Source: Parabacteroides faecis (lineage in GTDB: Bacteria; Bacteroidota; Bacteroidia; Bacteroidales; Tannerellaceae). Taken from it: a stretch of 64,000 bases of DNA. Shown here one piece after another: positions 1 to 64,000 of this stretch. Under the pieces are notes generated by a model that was given only the letters and a program-made list of their open reading frames with translations, was not told where the DNA came from and did not search any database. Both the position numbers and the translations under genes were made by a program. Numbering within the stretch: position 1 is the stretch's first letter; every line of letters starts with the position of its first letter. The stretch lies in contig NZ_BMPB01000003.1 of assembly GCF_014647375.1 (NCBI RefSeq), positions 124,001-188,000 of the forward strand, given 5' to 3'.

Positions 1-1573
1 CGTAAGGGTTGTTGCCATTCTTTCCGTCTGCATATTCCCCATTGGCCCATACAGCCGGATAGATCATAGGAGCCAGACGCATGTTAGCGAAAGGAGAGTA
101 ATGGGGCTGGTGATTCTTGGTCCGTTTAAAATTAAAGTCCAACGTTGCCCCCAGATATTTATTTACCGTAAAGTCATTATTGGAACGAATCATAAAGCGT
201 TCGTAATAACGATCGGCATACAGGCCATCCACTTTGTCATAAACGAACGAAGCATTCGATTTTACAGCTTTGGAACCTCCCGCCACGCTGATCGTATGGG
301 TCTGGCGCGGAGCCGATCCTTTCAGGATCATCCCTACCCAATCCGTCATCGGATATTTATCAGGGTTCGTCAGATAATTTTTCTCCCAGTTGTTTATGTC
401 TTCTTCCGAATAGGCCTGGTTCCAACCTCCGGATTTGTTGTCGTTATAACGCAGTTCATTGGTTGTTTCCAGAAAACGTTTGACACCGACATATTCAGGT
501 TGTTTTGTCGGGATCTCCAACCCGTATTCAAAATTGTAATCAATCGACAGGCTCTTTTCCTGGGCACGTTTGGTTGTGATCAAAATAACACCGGCAGCGG
601 CACGTGAACCGTAAATAGAAGCGGATGCAGCATCTTTCAATACCGACATACTTTCTACATCATTCGGGTTCACGTCATTAATACCCCCCGGAACACCATC
701 TATTATCACCAGCGGACTGGTATCACCGATAGTCGTAATACCACGGACCCTGATACTACCGGCAGCAGCTCCCGGTGCACTATTATCGCGGGTCACCATC
801 ACTCCGGCAACAGAACCTTGCAAAGCCGTCGATAACTGTGTGGTTTTACGAGATGCCAGGTCATCACCTTTCACGGCAGCAACCGCTCCCGTCAAATCCC
901 TCTTTTTCATTGTACCATACCCAACGACAACAACCTCATCCAACATTTCCGAATCTTCTTTCAAAGTAACGGTTACCGTATTTTTACCGGCTACGGATAT
1001 TTCATTTGTCACATATCCTATATAAGTAATCACTAATGTTGCGTCAGACGCAACATGAAGGGAGAAGCTCCCTTCGGCATTGGTAATGGTACCATTGGTC
1101 GTTCCTTTCTCCACGACATTCGCACCGATAACCGGCAGTCCTTCTTCGTCGTAAATGACACCGGAAACCGACTTTGTATTTTGCTGGTCCACAAGAGCAT
1201 TCAAACGCCCCCCGGCAGCCACTTTGATCAGCACCTGGCGATCTATGATCTGATACTCATATCCGGTATTCCTGAAAACTTGTGCAAGCACCTCTTCCAA
1301 AGAAACATCTTTCGCTTTTACGCTCACTTTCCTGTTTACATTTACATGGTTATCATTGAAAAAGAATGTAAACTCACTGTTTTTTTCAATCTCTTTCAGA
1401 ATCTCAATTATACTACTGTTCTGTTTGTTTATTGAGACTTTGTAATCCTGCGCGTAGGTAGAAGCAGAAATACAACAGGCTACAGCCAGTGAAAATAAAA
1501 CTGTGATCCTCATAATACGAATTGTTTTTCTGAATAACGGGACACAACAATCCCTGTCATTGTTTTTTTTCAT
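1..1573 (-). CDS. SusC/RagA-family TonB-dependent outer-membrane transducer (5' part only)
   Basis: The reading frame is open from the ATG at 1573 to the left edge of the window, so only about 524 N-terminal residues are present. After a long signal region ending near ASTYAQ (about residue 42) comes an STN domain (about 45-118), then a carboxypeptidase-regulatory-like domain, a TonB-box-like EVVVVGYGT and the start of the TonB plug with VRGITTIGDTSPLVIIDGVPGG. In this family the protein imports oligosaccharides or other large ligands across the outer membrane. The STN domain marks the subclass that signals to a FecR anti-sigma factor. The FecR and ECF sigma genes directly upstream fit that role. 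An internal ATG at 1513 is possible, but the ATG at 1573 gives the usual long basic N-terminus. The partner SusD and any enzymes would lie beyond the left edge, so the substrate cannot be inferred. Confidence 0.95.
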   Translation of the reverse strand, partial: MKKNNDRDCCVPLFRKTIRIMRITVLFSLAVACCISASTYAQDYKVSINKQNSSIIEILKEIEKNSEFTFFFNDNHVNVNRKVSVKAKDVSLEEVLAQVFRNTGYEYQIIDRQVLIKVAAGGRLNALVDQQNTKSVSGVIYDEEGLPVIGANVVEKGTTNGTITNAEGSFSLHVASDATLVITYIGYVTNEISVAGKNTVTVTLKEDSEMLDEVVVVGYGTMKKRDLTGAVAAVKGDDLASRKTTQLSTALQGSVAGVMVTRDNSAPGAAAGSIRVRGITTIGDTSPLVIIDGVPGGINDVNPNDVESMSVLKDAASASIYGSRAAAGVILITTKRAQEKSLSIDYNFEYGLEIPTKQPEYVGVKRFLETTNELRYNDNKSGGWNQAYSEEDINNWEKNYLTNPDKYPMTDWVGMILKGSAPRQTHTISVAGGSKAVKSNASFVYDKVDGLYADRYYERFMIRSNNDFTVNKYLGATLDFNFKRTKNHQPHYSPFANMRLAPMIYPAVWANGEYADGKNGNNPY

Positions 1574-1742
1574 AACTTTGTATTGTTTTTGATAAATAAT
1601 GAATGCAAGTCATCGGCTTGGACTCCTTAAGACATGCATTTGGTCTAAAACATTCTGATTGGAAGGTACTTGCAGGTATCTTCCAATTTTTTAGGTTAAC
1701 TGTTTATCCATCCATACGTATTTGTTTTAAGTTATTAATTAT

Positions 1743-2720
1743 TTACTTGAGAATCAATTGATAATTCCCGTTACTTGTTTCCTTGTACTTTAACGGGGAT
1801 GAGGCTCCCATCATAAAAAGAATTCTTTCAAGAGATTCATCCCTGATCTTAAATGTAAACCGGTATTTATCAGCCAGATCCTGCTGGCACATGATCTTAC
1901 GCCCATACCATTGTTCCAGACGGGGAATGATCATCGATAACTTTTCATTCTCGAAACTCAGTATCCGTTGCTTTCGCCAGGCTGTATATTTATCCGCATC
2001 GACATCCTGCACGGAGGCTGAATTATCTCGTTTGTCAAATACTATTTTCTCATCCGGCGACAGAAGGTATCCGCCATTCTTATTATTCAGAGAGCCGTTG
2101 CAATTCACCCTTATCTTTCCATTCAACAGAATGGCCTCCGACTTATTCTCTATACCATAACTAAAAACCTCAAATGCAGTGCCCAGAGCTTCTATATCCA
2201 TATCAGCAGTATGAACAACAAACGGCTTATGAGGATTCTTATAAACATCGAAGAATGCCTGTCCATCCAGGCTGACTTCCCGCTTTCCGGAAGAAAACTC
2301 CGACGGGTAGGTCAATTTACTGCCCGGACCCAACTGGACCTCCGTTCCATCCGGCAATGACACCGATTGCATATTCTGAATACCCGAACTGACAATATAC
2401 ATCGGAGGATCATTCCTCTTTTCCAGGAAAAGGTAAGTCATTCCCCCCAACGCCAGTAACAGCAGTATGGAGGCGACGGCACTATAGATTTTATAGAACT
2501 GCGTTTTCCCCGGTCTGTTACCCTCTATCCGCCTGCGTATGTACTGCCATATATGCACCCCGTCCGTCCGGTCGAAGGCTGCCGCATCCGGGGCATTTTC
2601 CCATTGATCGCCCATCCGTTCCTTTATAGCCACCCGATCGTTCAGGGCAGCTACTTCTTCCTCTGCCAATGCATCCTGCATCAGTTTCTTCAGTATATAT
2701 TTCTTATCATTCTGATTCAT
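1743..2720 (-). CDS. FecR-family anti-sigma factor
   Basis: This 325-residue protein has a cytoplasmic N-terminal region (1-78), one transmembrane helix (about 79-99, IYSAVASILLLLALGGMTYLFL), a periplasmic FecR domain (about 110-210, with SLPDGTEVQLGPGSKLTYP and GQAFFDV) and a C-terminal DUF4974-like domain (about 255-322). In the established model it holds the ECF sigma factor until the STN domain of the outer-membrane transducer signals that ligand is bound. Gene order sigma, fecR, susC on one strand supports a trans-envelope cascade for a nutrient-uptake locus. No separate promoter is apparent in the 105 bases between it and the sigma gene. Confidence 0.95.
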   Translation of the reverse strand: MNQNDKKYILKKLMQDALAEEEVAALNDRVAIKERMGDQWENAPDAAAFDRTDGVHIWQYIRRRIEGNRPGKTQFYKIYSAVASILLLLALGGMTYLFLEKRNDPPMYIVSSGIQNMQSVSLPDGTEVQLGPGSKLTYPSEFSSGKREVSLDGQAFFDVYKNPHKPFVVHTADMDIEALGTAFEVFSYGIENKSEAILLNGKIRVNCNGSLNNKNGGYLLSPDEKIVFDKRDNSASVQDVDADKYTAWRKQRILSFENEKLSMIIPRLEQWYGRKIMCQQDLADKYRFTFKIRDESLERILFMMGASSPLKYKETSNGNYQLILK

Positions 2721-2825
2721 TTCTTCTATGTGCTTTATAATAAATACACCTAACCCGAGCGTGTCCCCCTATCCGGCCATAGATTTTTTTCGATTTTCTG
2801 AAATAAAAGAGAAGAGATAACCTAT

Positions 2826-3368
2826 TTACAGGAAAAGAGCAAGCATCGATATATTCTTTCTCAAATACTTTAAAGCTTCACTGATCTGATTTTCTACAGT
2901 TTTTTCTGAAATATGCAATAGTTCGGCTATTTCCTTATAACTCTTATTTTCTTTCCGGCTCAGGTTAAATATTTCGCGACGACGCGGAGGGAGTTCATTG
3001 ATCAGCAGATCGATATAGTCACTCAGGTTCTTAGCCTCTATCTCTTCTTCTATATCATACGAACTTTCCATAGCCGAGATAACGGTCATTTTATAGAAGT
3101 CTTCGTTCAGGCTCTTACGGTGTTGGTTAAAGATCAGGTTACGGGTTATAATAAATAATAGTCCTTTGAAATTATCTTCCTGGCGCATAAAGTCACGCGA
3201 TTCCCAGATTTTGATAAAAACTTCCTGTACGACCTCCTCTGCCGCATCCTTACCGGTCAGATAAAGCCGACTGAAGTTGTATACTTGCCTCCAGTACTTT
3301 TTATACAAAGCAGTAAAAGCATCTTTATCACTTTGTTTTAACAATAATATGAGTTCATTATCCTCCAT
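2826..3368 (-). CDS. ECF RNA polymerase sigma factor (RpoE/sigma-24 type)
   Basis: This 180-residue protein has sigma-70 region 2 (about 10-90, including TGKDAAEEVVQEVFIKIW) and region 4 (about 120-172, with ELPPRRREIFNLSRKENKSYKEIAELLHISEKTVENQI). Length and organisation match ECF sigma factors of Bacteroidetes polysaccharide-utilisation or iron-uptake loci. It is followed by fecR and a susC transducer, which it probably transcribes when released. A housekeeping-type -7 box lies just upstream at 3389-3396, so basal expression would not depend on the factor itself. Confidence 0.95.
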   Translation of the reverse strand: MEDNELILLLKQSDKDAFTALYKKYWRQVYNFSRLYLTGKDAAEEVVQEVFIKIWESRDFMRQEDNFKGLLFIITRNLIFNQHRKSLNEDFYKMTVISAMESSYDIEEEIEAKNLSDYIDLLINELPPRRREIFNLSRKENKSYKEIAELLHISEKTVENQISEALKYLRKNISMLALFL

Positions 3369-3388
3369 CTCGTTCGTCCAGAATACTG

Positions 3389-3396
3389 CAAATATA
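3389..3396 (-). promoter_or_regulatory. -7 promoter box for the ECF sigma gene
   Basis: The minus strand reads TATATTTG, matching the Bacteroidetes -7 consensus TAnnTTTG, about 20 bases before the ATG of the sigma gene. I did not find an unambiguous -33 element. Confidence 0.55.
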
Positions 3397-3473
3397 AGAG
3401 AATTATTTTATTGTTAATAAATAAAAACAAAATATACCCTGTTTATGGTATATATCATAATCAATCCGATACC

Positions 3474-3481
3474 TATCTTTG
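3474..3481 (+). promoter_or_regulatory. -7 promoter box for cysK
   Basis: TATCTTTG, a perfect TAnnTTTG match, lies 38 bases upstream of the cysK ATG in an AT-rich gap between divergent genes. Confidence 0.65.
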
Positions 3482-3519
3482 TTGCATAGATAAGAAACAA
3501 TTTAAAAACATAAAAGAAT

Positions 3520-4467
3520 ATGGGAAAAGTAGCAAAATCATTGACAGACCTGGTCGGTAACACACCGTTACTGGAGTTCTCGAATTTCAATGCAAGCAAG
3601 GGAGTAAAAGCGAAACTGATCGGCAAACTGGAGTATTTCAATCCGGCAGGAAGTGTGAAAGACCGCATTGCTCTGGCAATGATCGAAGACGCAGAAAAGA
3701 AAGGACTGCTGAAACCGGGAGCGACCATCATCGAACCGACAAGCGGAAATACCGGAGTCGGACTGGCTTTCGTTTCGGCTGCCAAAGGATATAAATTAGT
3801 CCTGACGATGCCTGAAACGATGAGTATAGAACGTCGTAACCTGTTAAAAGCACTTGGAGCCCACCTAGTATTAACTCCCGGAGCCGACGGCATGAAGGGA
3901 GCCATCGCCAAAGCCGAATCATTACGTGACGAAACACCCGGTTCCATCATCCTGCAACAATTCGAAAATCCGGCTAATCCGGCCAAACATGTGGAAACGA
4001 CTGCCCAGGAGATCTGGCGTGATACGGACGGCAAAGTCGATATTTTCGTGGCAGGTGTCGGCACAGGTGGAACAGTCAGCGGTGTCGGAGAAGGTTTGAA
4101 AGCACATAATCCGGATATAAAGATCGTAGCGGTAGAGCCGAGCGACTCCCCCGTCCTCTCGGGAGGAAAACCGGGACCGCATAAGATACAAGGTATCGGA
4201 GCCGGCTTCATCCCTAAAACATATAACGGCAAGTTTGTCGATGAGATCATTCAGGTTGAAAACGACGATGCTATCCGGACCAGCCGTGAACTGGCACAGA
4301 CAGAAGGTTTGCTTGTCGGCATCTCTTCTGGTGCAGCAGTGTATGCGGCATTGAAACTGGCAGAACTGCCTGAGAATGCCGGAAAGACAATCGTCGCCTT
4401 ACTGCCGGATACAGGGGAACGGTATCTTTCTACGGTACTGTACGCGTTTGAAGAGTATCCGTTGTAA
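3520..4467 (+). CDS. cysK: Cysteine synthase A (O-acetylserine sulfhydrylase)
   Basis: This 315-residue PLP enzyme joins O-acetylserine and sulfide to make cysteine. The PLP lysine is K47 in [12 protein letters not shown]. The phosphate-binding loop [10 protein letters not shown] starts near residue 77, the glycine-rich [12 protein letters not shown] segment near 177 and [10 protein letters not shown] near 266. Length and motifs are typical of CysK rather than cystathionine beta-synthase, because no CBS domains follow. It stands alone with its own promoter. Its last codons and stop are duplicated just downstream (4450-4489). A long open frame on the opposite strand is a shadow of this gene. 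Confidence 0.97.
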
Positions 4468-4489
4468 GTGAAGAGTATTCATTGTAAGT
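4450..4489 (+). repeat. 20-bp tandem duplication across the cysK stop codon
   Basis: Positions 4450-4469 and 4470-4489 are two adjacent 20-bp copies differing at two bases. The first copy contains the last cysK codons and the stop codon. Confidence 0.8.
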
Positions 4490-4522
4490 GAATATCAGAA
4501 ATGAACTGTACCATTATAAAAG

Positions 4523-4715
4523 AGGCTTAGCTGTTACAGGTTCATTTGCCGTCAGTTTTAACTGACGGTTTGCAGATAGTTTATCTCTTTTGGCTTTAGC
4601 CACATTTCTCTTTAATGGGGATATATTTTAAAATGGGACTAAAGTCCAAAGAAATAGCCATTTACAAATCCGTCAGTTAAAACTGACGGCAAATGAACCT
4701 GTAACAAGCAAGCCT
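4523..4715. repeat. 193-bp inverted-repeat element (MITE/REP-like)
   Basis: Positions 4533-4568 and 4670-4705 are a perfect 36-bp inverted repeat. The arms continue imperfectly outward for about ten more bases on each side (to 4523 and 4715). Each arm contains its own near-palindrome, CCGTCAGTTTTAACTGACGG. The interior carries small dyads (GGCTTTAGCC and GGACTAAAGTCC) and no open frame. This nested structure resembles a non-autonomous mobile or REP-type element. I see no clear target-site duplication, and copy number cannot be judged from one window. Confidence 0.7.
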
Positions 4716-4723
4716 TGCTTGTT
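4703..4723. repeat. 21-bp palindrome at the right edge of the element
   Basis: AACAAGCAAG and CTTGCTTGTT flank a single central base, forming a perfect dyad that overlaps the end of the inverted-repeat element. It could be a weak transcription-stop hairpin after cysK. Confidence 0.6.
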
Positions 4724-4777
4724 ATCTCTTCCCCAACAAATAATAGTCAAATATTAAACTAATATCAAAGAAATTCC

Positions 4778-4785
4778 TATCTTTG
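4778..4785 (+). promoter_or_regulatory. -7 promoter box for the MarR/efflux operon
   Basis: TATCTTTG matches the Bacteroidetes -7 consensus and lies 19 bases before the marR-type ATG, so the 5' leader would be short. Confidence 0.65.
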
Positions 4786-4804
4786 CATCCCAAAAACAGC
4801 AAGT

Positions 4805-5245
4805 ATGACGGATAGTGAATTAGCGCACGAACTTAATTTATTGATATTAAAGACCCGGATGACATTCCGGCAAACGATTCAACGATTACTTAAAAAAAAC
4901 AATGTCGATATGACCTTCGAGATGCTTCAGGTCATGCATTGCCTATGGAAAGAACAGGGTGTCAGCCAACAAACGCTGGCGGAAAAAACGGCGAAGGACA
5001 AGGCATGCCTCACCAACCTGATCAACAACCTGGAGAAAAAAGAATGGGTCGTACGCCGGGAAGACACCAACGACCGGCGTAACAAACTCATATTTCTTAC
5101 ACCGGAAGGAGAAAAAGTGGCTGAAAAGATAAAGTCACTCCTGAAAGATATGTACACACAGATAGGCAACCAAATGAATACCCGCCACATGGAAGCCTGC
5201 ATGAAGCATCTGAATAAATTGAATGAGATATTTGATCAGATATAG
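4805..5245 (+). CDS. MarR-family transcriptional regulator
   Basis: This 146-residue winged-helix protein has the MarR layout: helical dimerisation ends and a central helix-turn-helix (GVSQQTLAEKTAKDKACLTNLINNLEKKEWVVRREDTNDRRNKLIFLTPEG, about 58-110) with the wing motif DRRNK. MarR proteins usually repress adjacent efflux genes and are released by small aromatic ligands. It is the first gene of a four-gene efflux operon, and its end overlaps the next gene by 23 bases, so translation is probably coupled. It most likely autoregulates the operon. The ligand is unknown. Confidence 0.93.
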   Translation: MTDSELAHELNLLILKTRMTFRQTIQRLLKKNNVDMTFEMLQVMHCLWKEQGVSQQTLAEKTAKDKACLTNLINNLEKKEWVVRREDTNDRRNKLIFLTPEGEKVAEKIKSLLKDMYTQIGNQMNTRHMEACMKHLNKLNEIFDQI

Positions 5246-6533
5246 TTTATTAATGTTACTGTTTATTTGTAAGCCTGTTGCGACTTATTCCCAACAGGCT
5301 TACTCGCTTTCTCTCGACGAGTTATTCCGTCTGGGGACAGAGAACAGTTTGCGCCTGCAAGCCTCCCGCATGGAGGAAGTCATCGCGGACGACAAGGAAA
5401 AGACGGCAAAGACCTCACGCCTACCCGGTATCAGTATCGGTGCGACGACCGGATATATCGGACAGTCTACCGTCTTCCGCAAAGGATTGGCGCAGCCCGT
5501 GCATCCCGACCTGCCCGACTGGTCGCACAATTATAATGTAGAGGTGACCCAACCCGTCTACCACGGAGGGAAAATCCATTATAACATCAAGCGGGCTTCC
5601 CTGGAAAAAGAGATTGCCACACTGAACTCGACCAACAGCGAGGCAGAGATCAAACTCCTTTTGTTGCGCCGGTATATGGACCTTTTCAGCCTTTATAAAC
5701 AAAGAGACGTATTCGCCCGCAACGTGGAAGAATCCACACGCCGGCTGGACGATATCCGCAGGTTGAAGAAGGAAGGCGTCGTCACCCGTAACGATGAGTT
5801 GCGCAGCGAACTGCAACTGACCAACGACCAGCTAGCCTGCCGTGAAGCTGACGACGATATTTCCATTGTTTCGCAACAGCTCGACGTCCTGCTCGGACTG
5901 GACGAGTCGTTACTTCTGCAACCCGATACGACACTGCTTTATACAGCTGTTTCGCTGGAAGACTACGAGATATACGTCCTGCAGGCTTACAGCAACTATC
6001 CGGAGTTGCAAATCGCCCGCTATAACACGAAACTGGCGGAAAACGACATTCGCCTGTCGCAAGCAGATTATCTGCCTTCCCTTTCCATCCGGGCCGCCAA
6101 TACACTGTCACGCCCGTTGAGCACTACGATGGAAGATATGTTTTCCAATAACTGGAATATAGCGTTAAGCCTGTCTTACAACCTGTCTTCCCTCTATCAG
6201 AACAAGCATAAAATGCACGAGGCCAAACAATACGTCCACCTCCGGAAAAACAGGGAAGACCAGATACGGCAGGATATCCGTATCAATGTCAGAAGTGCCT
6301 GGATCAGGCATCACGAAGCACTCGACCGTGTACAGGCACTCCTGTTATCGGTCAGGCAGGCCGAAGAGAACTATCGCATCGTGCGGAACCGTTATCTGAA
6401 CCAGTTATCCATCCTGACCGATCTGCTCGATGCCAGCAGTGTCAGGCTCGAAGCCGAACTGCAACTGACGAATGCCCGTACCGAGGCCGTTTACAGCTAC
6501 TACGAACTGATGCGTTCGTGCGGCAATTTATAA
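5223..6533 (+). CDS. TolC-family outer-membrane efflux channel
   Basis: This 436-residue protein starts with a signal peptide (MRYLIRYSLLMLLFICKPVATYSQ) followed by two repeats of the outer-membrane efflux domain, rich in long alpha-helical segments (for example 140-215 and 340-430). TolC proteins trimerise into a channel spanning the outer membrane and periplasm. The chosen ATG lies within the end of the marR gene. A second ATG at 5253 would still leave part of a signal peptide. It precedes the membrane-fusion and inner-membrane subunits, so the three together form a tripartite drug exporter. Confidence 0.93.
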   Translation: MRYLIRYSLLMLLFICKPVATYSQQAYSLSLDELFRLGTENSLRLQASRMEEVIADDKEKTAKTSRLPGISIGATTGYIGQSTVFRKGLAQPVHPDLPDWSHNYNVEVTQPVYHGGKIHYNIKRASLEKEIATLNSTNSEAEIKLLLLRRYMDLFSLYKQRDVFARNVEESTRRLDDIRRLKKEGVVTRNDELRSELQLTNDQLACREADDDISIVSQQLDVLLGLDESLLLQPDTTLLYTAVSLEDYEIYVLQAYSNYPELQIARYNTKLAENDIRLSQADYLPSLSIRAANTLSRPLSTTMEDMFSNNWNIALSLSYNLSSLYQNKHKMHEAKQYVHLRKNREDQIRQDIRINVRSAWIRHHEALDRVQALLLSVRQAEENYRIVRNRYLNQLSILTDLLDASSVRLEAELQLTNARTEAVYSYYELMRSCGNL

Positions 6534-6551
6534 CCGATAAAACAATTCTGT

Positions 6552-7622
6552 ATGTCAGCATTACATAAGAAAAGAAAACAATTACTACGGTTGAAGATCA
6601 GGAACATCACGCTCAACACGATCTGTATCCTGCTTGCCTTCGGCGGAATATCGTGGACTGTGAACTATTTCTGGAAATACGTAAACTACGAGATCACCAA
6701 CGATGCCGTAGTCGACCAGTATATCATCCCCGTCAATATCCGTGTACCGGGATACATCAGAGAAGTCCGTTTCACCGAACATCAGCAAGTCAAGGCAGGC
6801 GACACGCTTCTTATCCTCGACGACCGTGAATACCGCATCAAACTAAAAGATGCTGCGGCGGCCCTTCTGGATGCACATGCGTCTAAAGACATCTTAAGCT
6901 CCGGCATCGAAACCTCTCAGGTGAATATCGGTATCCAGGAAGCGAATATCGCGGAGACGAAAGCCCGTTTGTGGCAACTCGAACAGGATTATCAACGGTA
7001 TGCCAACCTACTGGCGGAAGAATCCGTCTCACAACAGCAATATGAACAGGTCAAAGCAAACTACGAAGCTATGAAAGCCCGTTACGATGCTTTGTTGCGC
7101 CAAAAGAATGCCGCCCAGTCCCAATACACGGAAACGAGCAAAAAGAGCGGCAGTGTCGAAGCCACGATCCTTCGCAAGGAGGCTGACCTGGAGATGGCGC
7201 AACTGAACCTCTCCTATACAGTTGTCACCGCCCCTTTCGACGGATACATGGGACGGCGTACACTGGAAACCGGGCAACTGGTGCAGGCAGGGCAAACCCT
7301 CAGCTATCTCGTCCGCGGCAACGACAAATGGATCACCGCCAATTACAAAGAGACACAAATCAGCCACATCTACATCGGGCAGCAGGTCCGTATCAAGGTG
7401 GATGCCATCGACAACCGTATCTTCCACGGCACGGTAACGGCTATCTCCGAGGCGACAGGATCGAAATATTCGCTGGTCCCGACCGATAATTCGGCCGGTA
7501 ATTTTGTCAAGATACAGCAACGTATCCCCGTGCGGATCGACCTCACAGATGTTTCGCCCGAAGATATGAATCTGCTCCGTGCCGGAATGATGGTGGAGAC
7601 GGAAGCATTGAAGAAAGAGTGA
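6552..7622 (+). CDS. HlyD/EmrA-type membrane-fusion protein
   Basis: This 356-residue periplasmic adaptor has one N-terminal transmembrane helix (about 20-44), a biotinyl-lipoyl-like half (VPGYIREVRFTEHQQVKAGDTLLILDDREY), a long helical hairpin (about 100-195), the returning lipoyl half (VTAPFDGYMGRRTLETGQLV) and a beta-barrel domain. This matches EmrA-like partners of MFS pumps. It begins 18 bases after the TolC-like gene and connects that channel to the MFS transporter downstream. Confidence 0.94.
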   Translation: MSALHKKRKQLLRLKIRNITLNTICILLAFGGISWTVNYFWKYVNYEITNDAVVDQYIIPVNIRVPGYIREVRFTEHQQVKAGDTLLILDDREYRIKLKDAAAALLDAHASKDILSSGIETSQVNIGIQEANIAETKARLWQLEQDYQRYANLLAEESVSQQQYEQVKANYEAMKARYDALLRQKNAAQSQYTETSKKSGSVEATILRKEADLEMAQLNLSYTVVTAPFDGYMGRRTLETGQLVQAGQTLSYLVRGNDKWITANYKETQISHIYIGQQVRIKVDAIDNRIFHGTVTAISEATGSKYSLVPTDNSAGNFVKIQQRIPVRIDLTDVSPEDMNLLRAGMMVETEALKKE

Positions 7623-7669
7623 AAGATACGTATTACACGGATTTTCTTATTTAAAGCAAATAGAAGCAT

Positions 7670-9274
7670 ATGGCTCAACAGGTTTTACTGAATGTCCCGA
7701 TACGCCCCTGGGTTCCCCGGTGGCTGGGGATCGTCACGGCCTTCGTCGTCATGCTGCCGATCATCCTCATCAACGGAGCTTATACGGGGAATATCACCGA
7801 AGTTTCGGGAACGCTCGGCGTATTGAGCGAGGATATCAGTATGGCCTACTATGCGACATCGGCAGGCATGGCGGTCTCCTACCCGCTTATCCCCAAGGTC
7901 CGCCCGGTGGTAACGACCAAGACGATCCTGTTGATCGACCTGCTTTTGCAGGTTATATTAAGCTTTATTTGTGCGCAGGTGAACCAGATGGATATCATCA
8001 TTGTCTGTAGTTTCTTTATCGGTTTCCTGAAAGGGTTTGCCATGCTGGAAATCATCCTGATGATCCGCCCGCTTTTCAGTCCGCAGAATGTCCGCAGCGA
8101 GTTTTATGCCTATTTCTACCCTATCGTCTTTTCGGCGGGGCAGATATCGATGGCAATCACGGCACAGCTCGCCTACTACTATCAATGGCAGTATATGTAT
8201 TATTTCGTTATCCTGCTGTTGCTGGTCGCCATCTCTTTTATCCTGATGTTTTTCCGGTATGCGAAGCGCCCCGTTCATTTTCCTTTTAAGGAGATAGACT
8301 GGAAAAGCATCCTGATCATAGCCTCTATCCTGCTCTTCACGATCTGGTCGGCCACATACGGCAAAACGCTCGACTGGTTCTCGTCCGCCAAGATCACCCT
8401 GTACGTATTGTCATTGCCGGTATTGGTCTGGTTGTTCGTTTCACGGCAAAAGACACAAAAGAATCCTTATATCCGGCTGGAAATACTGAATAGCAGCAAA
8501 GCACTGATCGGTTATTTCTTTATGATGCTGGTCATGTTCTTTTCGGCTACGAGTTCGCTGGTCACAAGCTATATGAATAACATCATACGGGTCGACAGCG
8601 TGCATGCCAACTTTCTGAACCTCTGGATGCTACCGGGCTTTATCGGCGGGGCGGTAGTTTGCTTCTGGTGGTTCCGCTGGCAGCGGTGGCGTTTCCGTAT
8701 ACTGATAGCCTCGGGAATGGCGTGTTATGTGGTTTATCTTGCTATCCTTTATTTCGGAATCACGCCGGACGGGACGTATGAAATGTTGTATCTTCCGATG
8801 TTCCTCCGGGGTATGGGGATGATGATCCTGTTTATCGCTTTTGGGGTGTATGCGGTGGAGGATATGAATCCGAAGTTGATGATATATAATGCTTTCTTCC
8901 TGATCAGTTGCCGTTCGGTGATAGCTCCTGCCCTGTCGTCGGCATTCTTTAACAATATACTTTACCGCCTGCAATTACGGGGTATGACAACCCTTTCGGA
9001 AAATATGGACCTGCAAAACCCACTGGCGGCACAGCAATATAATCAGTCTCTCAACAATGCGCTGGCACAGGGGCATAATATGACCGATGCCACCCTGCTT
9101 GCAACAAATAGCTTGTATGCGACGCTGCAATCGCAAAGTTTACTGCTTGCGCTGAAAACGATTATCGGTTATGTGTTGATATTCGCCATCGTAATAATGG
9201 TTATTTCTCGCTTTACTCCTTTCCATAAGACACTAAAAGTGGAGATTGTGAAGACGGGAGATGATATGGTGTAA
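7670..9274 (+). CDS. MFS drug transporter, DHA2/EmrB-like
   Basis: This 534-residue protein has about 14 predicted membrane segments, as expected for the DHA2 family of drug:proton antiporters, which work with HlyD-type adaptors. Hydrophobic stretches begin near residue 16 (WLGIVTAFVVMLPIILINGAY) and continue to the C-terminus (TIIGYVLIFAIVIMVIS). The periplasmic region before the last helix is polar and fairly long. It lies 47 bases after the adaptor gene and ends the operon. With the MarR regulator in front, a role in export of toxic compounds is likely; the substrate is not predictable. Confidence 0.92.
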   Translation: MAQQVLLNVPIRPWVPRWLGIVTAFVVMLPIILINGAYTGNITEVSGTLGVLSEDISMAYYATSAGMAVSYPLIPKVRPVVTTKTILLIDLLLQVILSFICAQVNQMDIIIVCSFFIGFLKGFAMLEIILMIRPLFSPQNVRSEFYAYFYPIVFSAGQISMAITAQLAYYYQWQYMYYFVILLLLVAISFILMFFRYAKRPVHFPFKEIDWKSILIIASILLFTIWSATYGKTLDWFSSAKITLYVLSLPVLVWLFVSRQKTQKNPYIRLEILNSSKALIGYFFMMLVMFFSATSSLVTSYMNNIIRVDSVHANFLNLWMLPGFIGGAVVCFWWFRWQRWRFRILIASGMACYVVYLAILYFGITPDGTYEMLYLPMFLRGMGMMILFIAFGVYAVEDMNPKLMIYNAFFLISCRSVIAPALSSAFFNNILYRLQLRGMTTLSENMDLQNPLAAQQYNQSLNNALAQGHNMTDATLLATNSLYATLQSQSLLLALKTIIGYVLIFAIVIMVISRFTPFHKTLKVEIVKTGDDMV

Positions 9275-9279
9275 TGTGT

Positions 9280-9303
9280 TACTTTTCTCTGGATGGAAAA
9301 GTA
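9280..9303. terminator. AT-rich hairpin between convergent genes
   Basis: TACTTTTC (9280-9287) pairs with GAAAAGTA (9296-9303) around an 8-base loop, between the end of the efflux operon and the end of the response-regulator gene. The stem is weak, so terminator function is tentative. Confidence 0.35.
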
Positions 9304-9306
9304 GAT

Positions 9307-9957
9307 TCAAATATAATATTCCGTCGTATCGACAATTCCGGCACGCAACGCATACTTGGTTGCTTCATGCACATTGTTGACTTCCAGTTTTCGGAAGATA
9401 TTCTTTCGGTGGGTGGTGATGGTATGGATGCTGGAGAAACGTTCGGAAGCTATCTCTTTGGTCGTTTTTCCCAAAGCGATGGACTTTAATATCTCTTTTT
9501 CCGTGGAGGTCAGTACCGGGTGCTCTTTCGGTTCACGAACAGAGTTCTTATTCGAAAGCAGGTGATGGATTCGCTGGCAGATAAAACGCCGGGAATGCAA
9601 AGCCGATCGTAAGGCTTCCTGTATCTCATCCGATGAAGCATCTTTCAGGACAATACCGAATGCCTCGCTGCTGAAAAGGATGCGGCGGATAAAATCTTCA
9701 CTCAGCTCGTCACTGAAAAGTATCCAGGATACCTGCTTGAAACGTTCCTGCACGATCAGTAGTTCGTCGGCACTCGCCAAATCGAAAAGCGTATAATCGA
9801 GCAGGACTACAGCCTGCGGATATTGTTGCAGAAGTTGGAGTAGTTCACGTTTACCGGCAACCTCGGTTACAAGCGAGAAGTCCGGCATCTTATCAGTCAG
9901 ATATAAGATGCCGGCTTTCGTGATATCCTGATTATCGGCTATGATCAATGTTCGCAT
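9307..9957 (-). CDS. Orphan LuxR/NarL-family response regulator
   Basis: This 216-residue protein has a receiver domain (about 1-118) with acidic residues near D8, phospho-acceptor D54 (VVLLDYTLFD) and K105 (IVLKD). A C-terminal LuxR-type helix-turn-helix follows (about 148-212, LTSTEKEILKSIALGKTTKEIASERF). No histidine kinase gene is adjacent. Its ATG overlaps the TGA of the upstream trans-sulfuration gene (TGATG), so it is translated from that mRNA by coupling. This suggests expression tied to sulfur amino-acid metabolism, which is inference. Confidence 0.92.
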   Translation of the reverse strand: MRTLIIADNQDITKAGILYLTDKMPDFSLVTEVAGKRELLQLLQQYPQAVVLLDYTLFDLASADELLIVQERFKQVSWILFSDELSEDFIRRILFSSEAFGIVLKDASSDEIQEALRSALHSRRFICQRIHHLLSNKNSVREPKEHPVLTSTEKEILKSIALGKTTKEIASERFSSIHTITTHRKNIFRKLEVNNVHEATKYALRAGIVDTTEYYI

Positions 9958-11198
9958 CAGCTGGTTACGGATAAGGCTTGTTCAATATCATTGTACAGAT
10001 CATCGACCGGTTCAAGGCCGACCGACAGGCGGACCGTCTGCTGACTGATATCCATATCCCGACGCTGCTCCTCCGTGAAACTGCCGTAGATGGTACTGGC
10101 AGGATGGATAGCCAATGTCTTGTTATCAAACAGATTCGTAGCCCTGCGAATCAACTTCAGGCGATTCATAAAGGCAAAACAGGCTTCGCGGGCAGGCAGG
10201 TCGAACGTCAGCATCGCTCCGGGATAACGACCGAACTGGGAAGTGCTCAGTTGGTAATACGGATTATCTTCCAGCCCGGTATAATTGACGGACACGATGC
10301 CATGCAGGCTTTGCAAACGTTTTGCCAACTCCAGGCAGGTGAAAGCCTGCCGTTCAAAACGGAGCTGCATAGTTTCCAGGCCCAATGTCTGCATATAAGC
10401 GACCTGCGGCGTCATATAGGCTCCCAGATTCCGGTGGATCTCTTTACGCAGGCGGGCTGTGAATGCACGTTCGCCATATTGTTCATACCAATGTTTCAGG
10501 ATGAATGAACGGCTCCAGTCGAACGTTCCGTTGTCGAGGATCAGCCCTCCTACACTCGTTGCACCTCCGGAAATATATTTGGTACTGGATACGATCTCGA
10601 TGTCTATCCCGAAATCCTTTCCGTGGAAAACCGTGAAAGGGACGATCGTCGTATCTGCGATCAAGGGAACTTTGGCCTCTCTGGCGATAGACGACAATAG
10701 CTTTAAATCGACCACTTCCAATTGAGGATTGGTGATCACTTCCACAAATACAGCGCAGGTATTGTAATCGACATTTGCACGAACCTCATCCGGATTTGTC
10801 AGGTCACAGAAACGTGCTTCGACTCCGAATGCGGCCAATGTCGTTTTCATCAGCGAATAGGTATTACCGAAGAGATGGGGAGAAGTCACGATATTCGCCC
10901 CGGAGAAGCCGATCGCCATCAAGGTATTGCAGATGGCAGCCATTCCGGAGTTGAGCGCAGTCACACTCATCGCTCCGGTGATAGCCTGTATGCGATCTTC
11001 AAAATATTGCACGGTCGGATTCGTTATCCGCGAATAAGCATGGTCGGTCGTGCGGCCGCAGAAAGCGGCTTCCATGGCTTCGGCGGAATCAAATTCGTAG
11101 GCCGCTGTGTGATAGACCGGCATAGACAACGCGTTGTAGGCATCCGGCCTTTCGTAAGGAGTATGAAGCAAACGGGCTTCAATGCTATTTTCTTTCAT
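9957..11198 (-). CDS. PLP-dependent trans-sulfuration enzyme (cystathionine gamma-synthase / O-acetylhomoserine sulfhydrylase-like)
   Basis: This 413-residue member of the Cys/Met metabolism PLP family has the YSRITNPT substrate segment (56-63), SGMAA near 84-88 and the PLP lysine K207 in SSTKYISGGAT. Family members use activated homoserine with sulfide or cysteine, or cleave cystathionine. Motifs alone do not separate these activities, although the 413-residue length and the NPT/TTKY pattern favour a gamma-synthase or sulfhydrylase. It has its own -7 box upstream and is followed, with a one-base stop/start overlap, by a response-regulator gene. Confidence 0.88.
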   Translation of the reverse strand: MKENSIEARLLHTPYERPDAYNALSMPVYHTAAYEFDSAEAMEAAFCGRTTDHAYSRITNPTVQYFEDRIQAITGAMSVTALNSGMAAICNTLMAIGFSGANIVTSPHLFGNTYSLMKTTLAAFGVEARFCDLTNPDEVRANVDYNTCAVFVEVITNPQLEVVDLKLLSSIAREAKVPLIADTTIVPFTVFHGKDFGIDIEIVSSTKYISGGATSVGGLILDNGTFDWSRSFILKHWYEQYGERAFTARLRKEIHRNLGAYMTPQVAYMQTLGLETMQLRFERQAFTCLELAKRLQSLHGIVSVNYTGLEDNPYYQLSTSQFGRYPGAMLTFDLPAREACFAFMNRLKLIRRATNLFDNKTLAIHPASTIYGSFTEEQRRDMDISQQTVRLSVGLEPVDDLYNDIEQALSVTS

Positions 11199-11235
11199 TT
11201 TGTACTATCCTTGAGTAATTTTCTTTTTGCCGGTA

Positions 11236-11243
11236 CAAATGTA
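11236..11243 (-). promoter_or_regulatory. -7 promoter box for the trans-sulfuration gene
   Basis: The minus strand reads TACATTTG, a TAnnTTTG match 38 bases before the ATG at 11198. Confidence 0.6.
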
Positions 11244-11282
11244 TGATTCATTTACATTCGGAGTATACAAAATGAGATTTTT

Positions 11283-12896
11283 TTACCATCCTCCCGGTCT
11301 TCCGCCACCGCCGATATTCCCTCCGCCGCCCGGTCCGCCGGAGTAAGAACCGACAGTCGTGACTATCGAACTAACGGTAAAGGTGGCGGCCTGTGTACCG
11401 CCGGAATAGGTCGATCCGGTATATAAGCCGTAAAAATCAGAGCCACCCGTAGCCGTTCCTCCGGTATAGATGGTATAGCCCGAACCGGATGTAAGGGCAG
11501 GACTACTGAATAATAATGTCATTTGCTGGAGCGTACGCGGTATCTTGAAAGTCAGGATATCGGCACCATCATCCGAGCTTATATGGAATAATGTATTTTG
11601 AGTACCGCTTCCACCGTAGATCAGGGAAGATTGAGTGCATGCGTTAGTGGTCGGTGTACTGGTGCCTCCTCCTACTCCGATGATTGTTCCGCCGGTGATC
11701 TTAAATGTATTCTGGTCACAGTCAAAGCCATCTTCCGGCGAAGAAGTACCGATGGAGACGACAGTGCCTCCGGTAATCGTCAGCGTACCGTTAGAATCGA
11801 TGCCATCGTTTGCGGTACTGTAACAATAAATCTCTCCGCCGTTAATGACAATGGAAGTGGCCGCATTGATACAGTCATCGTAAGCCTCGACGATGATATA
11901 GCCGTCGTTAATGACCAGTTCGCGCTTGCTCTCGATACCTTCCGCTTCCGAACGGGAGGTTTTTACCGTTATATTTCCTCCGTTGATAGTCAGGTTGCCC
12001 AGGCTTTTTATTCCTTTGGCGGAAGTGCCCGTTGTCGTTATACGGATCGTTCCTCCGTTGATATCCATGTAGGGATTAATAGATGAATCGGAGCCTTCGT
12101 AGGAGGTGGTGATTCCTTCATCACCGCTGACGATCGTAATATCGCCGTCCTGGATAAGGATATAGCCTTCTTCACATTCTATGGCGTCGGTTGCCGCATG
12201 GATCGTCAGGGTTCCTCCGTCTATTATGACGGCATCGTTCGTGTGGATACCGTCGGAGACTTTACTGGTAAGCATGAAATTTCCTTCATAAATACGAACA
12301 TAGTCGTCACTGCAAATGGCATGCTTGTTATTACCGTTGACCGTCAGCGAGCCGTTACCGTTGAAAATCAGCTGGCCTTCACTGAAAAAGGCTGCTTTCT
12401 GGTCTTCGCTGCCATTTGTTGCATAGGAGGAACCATCCGTCAATATATTCTGCGTGTTATCATTCAGCTGGACAAATACCCGTTTATGTGATTGGATATT
12501 AACAGCCGGACCGGAAGGGTTGGTGATGGATACACCATCCAGTGTCAGCTTGAATTTATAGTCGCTGTAAATCTTTACCATTCCGTTGGTCGTCGAACCG
12601 GAGAGAACATATTCCATTTCTTCGGCTGTCGAAACGATCGTCACTTGTCCGTCACTAATCTGAACAGATACGCCGTTGTCCGACATCGGGTTGGAGACTG
12701 TGACCGTGTTATCAAAAGAAACCGTGACCGTACTGGAAAAAGAAGAGTTATCTACCTGATCATTCTCATCGTCCGGGACAGCCTTTGTTTCCTCACCGGA
12801 AGAAATGTCGTCTGCACTGCATGCCGGTAAAGACGGTACCAGTATGAACAGGGAAACAGCAAACAGATAGCTCTTTACAATGGTATATTTTATCAT
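11283..12896 (-). CDS. Cthe_2159-type beta-helical carbohydrate-binding lipoprotein
   Basis: This 537-residue protein starts with a lipoprotein signal (VSLFILVPSLPAC), followed by an acidic Ser-rich linker and a long right-handed beta-helix. The helix shows repeated turns such as IIDGGTLTIHAATDAIECEEG, LTINGGNITVKTSRSEAEGIES and IVINGGEIYCYSTANDGIDSNGT. This is the pattern of the Cthe_2159 carbohydrate-binding family, whose founder binds cellulose and pectin-like polymers. The C-terminus is a Gly/Pro-rich tail. The ATG at 12896 is chosen because the frame upstream opens only at a TTG. It is transcribed away from the polyphosphate-polymerase operon. I recall similar proteins sitting near VTC/DUF4956 genes elsewhere, so a shared role is plausible. 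Confidence 0.8.
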   Translation of the reverse strand: MIKYTIVKSYLFAVSLFILVPSLPACSADDISSGEETKAVPDDENDQVDNSSFSSTVTVSFDNTVTVSNPMSDNGVSVQISDGQVTIVSTAEEMEYVLSGSTTNGMVKIYSDYKFKLTLDGVSITNPSGPAVNIQSHKRVFVQLNDNTQNILTDGSSYATNGSEDQKAAFFSEGQLIFNGNGSLTVNGNNKHAICSDDYVRIYEGNFMLTSKVSDGIHTNDAVIIDGGTLTIHAATDAIECEEGYILIQDGDITIVSGDEGITTSYEGSDSSINPYMDINGGTIRITTTGTSAKGIKSLGNLTINGGNITVKTSRSEAEGIESKRELVINDGYIIVEAYDDCINAATSIVINGGEIYCYSTANDGIDSNGTLTITGGTVVSIGTSSPEDGFDCDQNTFKITGGTIIGVGGGTSTPTTNACTQSSLIYGGSGTQNTLFHISSDDGADILTFKIPRTLQQMTLLFSSPALTSGSGYTIYTGGTATGGSDFYGLYTGSTYSGGTQAATFTVSSIVTTVGSYSGGPGGGGNIGGGGRPGGW

Positions 12897-13035
12897 ATCC
12901 TTTTGTTTTTTGATCTCCAAAAATAGCGTTCCCTCCTATCTTCTAAAAAAAGAATCTGTAAACGGGATGTTTTTATCAATGAAATAAATCTTATACCGCA
13001 TTATTTCATTTAGTATCAGATTATCGATAACCTCA

Positions 13036-13043
13036 CAAAAGTA
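13036..13043 (-). promoter_or_regulatory. -7 promoter box for the beta-helix lipoprotein gene
   Basis: The minus strand reads TACTTTTG, fitting TAnnTTTG, about 140 bases before the ATG at 12896. Confidence 0.45.
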
Positions 13044-13146
13044 AGTACAACTGAAAAGTGACTACCGGATAGGAGCAGATAGGGATGGTTAGTGCTGGAT
13101 AAAGACAGTTAGTCTTTATTGGAAAAAGAGCTGACAACTGCTGTCG

Positions 13147-13204
13147 AAACATAGGTGTTTTAACGACAAAACATATATGATTTGCAAACGAAACATATAT
13201 GTTT
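13147..13204. repeat. Three palindromic operator-like repeats at 22-bp pitch
   Basis: Units begin at 13147 (AAACATAGGTGTTT), 13169 (AAACATATATGATT) and 13191 (AAACATATATGTTT). The spacing is exactly 22 bp, about two helical turns, so all three lie on one face of the DNA. They sit about 480 bp upstream of the operon that ends with a LytTR response regulator. Confidence 0.75.
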
Positions 13205-13622
13205 TGGAAAACGATTTACTTTGTAATAGAGCGTTAGAGAACGGTTTGACCTCTACTGAAAAAAATTGAAAAAATACCCTATTATAAATTCTATATTAAA
13301 GATACTTCTATCTATATTTAAAGAGAGACCGGTCCGTGTGTATAAGGTGTGTTTTATAACTTATTTTAGCCGATTGAAATTCAATAGATGCGGCGTATAG
13401 GAAACGTATAACTCAGCGTATAACTTAATTTCTTTAATTGTACGATATAGAACTAGCATCAAAATACTCGGTCCTACAATCTGATTATGCCTGGTCGGAG
13501 TTCCGAAAATTTTGATTCAGAAATTATTGAATCTTTCTCTCCTACTTATATCTCAAAAAATATTTTCATTGAATAAAACCGCCACTTCACTGATTATTTT
13601 TTCCCATCAATAAAAGCATCTC

Positions 13623-13630
13623 TATTTTTG
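13623..13630 (+). promoter_or_regulatory. -7 promoter box for the polyphosphate-polymerase operon
   Basis: TATTTTTG fits TAnnTTTG and lies 55 bases before the ATG at 13685. It overlaps an earlier in-frame start at 13628, which argues for 13685 as the true start. Confidence 0.5.
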
Positions 13631-13684
13631 AAACCAAAATGTAGAGGTTTAGTAAAAGGTTTAGTTATTAGTCTGAAAAGTAAT

Positions 13685-14464
13685 ATGGAAGAAAAGGTTA
13701 TCGACACTATTCTAAAAAGCTTCCCCTCCATCTCCCTGAGTGAGATGGAGGGTGTCCGGCTGATGAACCGGATAGATACCAAGTACACGACAACGTCGGA
13801 GCAATTGGTCTGTTTCCTTCGCCTGTTGCAAAAGGACTATTATATACAGGAAATAAACGGTAAACGTGTCAGCCCCTATCGCACCGTCTATCTGGATACA
13901 CCGGGACTATCCATGTATCTGGCACACCAGAACGGACGCAAAACCCGCGAAAAAATACGCATGCGTTCCTATTTAGATTCCTGCCGGACTTTCCTTGAGA
14001 TAAAAGATAAAAACAATAAAGGAAGAACACGAAAAGTACGAATGCCCCTCTCCTCTATGAACTCATACCTGGTCACGGAAGCAGAAGTGTTTCTTTATGA
14101 ACATGCTTCCTTTCAGTTGCAGGACTTAACGTTACAGGTTGAAAACCAGTTTAACCGTATCACCCTGGTCAACCGGGAGAAAACAGAACGGCTTACCATC
14201 GATACGGATCTCTGCTTCCGCCATCTCTCTTCCAGAAAAGAACAATCGTTACCCGGACTGGTCATTATCGAGTTGAAGCAGGACGGAAATATCCCCTCCC
14301 GCGCCAAAGTAAACCTTTCGCAATTACATATCCACCCGGTAAGTATCAGCAAATATTGCCTGGGTATGCTCCTGACGAACCCGGAAGCCAAACGCAACCG
14401 CTTTAAAAAGAAACTCACTCAAATAAATAAACTAGCAAACTATTCTTATGGATACATTATTTGA
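13685..14464 (+). CDS. VTC-domain polyphosphate polymerase-like protein
   Basis: This 259-residue protein has the conserved charged pattern of the VTC/polyphosphate polymerase fold, a triphosphate-tunnel relative. It carries RIDTKY near residue 30, TVYLDT near 70, REKIRMRSY near 91, LEIKD near 105 and IIELKQ near 199. These Arg, Lys and Glu residues would line a tunnel that binds nucleotide, metal and the growing polyphosphate chain. The activity is inferred from fold signatures. The next gene, a DUF4956 membrane protein, overlaps by 17 bases, and this VTC-DUF4956 pairing is widespread. An in-frame ATG at 13628 overlaps the promoter box and was not used. Confidence 0.82.
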   Translation: MEEKVIDTILKSFPSISLSEMEGVRLMNRIDTKYTTTSEQLVCFLRLLQKDYYIQEINGKRVSPYRTVYLDTPGLSMYLAHQNGRKTREKIRMRSYLDSCRTFLEIKDKNNKGRTRKVRMPLSSMNSYLVTEAEVFLYEHASFQLQDLTLQVENQFNRITLVNREKTERLTIDTDLCFRHLSSRKEQSLPGLVIIELKQDGNIPSRAKVNLSQLHIHPVSISKYCLGMLLTNPEAKRNRFKKKLTQINKLANYSYGYII

Positions 14465-15131
14465 TATCGTAGAGGAAACGCAGTTGATGGGCACTCCCGT
14501 AATGGATACGGAAGCGATTACCCAGCTGCTTATCCGGTTCTTTTTCAACTTCGTGATTGTCGGGATCATCATCCATTTCTTTTATTACCCGAAGAGCCGG
14601 CGGAGGGATTACTATTTCACATTCTCCCTGATCAATGTCAGTGTCTTTTTCCTGATCATCCTGATGGGAAGCGTGAAGCTGAAGATCGGTTTTGCCCTGG
14701 GTATATTTGCCATCTTCGGGATCATCCGCTACCGGACAGAATCGGTCCCTATCCGCGAAATGACGTATCTCTTCATCATTATCGCCCTATCCGTTATCAA
14801 TGCCTTGTCTGTACAGATCAGTTATGCCGAACTGATTGCGACAAACTGTATCTTTATCCTTGTCACCTGGCTGCTGGAAAGCGAACGCTGGCTGAAACAT
14901 GTATCCTGCAAACTGATCCTGTATGATAAAATCCAGCTGATCGTTCCGGAAAAACGCAAAGAGCTGATAGCAGACCTCCGCCTCCGTACCGGACTGAATA
15001 TACAAAAGATTGAGATCGGACATATCGATTTCCTGCGCGATGCGGCATTCATCAAGGTATATTATGAATCCGAAGTGAGGGAGATCAATTCGGTCGATAC
15101 AGTAACCCGTTTCCCTCGGGAAGGAGAATAA
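14448..15131 (+). CDS. DUF4956 membrane protein
   Basis: This 227-residue protein has about five hydrophobic segments (near 29-46, 54-75, 77-93, 105-121 and 127-144), then a soluble C-terminal domain of about 80 residues. The motif IFGIIRYRTESVPIREMTYLF between helices 3 and 4 is the hallmark of DUF4956. The function of the family is not established. It often sits beside VTC-type polyphosphate polymerases and may couple polymer synthesis to the membrane. Its start overlaps the end of the polymerase gene. Confidence 0.85.
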   Translation: MDTLFDIVEETQLMGTPVMDTEAITQLLIRFFFNFVIVGIIIHFFYYPKSRRRDYYFTFSLINVSVFFLIILMGSVKLKIGFALGIFAIFGIIRYRTESVPIREMTYLFIIIALSVINALSVQISYAELIATNCIFILVTWLLESERWLKHVSCKLILYDKIQLIVPEKRKELIADLRLRTGLNIQKIEIGHIDFLRDAAFIKVYYESEVREINSVDTVTRFPREGE

Positions 15132-15152
15132 AAACAATTAAATACATCGATC

Positions 15153-15827
15153 ATGAAACAGCTAAAGATACTATTTTTTACCGCTTCCCTGCTGACTATC
15201 CATACTCTTTCAGCACAGGACGACCTGGGCTCCTCCCTTAGCGCCGACATTACTAAAAGGATCATCCCCGGGTTGAACCTGTCGCTGGAAGAAGACTTCC
15301 GGCTGCGTGATAACCTGAGTGAGGTCGACCGTTTTTCGACTACACTCGAACTAAGCTATAAGCCCTGGAAGTTCCTGAAATTAGGCGGTGCCTACAACCT
15401 GATCAACTATAACCATGAGACGAAAGGTTGGGAAGTGCGCCACCGGTATTATTTTTTTGCCACCGGTTCTTACCGTATTAACCGCTTTACCGTATCTTTA
15501 CGGGAGCGTTTTCAGAGTACCTACCGTGTCGGAGTGAAGGAAACAAGCAAACGGGCAAACCCGAAACTGTATCTTCGCAGCCGCCTGGAGGTGGAATACG
15601 ATATAAGGAATTGCAAATTCGAGCCTTTTGCCTCTGTCGAGCTATACAATACACTGAACGATCCGCAGGGAAATAAGATGAACAAGTTGAAATACACGGC
15701 AGGAAGCAAATATAGGCTGAACAAGCGTAATTCGTTACAACTCTATTATCGTTACGTCAACTTTAAAGACGATGACGAAGGAAACGGTAAACATATGATA
15801 GGATTGGGATATTCATATAAATTCTGA
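15153..15827 (+). CDS. DUF2490 outer-membrane beta-barrel protein
   Basis: This 224-residue protein has a signal peptide (MKQLKILFFTASLLTIHTLSAQ), then alternating amphipathic strands ending in an aromatic residue (GLGYSYKF), typical of a small outer-membrane barrel. The FSVSLRERFQST-like strand (here FTVSLRERFQSTYRVG) is shared with a second copy at 20225-20893. DUF2490 proteins have no known function. Its position between DUF4956 and a two-component system, with gaps of 21 and 5 bases, makes it part of the same operon and a possible surface component of the pathway. Confidence 0.85.
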   Translation: MKQLKILFFTASLLTIHTLSAQDDLGSSLSADITKRIIPGLNLSLEEDFRLRDNLSEVDRFSTTLELSYKPWKFLKLGGAYNLINYNHETKGWEVRHRYYFFATGSYRINRFTVSLRERFQSTYRVGVKETSKRANPKLYLRSRLEVEYDIRNCKFEPFASVELYNTLNDPQGNKMNKLKYTAGSKYRLNKRNSLQLYYRYVNFKDDDEGNGKHMIGLGYSYKF

Positions 15828-15832
15828 CAGCA

Positions 15833-16969
15833 ATGGAGAAACAGGAACGACGACAGAAGCTACTGGAAAACCTGATCTACCTGATTATCTGGGTAGTCAT
15901 TCTGGTGTCCCCGCTTCTGGAACATAAATATAACGGAGAGACGATCAACTGGAACGATATTTTCCGCGCCTGGAAAATGATCGCACCTTTCTTTATCCTT
16001 TTCCTCATCAATAATTATGTGCTTATTCCTTTTTTACTGATAAGGAAAAAGTCATGGCTTTACCTGCTATTCTCCTTGCTGACTGTCTGCCTGATATTTG
16101 CCTTGAATCCTTTCGTCAAACTCAAACGGCCCGGAGGAATGGAGAAACATCCGCCACGCGAATTTATGATGAACCGGCCGCCGAAAGAGGAAATGCCGGG
16201 ACCTAAATTCCCGATGGAGAAAGAACCGCCCAGGCAAGCTATGCGCCCACCGATGTGGCAGATGCCGGGGATGATCTCTCCTATGGTAAACTTCATCCTG
16301 ACAGCTATCCTGGTACTCGGTCTGAATGTTGCCATTAAGCTCCTGTTCAAATCGATCCGTGACGAGCACCGGATGAAGGAACTGGAGAAACATACCTTAC
16401 AAACAGAACTGGAATACCTGAAACATCAGATCAATCCGCATTTCTTTATGAATACGCTCAACAATATCCATGCGCTTATCGACCTGGATACGGAAAAAGC
16501 GAAAGAGACCGTTCTTGAGTTATCCAAGATGATGCGTTATGTTTTATATGATGCCACCCAGCCCACCTTGCCACTGGCTAAAGAGATCGCTTTTCTGGAT
16601 AATTATATCGGATTGATGAAACTCCGCTATACGGACCAGGTTGAAATAGGGGTATCTCTCCCGGAAGAGATACCGAACGTACAGATTCCGCCCCTGCTCT
16701 TCATTTCTTTTCTTGAAAATGCGTTCAAGCATGGGATCAGTTACCGCCGGAAGTCATTCATCCACTTGTCGATGAAGGTTAAAGAGAACGAAATAGAATG
16801 CCTCGTGATCAACAGCAGTTTCAACAATGCGACCGAACAACACAAAGGGATAGGACTTGAAAATGTGAAGAAGCGGCTCCGTTTGTTATACGACAATGAT
16901 TATACGCTGGATATCCAAAGTGAGAATAATGAATATCGTGTTTTACTGATAATACCCATACAATCATGA
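15833..16969 (+). CDS. LytS/YehU-type sensor histidine kinase with a Met/Pro-rich periplasmic loop
   Basis: This 378-residue kinase has four predicted membrane helices (about 12-28, 48-68, 74-93 and 150-170). The phospho-accepting domain is of the His_kinase type, with H203 in QINPHFFMNTLNNIH, and an ATPase domain follows (N-box region FLENAFKHG, later GIGLENVKKRL). The segment between helices 3 and 4 (about 99-148), predicted periplasmic, contains many methionines and prolines (for example EFMMNRPPKEEMPGP and MRPPMWQMPGM). The gene overlaps the response-regulator gene by four bases, so the two form a pair. Confidence 0.93.
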   Translation: MEKQERRQKLLENLIYLIIWVVILVSPLLEHKYNGETINWNDIFRAWKMIAPFFILFLINNYVLIPFLLIRKKSWLYLLFSLLTVCLIFALNPFVKLKRPGGMEKHPPREFMMNRPPKEEMPGPKFPMEKEPPRQAMRPPMWQMPGMISPMVNFILTAILVLGLNVAIKLLFKSIRDEHRMKELEKHTLQTELEYLKHQINPHFFMNTLNNIHALIDLDTEKAKETVLELSKMMRYVLYDATQPTLPLAKEIAFLDNYIGLMKLRYTDQVEIGVSLPEEIPNVQIPPLLFISFLENAFKHGISYRRKSFIHLSMKVKENEIECLVINSSFNNATEQHKGIGLENVKKRLRLLYDNDYTLDIQSENNEYRVLLIIPIQS

Positions 16970-17706
16970 TCAGATGTATTGCCATTGATGATGAGCCGCT
17001 GGCGCTCACACAAATAACCGGTTATATAGAAAAAGTTCCTTTTCTTCAACTGGTCAAAAGTTGTTCGAGTGCACTCGAAGCACTCGACGTGATTGCTTCG
17101 CAACCCGTCGACCTTATTTTTGCCGACATCAATATGCCGGATCTGAATGGGATGGATTTCGTTAAGTCACTGGTAAAGAAACCGCTTGTTATCTTTACAA
17201 CCGCTTATTCGGAATATGCCGTAGAAGGTTTCCGCGTGGATGCGCTCGATTATCTGCTAAAGCCATTCGGATACGGCGATTTCCTGAAAGCGGCAAACAA
17301 AGCATTGCGACAGATGGAATTACTAAAACCATCCGCCATAGTCCCTGAAGTAAAAGATGAAAACAGCCCGTCGGAAAGTAAAGACCTTTACATCAAAGCG
17401 GATTACAAAATGATCCGGATAGATATGAGCAAGATCCTGTATATCGAAAGCCAGAATGAATATGTCCGCATCTTTACCGAAGACCAGAAGCCGGTCATGT
17501 CTCTTATCAGCATGAAATTACTGGAAGAGAAATTACCTTCGGGCAAATTCATGCGTGTGCATCGTTCGTATATGGTAAACCTCTCAAAGATAACGGCAGT
17601 AGCCAATAACCGTATCATTTTCGGAAAGGACACTTATATCCCTATCGGCAACCAGTATAAAGATAAATTCACTCAATATCTGGATACCCGCTTCCTCGGG
17701 AAATAG
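16966..17706 (+). CDS. LytTR-family response regulator
   Basis: This 246-residue protein has a receiver domain (1-120) with acidic D8/D9, phospho-acceptor D54 (LIFADINMP) and K103 (LLKPFGYGDF), then a LytTR DNA-binding domain (about 140-244, with YIESQNEYVRIFTEDQKPV and FMRVHRSYMVNLSKI). It pairs with the overlapping LytS-type kinase. LytTR proteins bind direct repeats spaced about two helical turns apart. The 22-bp-spaced repeats at 13147-13204 are therefore candidate sites for autoregulation, although their sequence is not a textbook LytTR half-site. Confidence 0.94.
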   Translation: MIRCIAIDDEPLALTQITGYIEKVPFLQLVKSCSSALEALDVIASQPVDLIFADINMPDLNGMDFVKSLVKKPLVIFTTAYSEYAVEGFRVDALDYLLKPFGYGDFLKAANKALRQMELLKPSAIVPEVKDENSPSESKDLYIKADYKMIRIDMSKILYIESQNEYVRIFTEDQKPVMSLISMKLLEEKLPSGKFMRVHRSYMVNLSKITAVANNRIIFGKDTYIPIGNQYKDKFTQYLDTRFLGK

Positions 17707-17781
17707 ATATTATTTATCTGTGGATATAAGGCATCTTACAGAATTATCAAACAAATATTAGCAGATCCAAACGTTAAATCG

Positions 17782-17789
17782 TATCTTTG
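17782..17789 (+). promoter_or_regulatory. -7 promoter box for xth
   Basis: TATCTTTG lies 35 bases upstream of the xth ATG. Confidence 0.65.
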
Positions 17790-17823
17790 AATTCATATAA
17801 AAACGGACAAACAAACAGTTCAT

Positions 17824-18585
17824 ATGAAGATCATCACATACAATGTAAACGGTCTGCGTGCAGCCGTTGGAAAGGGATTGCCCGAATGGCTCGGTGAGCA
17901 GCAACCGGATGTACTTTGCCTGCAGGAAACCAAACTGCAACCGGACCAGTTTCCGGCAGAAGCATTCGAGGCTCTGGGCTATAAAGCCTATTTATTCAGT
18001 GCACAAAAGAAGGGATACAGCGGCGTCGCCATCCTGACCAAGCAGGAACCCGATCATGTGGAAACCGGCATGGGAATAGAGAAATACGATAATGAAGGAC
18101 GCTTTATCCGTGCAGATTACGGCGATATCTCCATCGTAAGCGTCTACCACCCTTCAGGAACCAGCGGCGATGAACGTCAGGCGTTTAAGATGGAATGGCT
18201 GGAAGACTTCCGGAACTATGTAGTGGAATTACAGAAAACACGCAAGCAACTGATCCTTTGCGGCGACTATAATATCTGCCATGAACCGATAGATATCCAT
18301 GATCCTGTACGGAATGCGACCAATAGTGGTTTCCTTCCTGAAGAACGCGAATGGATGACGCGGTTCCTCGATTCCGGATTTATCGACACGTTCCGTTTCC
18401 TGAATCCCGACAAGCAGCAATATACCTGGTGGAGCTACCGCTTCAATGCGCGCAAAAACAATAAAGGCTGGCGTATCGACTACTGCATGGTGAGCGAACC
18501 GGTAAAGCCGTTACTGAAAGAAGCCTACATATTGAACGATGCCATACACTCGGATCATTGCCCGGCGGTATTGGAAATCAAATAA
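17824..18585 (+). CDS. xth: Exodeoxyribonuclease III / AP endonuclease
   Basis: This 253-residue enzyme of the exonuclease-endonuclease-phosphatase fold has the expected active-site blocks: ITYNVNGLRAA at the N-terminus, LQETKLQ (metal-binding Glu near 34), GYSGVAI, CGDYNICH, the WWSYRFNARKNNKGWRIDYCMVS block and the final SDHCPAVLEI. It cleaves DNA at abasic sites and has 3'-exonuclease and phosphatase activity in base-excision repair. It is a single gene with its own promoter and a strong downstream hairpin. Confidence 0.96.
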   Translation: MKIITYNVNGLRAAVGKGLPEWLGEQQPDVLCLQETKLQPDQFPAEAFEALGYKAYLFSAQKKGYSGVAILTKQEPDHVETGMGIEKYDNEGRFIRADYGDISIVSVYHPSGTSGDERQAFKMEWLEDFRNYVVELQKTRKQLILCGDYNICHEPIDIHDPVRNATNSGFLPEEREWMTRFLDSGFIDTFRFLNPDKQQYTWWSYRFNARKNNKGWRIDYCMVSEPVKPLLKEAYILNDAIHSDHCPAVLEIK

Positions 18586-18620
18586 AAGACAAGAAGAAAT
18601 TGTATCAAAAGACGATATTT

Positions 18621-18655
18621 ACCGGACGCAGAATTCTAAGACATCTGCGTCCGGT
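18621..18655 (+). terminator. Rho-independent terminator after xth
   Basis: A 12-bp stem (ACCGGACGCAGA / TCTGCGTCCGGT) with an 11-base loop is followed by TTATTTGTTTT. It lies between the converging xth and GNAT genes. Confidence 0.85.
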
Positions 18656-18683
18656 TTATTTGTTTTGATATATCTACTTAAAC

Positions 18684-19238
18684 CTACTCCCGCCAATACT
18701 CCGGCTTATCCAACGCTTCAGCACATTTAACTTTCCCTTTGGGGAAATCTTTCGTTTTCGGGATGAGGAACTGATACATCCAACAATCTGCATAGATGCT
18801 TTCGATCGGATAAGGAGGCGGATAACCGGCCTCTTCTGCCTTTCCTTTAAATCCGTGGCGGGGATAATATTCTTTATGCCCCAGAACAAATACCAACTCC
18901 ACACCCATCTCCTTCAATATCCGATGCCCTTCGCGGATCAATAAACCGCCAATTCCTTGCTTCTGATATGCTGGTTTTATAGCCAATGGAGCCAGGATAT
19001 ACACAGAAGGAGAAGGATTGGATCCCTCCAGTAAGGCCTTGGTGAAAAGAATATGCCCTATGGCTTCCCCCTGGTAACAGGCAAGTAGCGAAACAAATGG
19101 TTCGGCACTCGCATCTGCAAGCAGATCCTTCACCAGTCGAGCTTCGTCTTCCTCGCCGAAAGCAAGCCGTTCGACGTTCATTACGTCACTGAAATCGTCG
19201 GAAGTAGCCTTCCTGACATGTACGTCATTCAAATTCAT
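18684..19238 (-). CDS. GNAT-family N-acetyltransferase
   Basis: This 184-residue protein has the GNAT core: IGHILFTKALL (strand 4), LAPLAIKPAYQKQGIGGLLIREG (motif A with the acetyl-CoA loop Q-x-x-G-I-G, about 95-117) and the later VFVLGHKEYYPRHGFKGKAEEAGYPPPYPIE. It resembles the predicted acetyltransferases of COG3153. Substrate unknown. It is a single gene converging on xth. Confidence 0.9.
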   Translation of the reverse strand: MNLNDVHVRKATSDDFSDVMNVERLAFGEEDEARLVKDLLADASAEPFVSLLACYQGEAIGHILFTKALLEGSNPSPSVYILAPLAIKPAYQKQGIGGLLIREGHRILKEMGVELVFVLGHKEYYPRHGFKGKAEEAGYPPPYPIESIYADCWMYQFLIPKTKDFPKGKVKCAEALDKPEYWRE

Positions 19239-19314
19239 GATTATTTATATTAATGGTTATTATGCTCCCTTATGGGAACACTTTATTCGTACAAAAAAGA
19301 AAATAAAAAGAAGG

Positions 19315-19338
19315 TTCGGATAAAGATATATATCCGAA
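19315..19338 (-). terminator. Second hairpin terminator after the SGNH hydrolase gene
   Basis: TTCGGATA (19315-19322) pairs with TATCCGAA (19331-19338). On the minus strand the hairpin is followed by a U-rich run (CCTTCTTTTTATTTTC). Confidence 0.6.
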
Positions 19339-19352
19339 AAAGAAAAGTGGCC

Positions 19353-19374
19353 AGCCTATAAAGAGTTATAGGCT
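19353..19374 (-). terminator. First hairpin terminator after the SGNH hydrolase gene
   Basis: AGCCTATA (19353-19360) pairs with TATAGGCT (19367-19374) around six bases. On the minus strand the sequence beyond it becomes T-rich (ACTTTTCTTTTTC). With the next hairpin it makes a tandem stop. Confidence 0.65.
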
Positions 19375-19460
19375 GTTATTACGCACTTATAGATGTAGAA
19401 TGTAGTGTTTTCAAAAAACTGTTTTTATAATTCGGGAGCAAATATAATAAAATAATCCGG

Positions 19461-20132
19461 TCAATAACGTTTCAGTGCCGGAAGAAGTATTTCTTCCATT
19501 ATTTTATATCCATCCAAAGTGGGATGTACACCGTCCTTTGAATATTTCTCGGGTAATCCTCCCCTTTCATCAGCCAGTCGGGAATGATAATCGATATAAG
19601 TCAGCTTGTTACGATCGGCATAAGCCTTGATCATTTTATTCAGTTCGATAATTTTACCGGCAGGCTCCAAGCCTTTACGCCATCCGAATTCGTATGCGGG
19701 TAATACGGAACAAAGGATCGCATCTATATTATTAGCCTTTGCCAACTCAACCATAGAGATTATATTTCCGAGGATATTCTCCATTGCTATATATCCGTTA
19801 TTCTGCGCGATGTCATTCGTACCGGCCAGGATCACGACAGCCTTAGGTTTCAGGTTAATTACATCTGCACGGAATCTGACTAGCATTTCTGCCGTTGTCT
19901 GTCCGCTGATGCCTCTGCCTATAAATCCATTTGTCTTAAAGAATAACGAATCGGTCGACCACCACCCATCTGTAATCGAGTTTCCCATGAAAACTACTTT
20001 GGAGGGAGTTTTCACTGTCTTGTTAGCCTCTGCGTAACGGCCAAACTGTGCCCAATCTTTCTGCTGGCCGAAAAGAGACGATGCAGTGAATATACATACT
20101 GCCAGCATAAAACATTTCTTAATGTTCTTCAT
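19461..20132 (-). CDS. Secreted SGNH/GDSL-family esterase
   Basis: This 223-residue protein has a signal peptide (MKNIKKCFMLAVCIFTASSLFG) and the SGNH blocks: VVFMGNSITDGW with nucleophile S52, the block II glycine near GRGISGQTTAEML, VILAGTNDIAQ (block III Gly-x-Asn) and DGVHPTLDGYK with the catalytic Asp and His. These hydrolases remove acyl groups, often from carbohydrates, in the periplasm or at the surface. It stands alone and faces away from a DUF2490 gene, sharing a 92-bp promoter region with it. Confidence 0.93.
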   Translation of the reverse strand: MKNIKKCFMLAVCIFTASSLFGQQKDWAQFGRYAEANKTVKTPSKVVFMGNSITDGWWSTDSLFFKTNGFIGRGISGQTTAEMLVRFRADVINLKPKAVVILAGTNDIAQNNGYIAMENILGNIISMVELAKANNIDAILCSVLPAYEFGWRKGLEPAGKIIELNKMIKAYADRNKLTYIDYHSRLADERGGLPEKYSKDGVHPTLDGYKIMEEILLPALKRY

Positions 20133-20161
20133 AATATGATTTTATTAAGTTCCAGAAGAAA

Positions 20162-20169
20162 CAAAAGTA
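20162..20169 (-). promoter_or_regulatory. -7 promoter box for the SGNH hydrolase gene
   Basis: The minus strand reads TACTTTTG (TAnnTTTG), 30 bases before the ATG at 20132. Confidence 0.55.
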
Positions 20170-20182
20170 ACGCTTTTATCTT

Positions 20183-20190
20183 TATCTTTG
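20183..20190 (+). promoter_or_regulatory. -7 promoter box for the second DUF2490 gene
   Basis: TATCTTTG lies 35 bases before the ATG at 20225. Confidence 0.6.
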
Positions 20191-20224
20191 CAAAGAATCT
20201 AAATCAAAAACACGTCATATTCTC

Positions 20225-20893
20225 ATGAAAAACTATTTCAGAAGAAATCGTTTCTTTATTCTGTCTGCTTTTTGGATACTTCTGTTTCATTCTTCCTTAT
20301 ATGCAATAGACGGAGCCGGTATGGCATTTAAGGTCAGTTTGTCGGGAAAGATTTATCATAAGTTTTCCTTTTTATTTGAAGAAGACATCCGCCCTAAATC
20401 CAATTTCAAGCAAGCAGAATGGTTTCTGACTACAGGGGAAGTCAACTATACATTCAATCCGTATGTAAAAGCCGGAGTGGCCTATATGCTGCTTTGCCAG
20501 TATAAAGCTTCGGAAGAATTACGCAATCGTTATTATGTGTATGCTTCGGCATCTTATCCGATCGGCAACCTTTCTTTCTCTTTACGGGAAAGATTTCAAA
20601 GTACTTTTAAGACGGGCGGCCAACATCCTAAAAATTATCTCAGGACTATGTTGACCGTTTCATACAAAATCGGTAAAACAGGCTTCTCCCCTTTCGTTTA
20701 CGGAGAATTGTTCAATAACACCGGCCACCAAGGGAATATGTACACAGAGCGTATCCGCCTCTCTACCGGAAGCGATTATAAGATCAATAAGCAAAATACG
20801 TTACAGCTATATTATCGTTACCATATATTTAATGTATATGATCCTGTCAACTACAAACATGCAATAGGGCTGACCTATTCGCACAGATTCTAA
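20225..20893 (+). CDS. DUF2490 outer-membrane protein (paralogue)
   Basis: This 222-residue protein with a signal peptide has amphipathic beta-strands and a C-terminal aromatic residue. It is clearly related to the protein at 15153-15827: both have LSFSLRERFQST / FTVSLRERFQST, an NTLQLYYRY / NSLQLYYRY strand near the end, and a final H-(A/M)-I-G-L-x-Y-S strand. Unlike the first copy, it is a single-gene unit with its own promoter. Function unknown. Confidence 0.83.
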   Translation: MKNYFRRNRFFILSAFWILLFHSSLYAIDGAGMAFKVSLSGKIYHKFSFLFEEDIRPKSNFKQAEWFLTTGEVNYTFNPYVKAGVAYMLLCQYKASEELRNRYYVYASASYPIGNLSFSLRERFQSTFKTGGQHPKNYLRTMLTVSYKIGKTGFSPFVYGELFNNTGHQGNMYTERIRLSTGSDYKINKQNTLQLYYRYHIFNVYDPVNYKHAIGLTYSHRF

Positions 20894-20902
20894 AAAAATA
20901 AC

Positions 20903-20910
20903 TATCTTTG
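20903..20910 (+). promoter_or_regulatory. -7 promoter box for the preQ1-regulated transporter
   Basis: TATCTTTG lies about 30 bases upstream of the structured leader, so the transcript would begin near 20915-20918 and carry a leader of about 75 bases. Confidence 0.6.
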
Positions 20911-20939
20911 CAACCTGAATAAATAAAAAGACATAATAC

Positions 20940-20988
20940 GGAAAGCCCGTGCTTTCCCGAGTGCTTGATAAACCTCGTAAAAAACAAG
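20940..20988 (+). promoter_or_regulatory. PreQ1-I-type riboswitch
   Basis: The aptamer core is 20958-20988. Stem P1 is CGAG (20958-20961) with CUCG (20974-20977). It closes a 12-base loop, UGCUUGAUAAAC, which aligns position by position with the loop of the Bacillus class I preQ1 aptamer and ends with the C that pairs with the ligand. An A-rich tail (UAAAAAA) follows. CAAG (20985-20988) is complementary to CUUG in the loop (20964-20967), giving the expected H-type pseudoknot. A separate 7-bp hairpin (20940-20957) precedes it. The pseudoknot ends four bases before the ATG of the transporter gene, so ligand binding would block ribosome access. Confidence 0.85.
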
Positions 20989-20992
20989 AATT

Positions 20993-21676
20993 ATGCAGAG
21001 AACAACTGTCACAATCCCGTTCATGCTTCTGGGTATTCTCTTTAATATATGCCTGGTAGCTTCCAATCTTTTAGAGACAAAAGTCGTACAGGTATTCGGC
21101 ATCACCGCCACTGCCGGACTGATTGTATTCCCTATTTCCTATATTATCAACGACTGTATAGCCGAAGTATGGGGATTCAAGAAAGCACGTTTGATCATCT
21201 GGAGCGGGTTCGCATCCAATTTCCTGGTTATCGGATTTGCCCAACTGGCTGTTATGTTGCCTGCCGCCCCTTTCTGGGAAGGCGAAGAAGGATTTAATTT
21301 CGTCTTCGGGATGGCGCCGCGCATAGCCATTGCCAGCCTGATCGCTTTCCTGGTCGGTTCTTTCCTGAATGCATACGTTATGAGTAAAATGAAAATTGCG
21401 TCGAACGGGAAACACTTTTCCGTACGGGCAATCGTCTCGACCTTAGTCGGCGAAAGTGCTGATTCGATGATCTTTTTTCCGATAGCTTTCGCCGGACTGA
21501 TACCGACTAAGGAACTACTGATCATGATCGGAACGCAGGCAGTCCTGAAGTCTTTGTACGAAGTGATAATCCTCCCGGTAACCGTCCGCGTTGTGAAATA
21601 CATAAAGAAAGTAGACGGCAATGATGTGTATGATATAGGAACGTCCTATAATATATTAAAAGTGAAGGATATATAA
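20993..21676 (+). CDS. yhhQ: Queuosine-precursor transporter (YhhQ/VUT family)
   Basis: This 227-residue membrane protein has about six hydrophobic segments and the family pattern YIINDCIAEVWGFKKARLIIWSGF, GSFLNAYVMSKMKI and GESADSMIFFPIAF. E. coli YhhQ imports queuosine precursors for tRNA modification. Here the gene directly follows a preQ1-I-type riboswitch, which independently supports uptake of a preQ1-related precursor. No queuosine biosynthesis genes lie nearby, so salvage is likely. Confidence 0.93.
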   Translation: MQRTTVTIPFMLLGILFNICLVASNLLETKVVQVFGITATAGLIVFPISYIINDCIAEVWGFKKARLIIWSGFASNFLVIGFAQLAVMLPAAPFWEGEEGFNFVFGMAPRIAIASLIAFLVGSFLNAYVMSKMKIASNGKHFSVRAIVSTLVGESADSMIFFPIAFAGLIPTKELLIMIGTQAVLKSLYEVIILPVTVRVVKYIKKVDGNDVYDIGTSYNILKVKDI

Positions 21677-21706
21677 ATCACTACAAAGCCACGCAAACCC
21701 ATTATA

Positions 21707-22696
21707 TCAAGATGCCGCAGAGGTAGAGAAGTCTATATTCTCCGTCGTTTCCGTCCAGTTCTCCACTTTAAAACCATCGGAAGACGTTTCTTCGGAATAT
21801 AACTCACCTAAGGTAACATTAAGTGTCAAACGGTTTCCGGCAACCAGTGCATTAGCTAATGGTTTTTGGAAACGCTTTACCTGTCCATTTTTTAATATCA
21901 ATAAAATAGTCAACGGTGGATTATCCGCAGAAGGGAACACCATCACTGTCGAGTTAGCGGACATGGACATACTATCAGCAGCCATATCTAAAGGAAATGC
22001 TACAGTTTTAGTAAAATCGCTAGGTTCAGCTGTGTAATAATTCAAACGGGAAGCAATATCACCTATCAGGATACGGGCAGATACAATACTTTCATCCATC
22101 TTATCTCCATCTTTATTGACTAACGTTATTTTCAAACCAGTGACAGCACGTTTTAACGTAGCCTGCATCTTCTCGCTTCCTATATCGATCGGATCTATCG
22201 CATGCAAATAATCATACACAGGCGTATAGGTTGTATCAGAATAACTTTCTTTTCGCAAAGATAAATACAACTCAGCTAGATTTACCCCTATCCGTAACCC
22301 TGGTTCATTAATAGATGTCGCATCATAAGTTGAATCGACCTGACTATTTTTTGGGATAGCCCAATACAGAAGACTATATTCTCCAAGAGGAAGCTTAACA
22401 GGTAGCGCAGCATTATATACACTACCGCCATTCACTGTGTACATTGCATTAATAGGAGAAAGCGTTCCACTCCTACTGTAGTTACCATAATATAAGGTAG
22501 TATCATCCAGACATGGATATACCATTAATGCACCGGTAAACGGAGTTGTGGAAGTTGTGGTCGAAACCATCATTTGGGCAAGTTCGGGAGTTATCAAATC
22601 CGAACTATTCCCATCCTTACAGGAACAATCATCATCTTTTGAACAACTGCCAAGAAATGTTACTATCAGCAGCACTGAAAAAACTAACTTATTCAT
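21707..22696 (-). CDS. FimB/Mfa2-like lipoprotein
   Basis: This 329-residue protein starts at the ATG at 22696, giving MNKLVFSVLLIVTFLGSC, a good lipoprotein signal; an earlier in-frame start lacks support. The mature region is beta-rich, with MQATLKRAVTGLKITL and a C-terminal VAGNRLTLNVTLGELY strand. This resembles the FimB/Mfa2 anchor-subunit family of Bacteroidales pili, but similarity is only by pattern. It is alone, far from the fimbrial operon at 49-60 kb. It could instead be a surface lipoprotein of unrelated function. Confidence 0.6.
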   Translation of the reverse strand: MNKLVFSVLLIVTFLGSCSKDDDCSCKDGNSSDLITPELAQMMVSTTTSTTPFTGALMVYPCLDDTTLYYGNYSRSGTLSPINAMYTVNGGSVYNAALPVKLPLGEYSLLYWAIPKNSQVDSTYDATSINEPGLRIGVNLAELYLSLRKESYSDTTYTPVYDYLHAIDPIDIGSEKMQATLKRAVTGLKITLVNKDGDKMDESIVSARILIGDIASRLNYYTAEPSDFTKTVAFPLDMAADSMSMSANSTVMVFPSADNPPLTILLILKNGQVKRFQKPLANALVAGNRLTLNVTLGELYSEETSSDGFKVENWTETTENIDFSTSAAS

Positions 22697-22796
22697 AATC
22701 ACCAAATGTTTGTTTAGATTTATGCTTATAGAAACAGCATACAAACAGATTGGTTCTCTGAATCGGTCTTATTAACTTTTCGGTAGCGGCTAAGAT

Positions 22797-23402
22797 TTAT
22801 TTAAACAGATGCGACCAGTCTTCTCTGGCCTGGGGTGTATACGTACGGATACCCAGAGATTCTGCAGTACGGCAGTTAGGGACAGAATCGTCCAGGAACA
22901 GGGTCTCTTCGGGTTTTATCACAGCATCTTTCAATACATATTCAAAGATATCAGCATTGGGTTTCAGCATATTCAGCTCGTAAGAAAGGTAGATCTTATT
23001 GAAAAAATCCCCGGCATGATGACCCTGATAAGCAAAGCTGTTCTTTTCCGCCCATTGCCAATGGATCTCGTTCGTATTGCTGAGCAGCATCGTGTTGTAT
23101 TTCTTACGAAGTTCCATCAGCAGTTCCAGCTTATAAGCGGGAATATCGTCGAGCATGGCGATCCAGGCGGCATCGATCTGTTCATCGGTCAGATGCTGAC
23201 GGGTCAGGTGGCGGATCCCATCCCTGAACTCCGTCGATGTGATAGTGCCTATTTCTATCTGCATGAACAAGTCCTTGCTGTTCAAAATACAATCGCGGAC
23301 ATTGGGTACACCGAAACTTTCAAAGGCCTCCACGCAACGGTTACGGGTCAGATTGATAATCACCCCACCAAAGTCTATAATCAAGTTTTTAATTCCATCC
23401 AT
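22797..23402 (-). CDS. HAD-superfamily hydrolase (HAD-IA type)
   Basis: This 201-residue protein carries the HAD motifs: LIIDFGGVIINL (motif I, with the second Asp replaced by Gly as in some family members), LLSNTNEIH (motif II) and KPEETLFLDDSVPNCRTAESLGI (motif IV). YihX-like alpha-D-glucose-1-phosphatases have the same D-x-G-G-V motif. It begins 17 bases after potD and is probably the last gene of the polyamine-transport operon. Substrate unknown. Confidence 0.88.
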   Translation of the reverse strand: MDGIKNLIIDFGGVIINLTRNRCVEAFESFGVPNVRDCILNSKDLFMQIEIGTITSTEFRDGIRHLTRQHLTDEQIDAAWIAMLDDIPAYKLELLMELRKKYNTMLLSNTNEIHWQWAEKNSFAYQGHHAGDFFNKIYLSYELNMLKPNADIFEYVLKDAVIKPEETLFLDDSVPNCRTAESLGIRTYTPQAREDWSHLFK

Positions 23403-23419
23403 ACTTCATAATAATCTAT

Positions 23420-24748
23420 TCACCAGCGTCTGCGACGTCTGTGATAACGCTTTTTCTGTTTATATTCACGTATTCTGCGGTAAAGTACCCAGACCAATAA
23501 CAGGCCGAAGACGGCAAAGATCAACAAAACGATCCCCGTATTCAGGTTATCCCCTTTTACGCGGCTCCACATTTCCAGTACCAGTTCGGTCTCGTCGCCG
23601 AAATCACGGATCATAGCACACCGCTCCACCACCTTGTGGTCGGGATATTGCACCGGATTGATTTGGATACTATCGTTTCCGGGACCAAAGAAATAGCTGA
23701 GGTTCGAGAACTCTTCAACCGTCGTGTCTATCTTTGCTTCCAGTATTTCGGGAGTAGCCACGGCACTCACATACCCATTGGCATCCATATTACGCAAAGC
23801 AATATCCGCACGACAAAGATAATCAAGAAAATAACTGGCAGCTTTTACATTACGGGCATATTTAGGGATCGCCCAGCCGTCATACCAGATATTACTGCCT
23901 TCCAGAGGGACTTCGTACCCCAGCTCGACACCGACAGCATCCGCCTCTTCCATAGCCCAAACGGCATCACCGCTCCAGGTCAGGTTCAGCCATGCTTTGT
24001 TCTTGGTCATCATCTCCTTACCGAAGTCGGCTTCCCATCCGGCGATATTGGGTTTCATCCGTTTCAGATAATCTTCTGCGATGGCGATGGCTTCCGGCGA
24101 GTTGTCGTTCATCAGCTGTTCTACCGTAACGGTTCCGTCGGCCAACTCTTTGGCATGGGCGTAGATAATAGCCGTACCATAGGCATCGCGATAGCTGTCT
24201 TTCATCAGGATTTTGTTCTTATACCTAGGATTCCACAAACAATCCCAGGTCATTACTTCATCCTTCGATACAAACTTTTTATTATATAACAAACCGGCCG
24301 TTCCCCACATATAAGGAACCACATAGTCGGTCGTTTTCATACCCGGCTGGCTCAGTTTATTCAATTGTTCCTGAATATAGGGAGATATGTTATCCAGATA
24401 ATCGGGAGTCTTACCGAAATTGCGGTCGATAGGAAGCAACAAGCCCTTTTTCAGCATTCGCTCGATAATATATTCGGAAGGACAAATCAGATCGAAATCT
24501 TCATGACCCCGTTCGATCTTGGTCAACATGATCTCGTTGATATCGAAAACCTGGTAAATGATGCGGATGTCTTCGCCTGTCTGTTCTTTATACCAGACCG
24601 GGAACTCATCCAGGATATCTTCATCGATATAATCTGCCCAGTTGTATATCTTCAATATTTTGCTGCGTTCCTTCTCCGTGCGTGCACAGGAAGACAAAAC
24701 ACCCAGACAAGCAACCAGCACACATATTATTTTAATCAGTCTATTCAT
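23420..24748 (-). CDS. potD: PotD-like spermidine/putrescine-binding lipoprotein with C-terminal membrane segment
   Basis: This 442-residue protein has a lipoprotein signal (MNRLIKIICVLVACLGVLSSC) and a PotD/PotF-type solute-binding fold (ILKIYNWADYIDEDILDEF near the start, LNLTWSGDAVWAM, YDGWAIPKYARN). Unusually, after the fold there is a hydrophobic helix (about 403-424, GIVLLIFAVFGLLLVWVLY) and a very basic tail ending KKRYHRRRRRW. Ordinary PotD proteins lack this. The tail would tether the binding protein at both ends to the inner membrane next to PotBC. It follows potC with a 22-base gap. Confidence 0.92.
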   Translation of the reverse strand: MNRLIKIICVLVACLGVLSSCARTEKERSKILKIYNWADYIDEDILDEFPVWYKEQTGEDIRIIYQVFDINEIMLTKIERGHEDFDLICPSEYIIERMLKKGLLLPIDRNFGKTPDYLDNISPYIQEQLNKLSQPGMKTTDYVVPYMWGTAGLLYNKKFVSKDEVMTWDCLWNPRYKNKILMKDSYRDAYGTAIIYAHAKELADGTVTVEQLMNDNSPEAIAIAEDYLKRMKPNIAGWEADFGKEMMTKNKAWLNLTWSGDAVWAMEEADAVGVELGYEVPLEGSNIWYDGWAIPKYARNVKAASYFLDYLCRADIALRNMDANGYVSAVATPEILEAKIDTTVEEFSNLSYFFGPGNDSIQINPVQYPDHKVVERCAMIRDFGDETELVLEMWSRVKGDNLNTGIVLLIFAVFGLLLVWVLYRRIREYKQKKRYHRRRRRW

Positions 24749-24770
24749 TCTTCTATTCCTGTTTTTGACG

Positions 24771-25562
24771 CTACTTAGCGGATGATTTATCGGCTCTCTT
24801 ATTGATCACGATCAGCAATACCAATACGGTGACAAAGATGATCGTCGACAACGGACGCAGTTCAGGGGTAAGCCCTCCCTTCCGGGCATCCGCATAGATA
24901 AAGGTGGAAAGTGTCTCCAACCCTTCGTTACCAATCGTAAAGATCGTAACGGCAAAATCATCGATCGAAAGAGTAAAAGCCAGGATAAAGCCACTGATCA
25001 TTCCCGGACGAATCTCCGGCAGAATCACTTTACGGAGTGCCTGGAACGGGGTTGCTCCCAGATCGAGTGCCGCTTCATACACATTCTGGTTCATCTTTTT
25101 CAGACGCGGCATCACGCTCAATACCACATAAGGCGTACAAAAGGTGATATGCGCCAGCACGACAGTCGTGAATCCTTGGGAAACTCCCAGGCTGACAAAC
25201 AGCAAAAACAGGGAAACACCGGTGATGATATCGGCATTCATCATCGGTATGGCATTCGTAAAATTCATTACCTGGCGCGGACGGGACCTCAGGTTAAAGA
25301 TACCTACAGCCGCAATACTTCCCAGAATTGTCGAGATCGATGCTGCCAGCATAGCGATCGCAAATGTATTCCACAAAGCCCCTACCAGCGAGCGTTGCAC
25401 ACCTCCGGTAAACAGCGAACTATACAGTTTTGTTGAGAAACCAGTCCAGTTACCGAGCACCTTCGCCTCGGTAAAAGAGAAGATCATGATGATCAGGATC
25501 GGTGAATAGAGCAGGACAAGAAGCAGCCACAGGTAAGCTTTCGCCATTATTTTCGTCATCAT
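24771..25562 (-). CDS. potC: Spermidine/putrescine ABC transporter permease PotC
   Basis: This 263-residue permease has six predicted helices and the EAA loop (YEAALDLGATPFQALRKVILPEIRPG, about 150-175), which contacts the ATPase. It belongs to the PotC/PotI group. Its start overlaps the end of potB by four bases (ATGA), indicating coupled translation. With PotB it forms the channel for polyamines delivered by PotD. Confidence 0.94.
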   Translation of the reverse strand: MMTKIMAKAYLWLLLVLLYSPILIIMIFSFTEAKVLGNWTGFSTKLYSSLFTGGVQRSLVGALWNTFAIAMLAASISTILGSIAAVGIFNLRSRPRQVMNFTNAIPMMNADIITGVSLFLLFVSLGVSQGFTTVVLAHITFCTPYVVLSVMPRLKKMNQNVYEAALDLGATPFQALRKVILPEIRPGMISGFILAFTLSIDDFAVTIFTIGNEGLETLSTFIYADARKGGLTPELRPLSTIIFVTVLVLLIVINKRADKSSAK

Positions 25563-26359
25563 ATCACACCTCCTCCTTCATTTGAAGCATTATCTTCCTC
25601 ATTGGTGAACAAGATCGTAATGCCGATCAGCAGCAACATGATCAGAGAAAGGGCGGCTCCATAGTTCCACATTCCGTTATTGATATTTTCCTGAACGGTC
25701 GTACCGAACAGCTTGATATTGTTCATTGTCAACAGCTCGGCAATGGCGAATGTCGATACGGTCGGCATAAAGACCATCACGATACCGCTCATCACGCCAG
25801 GCATCGACAAAGGAAAGATTGTCTTCATAAACACCTGAAAGGGATTAGCCCCCAGGTCCTGTGCCGCCTCGATCAGGTTACGGTCCATCTTCTGTAACGT
25901 ATTGTAGATCGGATAGATCATAAACGGCAGGAAGTTATACACCATACCGAAGATCAAGGCTCCCTCGCCCAACGGCAAGTTCAGAAAGTCGAACAGGGCG
26001 ACCGTTGCCAGCGTACGGATCAGGATGTTCACCCACATCGGCAAGATAAACAGTACGACCATTGTACGGGAAGTATTGAACCGGGCCTGGCTCAATATAT
26101 AAGCAGCGGGATATCCCAGTATCAGGCATACTAACGTGGTTATAATAGCAATCCCGATCGAATAGACGAAGGTATTCAACGCCTCGGGATGCATCATAAA
26201 CTTACGGAAATTGGCAAAGGTAAAGGCTCCTTCCGTATCTGTAAACGCATACAGGACGATCAAGAGCAACGGCATGACTACGAATACTGCCAGAAATAGT
26301 GCGTAAGGAATTGTCCAGTTCCTGCGACGCATGAAAAAAGCTGCAACTTTATTTATCAC
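25559..26359 (-). CDS. potB: Spermidine/putrescine ABC transporter permease PotB
   Basis: This 266-residue permease has an N-terminal helix (PYALFLAVFVVMPLLLIVLYAF), further helices and the EAA loop (IEAAQDLGANPFQVFMKTIFPLSMPG). It matches PotB/PotH proteins and sits between potA and potC with very short gaps. It forms the inner-membrane pore with PotC. Confidence 0.94.
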   Translation of the reverse strand: MINKVAAFFMRRRNWTIPYALFLAVFVVMPLLLIVLYAFTDTEGAFTFANFRKFMMHPEALNTFVYSIGIAIITTLVCLILGYPAAYILSQARFNTSRTMVVLFILPMWVNILIRTLATVALFDFLNLPLGEGALIFGMVYNFLPFMIYPIYNTLQKMDRNLIEAAQDLGANPFQVFMKTIFPLSMPGVMSGIVMVFMPTVSTFAIAELLTMNNIKLFGTTVQENINNGMWNYGAALSLIMLLLIGITILFTNEEDNASNEGGGVI

Positions 26360-26370
26360 TTCCTTCCCTT

Positions 26371-27753
26371 TTAGTTATGAATAATACGTATATTTTCAGG
26401 GGTAATCCGGATACCGACACGGTCACCGTCATCCCAGACATCTGTCGTATCGACGAAAATATCTTCGTCCCAGTCTGTAAACACGGTCAGATGATAATGG
26501 TTTCCTTTATAAAGGATAAACTTCACTTCACCCGTCAGTGTACCGTCTTCCTCATTGTCTTCCAGAATGACATGGCGGAAATCGACCTCGACTTTTACCG
26601 GAGTATCGCCTTCCACATCCGTCACTTCCTTACATTCAAAGGTTGTTCCCAGGAACTCGACATGCGTCGGATCGATCATTTTGCCTTCAAACGTATTGCA
26701 GACGCGCTCTTTCTTCATGACATGGATATCGAAAGGTTTCACCAGTAATCCGACCTCCTGTCCCGCATCGAAACAATGATAGTCCTGTACCATGAATTCA
26801 TAACCTTCGGGAGTTTGCACCATCATTTCATAATGGACTCCTTTAAAGATAGAAGATGTCACCGTACCGGTCAGCATCGCCGCTTCCGACGGATCGAAAA
26901 TATAGATATCTTCCGGACGGATCACGACATCTACCGGTGTCTGCTCTCCAAAGCCTTCATCGACACACTCAAAGTCATGTCCGGCAAAAGAGACTTGTTT
27001 ATCTTTGATCATCAATCCGTTCAAGATGTTACTTTCACCGATGAAGTCGGCAACGAACGAATTGATCGGTTCGTTATAAATATCGATGGGAGTTCCGATC
27101 TGCTGAATACGGCCTTCACTCATAACGACGATCGTATCGCTCAGAGTCAATGCCTCCTCCTGGTCGTGAGTTACGTAAACAAAAGTGATACCGAGCGATT
27201 TATGCATTTCCTTCAACTCCATCTGCATATCCTTGCGCATCTTCAGGTCGAGGGCAGCCAGCGGTTCGTCGAGCAGCAACACTTCCGGTTCGTTCACGAT
27301 GGCACGGGCAATCGCCACACGCTGTTGCTGTCCGCCCGAAAGGGAATCCACATCGCGGTATTCGTAGTCGGTCATACCTACCATCTTCAACGCCTGTTTG
27401 ACCTTTTTCTCGATCACGGCAGACGGTAGCTTCTTCAGTTTCAGACCGAAAGCAATATTATTAAAAACGTTCAGGTGAGGGAATAATGCATATTTCTGGA
27501 ACACCGTGTTGACCGGACGTTTATGCGGCGGCGTTTGCGTTATTTCTTTTCCTGCAATAGAGATCTCCCCTTCCGAAGCTGTCTGAAATCCGGCTATCAG
27601 ACGTAACAAGGTTGTTTTTCCACAACCGGAAGGTCCTAAAATAGTAACAAACTCGCCCTTGCGGACAAACAAATTTACATCATTCAGCACGGCCTTGTCG
27701 CCAAAGAACTTGGAGACATGTTCCACACCAATAATGCAGTCGGACTTTTGCAT
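26371..27753 (-). CDS. potA: Spermidine/putrescine ABC transporter ATPase PotA with duplicated C-terminal TOBE-like region
   Basis: This 460-residue ATPase has Walker [10 protein letters not shown] (about 40-48), signature [14 protein letters not shown], Walker [13 protein letters not shown] and the switch His in VTHDQEEA. After the ATPase domain comes a TOBE-type region, as in other PotA proteins. About 90 extra residues then form what looks like a second TOBE-like unit: [31 protein letters not shown] resembles [30 protein letters not shown]. Usual PotA proteins have about 350-380 residues. It is the first gene of the operon. Confidence 0.94.
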
Positions 27754-27814
27754 AGATTTATCCCTTTTCCTTACAAGTTAAACATATAATCGCTTGCTTT
27801 CTTAAAAAGCGGCA

Positions 27815-27844
27815 CAAAGGTATACAATTTAGGGGACATACAAA
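27815..27844 (-). promoter_or_regulatory. Promoter of the potABCD operon
   Basis: On the minus strand TTTG (27844-27841) is followed, after 18 bases, by TACCTTTG (27822-27815), matching the -33/-7 layout of Bacteroidetes promoters. The potA ATG lies 62 bases further on. Confidence 0.65.
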
Positions 27845-27893
27845 GGGTTTGGACCGTTAAGAGATGGATATATATAAAGAACAATATCCAACT

Positions 27894-29084
27894 TTATTGG
27901 CTTCCCTTGGGCAAGACCAGATTCAGGATTACTCCCAGCAGAGCCGCCAGGCCGATTCCCGCCATCGTAAATTCACCAAACTCCAGGGAGGCTCCGCCAA
28001 TACCAAAGGTGAGAATCAACGAGACTATGATCAGATTACGGGTATCTCCCAGATTTGTCCTGTTCTGTATCAGACTATTTATACCGACAGCAGCGATCGT
28101 TCCGAACAACAACAGCATAATTCCGCCCAGTACGGCAGGCGGGATCGATTTAAGGAAAGCACTGACCTTGCCGAAAACGGAAAAGACAATCCCTGCCACC
28201 GCTGCAATACGGATAACGGCCGGATCCGTGATCTTCGTCAGCGATATAGCTCCGGTCACCTCTGAATAAGTGGTTACAGGAGGTCCGCCGATCAGCCCGG
28301 CAGCCACACAAGCTAAACCGTCGCCCAGCATAGTCCGGTGCAATCCCGGATCTTTCACAAAATCTTTGCCCGTCACTTCGTTAATGGCATATACATCTCC
28401 GATATGTTCTATGATCGGGGCGATCGTCACCGGGATCATAAAGATCACAGCTTCCCACGACAACTCCGGCTTGACGAACTGAGGCAACGCAAACCAGGGG
28501 GCCGCAATGATCGGCTCGAAGTCGATCACCTTAAAAAAGCATGCAGCAATATATCCGACGATAATCCCGCAGAAGATAGGAATCAGCTTGATCATCCCCC
28601 GTCCCAACAACGATGCCAGAACAGCAGTAAACAGAGCGATCAGTGCCAGCGGCCAGTTTTCTTTCGCCATATTCACACCCGAACCCGCCAACGACAGACC
28701 GATCAATATGATGACCGGCCCGATCACAACCGGTGGAAATAACCGCTTGATGAACCCGATGCCACGCCACTTCACCAACATGCTCATCAGTCCGTAGACA
28801 GCACCGACAGCCACCAGTCCCGACATTGTCCCCGGTAAACCATATAATTCAGTCGCTTTAATGATGGGTGCCACGAAAGCGAAGCTACTTCCCAGAAAAA
28901 TCGGCACTTTCCCCTTTGTTACCAAATGAAAGATCAATGTTCCTAATCCGGCAGTGAAAAGGGCTGTCGAAGGATCTAAACCCACCAGTAGAGGGACTAA
29001 GACGGTGGCACCAAAGGCTACAAAGAGAAATTGAACGCCTACTACCGTCTTTTGAGCAGGGCCCAGTGATTTTTTGCTGTCCAT
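27894..29084 (-). CDS. uraA: Uracil/xanthine permease of the UraA family
   Basis: This 396-residue nucleobase:cation symporter has about 14 membrane segments. Family motifs include FGATVLVPLLVGLDPSTALFTAGLGTL, PIFLGSSFAFVAPI, IPVTIAPIIEHIGDVYAI (substrate-binding Glu) and GGPPVTTYSEVTGAISLT. UraA-type uracil uptake is the most likely role, although xanthine or uric acid cannot be excluded. The ATG at 29084 is chosen; the frame upstream opens only at a TTG inside the promoter palindrome region. Confidence 0.93.
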   Translation of the reverse strand: MDSKKSLGPAQKTVVGVQFLFVAFGATVLVPLLVGLDPSTALFTAGLGTLIFHLVTKGKVPIFLGSSFAFVAPIIKATELYGLPGTMSGLVAVGAVYGLMSMLVKWRGIGFIKRLFPPVVIGPVIILIGLSLAGSGVNMAKENWPLALIALFTAVLASLLGRGMIKLIPIFCGIIVGYIAACFFKVIDFEPIIAAPWFALPQFVKPELSWEAVIFMIPVTIAPIIEHIGDVYAINEVTGKDFVKDPGLHRTMLGDGLACVAAGLIGGPPVTTYSEVTGAISLTKITDPAVIRIAAVAGIVFSVFGKVSAFLKSIPPAVLGGIMLLLFGTIAAVGINSLIQNRTNLGDTRNLIIVSLILTFGIGGASLEFGEFTMAGIGLAALLGVILNLVLPKGSQ

Positions 29085-29097
29085 TGCGAAATAAAAG

Positions 29098-29119
29098 ATT
29101 ATATTTGCACAAATATAAT
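29098..29119. promoter_or_regulatory. Overlapping divergent -7 boxes of uraA and msrA in a perfect palindrome
   Basis: ATTATATTTG (29098-29107) and CAAATATAAT (29110-29119) form a perfect 22-bp dyad with a 2-base centre. Each strand presents TATATTTG as a -7 box: plus strand for msrA (29100-29107), minus strand for uraA (29117-29110). The two start sites would lie inside the opposite box. Confidence 0.65.
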
Positions 29120-29147
29120 CAGAATAATCCAAACGCTAAGAAAGAAT

Positions 29148-29654
29148 ATGACACAGAATAATTTTCATAAGGAAACAGCTTATTTCGCTTCCGGCTGTTT
29201 TTGGGGAACACAATACCATCTCGAAAAAGTAAAAGGTGTAGACAGTACGCATGTCGGCTATATGGGTGGAACTATTGATAATCCGTCCTATCCCGAAGTG
29301 AAGACCGGTACTACCGGCCATGTGGAAACAGTGGAAGTGATCTTTGATCCGTCTCAAACCAGTTTCGAACAATTAGTACGTCTTTACTTCGAAACACATG
29401 ATTTTACACAGGTTGGCGGACAAGGACCGGATATCGGCAGTCAATACCGTTCGGTTATCTTCTATTGCAGCGAAGAACAGAAAGCGATCGCAGAAGAATA
29501 TATCAGCAAATTATTCGGAATGGGATTTAAAGTGGCTACAGCATTAGAACCTGCCGGAAAGTTCTGGATCGGGGAAGATTATCACCAGCATTATTACGAC
29601 AAAAAAGGAGAAACTCCTTACTGTCATATTTATCGAAAGATATTCCATGACTGA
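29148..29654 (+). CDS. msrA: Peptide-methionine (S)-S-oxide reductase MsrA
   Basis: This 168-residue enzyme has the catalytic motif GCFWG with C17, plus TGHVETVEVIFDP, GSQYRSVIFY and the C-terminal YHQHYYDKKGETPYCHIYRKI. It repairs oxidised methionine (S-sulfoxide) in proteins. The last Cys (about residue 159) could act as the resolving cysteine. It is a single gene with a divergent promoter shared with uraA. Confidence 0.97.
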   Translation: MTQNNFHKETAYFASGCFWGTQYHLEKVKGVDSTHVGYMGGTIDNPSYPEVKTGTTGHVETVEVIFDPSQTSFEQLVRLYFETHDFTQVGGQGPDIGSQYRSVIFYCSEEQKAIAEEYISKLFGMGFKVATALEPAGKFWIGEDYHQHYYDKKGETPYCHIYRKIFHD

Positions 29655-29681
29655 TTCCATTCCCTTCGGAAGAAAATAAAA

Positions 29682-29719
29682 TTCCTCTCGGATGAAATTG
29701 AATTTTCATCCGAGAGGAA
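29682..29719. terminator. Strong hairpin between convergent msrA and GT2 genes
   Basis: A 16-bp perfect stem (TTCCTCTCGGATGAAA / TTTCATCCGAGAGGAA) closes a 6-base loop. On the minus strand it is followed by TTTTATTTTC, so it should terminate the glycosyltransferase transcript and may also stop msrA. Confidence 0.85.
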
Positions 29720-29736
29720 CTATAAAAATGTATTTA

Positions 29737-30669
29737 TCAGAAATTCTTCTTTTCGTCGATAATATATTCGGGACGCGCCTTGATCTCATCAAAGAGAATC
29801 CCGACATACTGCCCCAGGACACCCACCGTCAGCAACTGAACGCCGCCAAAGAAAATAACCGATGTCATAATGGAAGTCCAGCCGCTTTCCGCATTACTGA
29901 AACCGTATATCTTCCCGAGCGTAAACCAGGCAGCCAGAACGATACCGACCACGACGGCTATAAAACCTAAACTGGTGGCCAGACGAAGCGGTTTCTTGGA
30001 AAAATACAACATGGCTGTCGAAGCGAACTTCCACATCTTGCTGAAAGGATATTTTGTCTCGCCGGCAATACGTGCTTCCCGTTCATAGTAAAACGGCACT
30101 TGCTTATAGCCGAGCCAACTTATCAGCCCTCTGATGTATTTACCCCGTTCCTGGAAACGATCGAACTGATCCATGATCTTCCGGTCGACCATACGGAAAT
30201 CACCCGTATCCAACGGGAAACTGACATCACTCATATAATTGAGCAAACGGTAAAAGGCTTTTGCCGTAAACTTCTTGAAAAGACTCTCGCCTTCTCTCGA
30301 CCTACGCACACAATACACGACATTGGCATTTTCCTTCTCCTGCAGTTCCAGTATGCCGGGGATCAACTCCGGAGGATCCTGCATATCGGCATCGAGTATA
30401 ACGGCCAAATCCGCATCACAATTATTGATACCGGCAGTAACCGCTGGCTGATGTCCGAAATTCCTGGAAAAATGGATTACCTTCACATGCGGGTCGGAGG
30501 CGGCAATGCCATCCAGCAACTCCCGGGTTTTATCCCGGCTTCCGTCATTTATATAAATGATCTCGGTATCGATGGACATGGACTGCAAAGCAGCTTTCGT
30601 ACGGCGATAGGATTCACCGATGACTAACTCTTCGTTGTAACAGGGAACTATGACTGCGAGCTTCTTCAT
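29737..30669 (-). CDS. Family 2 glycosyltransferase, GtrB/DPM1-like
   Basis: This 310-residue protein has a GT-A domain (AVIVPCYNEELVIGESYRRT, YINDGSRDKT, VILDADMQDPPELI with the metal-binding DAD) and two C-terminal membrane helices (about 225-250 and 262-290). This layout is typical of GtrB/polyprenyl-phosphate glycosyltransferases, which charge undecaprenyl phosphate with a sugar. A GtrA-like flippase gene lies five bases upstream, so the pair could supply lipid-linked sugar for surface-polymer decoration. Confidence 0.93.
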   Translation of the reverse strand: MKKLAVIVPCYNEELVIGESYRRTKAALQSMSIDTEIIYINDGSRDKTRELLDGIAASDPHVKVIHFSRNFGHQPAVTAGINNCDADLAVILDADMQDPPELIPGILELQEKENANVVYCVRRSREGESLFKKFTAKAFYRLLNYMSDVSFPLDTGDFRMVDRKIMDQFDRFQERGKYIRGLISWLGYKQVPFYYEREARIAGETKYPFSKMWKFASTAMLYFSKKPLRLATSLGFIAVVVGIVLAAWFTLGKIYGFSNAESGWTSIMTSVIFFGGVQLLTVGVLGQYVGILFDEIKARPEYIIDEKKNF

Positions 30670-30674
30670 TTCCG

Positions 30675-31055
30675 TTAAGCCTTAAAGGTATAAAACTTGT
30701 TTATTAAAAAATTGATCGCTGTATAGAAAACCATTCCTATTAAATGGTTGTAGTAATGATCGATCGTTAACTGGGAATTTAATAGAAGTACCAGTCCGTA
30801 TTGCAGGACATAACATACCGCAAACGCAATACCGAAGCGGATTGCACCTTTCGTCCACCCGGTAGAACTTCCCTTGAAAGTCCATTGCTTGTTCCAGATG
30901 AAACTATTCAGCAATCCTGCTACATATCCCGTTAAATTAGATAAACCTTCCCGACATCCGAAGAGTTTCATCATCACCCAGATAACAGCCATTGTTATCA
31001 AGGTGTTACTCACCCCTACCACGCCATACTTAATGGCTTGTTTTACTGTTTCCAT
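30675..31055 (-). CDS. GtrA-family membrane protein
   Basis: This 126-residue protein has four predicted helices and the GtrA pattern: IKYGVVGVSNTLITMAVIWVMMKL at the start, LTGYVAGLLNSFIWNKQWTFKG and a final INFLINKFYTFK. GtrA proteins are thought to flip polyprenyl-phosphate-linked sugars. It sits between an unknown gene, which overlaps it by 26 bases, and the GT2 gene. Confidence 0.9.
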   Translation of the reverse strand: METVKQAIKYGVVGVSNTLITMAVIWVMMKLFGCREGLSNLTGYVAGLLNSFIWNKQWTFKGSSTGWTKGAIRFGIAFAVCYVLQYGLVLLLNSQLTIDHYYNHLIGMVFYTAINFLINKFYTFKA

Positions 31056-31785
31056 TCTTATTTATAATATCAGTAATCTCCTGCTGCGTAAGTTCTTTTA
31101 CGTTCGTTATCGTAAAGATATCCGAAAGGAAATCACCGTACTGATTACATTCATTGATAACCCTGTCGAGAGTTAACTTGATGTCTGCACGCACCGGTAT
31201 CAAAAATACCAGTTCCACATATTGTTCACCGATCGTCAACCGTTCTATCTCACAGTCTGCCTGCGGCAAAAAGTAAGCGAATTCACGTTCGATCACTTTA
31301 CGCTGATAGTCCAGAAAAGGGTTCCTGTCCTTGGACAACATCAATACGTAAAAGCGCAATTTTTCACCTTTGCCTCCCAGCCCTGTAGAAATATATATTT
31401 GTTTCTCATCCGACAATTCCGACTCCAACGAGATACGGCTTTCCATCAAAGCCATATATGCCCAATTGCTGACATCTTCATCGGGATGCTGCACATAATC
31501 TTCCAGCATCCGATAGGCTTTCACTTCCTTTGAAGTGGCCAACATGGATAAAATATATTTCTTATAATCGGTTGTCGCCTCCGGATTAGACAGACTTTCG
31601 CGGAAGGCTGTATAATCCATATCATCCAAATCTTGCTTCACTTTGCCTTTACGAACCTGTTCGGAATATTTAAAATATTCCATCTGAAGTTCTACCGGAA
31701 CACGCTGTTCTAAAATATGGAAATGTCCGTCCATCTTACTAAAAGAGTCACGGAACCTCTTGAATACATCGCCTTCTTCTTTCAT
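31030..31785 (-). CDS. Protein of unknown function, first gene of the GtrA/GT2 operon
   Basis: I do not recognise this 251-residue protein. It has no signal peptide or membrane helix. The N-terminal half is mostly helical and charged (for example SLSNPEATTDYKKYILSMLATSKEVKAYRMLEDYVQHPDEDVSNWAYMALMESRI, which looks like a short HEAT-type repeat). The C-terminal half looks alpha/beta. It overlaps gtrA by 26 bases, so translation is probably coupled. A regulatory or scaffolding role for the glycosyltransferase pair is possible but unsupported. Confidence 0.8.
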   Translation of the reverse strand: MKEEGDVFKRFRDSFSKMDGHFHILEQRVPVELQMEYFKYSEQVRKGKVKQDLDDMDYTAFRESLSNPEATTDYKKYILSMLATSKEVKAYRMLEDYVQHPDEDVSNWAYMALMESRISLESELSDEKQIYISTGLGGKGEKLRFYVLMLSKDRNPFLDYQRKVIEREFAYFLPQADCEIERLTIGEQYVELVFLIPVRADIKLTLDRVINECNQYGDFLSDIFTITNVKELTQQEITDIINKNGNSKTSH

Positions 31786-31835
31786 AGACCTGTTTTTTTA
31801 GTTATATACTATACCCAATAAACAAGAAACTAAGA

Positions 31836-31843
31836 CAAAAGTA
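31836..31843 (-). promoter_or_regulatory. -7 promoter box for the unknown/GtrA/GT2 operon
   Basis: The minus strand reads TACTTTTG, 51 bases before the ATG at 31785. Confidence 0.5.
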
Positions 31844-31882
31844 AGGCTTTTTCCCGATATTTTTGGTATTATCGTACAAAAA

Positions 31883-31918
31883 CGGGGATAAAGGCCCATA
31901 AAAAGCACTCTATCCCCG
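31883..31918 (-). terminator. Terminator after the ribose-module operon
   Basis: CGGGGATA (31883-31890) pairs with TATCCCCG (31911-31918). On the minus strand it is followed by TTTTTG, beyond the end of the transporter gene. Confidence 0.7.
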
Positions 31919-31940
31919 GATTTCTTTCAATTACAAAGTA

Positions 31941-32942
31941 TCAGGCACCCGCGTAGATGAGGAAACCCAATCCTATGACGAAAAAGATAAACATACCCAG
32001 ATTCAAATAATCGGAAGATTTAGGTGCTCCCCGGAACTCATGCCAAACCAGGATCCCCCATAAGGCGGAGACTAACGTCGCTCCCTGCCCTAAACCATAG
32101 GATATTGCCGCTCCTGCCTTTTCGGATGCGATCATACTGAATGATTGCCCGACACACCAGATCACGCCTCCCAATACTCCGACAAGATGAGTTCGGATAT
32201 TGCCTTTGAAATAACCGCTTATGGAGACAGGCGCACCTTCCACCGGCTTCTTCATCGCGATCGTATTGAACAGGAAATTACTGGCAAAAACACCCAAAGC
32301 AAAAATGAATACAGCCGTATAAGGTGTCAGTTTTCCGGCTGCCGGAGAGGCAAAATTATCCAGGTCCATCGAAGCAGCTACAAAACGGTAGAAGAAAGCC
32401 ATAATCACACCGGCGGCAACAGAAATAAAGATGCCTTTACCGGATACTTTCTTCGATCCGACCAGGGCTTTTTTATAGGCCAGGCCGTTCAATATAATGG
32501 CAACCGTGATCAAAGCTACACCTGCAAAGATATAGGACGGTTCTCCTTTTGCCGCACCGAAATAATTGATCAGCACGCCCAACACCAGGGCTAACCCAAC
32601 TCCCACTGGAAAAGCGACGGACATTCCGCATATAGCGATTGCCGCCGAAAGCAGAATATTGGAAGCATTGAAAATAACACCTCCCAGGAAAGCACTGCCT
32701 ATATTGTTCCAGTCCGCCTGTATCAGGTCGGGCAGAAAACTGCGCCCTTCCGAACCAAAACTACCCAGGGTAAAAGCGGAAAGGATGGAGAATAAAAGTA
32801 CTCCGATCACATAATCCCAATAAAAGAACTCGTACCTCCATGTTCTGGAAGCCAACTTCTGTGTGTTTCCCCAGGAGCCCCAGCATAGCATGGTAACGAC
32901 ACAGAAAACGATTGCTAAAGTATAACTTTGTACGATAAACAT
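31941..32942 (-). CDS. GRP/DMT-type sugar transporter (RusT-like)
   Basis: This 333-residue membrane protein has about ten helices and resembles the glucose/ribose (GRP) and ureide-permease branch of drug/metabolite transporters. Motifs include VTMLCWGSWGNTQKLA, GGVIFNASNILLSAAIAICGMSVAFPVGVGLALVLG and GLGQGATLVSALWGILVWHEF. Its position, eight bases after a nucleoside hydrolase and in one run with ribokinase, suggests inner-membrane import of ribose. It is the likely counterpart of the transporter in the ribose-utilisation system of Bacteroides thetaiotaomicron. Confidence 0.82.
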   Translation of the reverse strand: MFIVQSYTLAIVFCVVTMLCWGSWGNTQKLASRTWRYEFFYWDYVIGVLLFSILSAFTLGSFGSEGRSFLPDLIQADWNNIGSAFLGGVIFNASNILLSAAIAICGMSVAFPVGVGLALVLGVLINYFGAAKGEPSYIFAGVALITVAIILNGLAYKKALVGSKKVSGKGIFISVAAGVIMAFFYRFVAASMDLDNFASPAAGKLTPYTAVFIFALGVFASNFLFNTIAMKKPVEGAPVSISGYFKGNIRTHLVGVLGGVIWCVGQSFSMIASEKAGAAISYGLGQGATLVSALWGILVWHEFRGAPKSSDYLNLGMFIFFVIGLGFLIYAGA

Positions 32943-32949
32943 AACTTTT

Positions 32950-33963
32950 CTATTTTAATACAGGTTGATGCATCATATAATTATCCAGCAAAGCTGCCAT
33001 CTGGCTGGCCGGAACTTTTTCGATCAGCCGAAGGTCCCGACCGTTCTCATCCGGGATCCAGGTGTTGCTGCCTTCTTCATCGATTACCTTAAAGATTCCC
33101 CGTTCTACGTTATAGTACGGTTCATAACCTTTGATCGCAACCAGAACCGCCGTCAGGTCCCAGCTCATCCGACCGTCCGGATCGCCTTCTGCAAAACACT
33201 GTGCATAGGTGTCTTTGACAGGACTATTATCTATATCGGATGCCACCAGTTTCTTCCCGGTAAAAATGACATTACCGATCTCAAAGCCACTGAAAACGAT
33301 CTCTGTAGGCCATTGTTCGGCAACTACTTTCGATGCCGGTGTATCACAAAGCACATTAAACTCACGTCCCTGCGGGAACAAGCCTGCCATCGCCACGACT
33401 CTTTTTACCTTTTTAGCAACCAGTTCCTTTCCTGATAACGGGCTGTATTCATCGCCGGCAGAAAGCAGCAGGTCCTTCAGATTCGTGAAAAAGCCGACAG
33501 TACAAATGACAACGCTGCCATCCGGTTGAGAACTTAATATTTTACGATATACCTGGACTGCATCCGGAGCGTCCGATGTCTTTTTGGTCTTATGCGGATA
33601 TTTAGCCGGTAATATCTCCGTCCATTTTATTTTATGACCGGAAGTCATTGTTACACCACCTTCGCTTTTAGGTGCTCCCAACGGAATATCAGGGCGGTTG
33701 AAATATATATTCAACACCTCTATACAAGGAATAACCAATTCATCGTGGTTAGAAGACAAGGTTGCGAGTATATTCACATAACCGCTGTCGGCTAGTGCAT
33801 GCATAACAGCCATCGCCCCTACGTCGTCGTAATCAGGGCCCAAATCGGTATCCAGAATCAGATTCACTGGTTGTACGGCAGCTTCCTGCGTTGCTTTCTT
33901 CTCTGTTCCGTTACAGGCGACCAGCAGGGATAATACACAGATTAACAAAAAGGATTGTTTCAT
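32950..33963 (-). CDS. Exported inosine-uridine-type nucleoside hydrolase
   Basis: This 337-residue protein has a lipoprotein signal (MKQSFLLICVLSLLVAC) and the calcium-binding N-terminal motif of nucleoside hydrolases, LILDTDLGPDYDDVGAMAV, plus VVICTVGFFTNLKDLL. It would split ribonucleosides into base and ribose in the periplasm. It lies between an ADP-ribosylglycohydrolase-like gene and a transporter gene with gaps of nine and seven bases. This matches the nucleoside-hydrolase role in rus-type loci. Confidence 0.92.
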   Translation of the reverse strand: MKQSFLLICVLSLLVACNGTEKKATQEAAVQPVNLILDTDLGPDYDDVGAMAVMHALADSGYVNILATLSSNHDELVIPCIEVLNIYFNRPDIPLGAPKSEGGVTMTSGHKIKWTEILPAKYPHKTKKTSDAPDAVQVYRKILSSQPDGSVVICTVGFFTNLKDLLLSAGDEYSPLSGKELVAKKVKRVVAMAGLFPQGREFNVLCDTPASKVVAEQWPTEIVFSGFEIGNVIFTGKKLVASDIDNSPVKDTYAQCFAEGDPDGRMSWDLTAVLVAIKGYEPYYNVERGIFKVIDEEGSNTWIPDENGRDLRLIEKVPASQMAALLDNYMMHQPVLK

Positions 33964-33972
33964 GATAAGACA

Positions 33973-35529
33973 TTATTGATGGTTTATTTTCAACGGGGTA
34001 TCGGAATAAACGATAGCTTCTCCGAAATTAACGGATGCATCCGGTTGCGGATTCAGCCACTTGAAAGAGACTGTATGCGGTTTCTTCGGCAACTGATATT
34101 TCCAGAACAATTCATGGCGGCGCGTAATATACGAAGCAGGCAGGTTGGCTGTTTCGACCAACTCCCCGTCTATATACATTTCCACACGGGCCACATATTC
34201 ATTATTATTCGACTGCACATGTCCTTTAAAGACAATACCGGTTCCTTCAAATCCGACATTTCCCACATCGGCAACACGCTTATTGACACCGATACGGTCT
34301 ACAGGATACAAGCCGTCGAATGCTTTCTCTAATTTCACAGGGACAGGCTGCTGGCAGGAAATAAGTACCTGGTCTCCTTCTATCTTTCCTCCATTCCGTT
34401 CAACAACCTGCAAAGCCTGATCGAAACTCATCCGATAGGCCTTATTAAGCGAAATCGTTGTATAGGCAAAATCCATATCCTCCACTTCTTTCAGGTTCTT
34501 CAGCCAATAGTCAGGGATTTTACTGTATCCCAGCACTGTACCTAAAATACCTGCAGCAGAAGCCGGGTTACAATCGGAATCCTGACCGCAACGGGTAGCA
34601 ATATCCATTGTTTTATAGAAGTCACCTTCGCCATACAACAGGCCGATCACAATATAGGCACTATTAATCACCGCATCAATATTGAACGGGACAAAAACAC
34701 CGTCCGGACAACCAACATCTTCACTCCATTTCTTTTCGCATTCAAACCAAGTCCGTTTCCAATCATCCGGAAATTCGTTATGCCAACGGATCACATCGTT
34801 CATACATTGATAGTAACGGCTCTCCTTTGGTATAGTTTTGAGGGCTTCGGTAACGATAAACCCGATATCATCCGAAACAAATGCCAGCGAATACATGGCT
34901 CCTACATAAACACCTCCATACCAACCGTCACCATAATTCATGATATGACCGATCTTATCCGAAATTTCAGAAGCGGTATTCGGCATTCCAGGAGACATCA
35001 GACCGGCATAATCGGCCTCGATCTGGTAATCCAGGTCATCCGCATGCGGGTTATTCAGCCAATGACCGGAAGCCGGAGGCATGATACCCTGCAAAATATT
35101 ATACCGTGCAGCCTGGTTGGCATGCCACAGCATATATCCGGCTTTTGCAAATGCCATCGCAAACGAATCGACCGGTGCATCCAATCCCAAACGGTCGAAG
35201 ACATCCACAAAGGTCAGGTCCATATAGACATCATCATACAGACCGGGATTGTTCTCATACCACCATTTGATATAGCCGTCCGGCCAGGAAATAGGGACAT
35301 AATCCTGTATCATCGTCCCGTTATAACGAAACTCCGTCGGTCCTCCGTACGTACAACCGATCGTTTGTCCGGCCCATCCTCCTTTGATTTTATCCATCAG
35401 CTTCTCCTTACTGATGGCTATTTCCGACGGTAAGACGATTTGCTTTCCGGCAGACGGTTGTTCCGAACAGGCTACAGTTCCCAACAGGAATAAACAGCCG
35501 GATAAAATAGGTACAATCAGATTTTTCAT
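33973..35529 (-). CDS. Exported ADP-ribosylglycohydrolase-family lipoprotein
   Basis: This 518-residue protein has the signal MKNLIVPILSGCLFLLGTVAC (ATG at 35529; the longer frame opens at a GTG). The ADP-ribosylglycohydrolase fold follows: LMDKIKGGWAGQTIGCTYGGPTEF, DDVYMDLTFVDVFDRLG and GQDSDCNPASAAGILGTVLGY with the metal-binding D-x-D. A beta-rich C-terminal domain of about 130 residues follows. Cytoplasmic relatives remove ADP-ribose from proteins. Export and linkage to nucleoside hydrolase and ribokinase suggest it frees ribose from ADP-ribose-like or other ribosides. Confidence 0.9.
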   Translation of the reverse strand: MKNLIVPILSGCLFLLGTVACSEQPSAGKQIVLPSEIAISKEKLMDKIKGGWAGQTIGCTYGGPTEFRYNGTMIQDYVPISWPDGYIKWWYENNPGLYDDVYMDLTFVDVFDRLGLDAPVDSFAMAFAKAGYMLWHANQAARYNILQGIMPPASGHWLNNPHADDLDYQIEADYAGLMSPGMPNTASEISDKIGHIMNYGDGWYGGVYVGAMYSLAFVSDDIGFIVTEALKTIPKESRYYQCMNDVIRWHNEFPDDWKRTWFECEKKWSEDVGCPDGVFVPFNIDAVINSAYIVIGLLYGEGDFYKTMDIATRCGQDSDCNPASAAGILGTVLGYSKIPDYWLKNLKEVEDMDFAYTTISLNKAYRMSFDQALQVVERNGGKIEGDQVLISCQQPVPVKLEKAFDGLYPVDRIGVNKRVADVGNVGFEGTGIVFKGHVQSNNNEYVARVEMYIDGELVETANLPASYITRRHELFWKYQLPKKPHTVSFKWLNPQPDASVNFGEAIVYSDTPLKINHQ

Positions 35530-35548
35530 AATTAGCAGATTATAATGT

Positions 35549-36478
35549 TTACTCAAATATATCGACTTCACTCCGGTAAGGGACAGAAGATTGTGCCCCG
35601 ACCCGGGTTACCGAGATTGCCGAAGCCTTACAAGCGAAACGGACTGCCTCCAATTGACTCCGTCCTTCCGATAAAGCAACAATCAGTGCACCGTTAAAGA
35701 CATCACCGGCAGCGGTTGTATCCACGGCTTCCACTTTCAGAGCCGGTACAAAATCCGCTTCCTCAGCACCATACACCAATGCTCCTTTCGAACCCAGCGT
35801 AATGATAACATTCTCCACTCCCATTTCAGAAAGTATACGGGCTGCCTTAACCGCCGATTCCCGATCGGTTATCTTCACACCGGAAATCATTTCAGCTTCC
35901 GTCTCATTTGGGGTGATCATGTAGAGATGTTTCAGTAATGACGGAGACAATGGATGCGCCGGAGCAGGATTCAGTATCACTTTTTTATGCTTGCGATAAG
36001 CCATTTCCGCAACATACTCGACTGTTTCCATCGGAATCTCCAACTGCATCAGGACAATATCCGCCTGGTCGATCGCCTCTTCCGCTTTTACCAGGTCGGC
36101 CGGTAATAAATTGGCATTTGCCCCTGAAGCAACAACAATGCAGTTTTCGGCATGATCGTCCACGGTAATCAAAGCGACCCCGGAAGGATGCTCCGAATCA
36201 GAAAAGATATACGAGGTATTGATGCCTTCTTCCTCAAAAAGTTGTTGCGACTGATGACCGAAAATATCACTGCCCGTTTTACATATAAAAGTGACGGAAG
36301 CTCCCAAACGGGCAATAGTGACTGCCTGGTTGGCCCCTTTACCACCGGGGTTCATAAAGAATGTCCCTCCCACAATGGTTTCCCCCGGACGGGGAAGATG
36401 TCCGGCTTTAATAACCATATCCGTATTGCTGCTACCAACCACCAGGATATTATGCCGGTCTAATTGTTCAGTGTCCAT
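35549..36478 (-). CDS. rbsK: Ribokinase (PfkB family)
   Basis: This 309-residue kinase has the PfkB signatures GHLPRPGETIVGGTFFMNPGGKGANQAVTIARLGA near the N-terminus and VEAVDTTAAGDVFNGALIVAL (anion hole and catalytic Asp) near residue 245. The hydroxyl-binding GSSNTDM at the start is typical of ribokinase. It phosphorylates ribose to ribose-5-phosphate. The ATG at 36478 is used because the longer frame starts at a TTG. It is the first gene of the ribose module, with a -7 box upstream. Confidence 0.92.
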   Translation of the reverse strand: MDTEQLDRHNILVVGSSNTDMVIKAGHLPRPGETIVGGTFFMNPGGKGANQAVTIARLGASVTFICKTGSDIFGHQSQQLFEEEGINTSYIFSDSEHPSGVALITVDDHAENCIVVASGANANLLPADLVKAEEAIDQADIVLMQLEIPMETVEYVAEMAYRKHKKVILNPAPAHPLSPSLLKHLYMITPNETEAEMISGVKITDRESAVKAARILSEMGVENVIITLGSKGALVYGAEEADFVPALKVEAVDTTAAGDVFNGALIVALSEGRSQLEAVRFACKASAISVTRVGAQSSVPYRSEVDIFE

Positions 36479-36512
36479 ATCTATAAAATTTAAAGTCTGC
36501 AATGAAGCGATA

Positions 36513-36520
36513 CAAATATA
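36513..36520 (-). promoter_or_regulatory. -7 promoter box for the ribose module
   Basis: The minus strand reads TATATTTG, 35 bases before the ribokinase ATG. Confidence 0.6.
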
Positions 36521-36775
36521 ACTTTATATTCTCTACTATTCTATGAATAATTCGAGTATACAGATAAACCCAAATCTAAGATTTATTTCTACCATAGAAC
36601 AATAAATCACTAATAAACAAATGAATATAATTCACAAAACAAGTTATAAATATCCATCTTACCGAGAGTAAAACAACAATAGAAAAAACATTTTTACAGT
36701 CCTCATATGAAAAAGTTTATTTAATTTCGTCGTGCAACAGGAACTAATATCCTGAAAGAACAATCCGATACAGAT

Positions 36776-38311
36776 ATGAAATACACAAATCCGGATCATC
36801 TGATCCTGCTTATTCAATCACTTACCAAAGCGGAAAAAAGATATTTCCGCCTGTACGCGAATTTGCAAAGCGGTGAAAAGAACTATCTCCTTCTGTTCGA
36901 CCTGATCAATAAAGGGACTCCCTCCGAGGATATCTGTAAACTTTACTGTCAGGAACAGAGCAAAGGCAACTTTGAGATGGCGGCGAAACATCTTTACCGG
37001 GTGATCATGGACTGCCTGACCCATCTACGAAAGAAAGAAGATGTACAGACAGCGATCTTCGACCATATCACCAAAGCCGAGATACTTTTTGAAAGGGAAC
37101 TCTTCGATGCCGCTTTCAGCCAGTTGGATAAAGCCAAAAGCCTGGCAGTGACTTATGAGAACGACCCTCTTCTCCTTCTCATCCGGAGGACAGAACTGAA
37201 ATATCTCAGTTCGCTTGGCTTTAAGGAGATTTCCGAAAGGGAGTTAGTCAGTAAGCAGATGAAAATAAACGACGTTATGAAGTATTCAAGAAATACGAAC
37301 CTTCATCTGCAACTATATGATATTCTAAAGCACCGCATCACCTATAAAGGATATGTCCGGTCGGACAAACAGAAAGATAACCTGAACGATCTGGTATTGA
37401 GCGAACTCAATCTGATAGCCAATAGTTCATATAAAGGTTTTGAGGCAAAAAAACTACACCTGCTGTTCCAGGCAGCCTACTATCTGAATACAGGTAATTA
37501 TAAATCAGCGATCCGCTTTTATCAGGAACTTATCGCTCTTTTTGAATCGAACCAGCATCTAATTCTGAATCCTCCGATCTATTATCTGAGCGCAATAAAG
37601 GGTGTACTGGACAGCCTCCATACAGCAGGTTTATATAAAGAAATGCCCTTCTTTATCGAACGGTTGAAAAAGATACAACAAGGCAACTACGCTACCGAAT
37701 TTCTTCTGGAAATAAGTGCTTGCATCTATCAATACGAACAGACTGCTCTGATAAATACGGGAAAATTGGAAGAGGCACTCCACCTATCGGAAGAAAACGA
37801 AGACAGCTTATTCAAAAAGGCCGGTTTACTCAGACCGGAGACACAACTTAAATTGTATCTGAATACTGCGATCCTTCATCTATGTCTGGGAAATCCCGGT
37901 AAAGCACGTAAAAGCATGAAGAAGATATTCAGTGCTGGCAAACAATTCTATGCGTTACCATCCTATAAAACAGCACGTTTGATCAACCTCCTTATACAGG
38001 CGGAACTCGGGGATTACAGTTTCTTTGAGAATGAGATCAACTCCATCAAACGGAATATGCGTTATGAAAAGCAGACGTACCAAACAGAGAAACTTTTGTT
38101 CCGCTTTGTCATGGGGTATCCGTTGCCATCTTATGAGAAAGCCCAAAATAAATTGTGGATGCAATTCCAAAAAGAAATAACGAAGATCAGGCAGGATAAA
38201 TACGAAAAACAGTTACTTAAAACATTCGATATCCTTTCCTGGATAGAAAGCAAACTGACCGACAGAGCGTTTGCAGAGATACTGGTGGAAAGGAATACGG
38301 AGTTACAATAG
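36776..38311 (+). CDS. Large helical-repeat protein of unknown function, divergent from the ribose module
   Basis: This 511-residue protein has no signal peptide or membrane helix. The N-terminus, DHLILLIQSLTKAEKRYFRLYA, is a pattern I associate with a Bacteroidetes family of unknown function. The rest reads as TPR-like helical pairs (for example LLFQAAYYLNTGNYKSAIRFYQELIALFESNQ near 235-265 and LYLNTAILHLCLGNPGKARKSMKKIFSAGKQFYAL near 360-395). It faces away from ribokinase across a 297-bp AT-rich gap. This is a typical arrangement for a regulator, but no DNA-binding motif is evident. The gap has only a weak -7 candidate near 36720. Confidence 0.85.
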   Translation: MKYTNPDHLILLIQSLTKAEKRYFRLYANLQSGEKNYLLLFDLINKGTPSEDICKLYCQEQSKGNFEMAAKHLYRVIMDCLTHLRKKEDVQTAIFDHITKAEILFERELFDAAFSQLDKAKSLAVTYENDPLLLLIRRTELKYLSSLGFKEISERELVSKQMKINDVMKYSRNTNLHLQLYDILKHRITYKGYVRSDKQKDNLNDLVLSELNLIANSSYKGFEAKKLHLLFQAAYYLNTGNYKSAIRFYQELIALFESNQHLILNPPIYYLSAIKGVLDSLHTAGLYKEMPFFIERLKKIQQGNYATEFLLEISACIYQYEQTALINTGKLEEALHLSEENEDSLFKKAGLLRPETQLKLYLNTAILHLCLGNPGKARKSMKKIFSAGKQFYALPSYKTARLINLLIQAELGDYSFFENEINSIKRNMRYEKQTYQTEKLLFRFVMGYPLPSYEKAQNKLWMQFQKEITKIRQDKYEKQLLKTFDILSWIESKLTDRAFAEILVERNTELQ

Positions 38312-38365
38312 CCTGTAACTCCATTTTTCAGAAACCCGAAAACATATCATTTCCCAATTATGTTC

Positions 38366-38373
38366 TATCTTTG
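38366..38373 (+). promoter_or_regulatory. -7 promoter box for the ABC exporter operon
   Basis: TATCTTTG ends only ten bases before the ATG at 38384, implying a very short leader. It overlaps the earlier in-frame ATG at 38360, which argues against that start. Confidence 0.6.
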
Positions 38374-38383
38374 TAACAACGAT

Positions 38384-40108
38384 ATGGGAAAATACTGGCA
38401 AATTCTTAAACGATATAAAGTGGGATTGTTGATCAGCCCGCTTCTTGTACTGATCACTGTGCTGTGCGAAACGGTTCAGCCGATGTTCATGGCTGAAATC
38501 ATTGACAACGGGGTCATGCCACGTGACCTGTCCGTTATTACCCGGATCGGGACCTATATGGTGTTAGTATCCGTCGGGGGATTATTAGTCAGTATTGTGA
38601 ATACTTACATTTCTTCCCGCATCGGAATCGGCTTCGGTACAGATCTACGGGGAACACTCTTCAATAAAATACAACAACTATCCTTTTTCGATATCGACAA
38701 ATTCAGTTCAGCTTCGCTTGTCACAAGGCTTACTAGCGATATATCCCGCATACAACAGATCGTTCTGATGTCGATGAGACTTTTATTACGCTCTCCACTG
38801 ATGCTCGTCATGGCCGTTTTCTTTGTCGTCAGCATCAATAAACAACTGGCGTTGGTCCTGATAGCCGCTATCCCGATCCTCGGAGGAAGTGTCTACCTGA
38901 TCCTGAGTAAAGGATTTCCTTATTTCCTGAAAGTACAACAGAAAGTAGACCAACTGAATGGTGTGGTCAGGGAAAACCTCATCAATATCCGTGTCGTCAA
39001 ATCTTTTGTCAGGGAAGATTTTGAGACGGATAAATTCGTCAAAAGCAGTGAAGAACTGCGCGATATGGTGATCCGTGCGTCCAACATCGTCGTTTCCATC
39101 TTTCCGGTCATGCAGTTAGTCATGAATTTATCCATACTATCCATCCTTTGGCTGGGTGGGCAAAAGGTGATGGACGGCGAACTGAAGGTGGGCGAACTGA
39201 TCTCATTCGTGAATTACGTTTTCCAGGTACTGATGTCATTGATGATGCTCTCAATGGTCATTATGTCGTACTCCCGCGCTTCCGCTTCCTCTAAACGGAT
39301 CATGGAAGTGCTCAATACGGAACCCTCCCTGACAAACACCCGGGAAGGGCTTCAAAACAAACACCGGGTAGAGAAAGGAGAAGTGACATTTAATGATGTC
39401 AGTTTCCGTTATATCGGTGGAGAAAATGACATTCTACAGCATATCAGCTTCCGGGCCGAACCCGGCGAAACGATTGCGCTGGTCGGTGCTACCGGCTCTG
39501 CCAAAAGCTCCCTGGTACAACTGATACCACGGTTATACGATGTTACTGCCGGAGAAATCCGGATCGACAACATCCCGATAAAAGACTATAACCTGGATGA
39601 ACTTCACCAGGGGATCGGCATGGTCCTCCAAAAAAACGAGCTATTCACCGGAACGATCGTCGAGAACCTCAGATGGGGAAAACCCGACGCATCGATGGAA
39701 GAGATAGAAGAAGCCACCCGTGCCGCCGAAGCACACGATTTTATCCAGTCCTTCACGGACGGTTACAATACGTTGCTGGGACGCGGAGGCATCAATCTTT
39801 CCGGCGGACAGAAACAGCGTATCTGCATCGCCCGTGCGTTGCTCCGTAAACCTAAGATACTGATCCTGGATGACAGTACGAGTGCTGTCGATACGGAAAC
39901 AGAACTGAAAATACGGAACAACCTGAATGCGTTGTTACACGACACGACTGTATTTATCATCACCCAGCGGATCAATACGATGCAATCGGCCGACCGGGTG
40001 ATCGTACTCGAAGAGGGCGAGATCAACGCCATAGGAACTCCGGATGAATTGATCGAAACATCTACCGTTTATCAGGAAATCTATCATTCACAACAAGTAT
40101 TATTATAG
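38384..40108 (+). CDS. ABC exporter subunit with degenerate ATP site
   Basis: This 574-residue fusion has a six-helix ABC exporter domain (about 10-310) followed by an ATPase domain. The ATPase has an unusual Walker A, GATGSAKSS (the usual Gly before Lys is Ala), a normal signature NLSGGQKQR and a Walker B ILILDDSTSAVD in which the catalytic Glu is Asp. These are the marks of the subunit carrying the degenerate site in heterodimeric exporters. The partner gene begins three bases downstream. The start at 38384 is chosen because the upstream ATG lies before the promoter box. Substrate unknown; relatives export drugs or lipids. Confidence 0.93.
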   Translation: MGKYWQILKRYKVGLLISPLLVLITVLCETVQPMFMAEIIDNGVMPRDLSVITRIGTYMVLVSVGGLLVSIVNTYISSRIGIGFGTDLRGTLFNKIQQLSFFDIDKFSSASLVTRLTSDISRIQQIVLMSMRLLLRSPLMLVMAVFFVVSINKQLALVLIAAIPILGGSVYLILSKGFPYFLKVQQKVDQLNGVVRENLINIRVVKSFVREDFETDKFVKSSEELRDMVIRASNIVVSIFPVMQLVMNLSILSILWLGGQKVMDGELKVGELISFVNYVFQVLMSLMMLSMVIMSYSRASASSKRIMEVLNTEPSLTNTREGLQNKHRVEKGEVTFNDVSFRYIGGENDILQHISFRAEPGETIALVGATGSAKSSLVQLIPRLYDVTAGEIRIDNIPIKDYNLDELHQGIGMVLQKNELFTGTIVENLRWGKPDASMEEIEEATRAAEAHDFIQSFTDGYNTLLGRGGINLSGGQKQRICIARALLRKPKILILDDSTSAVDTETELKIRNNLNALLHDTTVFIITQRINTMQSADRVIVLEEGEINAIGTPDELIETSTVYQEIYHSQQVLL

Positions 40109-40111
40109 GAT

Positions 40112-41878
40112 ATGGCACACGGAGATCATTTAAAAGAGAATGCAAAGCCCCGGGAAGGAAAGAAAACTTTCTTCCGGCTGATTTCGTACCTGTCCTGCGA
40201 CAAGCAGCTGTTGTTCGTGATCGGCTTCCTGATCATTGTCAGTATCGTGGCTAATCTATTGGGGTCATACATGTTGCGCCCGATTATCAATGATTATATC
40301 CTTCCCGGAGACTTTCACGGACTGATCAGGGTCTTGGCTATCCTTGCCGCCATTTACCTGACAGGAGTTGCCGCCGTCTATATCCAATATATCCTACTGA
40401 ATAAAATAGGCCAGCGTACCGTTACCCGTATGCGTGCCGACCTTTTCCAGAAAATGGAACATCTGCCTGTCAAATATTTCGACACTCACCAGCACGGCGA
40501 CCTGATGAGTCGTTACACGAATGACATAGACAAGATCAGCGATGCACTGACCGACAGTCTGTCGGATATGTTGTCGAGCGCTCTTACCCTGATCGGTATC
40601 TTCTGCCTGATGTTATATATCAGTCCGATACTTACTCTGGTAACTCTGATCACCGTTCCACTAATGTTCCTCTTTGCCAAAGGGATCGTTCAGCGAAGCC
40701 GCAAATACTTCAAAGCCCAGCAGGAGTCTATCGGTACCCTGAACGGTTATATAGAAGAAATGATAAGCGGCCAGAAGGTGATCAAAGTGTTCGGACACGA
40801 AAAGAAAGTACAGTCCGACTTCGATACGCTCAACGACGACTTGAAAGGTAAATCGGAGAAAGCTCAGTTCTACTCCGGTATGATGATGCCCGTCATGCAG
40901 AACCTGAACACATTGAATTACGTCTTTATCACGATTGTAGGTGCCCTACTCGCCATCTTTCGTGGTTTCGATGTCGGCGGTCTTGCAGCCTTCCTGCAAT
41001 ATTCCCGCCAGTTCGGACGTCCGATCAATGAATTGGCCAGCCTTTACAACAGTATCCAGGCAGCCATCGCCGGAGCCGAACGTATCTTCGAAGTGATCGA
41101 CGAAGCACCGGAAACACCGGACTCCCCCGAAGCCATCGCTTTACAACAGGTACAGGGAGATGTTTCCATGAAAGACGTTTATTTCGGATACAAACCGGAG
41201 AAAACGATCCTGAAAGGTATCTCGCTCCATGCTTCTGCCGGTTGTAAAATAGCATTGGTCGGTGCCACCGGAGCCGGGAAAACAACCATCCTGAACATGT
41301 TCCCCCGTTTCTTCGATATCCAGTCGGGCGAAATTGCCATAGACGGTCACCCGATACAACTGATCAAACGAAACAGCCTGCGCCAATCCATGGCGATCGT
41401 CTTGCAGGACACTCACTTGTTCACAGGAACTGTCCGCGAAAATATCCGCTTCGGACGTCTGGACGCGACCGATGAAGAAGTTGTACAAGCAGCCAAACTG
41501 ACTGCCGCCCATTCTTTCATCAAACGTCTGCCCCAGGGATACGATACCTTGCTGGAAAACGACGGTGCCAACCTCAGCCAGGGACAACGTCAGTTGCTCA
41601 ATATCGCCCGTGCCGCTATTGCCGACCCTCCTATCCTATTATTGGACGAAGCAACCAGCAATATCGACACCCGTAGCGAGATACTCATCCAGAAAGGTCT
41701 CGACCAACTGATGCAGGGACGCACCAGCCTGATTATCGCCCACCGCCTCTCTACCATCAGAAACGCAGACGTGATCCTGGTACTCGAACACGGACAGATC
41801 GTAGAACGAGGAAATCATGAAGAACTTCTCCGCTTAAAAGGGATATATTACTCGCTAAATCAGGAGCAGTTCAAGTAA
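40112..41878 (+). CDS. ABC exporter subunit with consensus catalytic site
   Basis: This 588-residue subunit has an exporter membrane domain (about 30-330) and an ATPase with canonical Walker A GATGAGKTT, Walker B ILLLDEATSNID (catalytic Glu present) and switch IIAHRLSTI. Its signature is the altered NLSQGQRQL. Combined with the upstream subunit this gives one fully consensus site (this Walker A/B with the partner's LSGGQ) and one degenerate site, as in LmrCD- or TM287/288-like exporters. Confidence 0.94.
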   Translation: MAHGDHLKENAKPREGKKTFFRLISYLSCDKQLLFVIGFLIIVSIVANLLGSYMLRPIINDYILPGDFHGLIRVLAILAAIYLTGVAAVYIQYILLNKIGQRTVTRMRADLFQKMEHLPVKYFDTHQHGDLMSRYTNDIDKISDALTDSLSDMLSSALTLIGIFCLMLYISPILTLVTLITVPLMFLFAKGIVQRSRKYFKAQQESIGTLNGYIEEMISGQKVIKVFGHEKKVQSDFDTLNDDLKGKSEKAQFYSGMMMPVMQNLNTLNYVFITIVGALLAIFRGFDVGGLAAFLQYSRQFGRPINELASLYNSIQAAIAGAERIFEVIDEAPETPDSPEAIALQQVQGDVSMKDVYFGYKPEKTILKGISLHASAGCKIALVGATGAGKTTILNMFPRFFDIQSGEIAIDGHPIQLIKRNSLRQSMAIVLQDTHLFTGTVRENIRFGRLDATDEEVVQAAKLTAAHSFIKRLPQGYDTLLENDGANLSQGQRQLLNIARAAIADPPILLLDEATSNIDTRSEILIQKGLDQLMQGRTSLIIAHRLSTIRNADVILVLEHGQIVERGNHEELLRLKGIYYSLNQEQFK

Positions 41879-41968
41879 TTTAATTGTATTTACTGGCATA
41901 CCATCTCTTAAAAAGTAATCTTTAGAAAGCTTTTAGGGTTAAAAGCTGTGTCAGAAAATAAAGGGAAA

Positions 41969-41994
41969 ACGACCTGCTTATACAAACAGGTCGT
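41969..41994 (-). terminator. Terminator overlapping the end of hepT
   Basis: ACGACCTG (41969-41976) pairs with CAGGTCGT (41987-41994). The minus strand continues TTTTCCCTTTATTTTC. The hairpin includes the last codons of hepT. Confidence 0.7.
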
Positions 41995-42382
41995 CATAAA
42001 GTCCTGACTCCAAATCTGAAATGATCTTTTTTAAAGTTATAAGTAAAGGTTGAAGCTCATTCTTTACAATATCAAATATAATCTCCGGGTTAACTGATAG
42101 ATAATCGTGAGAAATTATATTTCTTAATCCAAAAATATCCCGCCATGAAACGTCTGTATAACATTCCAATAACCGTCCTTCTGTAGGAAGGTCAATCTTT
42201 TTCATCGTCTCACCAATAGTTTGAAGCCGCATACATGTAGCATCAAACAAATTCATACCTTCATTCGATAACAAGAAATCATGATGACGCACCACTCCTT
42301 GTGTACAATTTATGGCCAATTCCGTGCGCATCACAACGAAATCCAACATATCGAGTATTGTTTCCTTAGATATAGATTGCAT
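41978..42382 (-). CDS. hepT: HepT-family toxin (HEPN RNase fold)
   Basis: This 134-residue helical protein carries the HEPN/HepT signature R-x4-H-x-Y as R87, H92 and Y94 in LRNIISHDYL. HepT proteins act as toxins, and the MntA nucleotidyltransferase neutralises them by AMP-modifying the Tyr. The ATG at 42382 is used because a longer frame starts at TTG. It overlaps the antitoxin gene by 17 bases. Confidence 0.9.
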   Translation of the reverse strand: MQSISKETILDMLDFVVMRTELAINCTQGVVRHHDFLLSNEGMNLFDATCMRLQTIGETMKKIDLPTEGRLLECYTDVSWRDIFGLRNIISHDYLSVNPEIIFDIVKNELQPLLITLKKIISDLESGLYDDLFV

Positions 42383-42659
42383 CTTTCTCAATATTGCGCC
42401 GAAACAATGCTCTCATTGTATCATGCAGGGTTATAACATCCACTCTTGTTCGAAAGAGTTTTTCTAAATCTTCCTGAATATCCATCAAGGTATGATAGCT
42501 GGTTTCCCGAAGTTTCACACAAACATCAATATCACTCCCCTCTCGTTGTTCTCCACGGGCAACGGAGCCGAAAAGGCCAAGAGTCATAATGCCGTACTTC
42601 TCCGCCGAATGAGCTTTGAAATCGCGCAACATTTCTACAATTTCAGCAGTTGTTTTCAT
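42366..42659 (-). CDS. mntA: MntA-family nucleotidyltransferase antitoxin
   Basis: This 97-residue minimal nucleotidyltransferase has the motif FGSVARGEQREGSDIDVCV (G-S ... D-x-D). It precedes hepT with an overlap, the normal MntA-HepT order. It would AMPylate the HepT Tyr to silence it. A -7 box lies 34 bases upstream. Confidence 0.92.
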   Translation of the reverse strand: MKTTAEIVEMLRDFKAHSAEKYGIMTLGLFGSVARGEQREGSDIDVCVKLRETSYHTLMDIQEDLEKLFRTRVDVITLHDTMRALFRRNIEKDAIYI

Positions 42660-42692
42660 TTTGTTACTCTCTTTCTTTGTTTATGTGCATTA

Positions 42693-42700
42693 CAAAGATA
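42693..42700 (-). promoter_or_regulatory. -7 promoter box for mntA-hepT
   Basis: The minus strand reads TATCTTTG, 34 bases before the mntA ATG. Confidence 0.6.
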
Positions 42701-42773
42701 CAATATAAAAATAATATAAAATGTAAATGCAGCAAGAAAGTAATGTATGAGCGGTTTAGCTTAAAGAGCTACC

Positions 42774-43502
42774 TCAAACCCTCCGATAAACATCCTCAAA
42801 CGGCAGCCTGCACCGTTCTCCCCAGATTCCCTTATTTCCGTCTCGTATTCCACAGGGAATAGCCATATTTATTTCAGCCCCGTGAGGTAACTTCAGTGCC
42901 TTTTTCAGCCGTCGGCTGTCCAGCCCTTCTAAAGGACAAGTATCATACCCTTCGTTTGCCATCGCAATCATAAACGTCTGAGCTGCAAGTGCACACGATT
43001 TATGGGCAACCACACGCACATCATTCTCAGATACTTCGAGCATCATCGGACGAAAGATACTGATGGTATTAGCCAGCAGCTTCCTGAACAACCCCAAAAC
43101 CCCGAAGAACCGGGCATAAACAAACGGCATCAATTTCCCGTAGTATAATTCCCGGTCTTTGATACGTTTATCCTGACGTTCTTTCGGACTGTTCCGACGA
43201 ATATTCTCCCGTTCGAAATCGAGAACGAACCGAGCATGTTTCTTGTACAAGTCCCGCCGTACAACGAAAACAACGATTTGCGAAGCAGTCGAAGCCGCTT
43301 TCTGGTCGAGACAAGCTCTTGAAACTTCCGCCAACAATTTGGGCTCCGTAATATGGTAAAACTCCCACAACTGCATATTCGAACTGTTGGGAGCCAATGT
43401 CGCCAGTTCCAGACAATGCTTCACCCTTTCCGGATCCATCGGTTTTTCTTTATCATATGCCCGTACCGAACGGCGGTAATTGAGGACTTCTTCTAAATTC
43501 AT
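42774..43502 (-). CDS. Nitroreductase-family flavoprotein
   Basis: This 242-residue protein has the FMN-binding start YRRSVRAYDKEKPMDPERV, LATLAPNSSNMQLWEFYHI and the C-terminal GYDTCPLEGLDSRRLKKALKLP, typical of nitroreductases that reduce nitro groups or quinones with NAD(P)H. It contains an insertion of about 40 basic and aromatic residues (PKERQDKRIKDRELYYGKLMPFVYARFFGVLGLFRKLL) that smaller family members lack. It is probably a single gene, with a -7 box at 43544-43551. Confidence 0.9.
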   Translation of the reverse strand: MNLEEVLNYRRSVRAYDKEKPMDPERVKHCLELATLAPNSSNMQLWEFYHITEPKLLAEVSRACLDQKAASTASQIVVFVVRRDLYKKHARFVLDFERENIRRNSPKERQDKRIKDRELYYGKLMPFVYARFFGVLGLFRKLLANTISIFRPMMLEVSENDVRVVAHKSCALAAQTFMIAMANEGYDTCPLEGLDSRRLKKALKLPHGAEINMAIPCGIRDGNKGIWGERCRLPFEDVYRRV

Positions 43503-43543
43503 AATGCTGACTTATTTGATTAAAATACTTTTCTATATCACTA

Positions 43544-43551
43544 CAAAATTA
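43544..43551 (-). promoter_or_regulatory. -7 promoter box for the nitroreductase gene
   Basis: The minus strand reads TAATTTTG (TAnnTTTG), 42 bases before the ATG at 43502 and overlapping the stop codon of the upstream gene. Confidence 0.45.
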
Positions 43552-44148
43552 AAACATTCCCACAATATGTTTGTTTACCAGCACAACATCTCCATCCTTT
43601 ACTTTATGTTTCTTTAGCGGATAACCCTCAGGACTGAATATCGCTTTTGCCTCTATCAGCCGATTTAACTGATTTGCAGACAATCCTAAACAAATTCGAA
43701 TGACAGAAGATAACTTTAACCCGAACTCAAAACGGGTTTGAATCTTGAATGTTACAAACTCATCATCCGCATTCAAGATATCATTTATCGAAATATCGTC
43801 ATGCAATATCTCATATTCGACACTGCTATAATCCAACTCGACACTATTTTTTCGCCCTGTTTCGGAAGAAAAAGCATACTCCCATGCAAGTTCTTCATCG
43901 TTTTCCGAAAACTTACGAAATAACTCTTTCTTTATCTGTTCAGGTTTTGTGCGTGACAAAATCGTTAGGTTATATGTACTATCACATTCTACGCATCTAT
44001 AAATCAACCAGACATCTATATTCCTTTTTTGCGCATTCATTCTGAATTTGTTACTACAATAAAACCGGTCGCAATTACAATGATTACATTTTCTTTTTAA
44101 GGCAGGAGTATTTTTAGGCTTTATCTCCCATATATATTCAGTTTCCAT
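43549..44148 (-). CDS. DUF1062 zinc-ribbon-containing protein
   Basis: This 199-residue protein has cysteines C21, C24, C26, C31, C52 and C55 (CNHCNCDRFYC and CVEC), suggesting a zinc-binding ribbon. A C-terminal region, SSVIRICLGLSANQLNRLIEAKAIFSPEGYPLKKHKVKDGDVVLV, resembles an S4-like RNA-binding fold. This combination is the DUF1062 family, whose function is not established. It may bind nucleic acid. A short reading frame overlaps its start on the same strand. Confidence 0.85.
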   Translation of the reverse strand: METEYIWEIKPKNTPALKRKCNHCNCDRFYCSNKFRMNAQKRNIDVWLIYRCVECDSTYNLTILSRTKPEQIKKELFRKFSENDEELAWEYAFSSETGRKNSVELDYSSVEYEILHDDISINDILNADDEFVTFKIQTRFEFGLKLSSVIRICLGLSANQLNRLIEAKAIFSPEGYPLKKHKVKDGDVVLVNKHIVGMF

Positions 44149-44243
44149 TCTTTATACTGTGCTTGATATTCTTTGAAATATTTGATTATGATCCACAGCA
44201 TTACAGTTATAGCAAACTCAGAAGTCGCCATAAACAACCACAT
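44121..44243 (-). CDS. Possible 40-residue membrane peptide or gene remnant
   Basis: A short frame with one hydrophobic stretch (MWLFMATSEFAITVMLWIIIKYF) followed by a charged end (KEYQAQYKEWK). It overlaps the start of the DUF1062 gene by 28 bases in another frame, so coupled translation is possible. It might instead be the tail of a lost membrane-protein gene. There is no further support. Confidence 0.3.
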   Translation of the reverse strand: MWLFMATSEFAITVMLWIIIKYFKEYQAQYKEWKLNIYGR

Positions 44244-44604
44244 CAAAGGCCTATGCCCTTAAAGTTCAATGCTGTAAATGAAAAAATTAAATAAGAAACC
44301 TGTTCGAGTAGGACTACTCAAACGAAAGAATTATCAGCCTGCGGTTTATGAGGCTAATATTAAGCCAGTATAAATTTAAGAATTGCTCCCAAAACGTGAA
44401 TATTTATAATTTCGGGGCAAAGATAATGATTTATTGCTCATTTTAGTCAATTACAAGGAGTATCTAACGAATGTCATCAAACAAAACCAGTTTTTGCTAT
44501 CCCCCACTACCGTTTATTTAGCATTTCCGGAGAATGTAAGAGCCATATTCAGTTAGTTTTCTCTATGTCGAATGTATATCATGACTTTTCGGTTACTTTT
44601 TAGT
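44244..44604. other. Intergenic stretch without a recognisable gene
   Basis: About 360 bp, AT-rich, between divergent genes. I see no gene, strong hairpin or repeat in it; the sensor-kinase promoter lies at its right end. Confidence 0.5.
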
Positions 44605-44632
44605 TGAAAGATGATGAATTATACTACCTTTG
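44605..44632 (+). promoter_or_regulatory. Promoter of the hybrid sensor-kinase gene
   Basis: TTG (44605-44607) and TACCTTTG (44625-44632) are separated by 17 bases, close to the Bacteroidetes -33/-7 arrangement. The ATG lies 22 bases downstream. Confidence 0.6.
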
Positions 44633-44654
44633 CCATGTACAATACACATAAGCC

Positions 44655-47600
44655 ATGAAATTCATTCAGGATTACACCCAAGAAGAAGAGTTGAAATTCT
44701 ACAAAACCATAGTAAAGGCTTTGCCACAATCGATGATACTTCTGGATAAGGACAAAAATATAATCGGTATCTTCAACCTCTCACTAAAAATACTGGCAGG
44801 CAAATCGGTTGACGATATCCTCGGTACAAATATTCTCATGTATGCCAGCGATCCTACTTCACCATTCCATCAGGCTTGTTCAATGCTGAACAACGCATTC
44901 GAATCCGTTTCCATGACAGGAGTTCCGGTAAAATACCATTTCAAAATCCTCGACAACTACCTAGAATCGACGATCAGCAAATTATCCGACGGGCAGATAC
45001 TCAACGAAATCCGCGACATCACTGATATCGTAATCAAACGAAACCAGATAGAGACAAAGGAATACGGAAAACTCGAAAATACAGCCGAAAGCTGGTTGCT
45101 CCAGCAAAAATACGAATCCTTATACAATCAGATGACCACCATCGTGAATACGTTGCCAGTAGGCGTTGAGATATATTCACCGGACGGTAAGATGCAATTC
45201 CTTAACGACACAGATTTCAAAATATTCGGTATCCCCAAAGAGACTTTTGACATCAGCGGCGTAAATATTAATGGCAATCCAAACCTCCCCGACAAAGTAA
45301 AAAAAGTAGTGATGGAAGGTGGTGATATCCGCTGTTCCTTTCCATATAGTTTCAATACAGTAAAAGATTCCAGTTATTATTCGACCTCTCAAGATGGTGA
45401 CATCCATATTGAATGTATCGGCCGACCTATTACAGATGCCCGTGGACAACTCGAAAATTATCTGTTTATCGTACAGAACGTAACCGAGACAGTACGTGCC
45501 ACCAAGCAACTCGAAGAGAAAAAACAATTACAGGACAACATCCTCAACAGTATTCCGGCTTGCATACAAATCAAAGATATAGAAGATAATTCGCGTTATG
45601 TATTCTGTAATGATGAGAGTCAGCGGTTGTTCGGAATCAGTGTCGATAAAACGATTCACGATGTGATGGAGGCTAAACGTGTCAGCCGCATCGAAAAGAC
45701 CGACAAGGAAGTATTCGCCACCGGCAACCCCTACAACGGATTGGAGCATATCGAATTGAAGGACGGCCGGAGTTACGACGCACTCGTTCGTAAAAGTGTT
45801 ATATTCGACAGTGGCAAGCGTATGTTGCTTACTGTCCGTTGGGACCAGAGTCTGCAAAACGACCTTAAGCGACGGACTAAGATGCTCGACCTGTCCATGG
45901 AAATTATGAACGCCCATACCTGGTTCTACGAGCCGGATAAGGATAAGTTCAGTTTTGGCGAAGGCTCCGATAATCTCATAATTAACCCCGTATTGCACGA
46001 TTCTCTAAAAAAATTCATCAGCTTCGTCCATCCCGACGACCGGAAACTTTTCCTGGACTCTTTCCGACATGCAATAACCCATGAAAACGAAAAGTGGAAC
46101 GTAGAGTACCGTGCCGACCTGAATAATAACGGCACCTATAACTGGTGGCAGACACAAGGATTAGTCGAAACAACCCAACGCGACGAAGGTCCTTATACAT
46201 TTATGTTCGGTATGACCATCAGCATCGACAAGCACAAGCAGAATGAATTGACGATGATGCGGGAAAACGAAAAGAAACTGAACGGCCTCATCCAACAAAA
46301 CGAGCTTATACTCAACAATACCTACTCCGGCCTGGTCTATATCACCACGGACTATATCGTGCAATGGGAAAACGTCGCCAACTGTTCAGCCAGCCTCACC
46401 TACGAAGCTTACAAAAAAGGAAGCCACTGTTATGAGTCTTACGGGCTTACTTCCCCTTGCGAGGATTGCGTTATGCAACAAGCAATCCTTTCCCGACAAA
46501 CGGAACAGATGCAGAACACGTTTGAAAACGGACATACCCTTGAAATTTTCTGTACCCCCGTTTTCAAAGAAGACGGGACAGCAGATGGTATTGTCATCCG
46601 CATGGACGATGTAACCGAACGGGAAAATATGATACAGGAACTGAAACATGCCAAAACCCTTGCAGAACAGTCGGACAAACTCAAGTCTGCATTCCTTGCC
46701 AATATGAGCCACGAAATACGGACTCCATTGAACGCTATCGTCGGATTTTCCGATCTGTTGATGGAGACAACCGAGCCGGAAGAGAAAGCCGAATACATCA
46801 AAATCATCAATATCAACAACGAACTGTTGCTGAAACTAATCAGCGACATCCTGGACTTATCGAAAATCGAATCCGGAACTGTTGAATTGAAGTATGACAA
46901 ATTCGATATCTCAACCTACTTCGAGGACCTGGTCATCTCGATGAAGCAGCGGATAACAAATTCATATGTACGATTGCTTTCTCATAATCCCTATCCGGAT
47001 TGCAAAGTTAATCTGGACCGGAACCGTGTCACCCAAATCATAACCAACTACGTCACCAATGCGATCAAATATACCCCAAAAGGATTTATCGAAATGGGAT
47101 ACGAGGTGGTAGAGAATGGTATTCGCCTCTATGTGAGAGACAGTGGCATCGGTATTCCCGATGAAAAGAAGAATAAACTGTTCCAGCGTTTCGAAAAGTT
47201 GGACGAATTTGCTCAAGGCACAGGATTAGGACTATCCATCTGCAAAGCCATTGCCGAAGCGATGGGTGGTAACGTCGGCTTTGAATCAACGTTTGGTCAG
47301 GGTTCTTTGTTTTGGGCCTTTCTGCCTTGCGAAACGGAGATACACCAGGAAAAACAGCTCCAAACGGAGAAAAAAGCCGTCCCGGTTTCAAACAAATCAT
47401 CTATTTCAAACGAACGGAAAACGATTCTGATAGCAGAGGATATCGAAAGCAATTATTTATTGGTTTCGACTATCTTAAAGAAAGATTATGACCTGATCCG
47501 GGCTAAAAACGGGCAGGAAGCTATGGATATTATCAAAAGTCAGCCTGTCGATTTACTGCTGATAGACATGAAAATGCCTATTATGAATGGATTGATAGCA

Positions 47601-47765
47601 ACAGAGAAGATCCGGCAGTTCAACACCAAACTACCGATTATAGCCCTCACAGCTCACGCATTCGATGCAGACCGCCAAGCAGCTTTGACCGCCGGTTGCA
47701 ATGAATATCTGATGAAGCCTATCGATAAAACAAAACTCTTCGATATATTGCAAGAGTTTTTATAA
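44655..47765 (+). CDS. Cytoplasmic multi-PAS hybrid sensor histidine kinase
   Basis: This 1036-residue protein has no signal peptide or membrane helices. About five PAS-like domains occupy residues 12-665. One, near 570-660, contains a HCYESYGLTSPCEDC cysteine cluster. They are followed by a HisKA domain with H686 (ANMSHEIRTPLNAIVGFSDLL), an ATPase domain (NYVTNAIKYTPKG, RDSGIGIP, GTGLGLSI) and a C-terminal receiver domain with phospho-acceptor D971 (LLLIDMKMP). It has no DNA-binding output domain and no regulator nearby, so it must act through phosphorelay to an unlinked partner. The cytoplasmic PAS array points to an internal signal such as redox state or a small metabolite. Confidence 0.93.
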   Translation: MKFIQDYTQEEELKFYKTIVKALPQSMILLDKDKNIIGIFNLSLKILAGKSVDDILGTNILMYASDPTSPFHQACSMLNNAFESVSMTGVPVKYHFKILDNYLESTISKLSDGQILNEIRDITDIVIKRNQIETKEYGKLENTAESWLLQQKYESLYNQMTTIVNTLPVGVEIYSPDGKMQFLNDTDFKIFGIPKETFDISGVNINGNPNLPDKVKKVVMEGGDIRCSFPYSFNTVKDSSYYSTSQDGDIHIECIGRPITDARGQLENYLFIVQNVTETVRATKQLEEKKQLQDNILNSIPACIQIKDIEDNSRYVFCNDESQRLFGISVDKTIHDVMEAKRVSRIEKTDKEVFATGNPYNGLEHIELKDGRSYDALVRKSVIFDSGKRMLLTVRWDQSLQNDLKRRTKMLDLSMEIMNAHTWFYEPDKDKFSFGEGSDNLIINPVLHDSLKKFISFVHPDDRKLFLDSFRHAITHENEKWNVEYRADLNNNGTYNWWQTQGLVETTQRDEGPYTFMFGMTISIDKHKQNELTMMRENEKKLNGLIQQNELILNNTYSGLVYITTDYIVQWENVANCSASLTYEAYKKGSHCYESYGLTSPCEDCVMQQAILSRQTEQMQNTFENGHTLEIFCTPVFKEDGTADGIVIRMDDVTERENMIQELKHAKTLAEQSDKLKSAFLANMSHEIRTPLNAIVGFSDLLMETTEPEEKAEYIKIININNELLLKLISDILDLSKIESGTVELKYDKFDISTYFEDLVISMKQRITNSYVRLLSHNPYPDCKVNLDRNRVTQIITNYVTNAIKYTPKGFIEMGYEVVENGIRLYVRDSGIGIPDEKKNKLFQRFEKLDEFAQGTGLGLSICKAIAEAMGGNVGFESTFGQGSLFWAFLPCETEIHQEKQLQTEKKAVPVSNKSSISNERKTILIAEDIESNYLLVSTILKKDYDLIRAKNGQEAMDIIKSQPVDLLLIDMKMPIMNGLIATEKIRQFNTKLPIIALTAHAFDADRQAALTAGCNEYLMKPIDKTKLFDILQEFL

Positions 47766-48110
47766 AACAACCTGATGATACCCCATTGATTCCAGTTTTG
47801 CGACTTTCAAAAGGCCACCTTCATGGGCAATGGCTATCTGGGGAAGTAACATGTCTTCCTTGATGCCATAACGAGACATCGTATTTATACATAAATAAAA
47901 TTGTGTACCCTCATCCGACAGGCGTGATATAGTTTCTTTGATAGTTTCCAAATTCGTGAATCGTAAACAAGAAAGCAAAGCGGTTCCTACAGCAACAACA
48001 GCGATGTTTCCAACTTCGTCAGATGACTTCTTCAAATTATCCACATGTGAAAACAACTGATTCCAGCAAGTGTCTTCACGAATCAAAAATACAAAACTGA
48101 ACTTTTCCAT
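47760..48110 (-). CDS. DsrE/DsrF-like small protein
   Basis: This 116-residue protein begins MEKFSFVFLIREDTCWNQLFSHVDNLKK and contains GNIAVVAVGTALLSCL, FYLCINTMSRYGI and a final LESMGYHQVVL, the alpha/beta pattern of DsrE-like proteins, some of which relay sulfur. Cys residues near 44 and 74 could be functional. It converges on the sensor-kinase gene, and the two coding regions overlap by six bases. An upstream start (48143) would add a non-conserved extension. Confidence 0.7.
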   Translation of the reverse strand: MEKFSFVFLIREDTCWNQLFSHVDNLKKSSDEVGNIAVVAVGTALLSCLRFTNLETIKETISRLSDEGTQFYLCINTMSRYGIKEDMLLPQIAIAHEGGLLKVAKLESMGYHQVVL

Positions 48111-48237
48111 GATAAACATTTTTCTTAAAAACAGGCTAGACATGGAATAGGTTTTACTAATGTAATTTTGGCAATCATAGTTTATTTACGGAGATTAGCC
48201 TCTATATTCTCCGCACATTATGCGGCAAATACAGGTA

Positions 48238-48723
48238 TTAATACCCGCAAAACTCCACAATCGTCATCTTACCTACCAACACTAACGCTTCTTCATAGGC
48301 AATCTCATCTTTGCCAAGATGTCCGGCAAGCGTACCAACCTTGCCACAAATCTGGAAGCAGATCAGGACGGACATTGCAATATGATTTACAGAGGTTTGC
48401 GCTGTGCGTTCGACGATTTCGGTTAGGTGGAGCATTCGGATAAACAAAATAGGATAACGGAGAGGACAACGGAGGCAGGACATGACAGTTCTTTGCTGGA
48501 TGAAGTCGACGTATGACTGGCGGTCGTGGATGATTACTTCCCGGATGAATTTCTGGTGCTTTTTGGGTAAGGCAGACCAGACGGTGAAAGCTATTTTGTA
48601 GATTTTTTCAAGTAGACGGTTACGGCCTTCTTTCGACATTTTGTCGAGGCTTCGGTTAAAGACTTTTACATCCGGTACTTTTCCATTGGGGAATAATGCT
48701 TCTAATTTATTTTGTTTCTTCAT
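48238..48723 (-). CDS. Protein of unknown function
   Basis: I do not recognise this 161-residue protein. It has a basic helical N-terminal part (VFNRSLDKMSKEGRNRLLEKIYKIAFTVWSALPKKHQKFIREVI), a CLRCP motif near residue 84 and a more hydrophobic C-terminal half with several Cys residues. There is no signal peptide. It sits alone between the DsrE-like and HU genes. Confidence 0.65.
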   Translation of the reverse strand: MKKQNKLEALFPNGKVPDVKVFNRSLDKMSKEGRNRLLEKIYKIAFTVWSALPKKHQKFIREVIIHDRQSYVDFIQQRTVMSCLRCPLRYPILFIRMLHLTEIVERTAQTSVNHIAMSVLICFQICGKVGTLAGHLGKDEIAYEEALVLVGKMTIVEFCGY

Positions 48724-48830
48724 GATATTATGATAGGCGTTGAATAATTAATTGAGGGAAAATCAAAAACAGACGTTTAGGGACACAGATTAAAATCCAT
48801 TATATGAAGATATCTATGCCCCTGTATTAT

Positions 48831-49112
48831 CTATTTGCCGGGGTTCAACTCTTCGAGTAAAAACTTTCCGGGTTTGAACTTGACACTCGTACGTGCCGGT
48901 ATCATACAATTTTTACCTGTTCGAGGATTTCGTCCTTCCCGTTCCTTTTGTTTCCAGGGAGTAAAAGTGCCAAATCCTTGTAACATCACGGAAGCATCCT
49001 GTTTTATTACCTCTGTCAACACCTCCTGAAAGATATTGAGAAATTGTCGTGACTGGCATTGCGTAATTTGCATTTTCTCGGCCAGTTCATTTACTAAATC
49101 TGCTTTGTTCAT
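48831..49112 (-). CDS. HU-family DNA-binding protein
   Basis: This 93-residue protein starts MNKADLVNELAEKMQITQCQ and has the HU/IHF core with GFGTFTPWKQKEREGRNPRTGKNCMIPARTSVKFKPGK (DNA-binding arm). HU proteins bend DNA and often assist site-specific recombination. The ATG at 49112 fits the family length; an upstream in-frame start adds 33 non-homologous residues. It lies just downstream of the fimbrial operon, but no link to its switch is shown. Confidence 0.92.
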   Translation of the reverse strand: MNKADLVNELAEKMQITQCQSRQFLNIFQEVLTEVIKQDASVMLQGFGTFTPWKQKEREGRNPRTGKNCMIPARTSVKFKPGKFLLEELNPGK

Positions 49113-49246
49113 AATTTGTTTTATTTGAATGTTATAGCTATTTATCAATGGACTGCTTCTGTTTTCTCTGTCATAAGGGTATTCTCTATTGCCCTCCAGA
49201 CCTCGGATCACAGACCATCATCATTCATTGAGTTAGCTGGGCACAA

Positions 49247-52102
49247 CTATCTTTCACGGACACAACGGAATGACATGACGGCGTCGGCACCGTAGGCGTT
49301 GGTACTGCCGTTGTAAAAGCTCACGACTTGGTAGCTGCTCGCAATCTGGAGCGTGCTACTCCAGGTCCAACTGCTCTCGAACTTTTGAAAGCCTGCGGTT
49401 GCCTGTAACGACTGCTTGCTTCTATACATAGTTAACAACTGATCTTGCGATGGCAAATACCAATCAGAATGGCCTTCTGCTGTTAAACCGTTACAATATG
49501 AGTTTGCGTTACTCCAATTTTTTGAACCTCCGTCCGTTTTACATACCTGTAAGTTTCCGACATAAGCACCAATTTCCCCTGATGCCTGTTTAACCGTTAC
49601 CTGTGCTCTTCGTGCTGGATTGGCTCCTGTTACCGATACAGTAAAAGTTCCCTTACGATCAGCACCCGTATTGGCAGATCCCGTAAAGGTTAGCGCGGTA
49701 TTACCTGTTCCTTTGGTAGGACTCACAGTTATGCCATTATTAGTTAACGGAGATATAGTCCATGGTAAACCTGTAGTAGCCTTAACAGAACCTGTTGTAC
49801 TTCCTCCAACCGCCGCTATTTCGGCAACCGGACTGGTAACGCTAAACAAAGAAGCAGCCTGATTCACCGGTACACTCTGGTTCATTGTTCCGGCTGTCAC
49901 TGATATATTTCCTGCATTAACTGTACTGTTTAAATTTAAACTACTTGTTTTATATCCCAAAGTCTGTTCTTCACCGGTTGCGTTTTCCGGAGGTGTTGCC
50001 GTTAGGGTTAACCATTCAGGCTTGGTTATGGATAAAGGAAGTCCCTTAGTTGCCTGAAACGTGAGTGTACCCTTGTCGTCAGCTGTTGCCGCCAATGTGG
50101 TTTTATCACCGGAAGCTGTTAGCGATGAAGCCTTTTGGTTTATCACTATCACACCTGTCGGACCACCCGTTTCGTTACCAGCCCGGACTGTGATCTCACC
50201 GCTTCGCAAGGAGGCTGTCGGATTTACTGTTGCGTCAAAGGTGATATCCTGCACACTTCCGGTCGTTGTGCTACCCGAAGTCGAACCTGTCAGGGTGAGC
50301 CAATCCCCTTGCGTTACTTTCGCTGCCCATGCCAAACCGAGCGTTGCGGTAAAGGAAGATGACTGATTACTGGCTGCTACCGGTTCAAGCTTTACTGTCG
50401 AGCCTTCAACCGTTGAACCAGCCTGTTTGACTATTATTTCTCCTTTCAGGCCCGGATAAGTCGGATCACTAAACGATGCACCTGCCGCAACTGTAATCTT
50501 TCCCGTACGTTCCTGTGCTAGTGGATTGGATGACAATGATTTTACTTTCAACGGAAACTCACTACCGTCGGATTCATTTCCCGAGATAGCCGGATTACTA
50601 TCCGCCCAGCTCCACCAGTCCTCATCGCTCACTGCCGCCTGCCACTGCAAACCTTTGGTCACTTTACAAGTGGAACTACCCTCCGAACCGGATGCCGCGC
50701 CCAAAGAGATATCATCCCCTTTGGTTAGGGTCGAACCCTCCTGCGTAATGGTTATTGTCCAGGGATTGTCGTTTACATTCACAGAAAAGGACACACTTCT
50801 CTCTTCCGCTTTCGGATTGCTCGATACAGCCTGGAAAGTGACCTTCGCCGGACCCTGGTGAGAAACCGTAACACCCGTACCGGCTTCCTTACCCTCTATC
50901 ACAGCCGACAGCCAATCCTCCAGGTCGAACGACCATGCCTGACCCGGACGGGCGGTGATCTGTACCTCCTTCGTTCCTCCTTTTTCAGCAGGCATATTTC
51001 CTTCCGTCACTTCGATAGGCGGTATCCTGCCTACCGTGATACGTTCGTCGGATACATCTATGCCTACCAACGTCACATTCATCGTATAATGCGAGTTACG
51101 CACAATATCATAGTTGTTTTTATCGCTGCCCGGATAAAAACAGAAAGTGACATTCTCGTAAGTCACCCCACTCTGCACGGCAATTCCGGTCAATTCAATA
51201 AAAGTAGCATGGATTACCCCCTTGCCTGTTTTCTTCTTTTCCGAATCGACCGCATCTCCATTTTTTACCGTACCCGCCATATTCTCCGGCAAATACCAGC
51301 ACATCGTGGCTCCGTTCTTATCGGCAGTACCGGCATAACCCGTATACGTCATATTAGCCAACCGGCTTTCCGGGACATCGACCTGCGATTTCTGAGGGAC
51401 GGATTTCAATTCGACAGAAGAAGGAGTAAAAGAAAAATTATTTCCACCTATCGAATAGGTAAACGAGATCTTTGCCAGGAGGCGTGTCAATTCGACCGTG
51501 ATGTTTTTGTCACCCTTTTCCTGTACTACTCCTTCCCACATACCTGTCATTCCGCACAGGTTACTTTCCGGCAAACCACTTTCCGTCGAAGCATACGACA
51601 GGACATGTCCCTTCAATTTCGTTTCATCCCCGATCTCTCCCAGGTCACCGGCATTCGCGATGAACCAGACATGGCTTTGTGCTCCATCCTGACTTTGTTT
51701 CAACTTTATATTCACCGTATTGTCTGTCAAGGAAGCAAAGTATTTATTAAATAGAAGCGTCCCGGTCGAAGCATCATACTGTCCCACCCAAAGCCCGGCA
51801 ATCTTACTTTCCTGCTCTTCATCCAGCGATTGGGTGGCGCGGGTGCCGATACGTTCCCTCTCACCGACGGCCAGTGAATCGGCATCTACCGTCCCTTCGG
51901 GAGTAAACGTTATACTTCGTGTTGTCGGCGCACGGCTCGCCAGGACATTCAAATGAAAACCGGCATCCACATCCTTTAACATATGCGGCGATATATCGCC
52001 ATTTTCCACATCTGCCTGTGTACAGCTACCGACAAAAAGCAAAAATAACCAGGCAGACATACAAATCCAACGTTTATATCTTATTCCACTCATTTGTTTC
52101 AT
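49247..52102 (-). CDS. Large fimbrial tip-like lipoprotein with five BACON repeats and a C-terminal Lcl/DUF1566-like domain
   Basis: This 951-residue protein has a lipoprotein signal with C27 (LFLLFVGSC). The N-terminal third (about 30-370) is fimbrillin-like (Mfa/DUF4906 type). Five BACON-like repeats follow, each ending in a strand such as WTITITQEGS, GEIIVKQAGS, GVIVINQKAS, QSVPVNQAAS or AQVTVKQASG (about 375-840). The C-terminal 105 residues (NLQVCKTDGGSKNWSNANSYCNGL ... WYLPSQDQLLTMY ... SFRCVRE) match the Lcl/DUF1566-type ligand domain. Last gene of the operon, it is a good candidate for the pilus-tip adhesin. BACON domains often bind glycans or mucin. Confidence 0.85.
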   Translation of the reverse strand: MKQMSGIRYKRWICMSAWLFLLFVGSCTQADVENGDISPHMLKDVDAGFHLNVLASRAPTTRSITFTPEGTVDADSLAVGERERIGTRATQSLDEEQESKIAGLWVGQYDASTGTLLFNKYFASLTDNTVNIKLKQSQDGAQSHVWFIANAGDLGEIGDETKLKGHVLSYASTESGLPESNLCGMTGMWEGVVQEKGDKNITVELTRLLAKISFTYSIGGNNFSFTPSSVELKSVPQKSQVDVPESRLANMTYTGYAGTADKNGATMCWYLPENMAGTVKNGDAVDSEKKKTGKGVIHATFIELTGIAVQSGVTYENVTFCFYPGSDKNNYDIVRNSHYTMNVTLVGIDVSDERITVGRIPPIEVTEGNMPAEKGGTKEVQITARPGQAWSFDLEDWLSAVIEGKEAGTGVTVSHQGPAKVTFQAVSSNPKAEERSVSFSVNVNDNPWTITITQEGSTLTKGDDISLGAASGSEGSSTCKVTKGLQWQAAVSDEDWWSWADSNPAISGNESDGSEFPLKVKSLSSNPLAQERTGKITVAAGASFSDPTYPGLKGEIIVKQAGSTVEGSTVKLEPVAASNQSSSFTATLGLAWAAKVTQGDWLTLTGSTSGSTTTGSVQDITFDATVNPTASLRSGEITVRAGNETGGPTGVIVINQKASSLTASGDKTTLAATADDKGTLTFQATKGLPLSITKPEWLTLTATPPENATGEEQTLGYKTSSLNLNSTVNAGNISVTAGTMNQSVPVNQAASLFSVTSPVAEIAAVGGSTTGSVKATTGLPWTISPLTNNGITVSPTKGTGNTALTFTGSANTGADRKGTFTVSVTGANPARRAQVTVKQASGEIGAYVGNLQVCKTDGGSKNWSNANSYCNGLTAEGHSDWYLPSQDQLLTMYRSKQSLQATAGFQKFESSWTWSSTLQIASSYQVVSFYNGSTNAYGADAVMSFRCVRER

Positions 52103-52170
52103 TCTCTCTCTTTTTTATTCCATATCTCATTCTTCTTATTGGCACACCGGCACATTTTCCCATCGGCATA

Positions 52171-53316
52171 TTATGCACCTCTTCCGGCTTCCCCGTTCCC
52201 ACTCCACGTGATCTCTTTCCACCGGGCAACCGTAAATTCCGTTCCAACCCCTTGGTTGATATCCGGATCGGGACAAGGCAGGTCGGGAGCTCCGACATAT
52301 GCATCGGTAAAGGGAACCGCATTCCATGCCAGTACACGTACCTGCAAACGGCTTTCATTATTCTTTACCTCCAACGTAAAAACATACCTTTGGCCTTCGT
52401 CGAAAGATATACTTTTATCGACAGTCGCTTTCAGGGTTGCCGTTTTCTCATCCCGCTGCACATCGATCTCCACATCGAAAGGCTTCGCCGTTTTGGGTAG
52501 AAGCACTCCTTTTGTCTTGTTCAGTCCGCTATTGTCCGGATCGGCACCCGCTTCTACCAGTTCAAACTCACCCGTTTCAAATACGACCTCCCCTGTTTCA
52601 CCGTCAACGCCGTCCGTAGCCGGAATGCCCGTATCCTCTCCGGCTATAAGAACGGCACCGGATGAGGATATTTTACTTAGTTTCAAACGGGTGGCATATA
52701 GCCGGTTAAACGGAAGCATGTTTTCTTTCGACGGAGCGACATTGAACACCACCAGAGCACATTTACGACGGAAAGTTCCCAACTTTACCTGCCGGGAACT
52801 TTCAGAAACCGTTACGCCGCGCACAAACGAGGTCATCATGTCTTCTTTGTGGGGAATATCCGTTATCTGATAAGAATCACCACTCCCTTTCTGCAACGGC
52901 CGTGCCGGAGAAACGGCATAAAAGTCATATATGCCGCTACGGACAACCGTCTTTTCCGCTTCTCCGGCAACCTTTTTCCCCACATCATCCACCCGACAAG
53001 GCGACAGGCTGCCATCGGCCAGCACTTCATAAGTGAATTCAAAGGTGGAAGCCGCCGCAGAAAAAGCTGCCGGCGTGGTCTGTTCTCCCACATTTCCCAG
53101 CAAATAGCCACGGATGCGTATGGTAGCTCCTTCCGGCAATGGCGTAGGCTCCGGCGTAACAGCTTCATCCGACCGTGTCAGGACCACTGGGATACCCAAG
53201 TCGGGCTTCCCGAAACTGACTGCCACCAGCTGCGCCGTTTCCGGCATCTCTTCCACAGGACCGGAGGTACAACCAGTGAGCATTCCCCCCAACAGACATA
53301 TCAAATATCGTTTCAT
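52171..53316 (-). CDS. Fimbrillin-family lipoprotein
   Basis: This 381-residue protein has the lipobox MLTGC. The mature region contains a fimbrillin (Mfa-like) beta-sandwich pattern, with RSGIYDFYAVSPARPL, CALVVFNVAPSKENMLPFNRLYATRLKLSKIS and the closing QRYVFTLEVKNNESRLQVRVLAWN. In type V pili such lipoproteins are trimmed by a protease and then polymerise by strand exchange. It sits 12 bases before the next upstream coding region and is probably an accessory or minor subunit. Confidence 0.83.
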   Translation of the reverse strand: MKRYLICLLGGMLTGCTSGPVEEMPETAQLVAVSFGKPDLGIPVVLTRSDEAVTPEPTPLPEGATIRIRGYLLGNVGEQTTPAAFSAAASTFEFTYEVLADGSLSPCRVDDVGKKVAGEAEKTVVRSGIYDFYAVSPARPLQKGSGDSYQITDIPHKEDMMTSFVRGVTVSESSRQVKLGTFRRKCALVVFNVAPSKENMLPFNRLYATRLKLSKISSSGAVLIAGEDTGIPATDGVDGETGEVVFETGEFELVEAGADPDNSGLNKTKGVLLPKTAKPFDVEIDVQRDEKTATLKATVDKSISFDEGQRYVFTLEVKNNESRLQVRVLAWNAVPFTDAYVGAPDLPCPDPDINQGVGTEFTVARWKEITWSGNGEAGRGA

Positions 53317-53328
53317 ATCATACAGTTT

Positions 53329-54444
53329 TTATTCTACCGGAATATCATGCGCCCCGCCATCATTCCAACCGGCAACCCGGATATCCGCCAGTTCGATTCC
53401 CTGCGGCTGCAGGCGGATATTGTAGATATAATTGTATCCCTTTTTCCAGTCCGCTGTAAACGTTCCGGGAGCTTTCCCGTTTCCTTCTGCCGGTTTCATA
53501 TTGAACGTACGCCCGTCTTCGAGCGTAAGCACCAGCGTGACACCCACATCCGTCACCGGAATGACCAGGCCGAATGCCTGTATCGCGACTTTGGAGGCAT
53601 CGGCTTCACCGGAACCCACTCCGCGCAGATCGCCGTCCGCTGTAAACACCAGTTCACCGGCATCTGTCATGGTTCCCTCCAGAACACCTGTCGAAAGGTT
53701 CAGTCTGGCGGAAGTGGATTTTTTCAGGCCCACATCACTTTTCAACGTCACCCGGGCTACCCGGCAGCCAGAAAAGGCCGTTCCTCCCTCTGCTTCCAAT
53801 ACACGGAAACTCACCTTTGCCAGTGCATGCTGCATCAAAAGCGATACCTCCGGATGCCAGCGGTCTACCTGGTCCGCCGCCATACAGTAGAGGTAATCGT
53901 CCTGGTCAGTTTCCCACTGTACATCGGTCGCGGCATCCACCTGCTTGCCGCCGTCGTTGAAAGAAAACTTCTGCTTATCCAGCACCCTGACACCGCTCAT
54001 CGACGGTACTTTAGGGGTTCCCGAAAGCGACACGCTTTTCCCGGACGGCGCATAGGCATAAACAGTCCCTTTTTCCGTATACAGGCAAAGCGGTTCTTCT
54101 CCTTCCGCCAACTCCCAGGCAGGCAGTGGTATTGCCTCGTTATAGGTGAACAGCTGACTTTTGACACTGCTCACGTAGAAACTGACTGCACCGCTACCGT
54201 TCTGTTTGGTGACGCATATACCGACAGAAGCAAGCGGGTTCGGATTCTTTTCCTCCTCCCCCGGACCACCCGTAACGACGCTTCGTGATTCCACTTCCAA
54301 TGACAAGCCCAGGTTCCTGATGCTCAAAGGAACACCCTTTTCTGTATCTTCGCCACCGGGTACAGGCAAAGCGATCTCCGCTTCCGTGCACGCCATGCAC
54401 AGCGACAGGAGCACTGCCGGTAATAGGTATAAGAACTTTTTCAT
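53329..54444 (-). CDS. Fimbrillin-family lipoprotein
   Basis: This 371-residue protein has the lipobox LSLCMAC. It has the same general pattern as the 54471-55781 gene: GTVYAYAPSG, a central DDYLYCMAAD, MQHALAKVSFRVLEAEGG and the closing WKKGYNYIYNIRLQPQGIELADIRVAGWNDG. These strands are typical of Mfa1/FimA-like subunits. The operon therefore holds several structural subunits. Longer opposite-strand frames here are shadows. Confidence 0.86.
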   Translation of the reverse strand: MKKFLYLLPAVLLSLCMACTEAEIALPVPGGEDTEKGVPLSIRNLGLSLEVESRSVVTGGPGEEEKNPNPLASVGICVTKQNGSGAVSFYVSSVKSQLFTYNEAIPLPAWELAEGEEPLCLYTEKGTVYAYAPSGKSVSLSGTPKVPSMSGVRVLDKQKFSFNDGGKQVDAATDVQWETDQDDYLYCMAADQVDRWHPEVSLLMQHALAKVSFRVLEAEGGTAFSGCRVARVTLKSDVGLKKSTSARLNLSTGVLEGTMTDAGELVFTADGDLRGVGSGEADASKVAIQAFGLVIPVTDVGVTLVLTLEDGRTFNMKPAEGNGKAPGTFTADWKKGYNYIYNIRLQPQGIELADIRVAGWNDGGAHDIPVE

Positions 54445-54470
54445 GGGCTTTATTTTTAGTCGTTGTTTAA

Positions 54471-55781
54471 TTACAACGGGATTTCCACCTGATCGACATC
54501 ATTCCATTTTTCTACCGTTACGTCCATTATCGTCAACTTGTTACGACCTGCCGAGAATGTGTAGATGTAATTGTCGCCAGCCGACCAATTGTTTGCAGGA
54601 AGAGTGACCTGATAGACAACTACCGGATTTTCTCCCTCCTGCAACGTGATTTCCACATCTATTTCGTTGTCATCGAAACTTTCTATCGGGTATACCAGGG
54701 CGCTGACCGTTTTAGACACGGTCTGGCCATTCACTGAGGAAGAAGTCTTGCCGTTTTGGACAAAAGCATGTTCACCTTCTTTTCCTCCTTCCTCTACCTG
54801 TCTCATCAATATATAACCAGTAATCGTACGAGTCATACCGGTCGTGGTTGAAGGTCCGGTTATTGCCCCGTCCGTCAACGACATATATCCTTCTCCTGTC
54901 TTAAACAGACTTGAACCGTCGGTATGGTTCTTTATTTTGAACGTCGTAAACTTCACGTCTTTATCACTCAGATGCCCACCGTCATACACACGGAAAGAGA
55001 CCATCGCCATAGCATGCTTCATATTCAGGTTGATCTTATAACCGGGATTCTTGTCATTTGTATTATCAGGATCGGCTTCCGGAGTAACAGGTGTTTGTCC
55101 TTCGGCACGTCCGTTATTGACATAACGGCCGCTCTCCGTTGCGTCAAAATAGAGGTAATCATTCTCAGTCGACAAAGACAGATTTACTGGAGTGCCTTTA
55201 CTCGATGGTTGTGACCATTTATTCACATCCCAATATTTCCTTGCATTGTTAGTAGAAGCATCTATCTCACCGGTAGTGAGGACCTTTACCTGGATTTTCA
55301 GGTTGGATTCGCTACTGATGGAAGAAATCCCAAGATCTTCATTATAAGGATAATAAGCATACACCTTTCCTACCGTTTTAGTCAGATAATAAGGGACTTC
55401 GTTTTTCTGGTCATAAGAACTTTTTTTGTCTGTGATTGAAATCCAGTTGGCTCCATTTCCATCCCCTATATACCTCACATGATGTCCGGTATAGCCGGAA
55501 CCTGTCTCATCGGGTTTATACCAACCTGTCGAGGTACTATTCGTGACCAATACACCCAAACCAGGGGCAGAGTTGTAATCGGTATAGGTAATCTTTTCAC
55601 CACTTACTACCGATTTAGTAGCCGCTTTGGTTCCAGCATCCACTTTCAGATTGGGAGTGATACCCAAAGCTACCTGACCGCCACTTCCCGGTTCAGGGTC
55701 GATTTCGGTTTCTGTTTCCGAACAGCTTGTCGCTGTCAGAAGGGCTATCAACATAACCCACATTGTCTTAGTTGTTTTCAT
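54471..55781 (-). CDS. Fimbrillin-family lipoprotein, candidate major subunit
   Basis: This 436-residue protein starts at the ATG at 55781, giving MKTTKTMWVMLIALLTATSC; the longer frame overlaps the upstream gene and lacks a signal start. Mature features are VGKVYAYYPYNEDLG, NDYLYFDATESGRYVN, KHAMAMVSFRVYDGG and the C-terminal WSAGDNYIYTFSAGRNKLTIMDVTVEKWNDVDQ, the classic fimbrillin end. It is the longest of the single-domain fimbrillins here and lies mid-operon, so it may be the main shaft subunit. That is inference. Confidence 0.87.
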   Translation of the reverse strand: MKTTKTMWVMLIALLTATSCSETETEIDPEPGSGGQVALGITPNLKVDAGTKAATKSVVSGEKITYTDYNSAPGLGVLVTNSTSTGWYKPDETGSGYTGHHVRYIGDGNGANWISITDKKSSYDQKNEVPYYLTKTVGKVYAYYPYNEDLGISSISSESNLKIQVKVLTTGEIDASTNNARKYWDVNKWSQPSSKGTPVNLSLSTENDYLYFDATESGRYVNNGRAEGQTPVTPEADPDNTNDKNPGYKINLNMKHAMAMVSFRVYDGGHLSDKDVKFTTFKIKNHTDGSSLFKTGEGYMSLTDGAITGPSTTTGMTRTITGYILMRQVEEGGKEGEHAFVQNGKTSSSVNGQTVSKTVSALVYPIESFDDNEIDVEITLQEGENPVVVYQVTLPANNWSAGDNYIYTFSAGRNKLTIMDVTVEKWNDVDQVEIPL

Positions 55782-55815
55782 TTCCGTTCGTTTTAAAGTG
55801 TTTCTATGTAATATT

Positions 55816-56790
55816 TTATATCGGCATATCATCCTGTTCATGATCCGTCCAGGCTTCCACACCGACAGATATAGTCTGTATCTGGCTTTTATCTGTAAAG
55901 AAGAGGGTTACAACATGGCTTTTTCCTATCTGAAAACCACCTTCTATATAGAAAGAAACTTCCGAGACTGTTTCATGTTCGGTTCCCCTACCATCTTTCG
56001 TCGTTGTTATCCAAAGATGCAACGGGTGTTTTGCTGTTCCGTCCACTGGGGAAACCGGGAGCAAGAGATATCCTTGCGATTCGGGAAGATCTTCGCTGGC
56101 TGTTACCTCCGGGACCGGCAAGTTTGTTATATCCTGTACCGGGATATTTTTTATTCCATCATCTGACGATATATCATCCAAATAGGGAGTCTCCTGTTCC
56201 AGATCCAGTTCCTGACGTGTATGTACGTCCACTGCATCGATCGTTTTTATCGTTCCCCATCCATCGGATCGGTCACTGTAACAAACCAAACGAACCTGTG
56301 TCAGTAAATGATGGAACGTACAGGTTTGTATCGGGGCATACTCGCTGCCCGTTAGGATTCCTGTTGACATAATATCAGTTGTACCATCTACTATAAAGGT
56401 TACTTTGCCCGTTCCTGCAACGGCTTCCGACTCACCCTTTGCCGGATAATAGCCGTGTAGGCGGATATGACGAGCATCCTCCGGGTATGACTGGGACTGG
56501 GCAAACACGATCGGACGGTTCCCCTTCCCGCCTGTTCGCACCGCCTCATATCTGTTCCACATGCCATAACTTTCTGTCGAAACGGCCGTTTCATCCTGAC
56601 GGGCAAAGTAAACCTCTAAATCCTTTTCATAGCCGGAACCGATTGCTCCACGCGTTGATTGTCCGATCGCCCCTTCCAGGCAGACCGCTGTTTCCGGAAC
56701 CGGCTCCGGAGTAGGATTGCTGTCTGAACAGGCGGCGAGGCCCGGAAGGATGACGATGGATATTGATATTATTGCTATGAAGTTGTTCAT
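55816..56790 (-). CDS. Fimbrillin-like lipoprotein (paralogue of the next gene)
   Basis: This 324-residue protein has the lipobox LAAC. It shares clear blocks with the protein at 56856-57806: STRGAIGSGYEKDLEVYFARQD, VRTGGKGNRPIVFAQ, HGYYPAKG, TDIMSTGILTG and FHHLLTQVRLVC. The pair arose by tandem duplication. Its C-terminus, GKSHVVTLFFTDKSQIQTISVGVEAWTDHEQ, is the fimbrillin end strand. It probably forms a minor or variant pilus subunit. Confidence 0.83.
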   Translation of the reverse strand: MNNFIAIISISIVILPGLAACSDSNPTPEPVPETAVCLEGAIGQSTRGAIGSGYEKDLEVYFARQDETAVSTESYGMWNRYEAVRTGGKGNRPIVFAQSQSYPEDARHIRLHGYYPAKGESEAVAGTGKVTFIVDGTTDIMSTGILTGSEYAPIQTCTFHHLLTQVRLVCYSDRSDGWGTIKTIDAVDVHTRQELDLEQETPYLDDISSDDGIKNIPVQDITNLPVPEVTASEDLPESQGYLLLPVSPVDGTAKHPLHLWITTTKDGRGTEHETVSEVSFYIEGGFQIGKSHVVTLFFTDKSQIQTISVGVEAWTDHEQDDMPI

Positions 56791-56855
56791 GATTTTGATA
56801 GTTGTCTTGTTTTTTTAATTTACACCCTCCTGCCCCCTCTCGAAGAGGGGAAAGG

Positions 56856-57806
56856 TTACTCGCCGGGGATAATGATAGTACTACCGTTATTACCCGGTTG
56901 CCACTCGGTGATACCGGTTTCCACTGCTATTTTGCCGTCCTCCGTAAAGGTGAGCGTGATAAGGTGGGAATAGCCCGCTTTCACGCCTTCACTGATATTG
57001 GAGACGGTTACGTTCAATGTTTTGGGATTTCCGTCATAAGTTCCTTTCACTTCTAAACTGACAGGCAAATCTTCTGTTCCCATATTCGCTGTCGGGTAAA
57101 GCAACAGATAGCCGGTCGATGTTTTTTCGGCATCCAAAGCCGCAACTGTAGAAGGGCAGTTTTTAACCGTTAGCGTTTGGTCGGCTGTTCCTGGTGCTGT
57201 CAGTTTTGCCCCAGTTGTTTTATCAAGCGATAGTTTCAATCCCGTTGTTACATTCTTTACTTTAATGGAAGTTATAGCCGTCCATTTTGTGATCGCTCCG
57301 GCAGAACCCGTACATTTGAACTGCAATTGGGTCAATAGATGATTGAAGGTAAAAGTCTCGAACTTATCCACCAGCGAACCGATCTGGACTCCTGTTGCCA
57401 TTATATCCTCCTCTCCGGTAATGGTGTATGCGACACTGACCGGGTTGGCGGTTCCACTATTCAACGCCTTGCGGGGATAGTAACCGATCAGAATCGATTC
57501 GCCATCTTCCGTCAGATAGGTTTGTTCAGGTTCAAACGTTAGAACCGTGTTGCCTGTACCACCTGTGCGAACCGCATCGATAGACGGGGTATTCCATTGA
57601 ACACCCGTTGTTCCGGGATTATCCAGACGGGCGAACGAGACTTCCAGGTCATTCGCATAACCGCTGCCAATCACAGCACGGGTAGACTCCGCGATCCCGG
57701 CACTCACTTCTACTGTTCCATCCGTCACCGGTTCTTCCATATTCGTGCAACTGCCTAAGAAAGCAACCACTAACAGACTCATGATCAATAATTTTCCTAT
57801 TTTCAT
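56856..57806 (-). CDS. Fimbrillin-like lipoprotein (tandem paralogue)
   Basis: This 316-residue protein has the lipoprotein signal MKIGKLLIMSLLVVAFLGSC. Blocks shared with the 55816-56790 protein are STRAVIGSGYANDLEVSFARLD, VRTGGTGNTVLTFE, EDIMATGVQIG and FNHLLTQLQFKC. Its C-terminal region GYSHLITLTFTEDGKIAVETGITEWQPG is the usual closing segment. The two copies differ most in their middle and surface-like loops, suggesting divergence of exposed parts. Confidence 0.84.
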   Translation of the reverse strand: MKIGKLLIMSLLVVAFLGSCTNMEEPVTDGTVEVSAGIAESTRAVIGSGYANDLEVSFARLDNPGTTGVQWNTPSIDAVRTGGTGNTVLTFEPEQTYLTEDGESILIGYYPRKALNSGTANPVSVAYTITGEEDIMATGVQIGSLVDKFETFTFNHLLTQLQFKCTGSAGAITKWTAITSIKVKNVTTGLKLSLDKTTGAKLTAPGTADQTLTVKNCPSTVAALDAEKTSTGYLLLYPTANMGTEDLPVSLEVKGTYDGNPKTLNVTVSNISEGVKAGYSHLITLTFTEDGKIAVETGITEWQPGNNGSTIIIPGE

Positions 57807-57855
57807 ATTATACCAGTGTTTTTATTGTTACTATTGTTCTCATTTTCATTCCGTT

Positions 57856-58818
57856 TCAGGGAGTTACCACACCCGAACCGCCACTGCCCGGTTTCCAGTC
57901 CGTCAGCGTGATCGTCAAACCGCTTATTTCATCATAGCGGACAACCAGATCCAGTATCACATGTGTTGTGACAGTTGCGGTGAACGCATCTTTCACATCT
58001 TTCGTTATATCCGTCAATGAAGTGATTTCCTTTCCATCCGCCAATGTCATCGTAAGGGAAAGGTCGACGGGTTCGTCACTTCCCTCCTCCTCCTCACCCG
58101 GGGATAAACCGAACAGGCTCAGTGAAGAAGCATACACGTCCGGACTGACCTCTTCCGGCTCGAACGTCATAAAAACAGGCGTATCGAACAGCGGCTTGCC
58201 GGAAGGGATATGAACCCGTGACGATACACCGGTCAACCTTCCCGACAAGACCGCAGGAACGATATCATCCTTATCCCCTCCTGTGACCTTTATATTCATT
58301 TCCAATGTACGAACAAGGTTTGCCGGAGTTAATTCCTTTGCTACCGTTTCACCTCCGACTACCTCGATCTGCTCCAGACCTGTACCGTACAAGCTCCCCG
58401 GGCAGGCTATCTGCACGGAGCTTGATTTTAACGAAGAGAGTTGTTGTGCCCTGCCGCAGGCTTCCTCATACCCCTTCTCCATTTCAAGCGTGACACCCGT
58501 ACAACTGGTATTACAGACTGCTACCCGGTAACGTCCCAAAGGCAACGTGCCCTCATATCCTGAAACGTCACCCGTACGCATGAACGGACTTTCCGAATCT
58601 TCCGGGTAGAAATACCAAATCATATTATCCGGGCAACCACTGTTTGACCTTCGAAGCAGCAAACGTACCTTTCCGTTCTTCTCCCAATCCTCATCAGGAC
58701 TGTGATAGGCGCAAGATGAAATCGCCATAATCCATACGGTACTGATCGCCCAAACGACAACCTGCATCATCCTATATCCCTTATATCTTATCTCTCTCTT
58801 ATTTTTATATCTTTCCAT
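57856..58818 (-). CDS. DUF5119-like fimbrial lipoprotein
   Basis: This 320-residue protein has the signal VVVWAISTVWIMAISSC. The mature protein starts with acidic and basic residues and contains VRLLLRR, IWYFYPED, LPLGRYRVAVCNTSCTGVTLE and a long beta-rich C-terminal half ending HVILDLVVRYDEISGLTITLTDWKPGSGG. This layout matches DUF5119 proteins, which accompany DUF3575 genes in Bacteroidales pilus loci and are probably anchor-type components. The ATG at 58818 is preceded by GGGAGGTG, a good ribosome-binding site. A GTG at 58836 overlaps the upstream stop codon and is the alternative. Confidence 0.75.
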   Translation of the reverse strand: MERYKNKREIRYKGYRMMQVVVWAISTVWIMAISSCAYHSPDEDWEKNGKVRLLLRRSNSGCPDNMIWYFYPEDSESPFMRTGDVSGYEGTLPLGRYRVAVCNTSCTGVTLEMEKGYEEACGRAQQLSSLKSSSVQIACPGSLYGTGLEQIEVVGGETVAKELTPANLVRTLEMNIKVTGGDKDDIVPAVLSGRLTGVSSRVHIPSGKPLFDTPVFMTFEPEEVSPDVYASSLSLFGLSPGEEEEGSDEPVDLSLTMTLADGKEITSLTDITKDVKDAFTATVTTHVILDLVVRYDEISGLTITLTDWKPGSGGSGVVTP

Positions 58819-58832
58819 ATCCTCACCTCCCT

Positions 58833-60260
58833 TCACCTGATTTGAAAACGATAGGATAAACTGACCTTTAAACCAACCATAAAACCCGTAGAAGCAAAAC
58901 TCGTTTCCAGATAATTACGGTTATCCAGCGAATCATACCGATATTTCTTCCCACTGAAAACACTTCGATAACCGGCACGGACACGCATATCTACTCCCAA
59001 ACCACCGACCAGAGAAAAGCGATAACCCATCGACAGACCTGCCGACCAAAAACAACCTGTCCGTCCGTAAAGCATATCTTCCGACAGGTCGATCGCGCTT
59101 CCACGTATATCGAAATCACCGTATTCGGTAAACAAGCCGGTATTCAATCCGGTAAACTTCCCCGAAGAGGATAGCCAGATAGTAGGTTCGAGGGAGATTT
59201 CGGACACAGCCCAACAGTCGCGCGTCTTGTCTTTATAGGCAAAGTCGGAATACATGCCCAACAAGGCTACCGACCAACGACCGGCGAAACTACACTCCAC
59301 TTCCAGGTTCGGCATGAATGCCCCCGTTTCTATCTTCGTTTCACCGGTTCCTAAACGAATCGACGGGGCTACGCCACACCAGGGAAGAAGGTTCGTTTTC
59401 ACCCCCAGATATACTGAGCTTTGCTGCACCGGAGCTTCTTCCATCCTCACTGGTTTGGTTGACTGTTTTTGTTCCTCGGGAACAACTTCTTTTCCGACTG
59501 TTTTTCTCTGTTTTGTCACCACCCGCACTGTTTCCCTGGTTGTTACGGTGGTGGCTAAAGCGATGTCCGGCTCTTCTATCCGTTTACTATGGCGTACCGT
59601 ATCCGTTACGGAAGCCAGACGGTAATCTTCCAGTTCCGTTCGGTCGAAAAGAGGATCGTCAATACGGTACACTTCACGGTCGTAACCTCCTGTCTCACCA
59701 CGACGGTACAGGTCTACATAAGGGACTGCCCCATATTCACCCATGGCAGCCTCTACCGCTACCGGATAACGGCTTTCACTGTAATGAATCGAAATGTTCG
59801 CAAACCACGGAAGTGGTTTATAAACCTTATAGACATGTACCTGGTCGCGATAGTTTCCGCTACGGTCGATATAAAAAGCTACACAATCATGGGGAATATC
59901 GAAACGGGTTTTCAGGTAGGCGTGGATACGACCCGCACGCAATGAGGCTTCGTTCACCACCTCTGTATCTTCGTATTCATATGCACTCACATGCGATACG
60001 ATCAACAAATGGCAATCACCTTTCAGGATTTGGTCACGGGACACGTCGAGTAAATCGCCCATCCGTTCCAATTGATAAGCGTTGTCTCCGTAGTCGGCAA
60101 GGAACAGGTCGTTATCCCGGCGGAAAGAGAATAGGAACGATTCAGCCTTGTAATAGGTCGTAGTCTGGGCATCCGTTTCCATCCTCAAAAGGAAGCAAAG
60201 CAGCAACAGGAAGATTGTTCTTACCTGTATTTTCCGGTGTGGACCTTTTATCCTATACAT
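58833..60260 (-). CDS. OmpA-like plus DUF3575 outer-membrane protein, first gene of the pilus operon
   Basis: This 475-residue protein has a signal segment (TIFLLLLCFLLRMETDAQ). An OmpA-like half follows (about 85-150, VVNEASLRAGRIHAYLKTRFDIP), then a Lys/Glu/Thr-rich linker (about 225-285) and a DUF3575 beta-barrel with VYLGVKTNLLPWCGVAPSIRLGTGETKIETGAF at its start and a final VSLSYRFQIR. Such proteins begin many type V-pilus-like operons and may anchor or assemble the fibre. The start at 60260 is the first ATG; an upstream TTG frame was not used. The invertible promoter region lies 72 bases upstream. Confidence 0.85.
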   Translation of the reverse strand: MYRIKGPHRKIQVRTIFLLLLCFLLRMETDAQTTTYYKAESFLFSFRRDNDLFLADYGDNAYQLERMGDLLDVSRDQILKGDCHLLIVSHVSAYEYEDTEVVNEASLRAGRIHAYLKTRFDIPHDCVAFYIDRSGNYRDQVHVYKVYKPLPWFANISIHYSESRYPVAVEAAMGEYGAVPYVDLYRRGETGGYDREVYRIDDPLFDRTELEDYRLASVTDTVRHSKRIEEPDIALATTVTTRETVRVVTKQRKTVGKEVVPEEQKQSTKPVRMEEAPVQQSSVYLGVKTNLLPWCGVAPSIRLGTGETKIETGAFMPNLEVECSFAGRWSVALLGMYSDFAYKDKTRDCWAVSEISLEPTIWLSSSGKFTGLNTGLFTEYGDFDIRGSAIDLSEDMLYGRTGCFWSAGLSMGYRFSLVGGLGVDMRVRAGYRSVFSGKKYRYDSLDNRNYLETSFASTGFMVGLKVSLSYRFQIR

Positions 60261-60280
60261 ATTAATATATAATACCAGTT

Positions 60281-60296
60281 TGTTCAATATTGAACA
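60281..60296. promoter_or_regulatory. 16-bp perfect palindrome in the pilus operon leader
   Basis: TGTTCAATATTGAACA lies 20 bases upstream of the first pilus gene's ATG and outside the invertible segment. It would be in the leader of any pilus transcript, as an operator or a hairpin. Confidence 0.6.
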
Positions 60297-60332
60297 GTGA
60301 CTATGATTATCACTAACTCTCTGTAAATGTTC

Positions 60333-60353
60333 ACCTTATTTATATAATAAGGG
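60333..60353. repeat. Left 21-bp inverted repeat of the invertible segment
   Basis: This repeat is the exact reverse complement of 60730-60750. Its 19-base core, CCTTATTTATATAATAAGG, is a dyad of 7-bp arms (CCTTATT / AATAAGG) around TATAT. That is the layout of a tyrosine-recombinase crossover site. Confidence 0.9.
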
Positions 60354-60624
60354 TAGAGGGTGAAAAAAGCCCTTTCCCGAAGAACCTCCTTTGGGAGTTT
60401 TTAGGGTAAAAAATGAAGGATTGATGTCTTTTTGAGTCTTTTTGGAGGAAGAAACGGTACTGCGGAAATAACAGTTTTCTCTTAACAGATTAAAAAACGA
60501 TGGCAGTCCGGGCCTGTTTTATACCATCTTGTAATGAAATTCATATTATATGGCTAAAAAATAGGTTAACTTGTGAAATTTAGTAAAATTGATATGCCTT
60601 TTTTAAGAAAACACCCTACACTCC

Positions 60625-60655
60625 TTGTTTTTTCATTTTTTTATTCTTACGTTTG
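60625..60655 (+). promoter_or_regulatory. Invertible promoter, currently pointing away from the pilus operon
   Basis: TTG (60625-60627), a 20-base spacer and TACGTTTG (60648-60655) match the full Bacteroidetes -33/-7 consensus. I found no TAnnTTTG on the minus strand anywhere in the segment. In this state the transcript would run into the recombinase gene in antisense. After inversion it would start near 60422 and give a leader of about 160 bases to the pilus ATG. Confidence 0.8.
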
Positions 60656-60729
60656 CCACGTACTTCATTACAATTCAGTTTTTTTCTTATTTATAAGACA
60701 CTGATTGTAAGACAGAAAGAGGATGTTTC

Positions 60730-60750
60730 CCCTTATTATATAAATAAGGT
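60730..60750. repeat. Right 21-bp inverted repeat of the invertible segment
   Basis: This is the exact reverse complement of the left repeat at 60333-60353. It directly abuts the stop codon of the recombinase gene (60751-60753 on the minus strand), leaving no spacer. Confidence 0.9.
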
Positions 60751-61668
60751 TTATCCCACCCGCAAACAGCTGCCGATCGCTTCGGAAACCTGCCGGTTTG
60801 CTTTGGCTATTTCCGATACGTCAAACTTCTGTAAATAGAGACGGGTCGTTTTTTCCGATGTATGCCCCAGTGCCTGGCTGATCACGCCGATAGCGACATG
60901 CAGGCGGTACGCCTCCGAAGCCCAGGCATGACGGAACGAATAGGTCGTCAATGTTTCCGGCAAATCCAGCATCACACTGATCTCTTTCAAGTAACGGTTT
61001 TCTGTTGCCAGACAGGCTTTATACTGTTCGTGGGTCATATCTTCCGACAGCACCGGGAAAAGGTAACGCCTCTCTTCATTTTTATACCGGTCGATCAGCA
61101 TCTGTATTCCCGAAGTCACTTCCATCTGGATAAATGCCCCGGTCTTCTGCCGGTGGTATTGCAATACCGTACCGTTCTCCACCAAATTCTCACCTGTCAG
61201 ATGCACGATATCCACAAAAGGAATACCGCAAGCCATAAACGAAAACAATGCCAAATCAATAGCAAGCTGCTTCTCCGGTTCACTCTTCAAATCCAGAGCG
61301 GCTATTTCCTTTATCACTTCCACCGGCACAGCACGTTTACGCGTCTCCTCCCTCTTCAAGTGAATCCCCGCAAAAGGTGACTCTCCCATTTTCTCCCTAC
61401 ACACCCGACGGGCTCGGTTATACATCGCACGCAAATTGCTCATGTAACTGTTCACCGTATTCACACGCAGTCCTTTTTCACGCAACCATTTCAAAAACGC
61501 CTCAACCAAAGCCGGTGTCACATCTTTCAGGCACAAGTCCTTACCACCCGAGAAACATATAAAATGATTACGCACCGCCCGATACAGGTCAGCCGTACTT
61601 TCATCGCCGCAGGAACGTTTATCCTCTTCCTGCAACAACATCTGTCCATAAAAATCTCTTTTCTTCAT
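60751..61668 (-). CDS. Tyrosine recombinase, probable invertase of the pilus switch
   Basis: This 305-residue protein has a helical core-binding N-terminal domain (about 22-105), then a catalytic domain with QKTG (the beta-hairpin Lys), R246 in YSFRHAWASEA, H269 in LGHTSEKTT and nucleophile Y278. The first catalytic Arg is not obvious: where many Bacteroides integrases have R-G-M-x-F-V-D, this one has A-C147-G-I-P-F-V-D. Its gene ends exactly at the right inverted repeat and its 305-residue size matches invertases of phase-variable loci. Local pairing makes it the likely enzyme for the switch. A near-consensus -7 box (TATCTTTT on the minus strand, 61707-61700) lies upstream. Confidence 0.92.
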   Translation of the reverse strand: MKKRDFYGQMLLQEEDKRSCGDESTADLYRAVRNHFICFSGGKDLCLKDVTPALVEAFLKWLREKGLRVNTVNSYMSNLRAMYNRARRVCREKMGESPFAGIHLKREETRKRAVPVEVIKEIAALDLKSEPEKQLAIDLALFSFMACGIPFVDIVHLTGENLVENGTVLQYHRQKTGAFIQMEVTSGIQMLIDRYKNEERRYLFPVLSEDMTHEQYKACLATENRYLKEISVMLDLPETLTTYSFRHAWASEAYRLHVAIGVISQALGHTSEKTTRLYLQKFDVSEIAKANRQVSEAIGSCLRVG

Positions 61669-61803
61669 AACTTTTCCTCCATTTTATTCGGATTAATCAA
61701 AAAGATAAAGATAAACATTCATAGCTTTCAGAATGTTCGATTTTTACCGATCAGGCTAACAGTCGTTTTCACTCAAACAGCTGTTCCGGAAGAAAAACCC
61801 GCC

Positions 61804-61947
61804 TTATCACTCTGTTTTCCTCCCTTCATCACCCCTCCTTTCGGAAATCATTGCAATGAATCTTCCCTATCATCACAATGTCCCGACAGAGTCATCACAA
61901 TGACTTCACGTACTTATCACAATGAAGTGGGACAATCATTGTGATGA
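61804..61947. repeat. Seven palindromic iterons at exactly 22-bp pitch upstream of the recombinase
   Basis: Units start at 61804, 61826, 61848, 61870, 61892, 61914 and 61936. The consensus is TYATCACAATGA, a 12-bp dyad. Units 3, 5 and 7 are TCATTGCAATGA, TCATCACAATGA and TCATTGTGATGA, the last being unit 5 inverted. Units 1 and 2 keep only the left half (TTATCAC, TCATCAC). The 10-bp spacers are unrelated. Because 22 is not a multiple of 3 and the spacers differ, this is not a protein repeat or CRISPR. A related copy (TCATTATGATGA) lies at 62108-62119, out of phase. Confidence 0.88.
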
Positions 61948-62158
61948 AAATTTTAACACTACAAAATATGGGGAGATTTGCTTCGGGATTATGCTCTTAA
62001 ACAGGGCTGATACGGCTTTCTGATAGCTGGAAGCTCTTTCTGAACGATTCATTTTCATTTGACAAATAATAGTAGGTTCCGCCTTTTCCCTGTCACTAAC
62101 TCCGAAATCATTATGATGATTACATTTTCCCCTCTTAAATGTTTCCGCTAAAAAGAAA
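61948..62158. other. Intergenic stretch without a recognisable gene
   Basis: About 210 bp between the iteron array and a terminator. Apart from a single iteron-like palindrome at 62108-62119 I see nothing definable in it. Confidence 0.5.
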
Positions 62159-62200
62159 ATCCCCTCAATCCGTCATTGCTGAACTCCGGATCAAGGGGAT
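62159..62200 (-). terminator. Terminator after the second mntA/hepT pair
   Basis: ATCCCCT...ATCCG pairs with CGGAT...AGGGGAT, with one internal mismatch. On the minus strand the hairpin is followed by TTTTCTTTTT. Confidence 0.7.
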
Positions 62201-62278
62201 ATATGTTTTTAAACTCTCCTTTACCTCTATACACGACAAAGAAAGAGTACATGAATTAACTGATTGTCAAAATGATAA

Positions 62279-62526
62279 TTACTTATCCAATATTTCTTGA
62301 ATCTGCTTTTTTAAAGGTAAAAGTTCTTGCAATGAGAATCACGAAATTCTTTCGTTAATAAATATGCTGCTTCACCAATTATTTCAAGATTCTTAATTAC
62401 AGCAAAGCGAAGGATTTTATTTTGCTTATAAGATTCAAAATCTACGCCTTGTGTAAACTCTACTATATTATCGATAGCCTCAATTATATGAAGTAACCGA
62501 CTTTCATCTTTAGGCTTTTCTCTCAT
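62279..62526 (-). pseudogene. hepT: HepT toxin remnant with internal deletion and frameshift
   Basis: The first frame encodes 71 residues typical of a HepT N-terminal region (LLHIIEAIDNIVEFTQGVDFESY, FAVIKNLEIIGEAAYLLTKEF). At about position 62330 the reading jumps frame, and the other frame supplies a typical HepT C-terminal end, LQELLPLKKQIQEILDK, to a stop at 62279. The middle, including the catalytic R-x4-H-x-Y block present in the intact copy at 41978-42382, is missing. The loss is about 40 codons plus a frame change. The toxin should be inactive, while its antitoxin upstream is intact. Confidence 0.85.
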
Positions 62527-62806
62527 AGATCAACAGTTTATCTAGGTTAGCACTCTCTTTAGCAAAATCTTTTAGTTGCCCTTCTTCCACAAGGTCTACT
62601 TTCTTTTTCAGTAGTTTTTGAAGTGCATCGACCATTCCTGCATATTTAAAAAGAGTAATATTAGCATCCGGTAAAAATTGAACCAAAATATCAATATCAC
62701 TCTTCTTCGATTCCTCCCCTCTGGAATAAGAACCGAACACCCATGCCCTTTGAACAGGTTGCATAGAGAAAAATGAGGACAGTTTATTTAAAATTGAAAC
62801 CTTCAT
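62510..62806 (-). CDS. mntA: MntA-family nucleotidyltransferase antitoxin (intact copy with dead partner)
   Basis: This 98-residue nucleotidyltransferase has WVFGSYSRGEESKKSDIDILVQF (G-S ... D-x-D). The overlap with the hepT remnant is 17 bases, as in the first module. A clear promoter lies upstream. With the toxin broken it may be under relaxed selection, or it could protect against other HepT toxins. Confidence 0.9.
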   Translation of the reverse strand: MKVSILNKLSSFFSMQPVQRAWVFGSYSRGEESKKSDIDILVQFLPDANITLFKYAGMVDALQKLLKKKVDLVEEGQLKDFAKESANLDKLLIYERKA

Positions 62807-62825
62807 ATATAACTACTTCATATCA

Positions 62826-62856
62826 CAAAGATAGCTAAATATGTGAAAAATATCAA
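62826..62856 (-). promoter_or_regulatory. Promoter of the second mntA gene
   Basis: On the minus strand TTG (62856-62854) and TATCTTTG (62833-62826) are separated by 20 bases, the full Bacteroidetes layout, with the ATG 20 bases further on. Confidence 0.7.
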
Positions 62857-63073
62857 CATGAGTTCTTTTTTAACAACTATCTGATAATTCTAACTTTCAT
62901 AAGTCATCATTCATGATTCTATTTTCCACTCTTCTATATTGCACGTCTTTGCGCTAAAATTCACTCCTATCTTAAATATTTCTTGAGAAGCTCATGTTTA
63001 TCTGTTTAAGATTTTTGCCCCAAACGGCAAATTTCTAAAGCCTAACAAACTCCGGATTGAGGGAAAACTTATA

Positions 63074-64000
63074 TCAAAATGCAACGCGATAAACAGAGAA
63101 ACTTAATGGGCGAAGTACTACTTCTGCAGCCGGAGCTTCCAGTTCAATTTCTGAAACAACAGGCACTACCTGGTCCGGTTTGCAGATCGTATTTTTAGCT
63201 TCCAGGTCAGAGGCGTGAAGTACGGTTACTGTACCTTTATGTTTTCCACCGGAAAGGCCGTTTAAATCCAGTTTCACTTTTCTATTTTGAATGCCGGTAT
63301 TGGCGATCTTAATGATCAACTCATTTGTATTCTTATCGACTGCTGCCGTTGCATACAGATCATTTTGTCCGGTAACCGGTTCGTTCTGCATGGTCAAAGG
63401 CACGACATTCGTACCGGCATTATGACCGTAAAGTTGCTGTACATAATAATTCGGTGTCTTCACCAAAGAAAGATTATCGAACCAGATCAAATCCGGACGC
63501 CACTGCCAGGCATCCACATGGGCAAACAGAGGTGCATAGGTACAGATATGTACTACATCCGCATTACGCTCAAAACCAGTCATAAAAGCCGCCTCAGCCA
63601 ATGCTGTCAGGAAACTATTCTCGCGATTGTTCGGATGACAGGCATATTCACCAGCAAAAACCTTAGGACCATTACGATCGTATGAATCATAGCGTTTGGC
63701 ACCATTCAGAAACCATTCGGGAGAACGGTAAAAATGTTCATCTACCAAATCGACTTTCATCCGCTTCATTTCAGGCCACAAGAAGTCGAAATCTTCCCCT
63801 TCCGCTTGTGGACCAGAACTACCAATAACTTTGATATCCGGATATTTGGCACGAATAGCCTTTACGAAAGGTTCCAGGCGTTCGGTAAACAAAGTACCCC
63901 ACTGCTCATTACCAATAGCTATAAACTTCAGGTTGAAAGGAGCCGGATGTCCCATATCGGCACGCAGTTTTCCCCATTTAGAAGTCACAGGACCGTTGGC
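63074..64000 (-). CDS. GH51 alpha-L-arabinofuranosidase (3' part only)
   Basis: The frame is open to the right edge, so the gene's 5' half lies outside the window. The visible 309 residues contain the acid/base motif KFIAIGNEQWG and the nucleophile motif KVFAGEYACH, then a C-terminal beta-sandwich (AAVDKNTNELIIKIANTGIQNRKVKLDLNGLSGG) typical of GH51. The enzyme removes arabinofuranose side chains from arabinan or arabinoxylan. It would belong to a polysaccharide-utilisation locus lying mostly beyond the right edge. Confidence 0.92.
   Translation of the reverse strand, partial: ANGPVTSKWGKLRADMGHPAPFNLKFIAIGNEQWGTLFTERLEPFVKAIRAKYPDIKVIGSSGPQAEGEDFDFLWPEMKRMKVDLVDEHFYRSPEWFLNGAKRYDSYDRNGPKVFAGEYACHPNNRENSFLTALAEAAFMTGFERNADVVHICTYAPLFAHVDAWQWRPDLIWFDNLSLVKTPNYYVQQLYGHNAGTNVVPLTMQNEPVTGQNDLYATAAVDKNTNELIIKIANTGIQNRKVKLDLNGLSGGKHKGTVTVLHASDLEAKNTICKPDQVVPVVSEIELEAPAAEVVLRPLSFSVYRVAF

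Follow-up and report, generated by a model that had tools for sequence, protein, structure and literature searches.

A probable invertible-promoter switch for a pilus operon in Parabacteroides faecis, apparently OFF as sequenced

In E. coli, the fimbrial promoter lies on an invertible element, fimS, which is flipped by the tyrosine recombinases FimB and FimE. The locus described here would work like fimS, with an invertible promoter for fimbriae and a tyrosine recombinase. Unlike fimS, it serves an unrelated pilus type, has unrelated repeats and has a single recombinase gene, located across the segment from the operon.

Other similar systems have been described. In the Bacteroidales, invertible promoters before fimbrillin genes (PMC11892184) and tyrosine-recombinase switches for surface genes (PMC12632263, PMC8748976) are in print, and read data have revealed inversion sites in P. 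distasonis (PMC5903667). The B. fragilis Tsr invertible promoters include a phase-variable outer-surface locus later tied to fimbriae (Weinacht 2004, cited in PMC12632263). They share with the present locus the pairing of a tyrosine recombinase with an invertible promoter, a surface-protein operon with a fimbria-related product, and ON/OFF control by orientation. They differ in that the recombinase subfamily found here occurs only in Parabacteroides among the genomes searched and serves several paralogous pilus operons per genome. A further likeness is to B. fragilis Tsr19/BF2766 with IVp-I and IVp-II, where a local switch is mostly OFF in culture and one enzyme serves a distant site (PMC4747536); some relatives of our locus likewise have extra tandem repeats. 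That system differs in controlling EPS and an outer-membrane protein cluster, and in the present case each pilus-type switch has its own recombinase.

The hCom2 inverton groups 137, 112 and 122 also have an invertible promoter upstream of fimbrillin genes (PMC11892184); they are likened here by description rather than by repeat identity, and Parabacteroides is absent from the main text of that study. In Parabacteroides itself, the S-layer glycoproteins and capsule loci of P. distasonis are phase-variable (Fletcher 2007, cited in PMC8400631), again with a tyrosine recombinase and an invertible promoter before surface genes. The P. distasonis capsule repeat, GCTACTYRGNRAGTAGC (PMC12118408), differs from the dyad found here, CCTTATT-N5-AATAAGG, and the target here is a pilus operon. 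In the open-licence PMC literature, so far as its accessible parts go, we found no description of this dyad or of these Parabacteroides pilus switches.

In this context, the locus adds a new and well-supported case to a known switch type, the Bacteroidales invertible promoters. In all likelihood it is a site-specific DNA-inversion (phase-variation) switch for a pilus operon, worked by the adjacent recombinase and OFF as sequenced.

Layout of the locus

The genome examined (G000) comprises 6.66 Mb in 33 contigs. The window is the whole stretch of DNA analysed, 64,000 nucleotides (contig C3:124001-188000), and the positions below are those of the window.

49247..52102, minus strand: g8, BACON repeats and Lcl_C, probable tip or adhesin subunit
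52171..53316, minus strand: g7, Mfa_like_2 (domain match)
53329..54444, minus strand: g6, Mfa_like_1 (domain match)
54471..55862, minus strand: g5, Mfa_like_1 (domain match)
55816..56790, minus strand: g4, Mfa_like_1, 0.2 bit under the curated cutoff
56856..57806, minus strand: g3, Mfa_like_1 fimbrillin-like protein (domain match)
57856..58836, minus strand: g2, DUF5119 (domain match)
58833..60260, minus strand: g1, DUF3575 protein, opening the pilus operon, with its start placed at the ATG near 60260
60333..60353, plus strand: left inverted repeat, putative recombinase site, with dyad CCTTATT-TATAT-AATAAGG at 60334-60352
60354..60729, no strand: putative invertible segment, 376 bp inside the arms
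60370..60406, minus strand (reading to the pilus operon): hairpin and T-run, possible insulating terminator, clear in the nearest relatives only
60625..60655, plus strand: Bacteroidales-type promoter motif, -33 cTTG and -7 TACGTTTG, aimed at the recombinase gene and away from the pilus operon (OFF)
60730..60750, minus strand: right inverted repeat, the left-arm dyad and spacer inverted, adjoining the recombinase stop codon
60751..61668, minus strand: tyrosine site-specific recombinase, likely invertase, Phage_int_SAM_5 and Phage_integrase

An earlier note on this DNA had described perfect 21-bp inverted repeats, each with a recombinase-like dyad core, around a gene-free segment between a pilus operon and a tyrosine recombinase gene. 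This description holds in full. The arms are 21 bp each and 100% complementary, with 376 nt between them, and both carry CCTTATT-5 bp-AATAAGG; no ORF of at least 80 aa overlaps the segment; and ORFs and domains bear out the placement. As in Bacteroidales invertons, short inverted repeats thus surround an intergenic segment. The dyad halves are plausibly recombinase half-sites around a 5-bp spacer. Arms included, the element is 418 bp long, and the corresponding span across 17 pilus-type switches (defined below) is 411-421 bp. The longest closed ORF within the segment has 43 aa (ATG, GTG or TTG starts) or 36 aa (ATG only), and a small conserved gene was rejected as an explanation of the segment since the ATGGCA ORF is not retained across loci.

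A chance inverted repeat is ruled out by resampling and by the expectation for the dyad. When the whole window was resampled with a second-order Markov model, none of 10 runs yielded a perfect inverted repeat of at least 15 bp (60-1000 bp apart), and resamples of the local AT-rich stretch gave one in 2 of 2000. The dyad CTTATT-N5-AATAAG has two sites in the window, both at these arms (0.00 expected). One other place in the window has perfect arms of at least 19 bp: an 85-nt inverted repeat at 4523-4715, 80% complementary, with perfect 37-bp arms at 4532-4568 and 4670-4706.

The recombinase (305 aa; PF13102, PF00589) is identified as a tyrosine recombinase by its Phage_integrase domain (PF00589, 34 bits vs a cutoff of 27.1) and by an LGH...Y motif with the nucleophilic Tyr conserved in the alignment. 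The gene runs in the direction of the segment, its stop codon lying directly against the right arm; no TAnnTTTG was found within 432 bp upstream as a candidate promoter. The canonical RKHRH residues are incomplete, in that alignment to integrase 5c6k shows Pro in place of the first Arg and, in the RHR box, Tyr in place of the first His. Upstream of the recombinase, at 62510-62806, a small ORF has a nucleotidyltransferase-like GSYSRGEESKKSDIDIL motif (seen by eye) and may be one half of a HEPN/MNT pair.

On the other side of the segment, fimbrillin-family subunits lie in one cluster, as in type V pilus (FimA/Mfa) loci, one of the five fimbrillin-like genes being just under its cutoff. Judged by its domains, the cluster is a fimbrillin-like pilus operon of eight genes, from 60260 to 49247. 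The most likely start of g1 is the ATG near 60260 (the ORF caller's is a TTG at 60287). A search by sequence found no solved homologues for the subunits g3 and g6.

Comparative evidence for inversion

Recombinases matching at E 1e-90 or better occur in 7 of 124 genomes of the taxonomic family, all of one genus, at 20 loci. A DUF3575 pilus gene lies beside the segment at 17 of these (three in G000, five in G038, four each in G013 and G009, one in G022), which we call pilus-type; L052 and L053 have no adjoining DUF3575 pilus gene, and L057 stops at a contig edge. The 17 loci, in five genomes, share the order recombinase, repeat, segment, repeat, DUF3575 gene. No close relatives of the recombinase were found beyond the genus, either at E 1e-90 (124 family genomes) or at E 1e-70 in 393 evenly drawn genomes of the order, where matches fell in G000 and G001 only. 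More distant recombinases were collected from 18 genomes of the genus at E 1e-40, matches without a locus lying outside the analysed set. Sixteen further loci (L026-L029, L084-L088, L094-L100), with recombinases 24-39% identical, have no dyad (0/16), and they were left out of the co-variation and orientation counts below. In these comparisons, the dyad tracks the recombinase subfamily. The exact 19-bp site was not found in viral contigs (0 matches).

Genome-wide, a dyad scan of G000 gave 13 sites. Ten form five pairs, each beside a recombinase of the family (C1, C3, C7, C11, C23), and three are single. Three of the five paired switches (C3, C7, C11) precede paralogous pilus operons. The C23 switch precedes genes for an HTH regulator, DUF3575, DUF3868 and Fimbrillin_C, and the C1 switch is followed by an HU-like DNA-binding/DUF4469 gene and by a gene for a 1155-aa protein without a Pfam match.

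Variants of the arrangement were also seen. At L071 (G038:C8:1544500-1559500), the same switch type is followed by an operon in which g5 is succeeded by four genes weakly like g6, with no g7- or g8-like gene in the fetched stretch. Tandem extra dyads occur at L102 (7317-7880, oriented; two per side, 30 bp apart) and at L052, L075 and L090 (two on the left); extra repeats are associated with lower transcription at B. fragilis IVp-I (PMC4747536). At L074 (1047-1488, oriented), a recombinase of the family accompanies a variant dyad, CCTTAATTCTGATTTAAGG, perfect in both arms, so site and enzyme may co-evolve. At L047 (G000:C2:230000-245000, 4160-6492), a recombinase 39% identical lies with a different perfect repeat, GTCTCTTGGTAAGAGACGGAAC, 22 bp long at 5409 and 5861; an ORF weakly similar to the DUF3575 gene follows it, which would make this another kind of switch, placed in front of a possible fimbrial locus.

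The spacer between the half-sites provides a first line of evidence for recombination. We took 37 loci, 35 of which have at least two dyads near the recombinase (L074 has none of the strict form and L093 a single site near a contig edge), and compared the outermost pair where there were more than two. Since the search pattern dictates the half-sites, the 5-bp spacer is what this test examines. In 34 of 35 loci the two arms carry the same spacer, inverted, and 11 different spacers occur. At the remaining locus, L057, which lies at a contig edge, two dyads stand in tandem on one side and form no true pair, so that all 34 genuine pairs agree (34/34). When the 35 rows were re-paired at random (10,000 trials), 6.7 were identical on average and 18 at most, figures that are no probability because related loci are not independent. 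Identity from arm to arm together with variety between loci is a mark of strand exchange by a tyrosine recombinase.

Opposite orientations provide a second. Segment interiors were compared for all pairs of 34 loci, with the cut set at the maximum of a reversed uncomplemented control (37) plus 4. Of the pairs above it, 129 share an orientation and 3 are opposed. Among the 17 pilus-type loci the counts are 127 same and none opposite; among the other 17, 2 same and 3 opposite (L078/L079, L080/L081, L082/L091). For L080/L081, longer stretches (L101/L102) align plus/plus at 92-94% in the flanks and plus/minus at 82% in the segment, with breakpoints at the dyads. For L091/L082 (L103/L104), the flanks match at 85-88%, the left one over only 172 bp (contig end), and the segment plus/minus at 83%. 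For L078/L079, flanks are 78-81% and the segment plus/minus 83% identical; their spacers differ (TATAA, TATGA), each being identical in its own two arms. In all three of these orthologous pairs the flanks are collinear and the breakpoints fall at the dyads. The L101 switch precedes a DUF3575-DUF3868-Fimbrillin_C-Mfa2 operon, with its motif pointing away (OFF), and the motif of its sister L102 points at the operon (ON). Recombinases at these flips are 43-47% identical to the window recombinase.

By comparison, then, inversion by the recombinase family is shown, and inversion at the window locus is what we infer. The earlier note had proposed that the segment inverts and that sister genomes be checked for flipped copies. 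Invertibility is supported by the spacer co-variation (34/34), by purifying selection on the recombinase and by three inversions seen between sister genomes at homologous switches, of which one lies before a fimbrial operon; no flipped copy was found at any of the 17 pilus-type loci themselves.

That zero invites another reading, in which the pilus-type switches no longer invert and their operons are silent or under another promoter. The missing canonical catalytic Arg would also fit such a frozen relic. However, spacers still match between arms while diverging between loci. The pilus-type recombinase has dN/dS of 0.02-0.16 (five comparisons), that is, it is under purifying selection by this measure, and so are g1, g2, g4 and g7, the four pilus genes tested. 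Both catalytic substitutions are common to the aligned family, including recombinases beside flipped switches, which weakens the case for an enzyme inactive for want of the Arg. The first catalytic Arg is absent in the IntCTnDOT subgroup (CTnDOT-type integrases), and His is replaced by Tyr in the IntDes subgroup (PMC8138268); because of these records, the missing Arg alone is no argument for inactivity. We consider a frozen switch very improbable. The pilus-type recombinase at L050 has one in-frame stop (two ORFs in the MAG record L043), and the arms there are still perfect.

Promoter direction and the OFF bias

The inverton promoter pattern (-33 TTTG, -7 TAnnTTTG) is found inside the segment, where inversion would turn it to face the operon. 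At 60625-60655 the sequence is cTTG-N20-TAcgTTTG, with a perfect -7 and a -33 matching 3 of 4 bases (CTTG vs TTTG). On its own the motif is near chance in the window (3 found vs 0.97 expected); it carries weight because the strict -33/-7 motif sits at one position, aimed at the recombinase, in 16 of the 17 pilus-type switches (the exception is L058). On the pilus (minus) strand, no TAnnTTTG was found in segment or leader, which disposes of this kind of alternative pilus-ward promoter. L050 and L060 have a pilus-strand TAnnTTTG, without TTG at -33. Two promoter-like matches of the E. coli type lie in the leader on the pilus strand; over 60200-62000 such matches number 2, vs 3.4 expected from shuffles. 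The earlier note had reported one full -33/-7 promoter pointing away from the pili, no minus-strand TAnnTTTG in the segment, and an OFF state. The promoter's direction and the missing minus-strand motif are borne out, and the OFF state is supported by that conserved direction and by the lack of a pilus-ward TAnnTTTG in segment and leader; only the word 'full' was slightly generous, given CTTG at -33.

The hairpin at 60370..60406 was considered as a conserved terminator insulating the operon. It is present in the nearest relatives, and because it is not kept across all 17 pilus-type loci we do not claim it. A separate pattern scan, itself at chance level, did not list it.

The switch would operate as follows. 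The adjacent tyrosine recombinase would bind both CCTTATT-N5-AATAAGG dyads, recombine them via the identical 5-bp spacers and so invert the 418-bp element; that it inverts the DNA between its sites is suggested by adjacency and site co-variation. In the sequenced orientation, the only conserved promoter would fire at the recombinase gene, antisense to it, and the eight-gene operon would be left without a recognisable promoter. Because the only conserved promoter faces the recombinase gene and none is recognisable for the operon, the pili are probably switched off. After inversion, the promoter would read via the left repeat and a leader of ~72 nt into the operon (ON). The window recombinase as the actor, the flipping of this copy and its control of transcription are all inferences from the DNA.

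All 17 pilus-type segments have one orientation by homology to the window segment (0/17 flipped; L052 and L053, which are not pilus-type, were undecided in this comparison), a count drawn from five genomes with pilus-type loci, one genome per species. Such uniformity suggests a strong OFF bias, though culture selection would be another source and a locked state is possible. It counts against free switching of the pilus-type subfamily.

A refinement of the inversion reading, which we think somewhat unlikely, is that pilus-type switches are invertible but held OFF, either by antisense transcription lowering the recombinase or by an enzyme that strongly prefers switching from ON to OFF, as the E. 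coli FimE enzyme does. All 17 pilus-type switches lie in the OFF orientation, vs 3 of 5 homologous pairs of other switches in opposite orientations. The recombinase gene ends right at the repeat, and no plus-strand terminator beyond the promoter was listed by the pattern scan of 60200-62000; OFF-state antisense transcription through the recombinase gene might thus lower the recombinase. In B. fragilis, the local promoter IVp-I is a precedent for such OFF dominance, both in broth and in six of seven faecal samples (PMC4747536). However, distant switches with the same antisense layout were found flipped, so antisense alone cannot explain the contrast. Culture conditions that select against costly pili would give an identical picture, and the count comes from five genomes only, with related loci within them.

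Paralogous switches and cassette movement

The segment is present in three copies in the genome (C3, C7, C11), the other two being 94% and 96% identical to the window copy, with the same arrangement and orientation. This raises the question of whether the switches act alone. The recombinase might act in trans on switches with its spacer, so that the three pilus operons are flipped by a common enzyme pool. Three loci in one genome have identical 21-bp arms, and their segments are 94-96% identical though the C7 recombinase is 77% identical. In B. fragilis, Tsr19 acts on a distant promoter as well as a local one, inverting both (PMC4747536), and in Phocaeicola vulgatus a promoter beside a defective recombinase still inverts, which the authors credit to another recombinase (PMC13114119). 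On the other hand, each locus of the genome keeps its own recombinase under purifying selection. We regard such a network as a real possibility, if short of probable.

The divergence of the copies is uneven. Of the genes tested for dS (recombinase, g1, g2, g4, g7; g3, g5, g6 and g8 were left out), the recombinase and g7 give 0.98 and 1.65 between C3 and C7, against 0.127 and 0.057 between C7 and its G038 ortholog (8 and 29 times). For g1, g2 and g4 the values are 0.29, 0.40 and 0.22 between C3 and C7 and 0.26, 0.17 and 0.11 between C7 and G038, a factor of 1.1 to 2.3. The segment is 94% identical in both comparisons. Compared with L065 and L066, the stretch 52171-60750 shows segment, leader and proximal genes far more alike between paralogs than the C7 recombinase and distal genes. 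Because identity fades gradually into the recombinase gene, the pattern is best explained by ordinary gene conversion around the switch; an exchange of cassettes bounded by the repeats was set aside on the same gradual decay.

Operon and switch also appear to move between chromosomal addresses. The G038 locus at 190 kb (L067, G038:C8:186500-205000) is syntenic on both flanks with the window locus (49247-61668). Its g1-g5 and g7 match the G000 C11 operon (L065) at 93-99% identity vs 68-92% for C3, g6 (82 vs 68%) and g8 (68 vs 64%) being less clear. In L067, g6 is split into two ORFs.

Taken together, these points would allow the switches to be interchangeable: sites and promoters homogenised, recombinases acting across loci and silenced by antisense transcription, giving a self-stabilising all-OFF state, rare cells with one pilus type, and cassettes moving between addresses. 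We hold this combination to be unlikely. For the inversion switch itself, a specific repeat dyad, recombinase subfamily and promoter are now assigned to a set of Parabacteroides pilus operons, and ON cells are therefore countable by PCR or read mapping. Because all 17 pilus-type switches lie in the OFF orientation in the assemblies searched, such pili could be missed in routine culture. Finally, setting uniformly OFF pilus-type switches against their flipped relatives makes the cause of the orientation bias testable.
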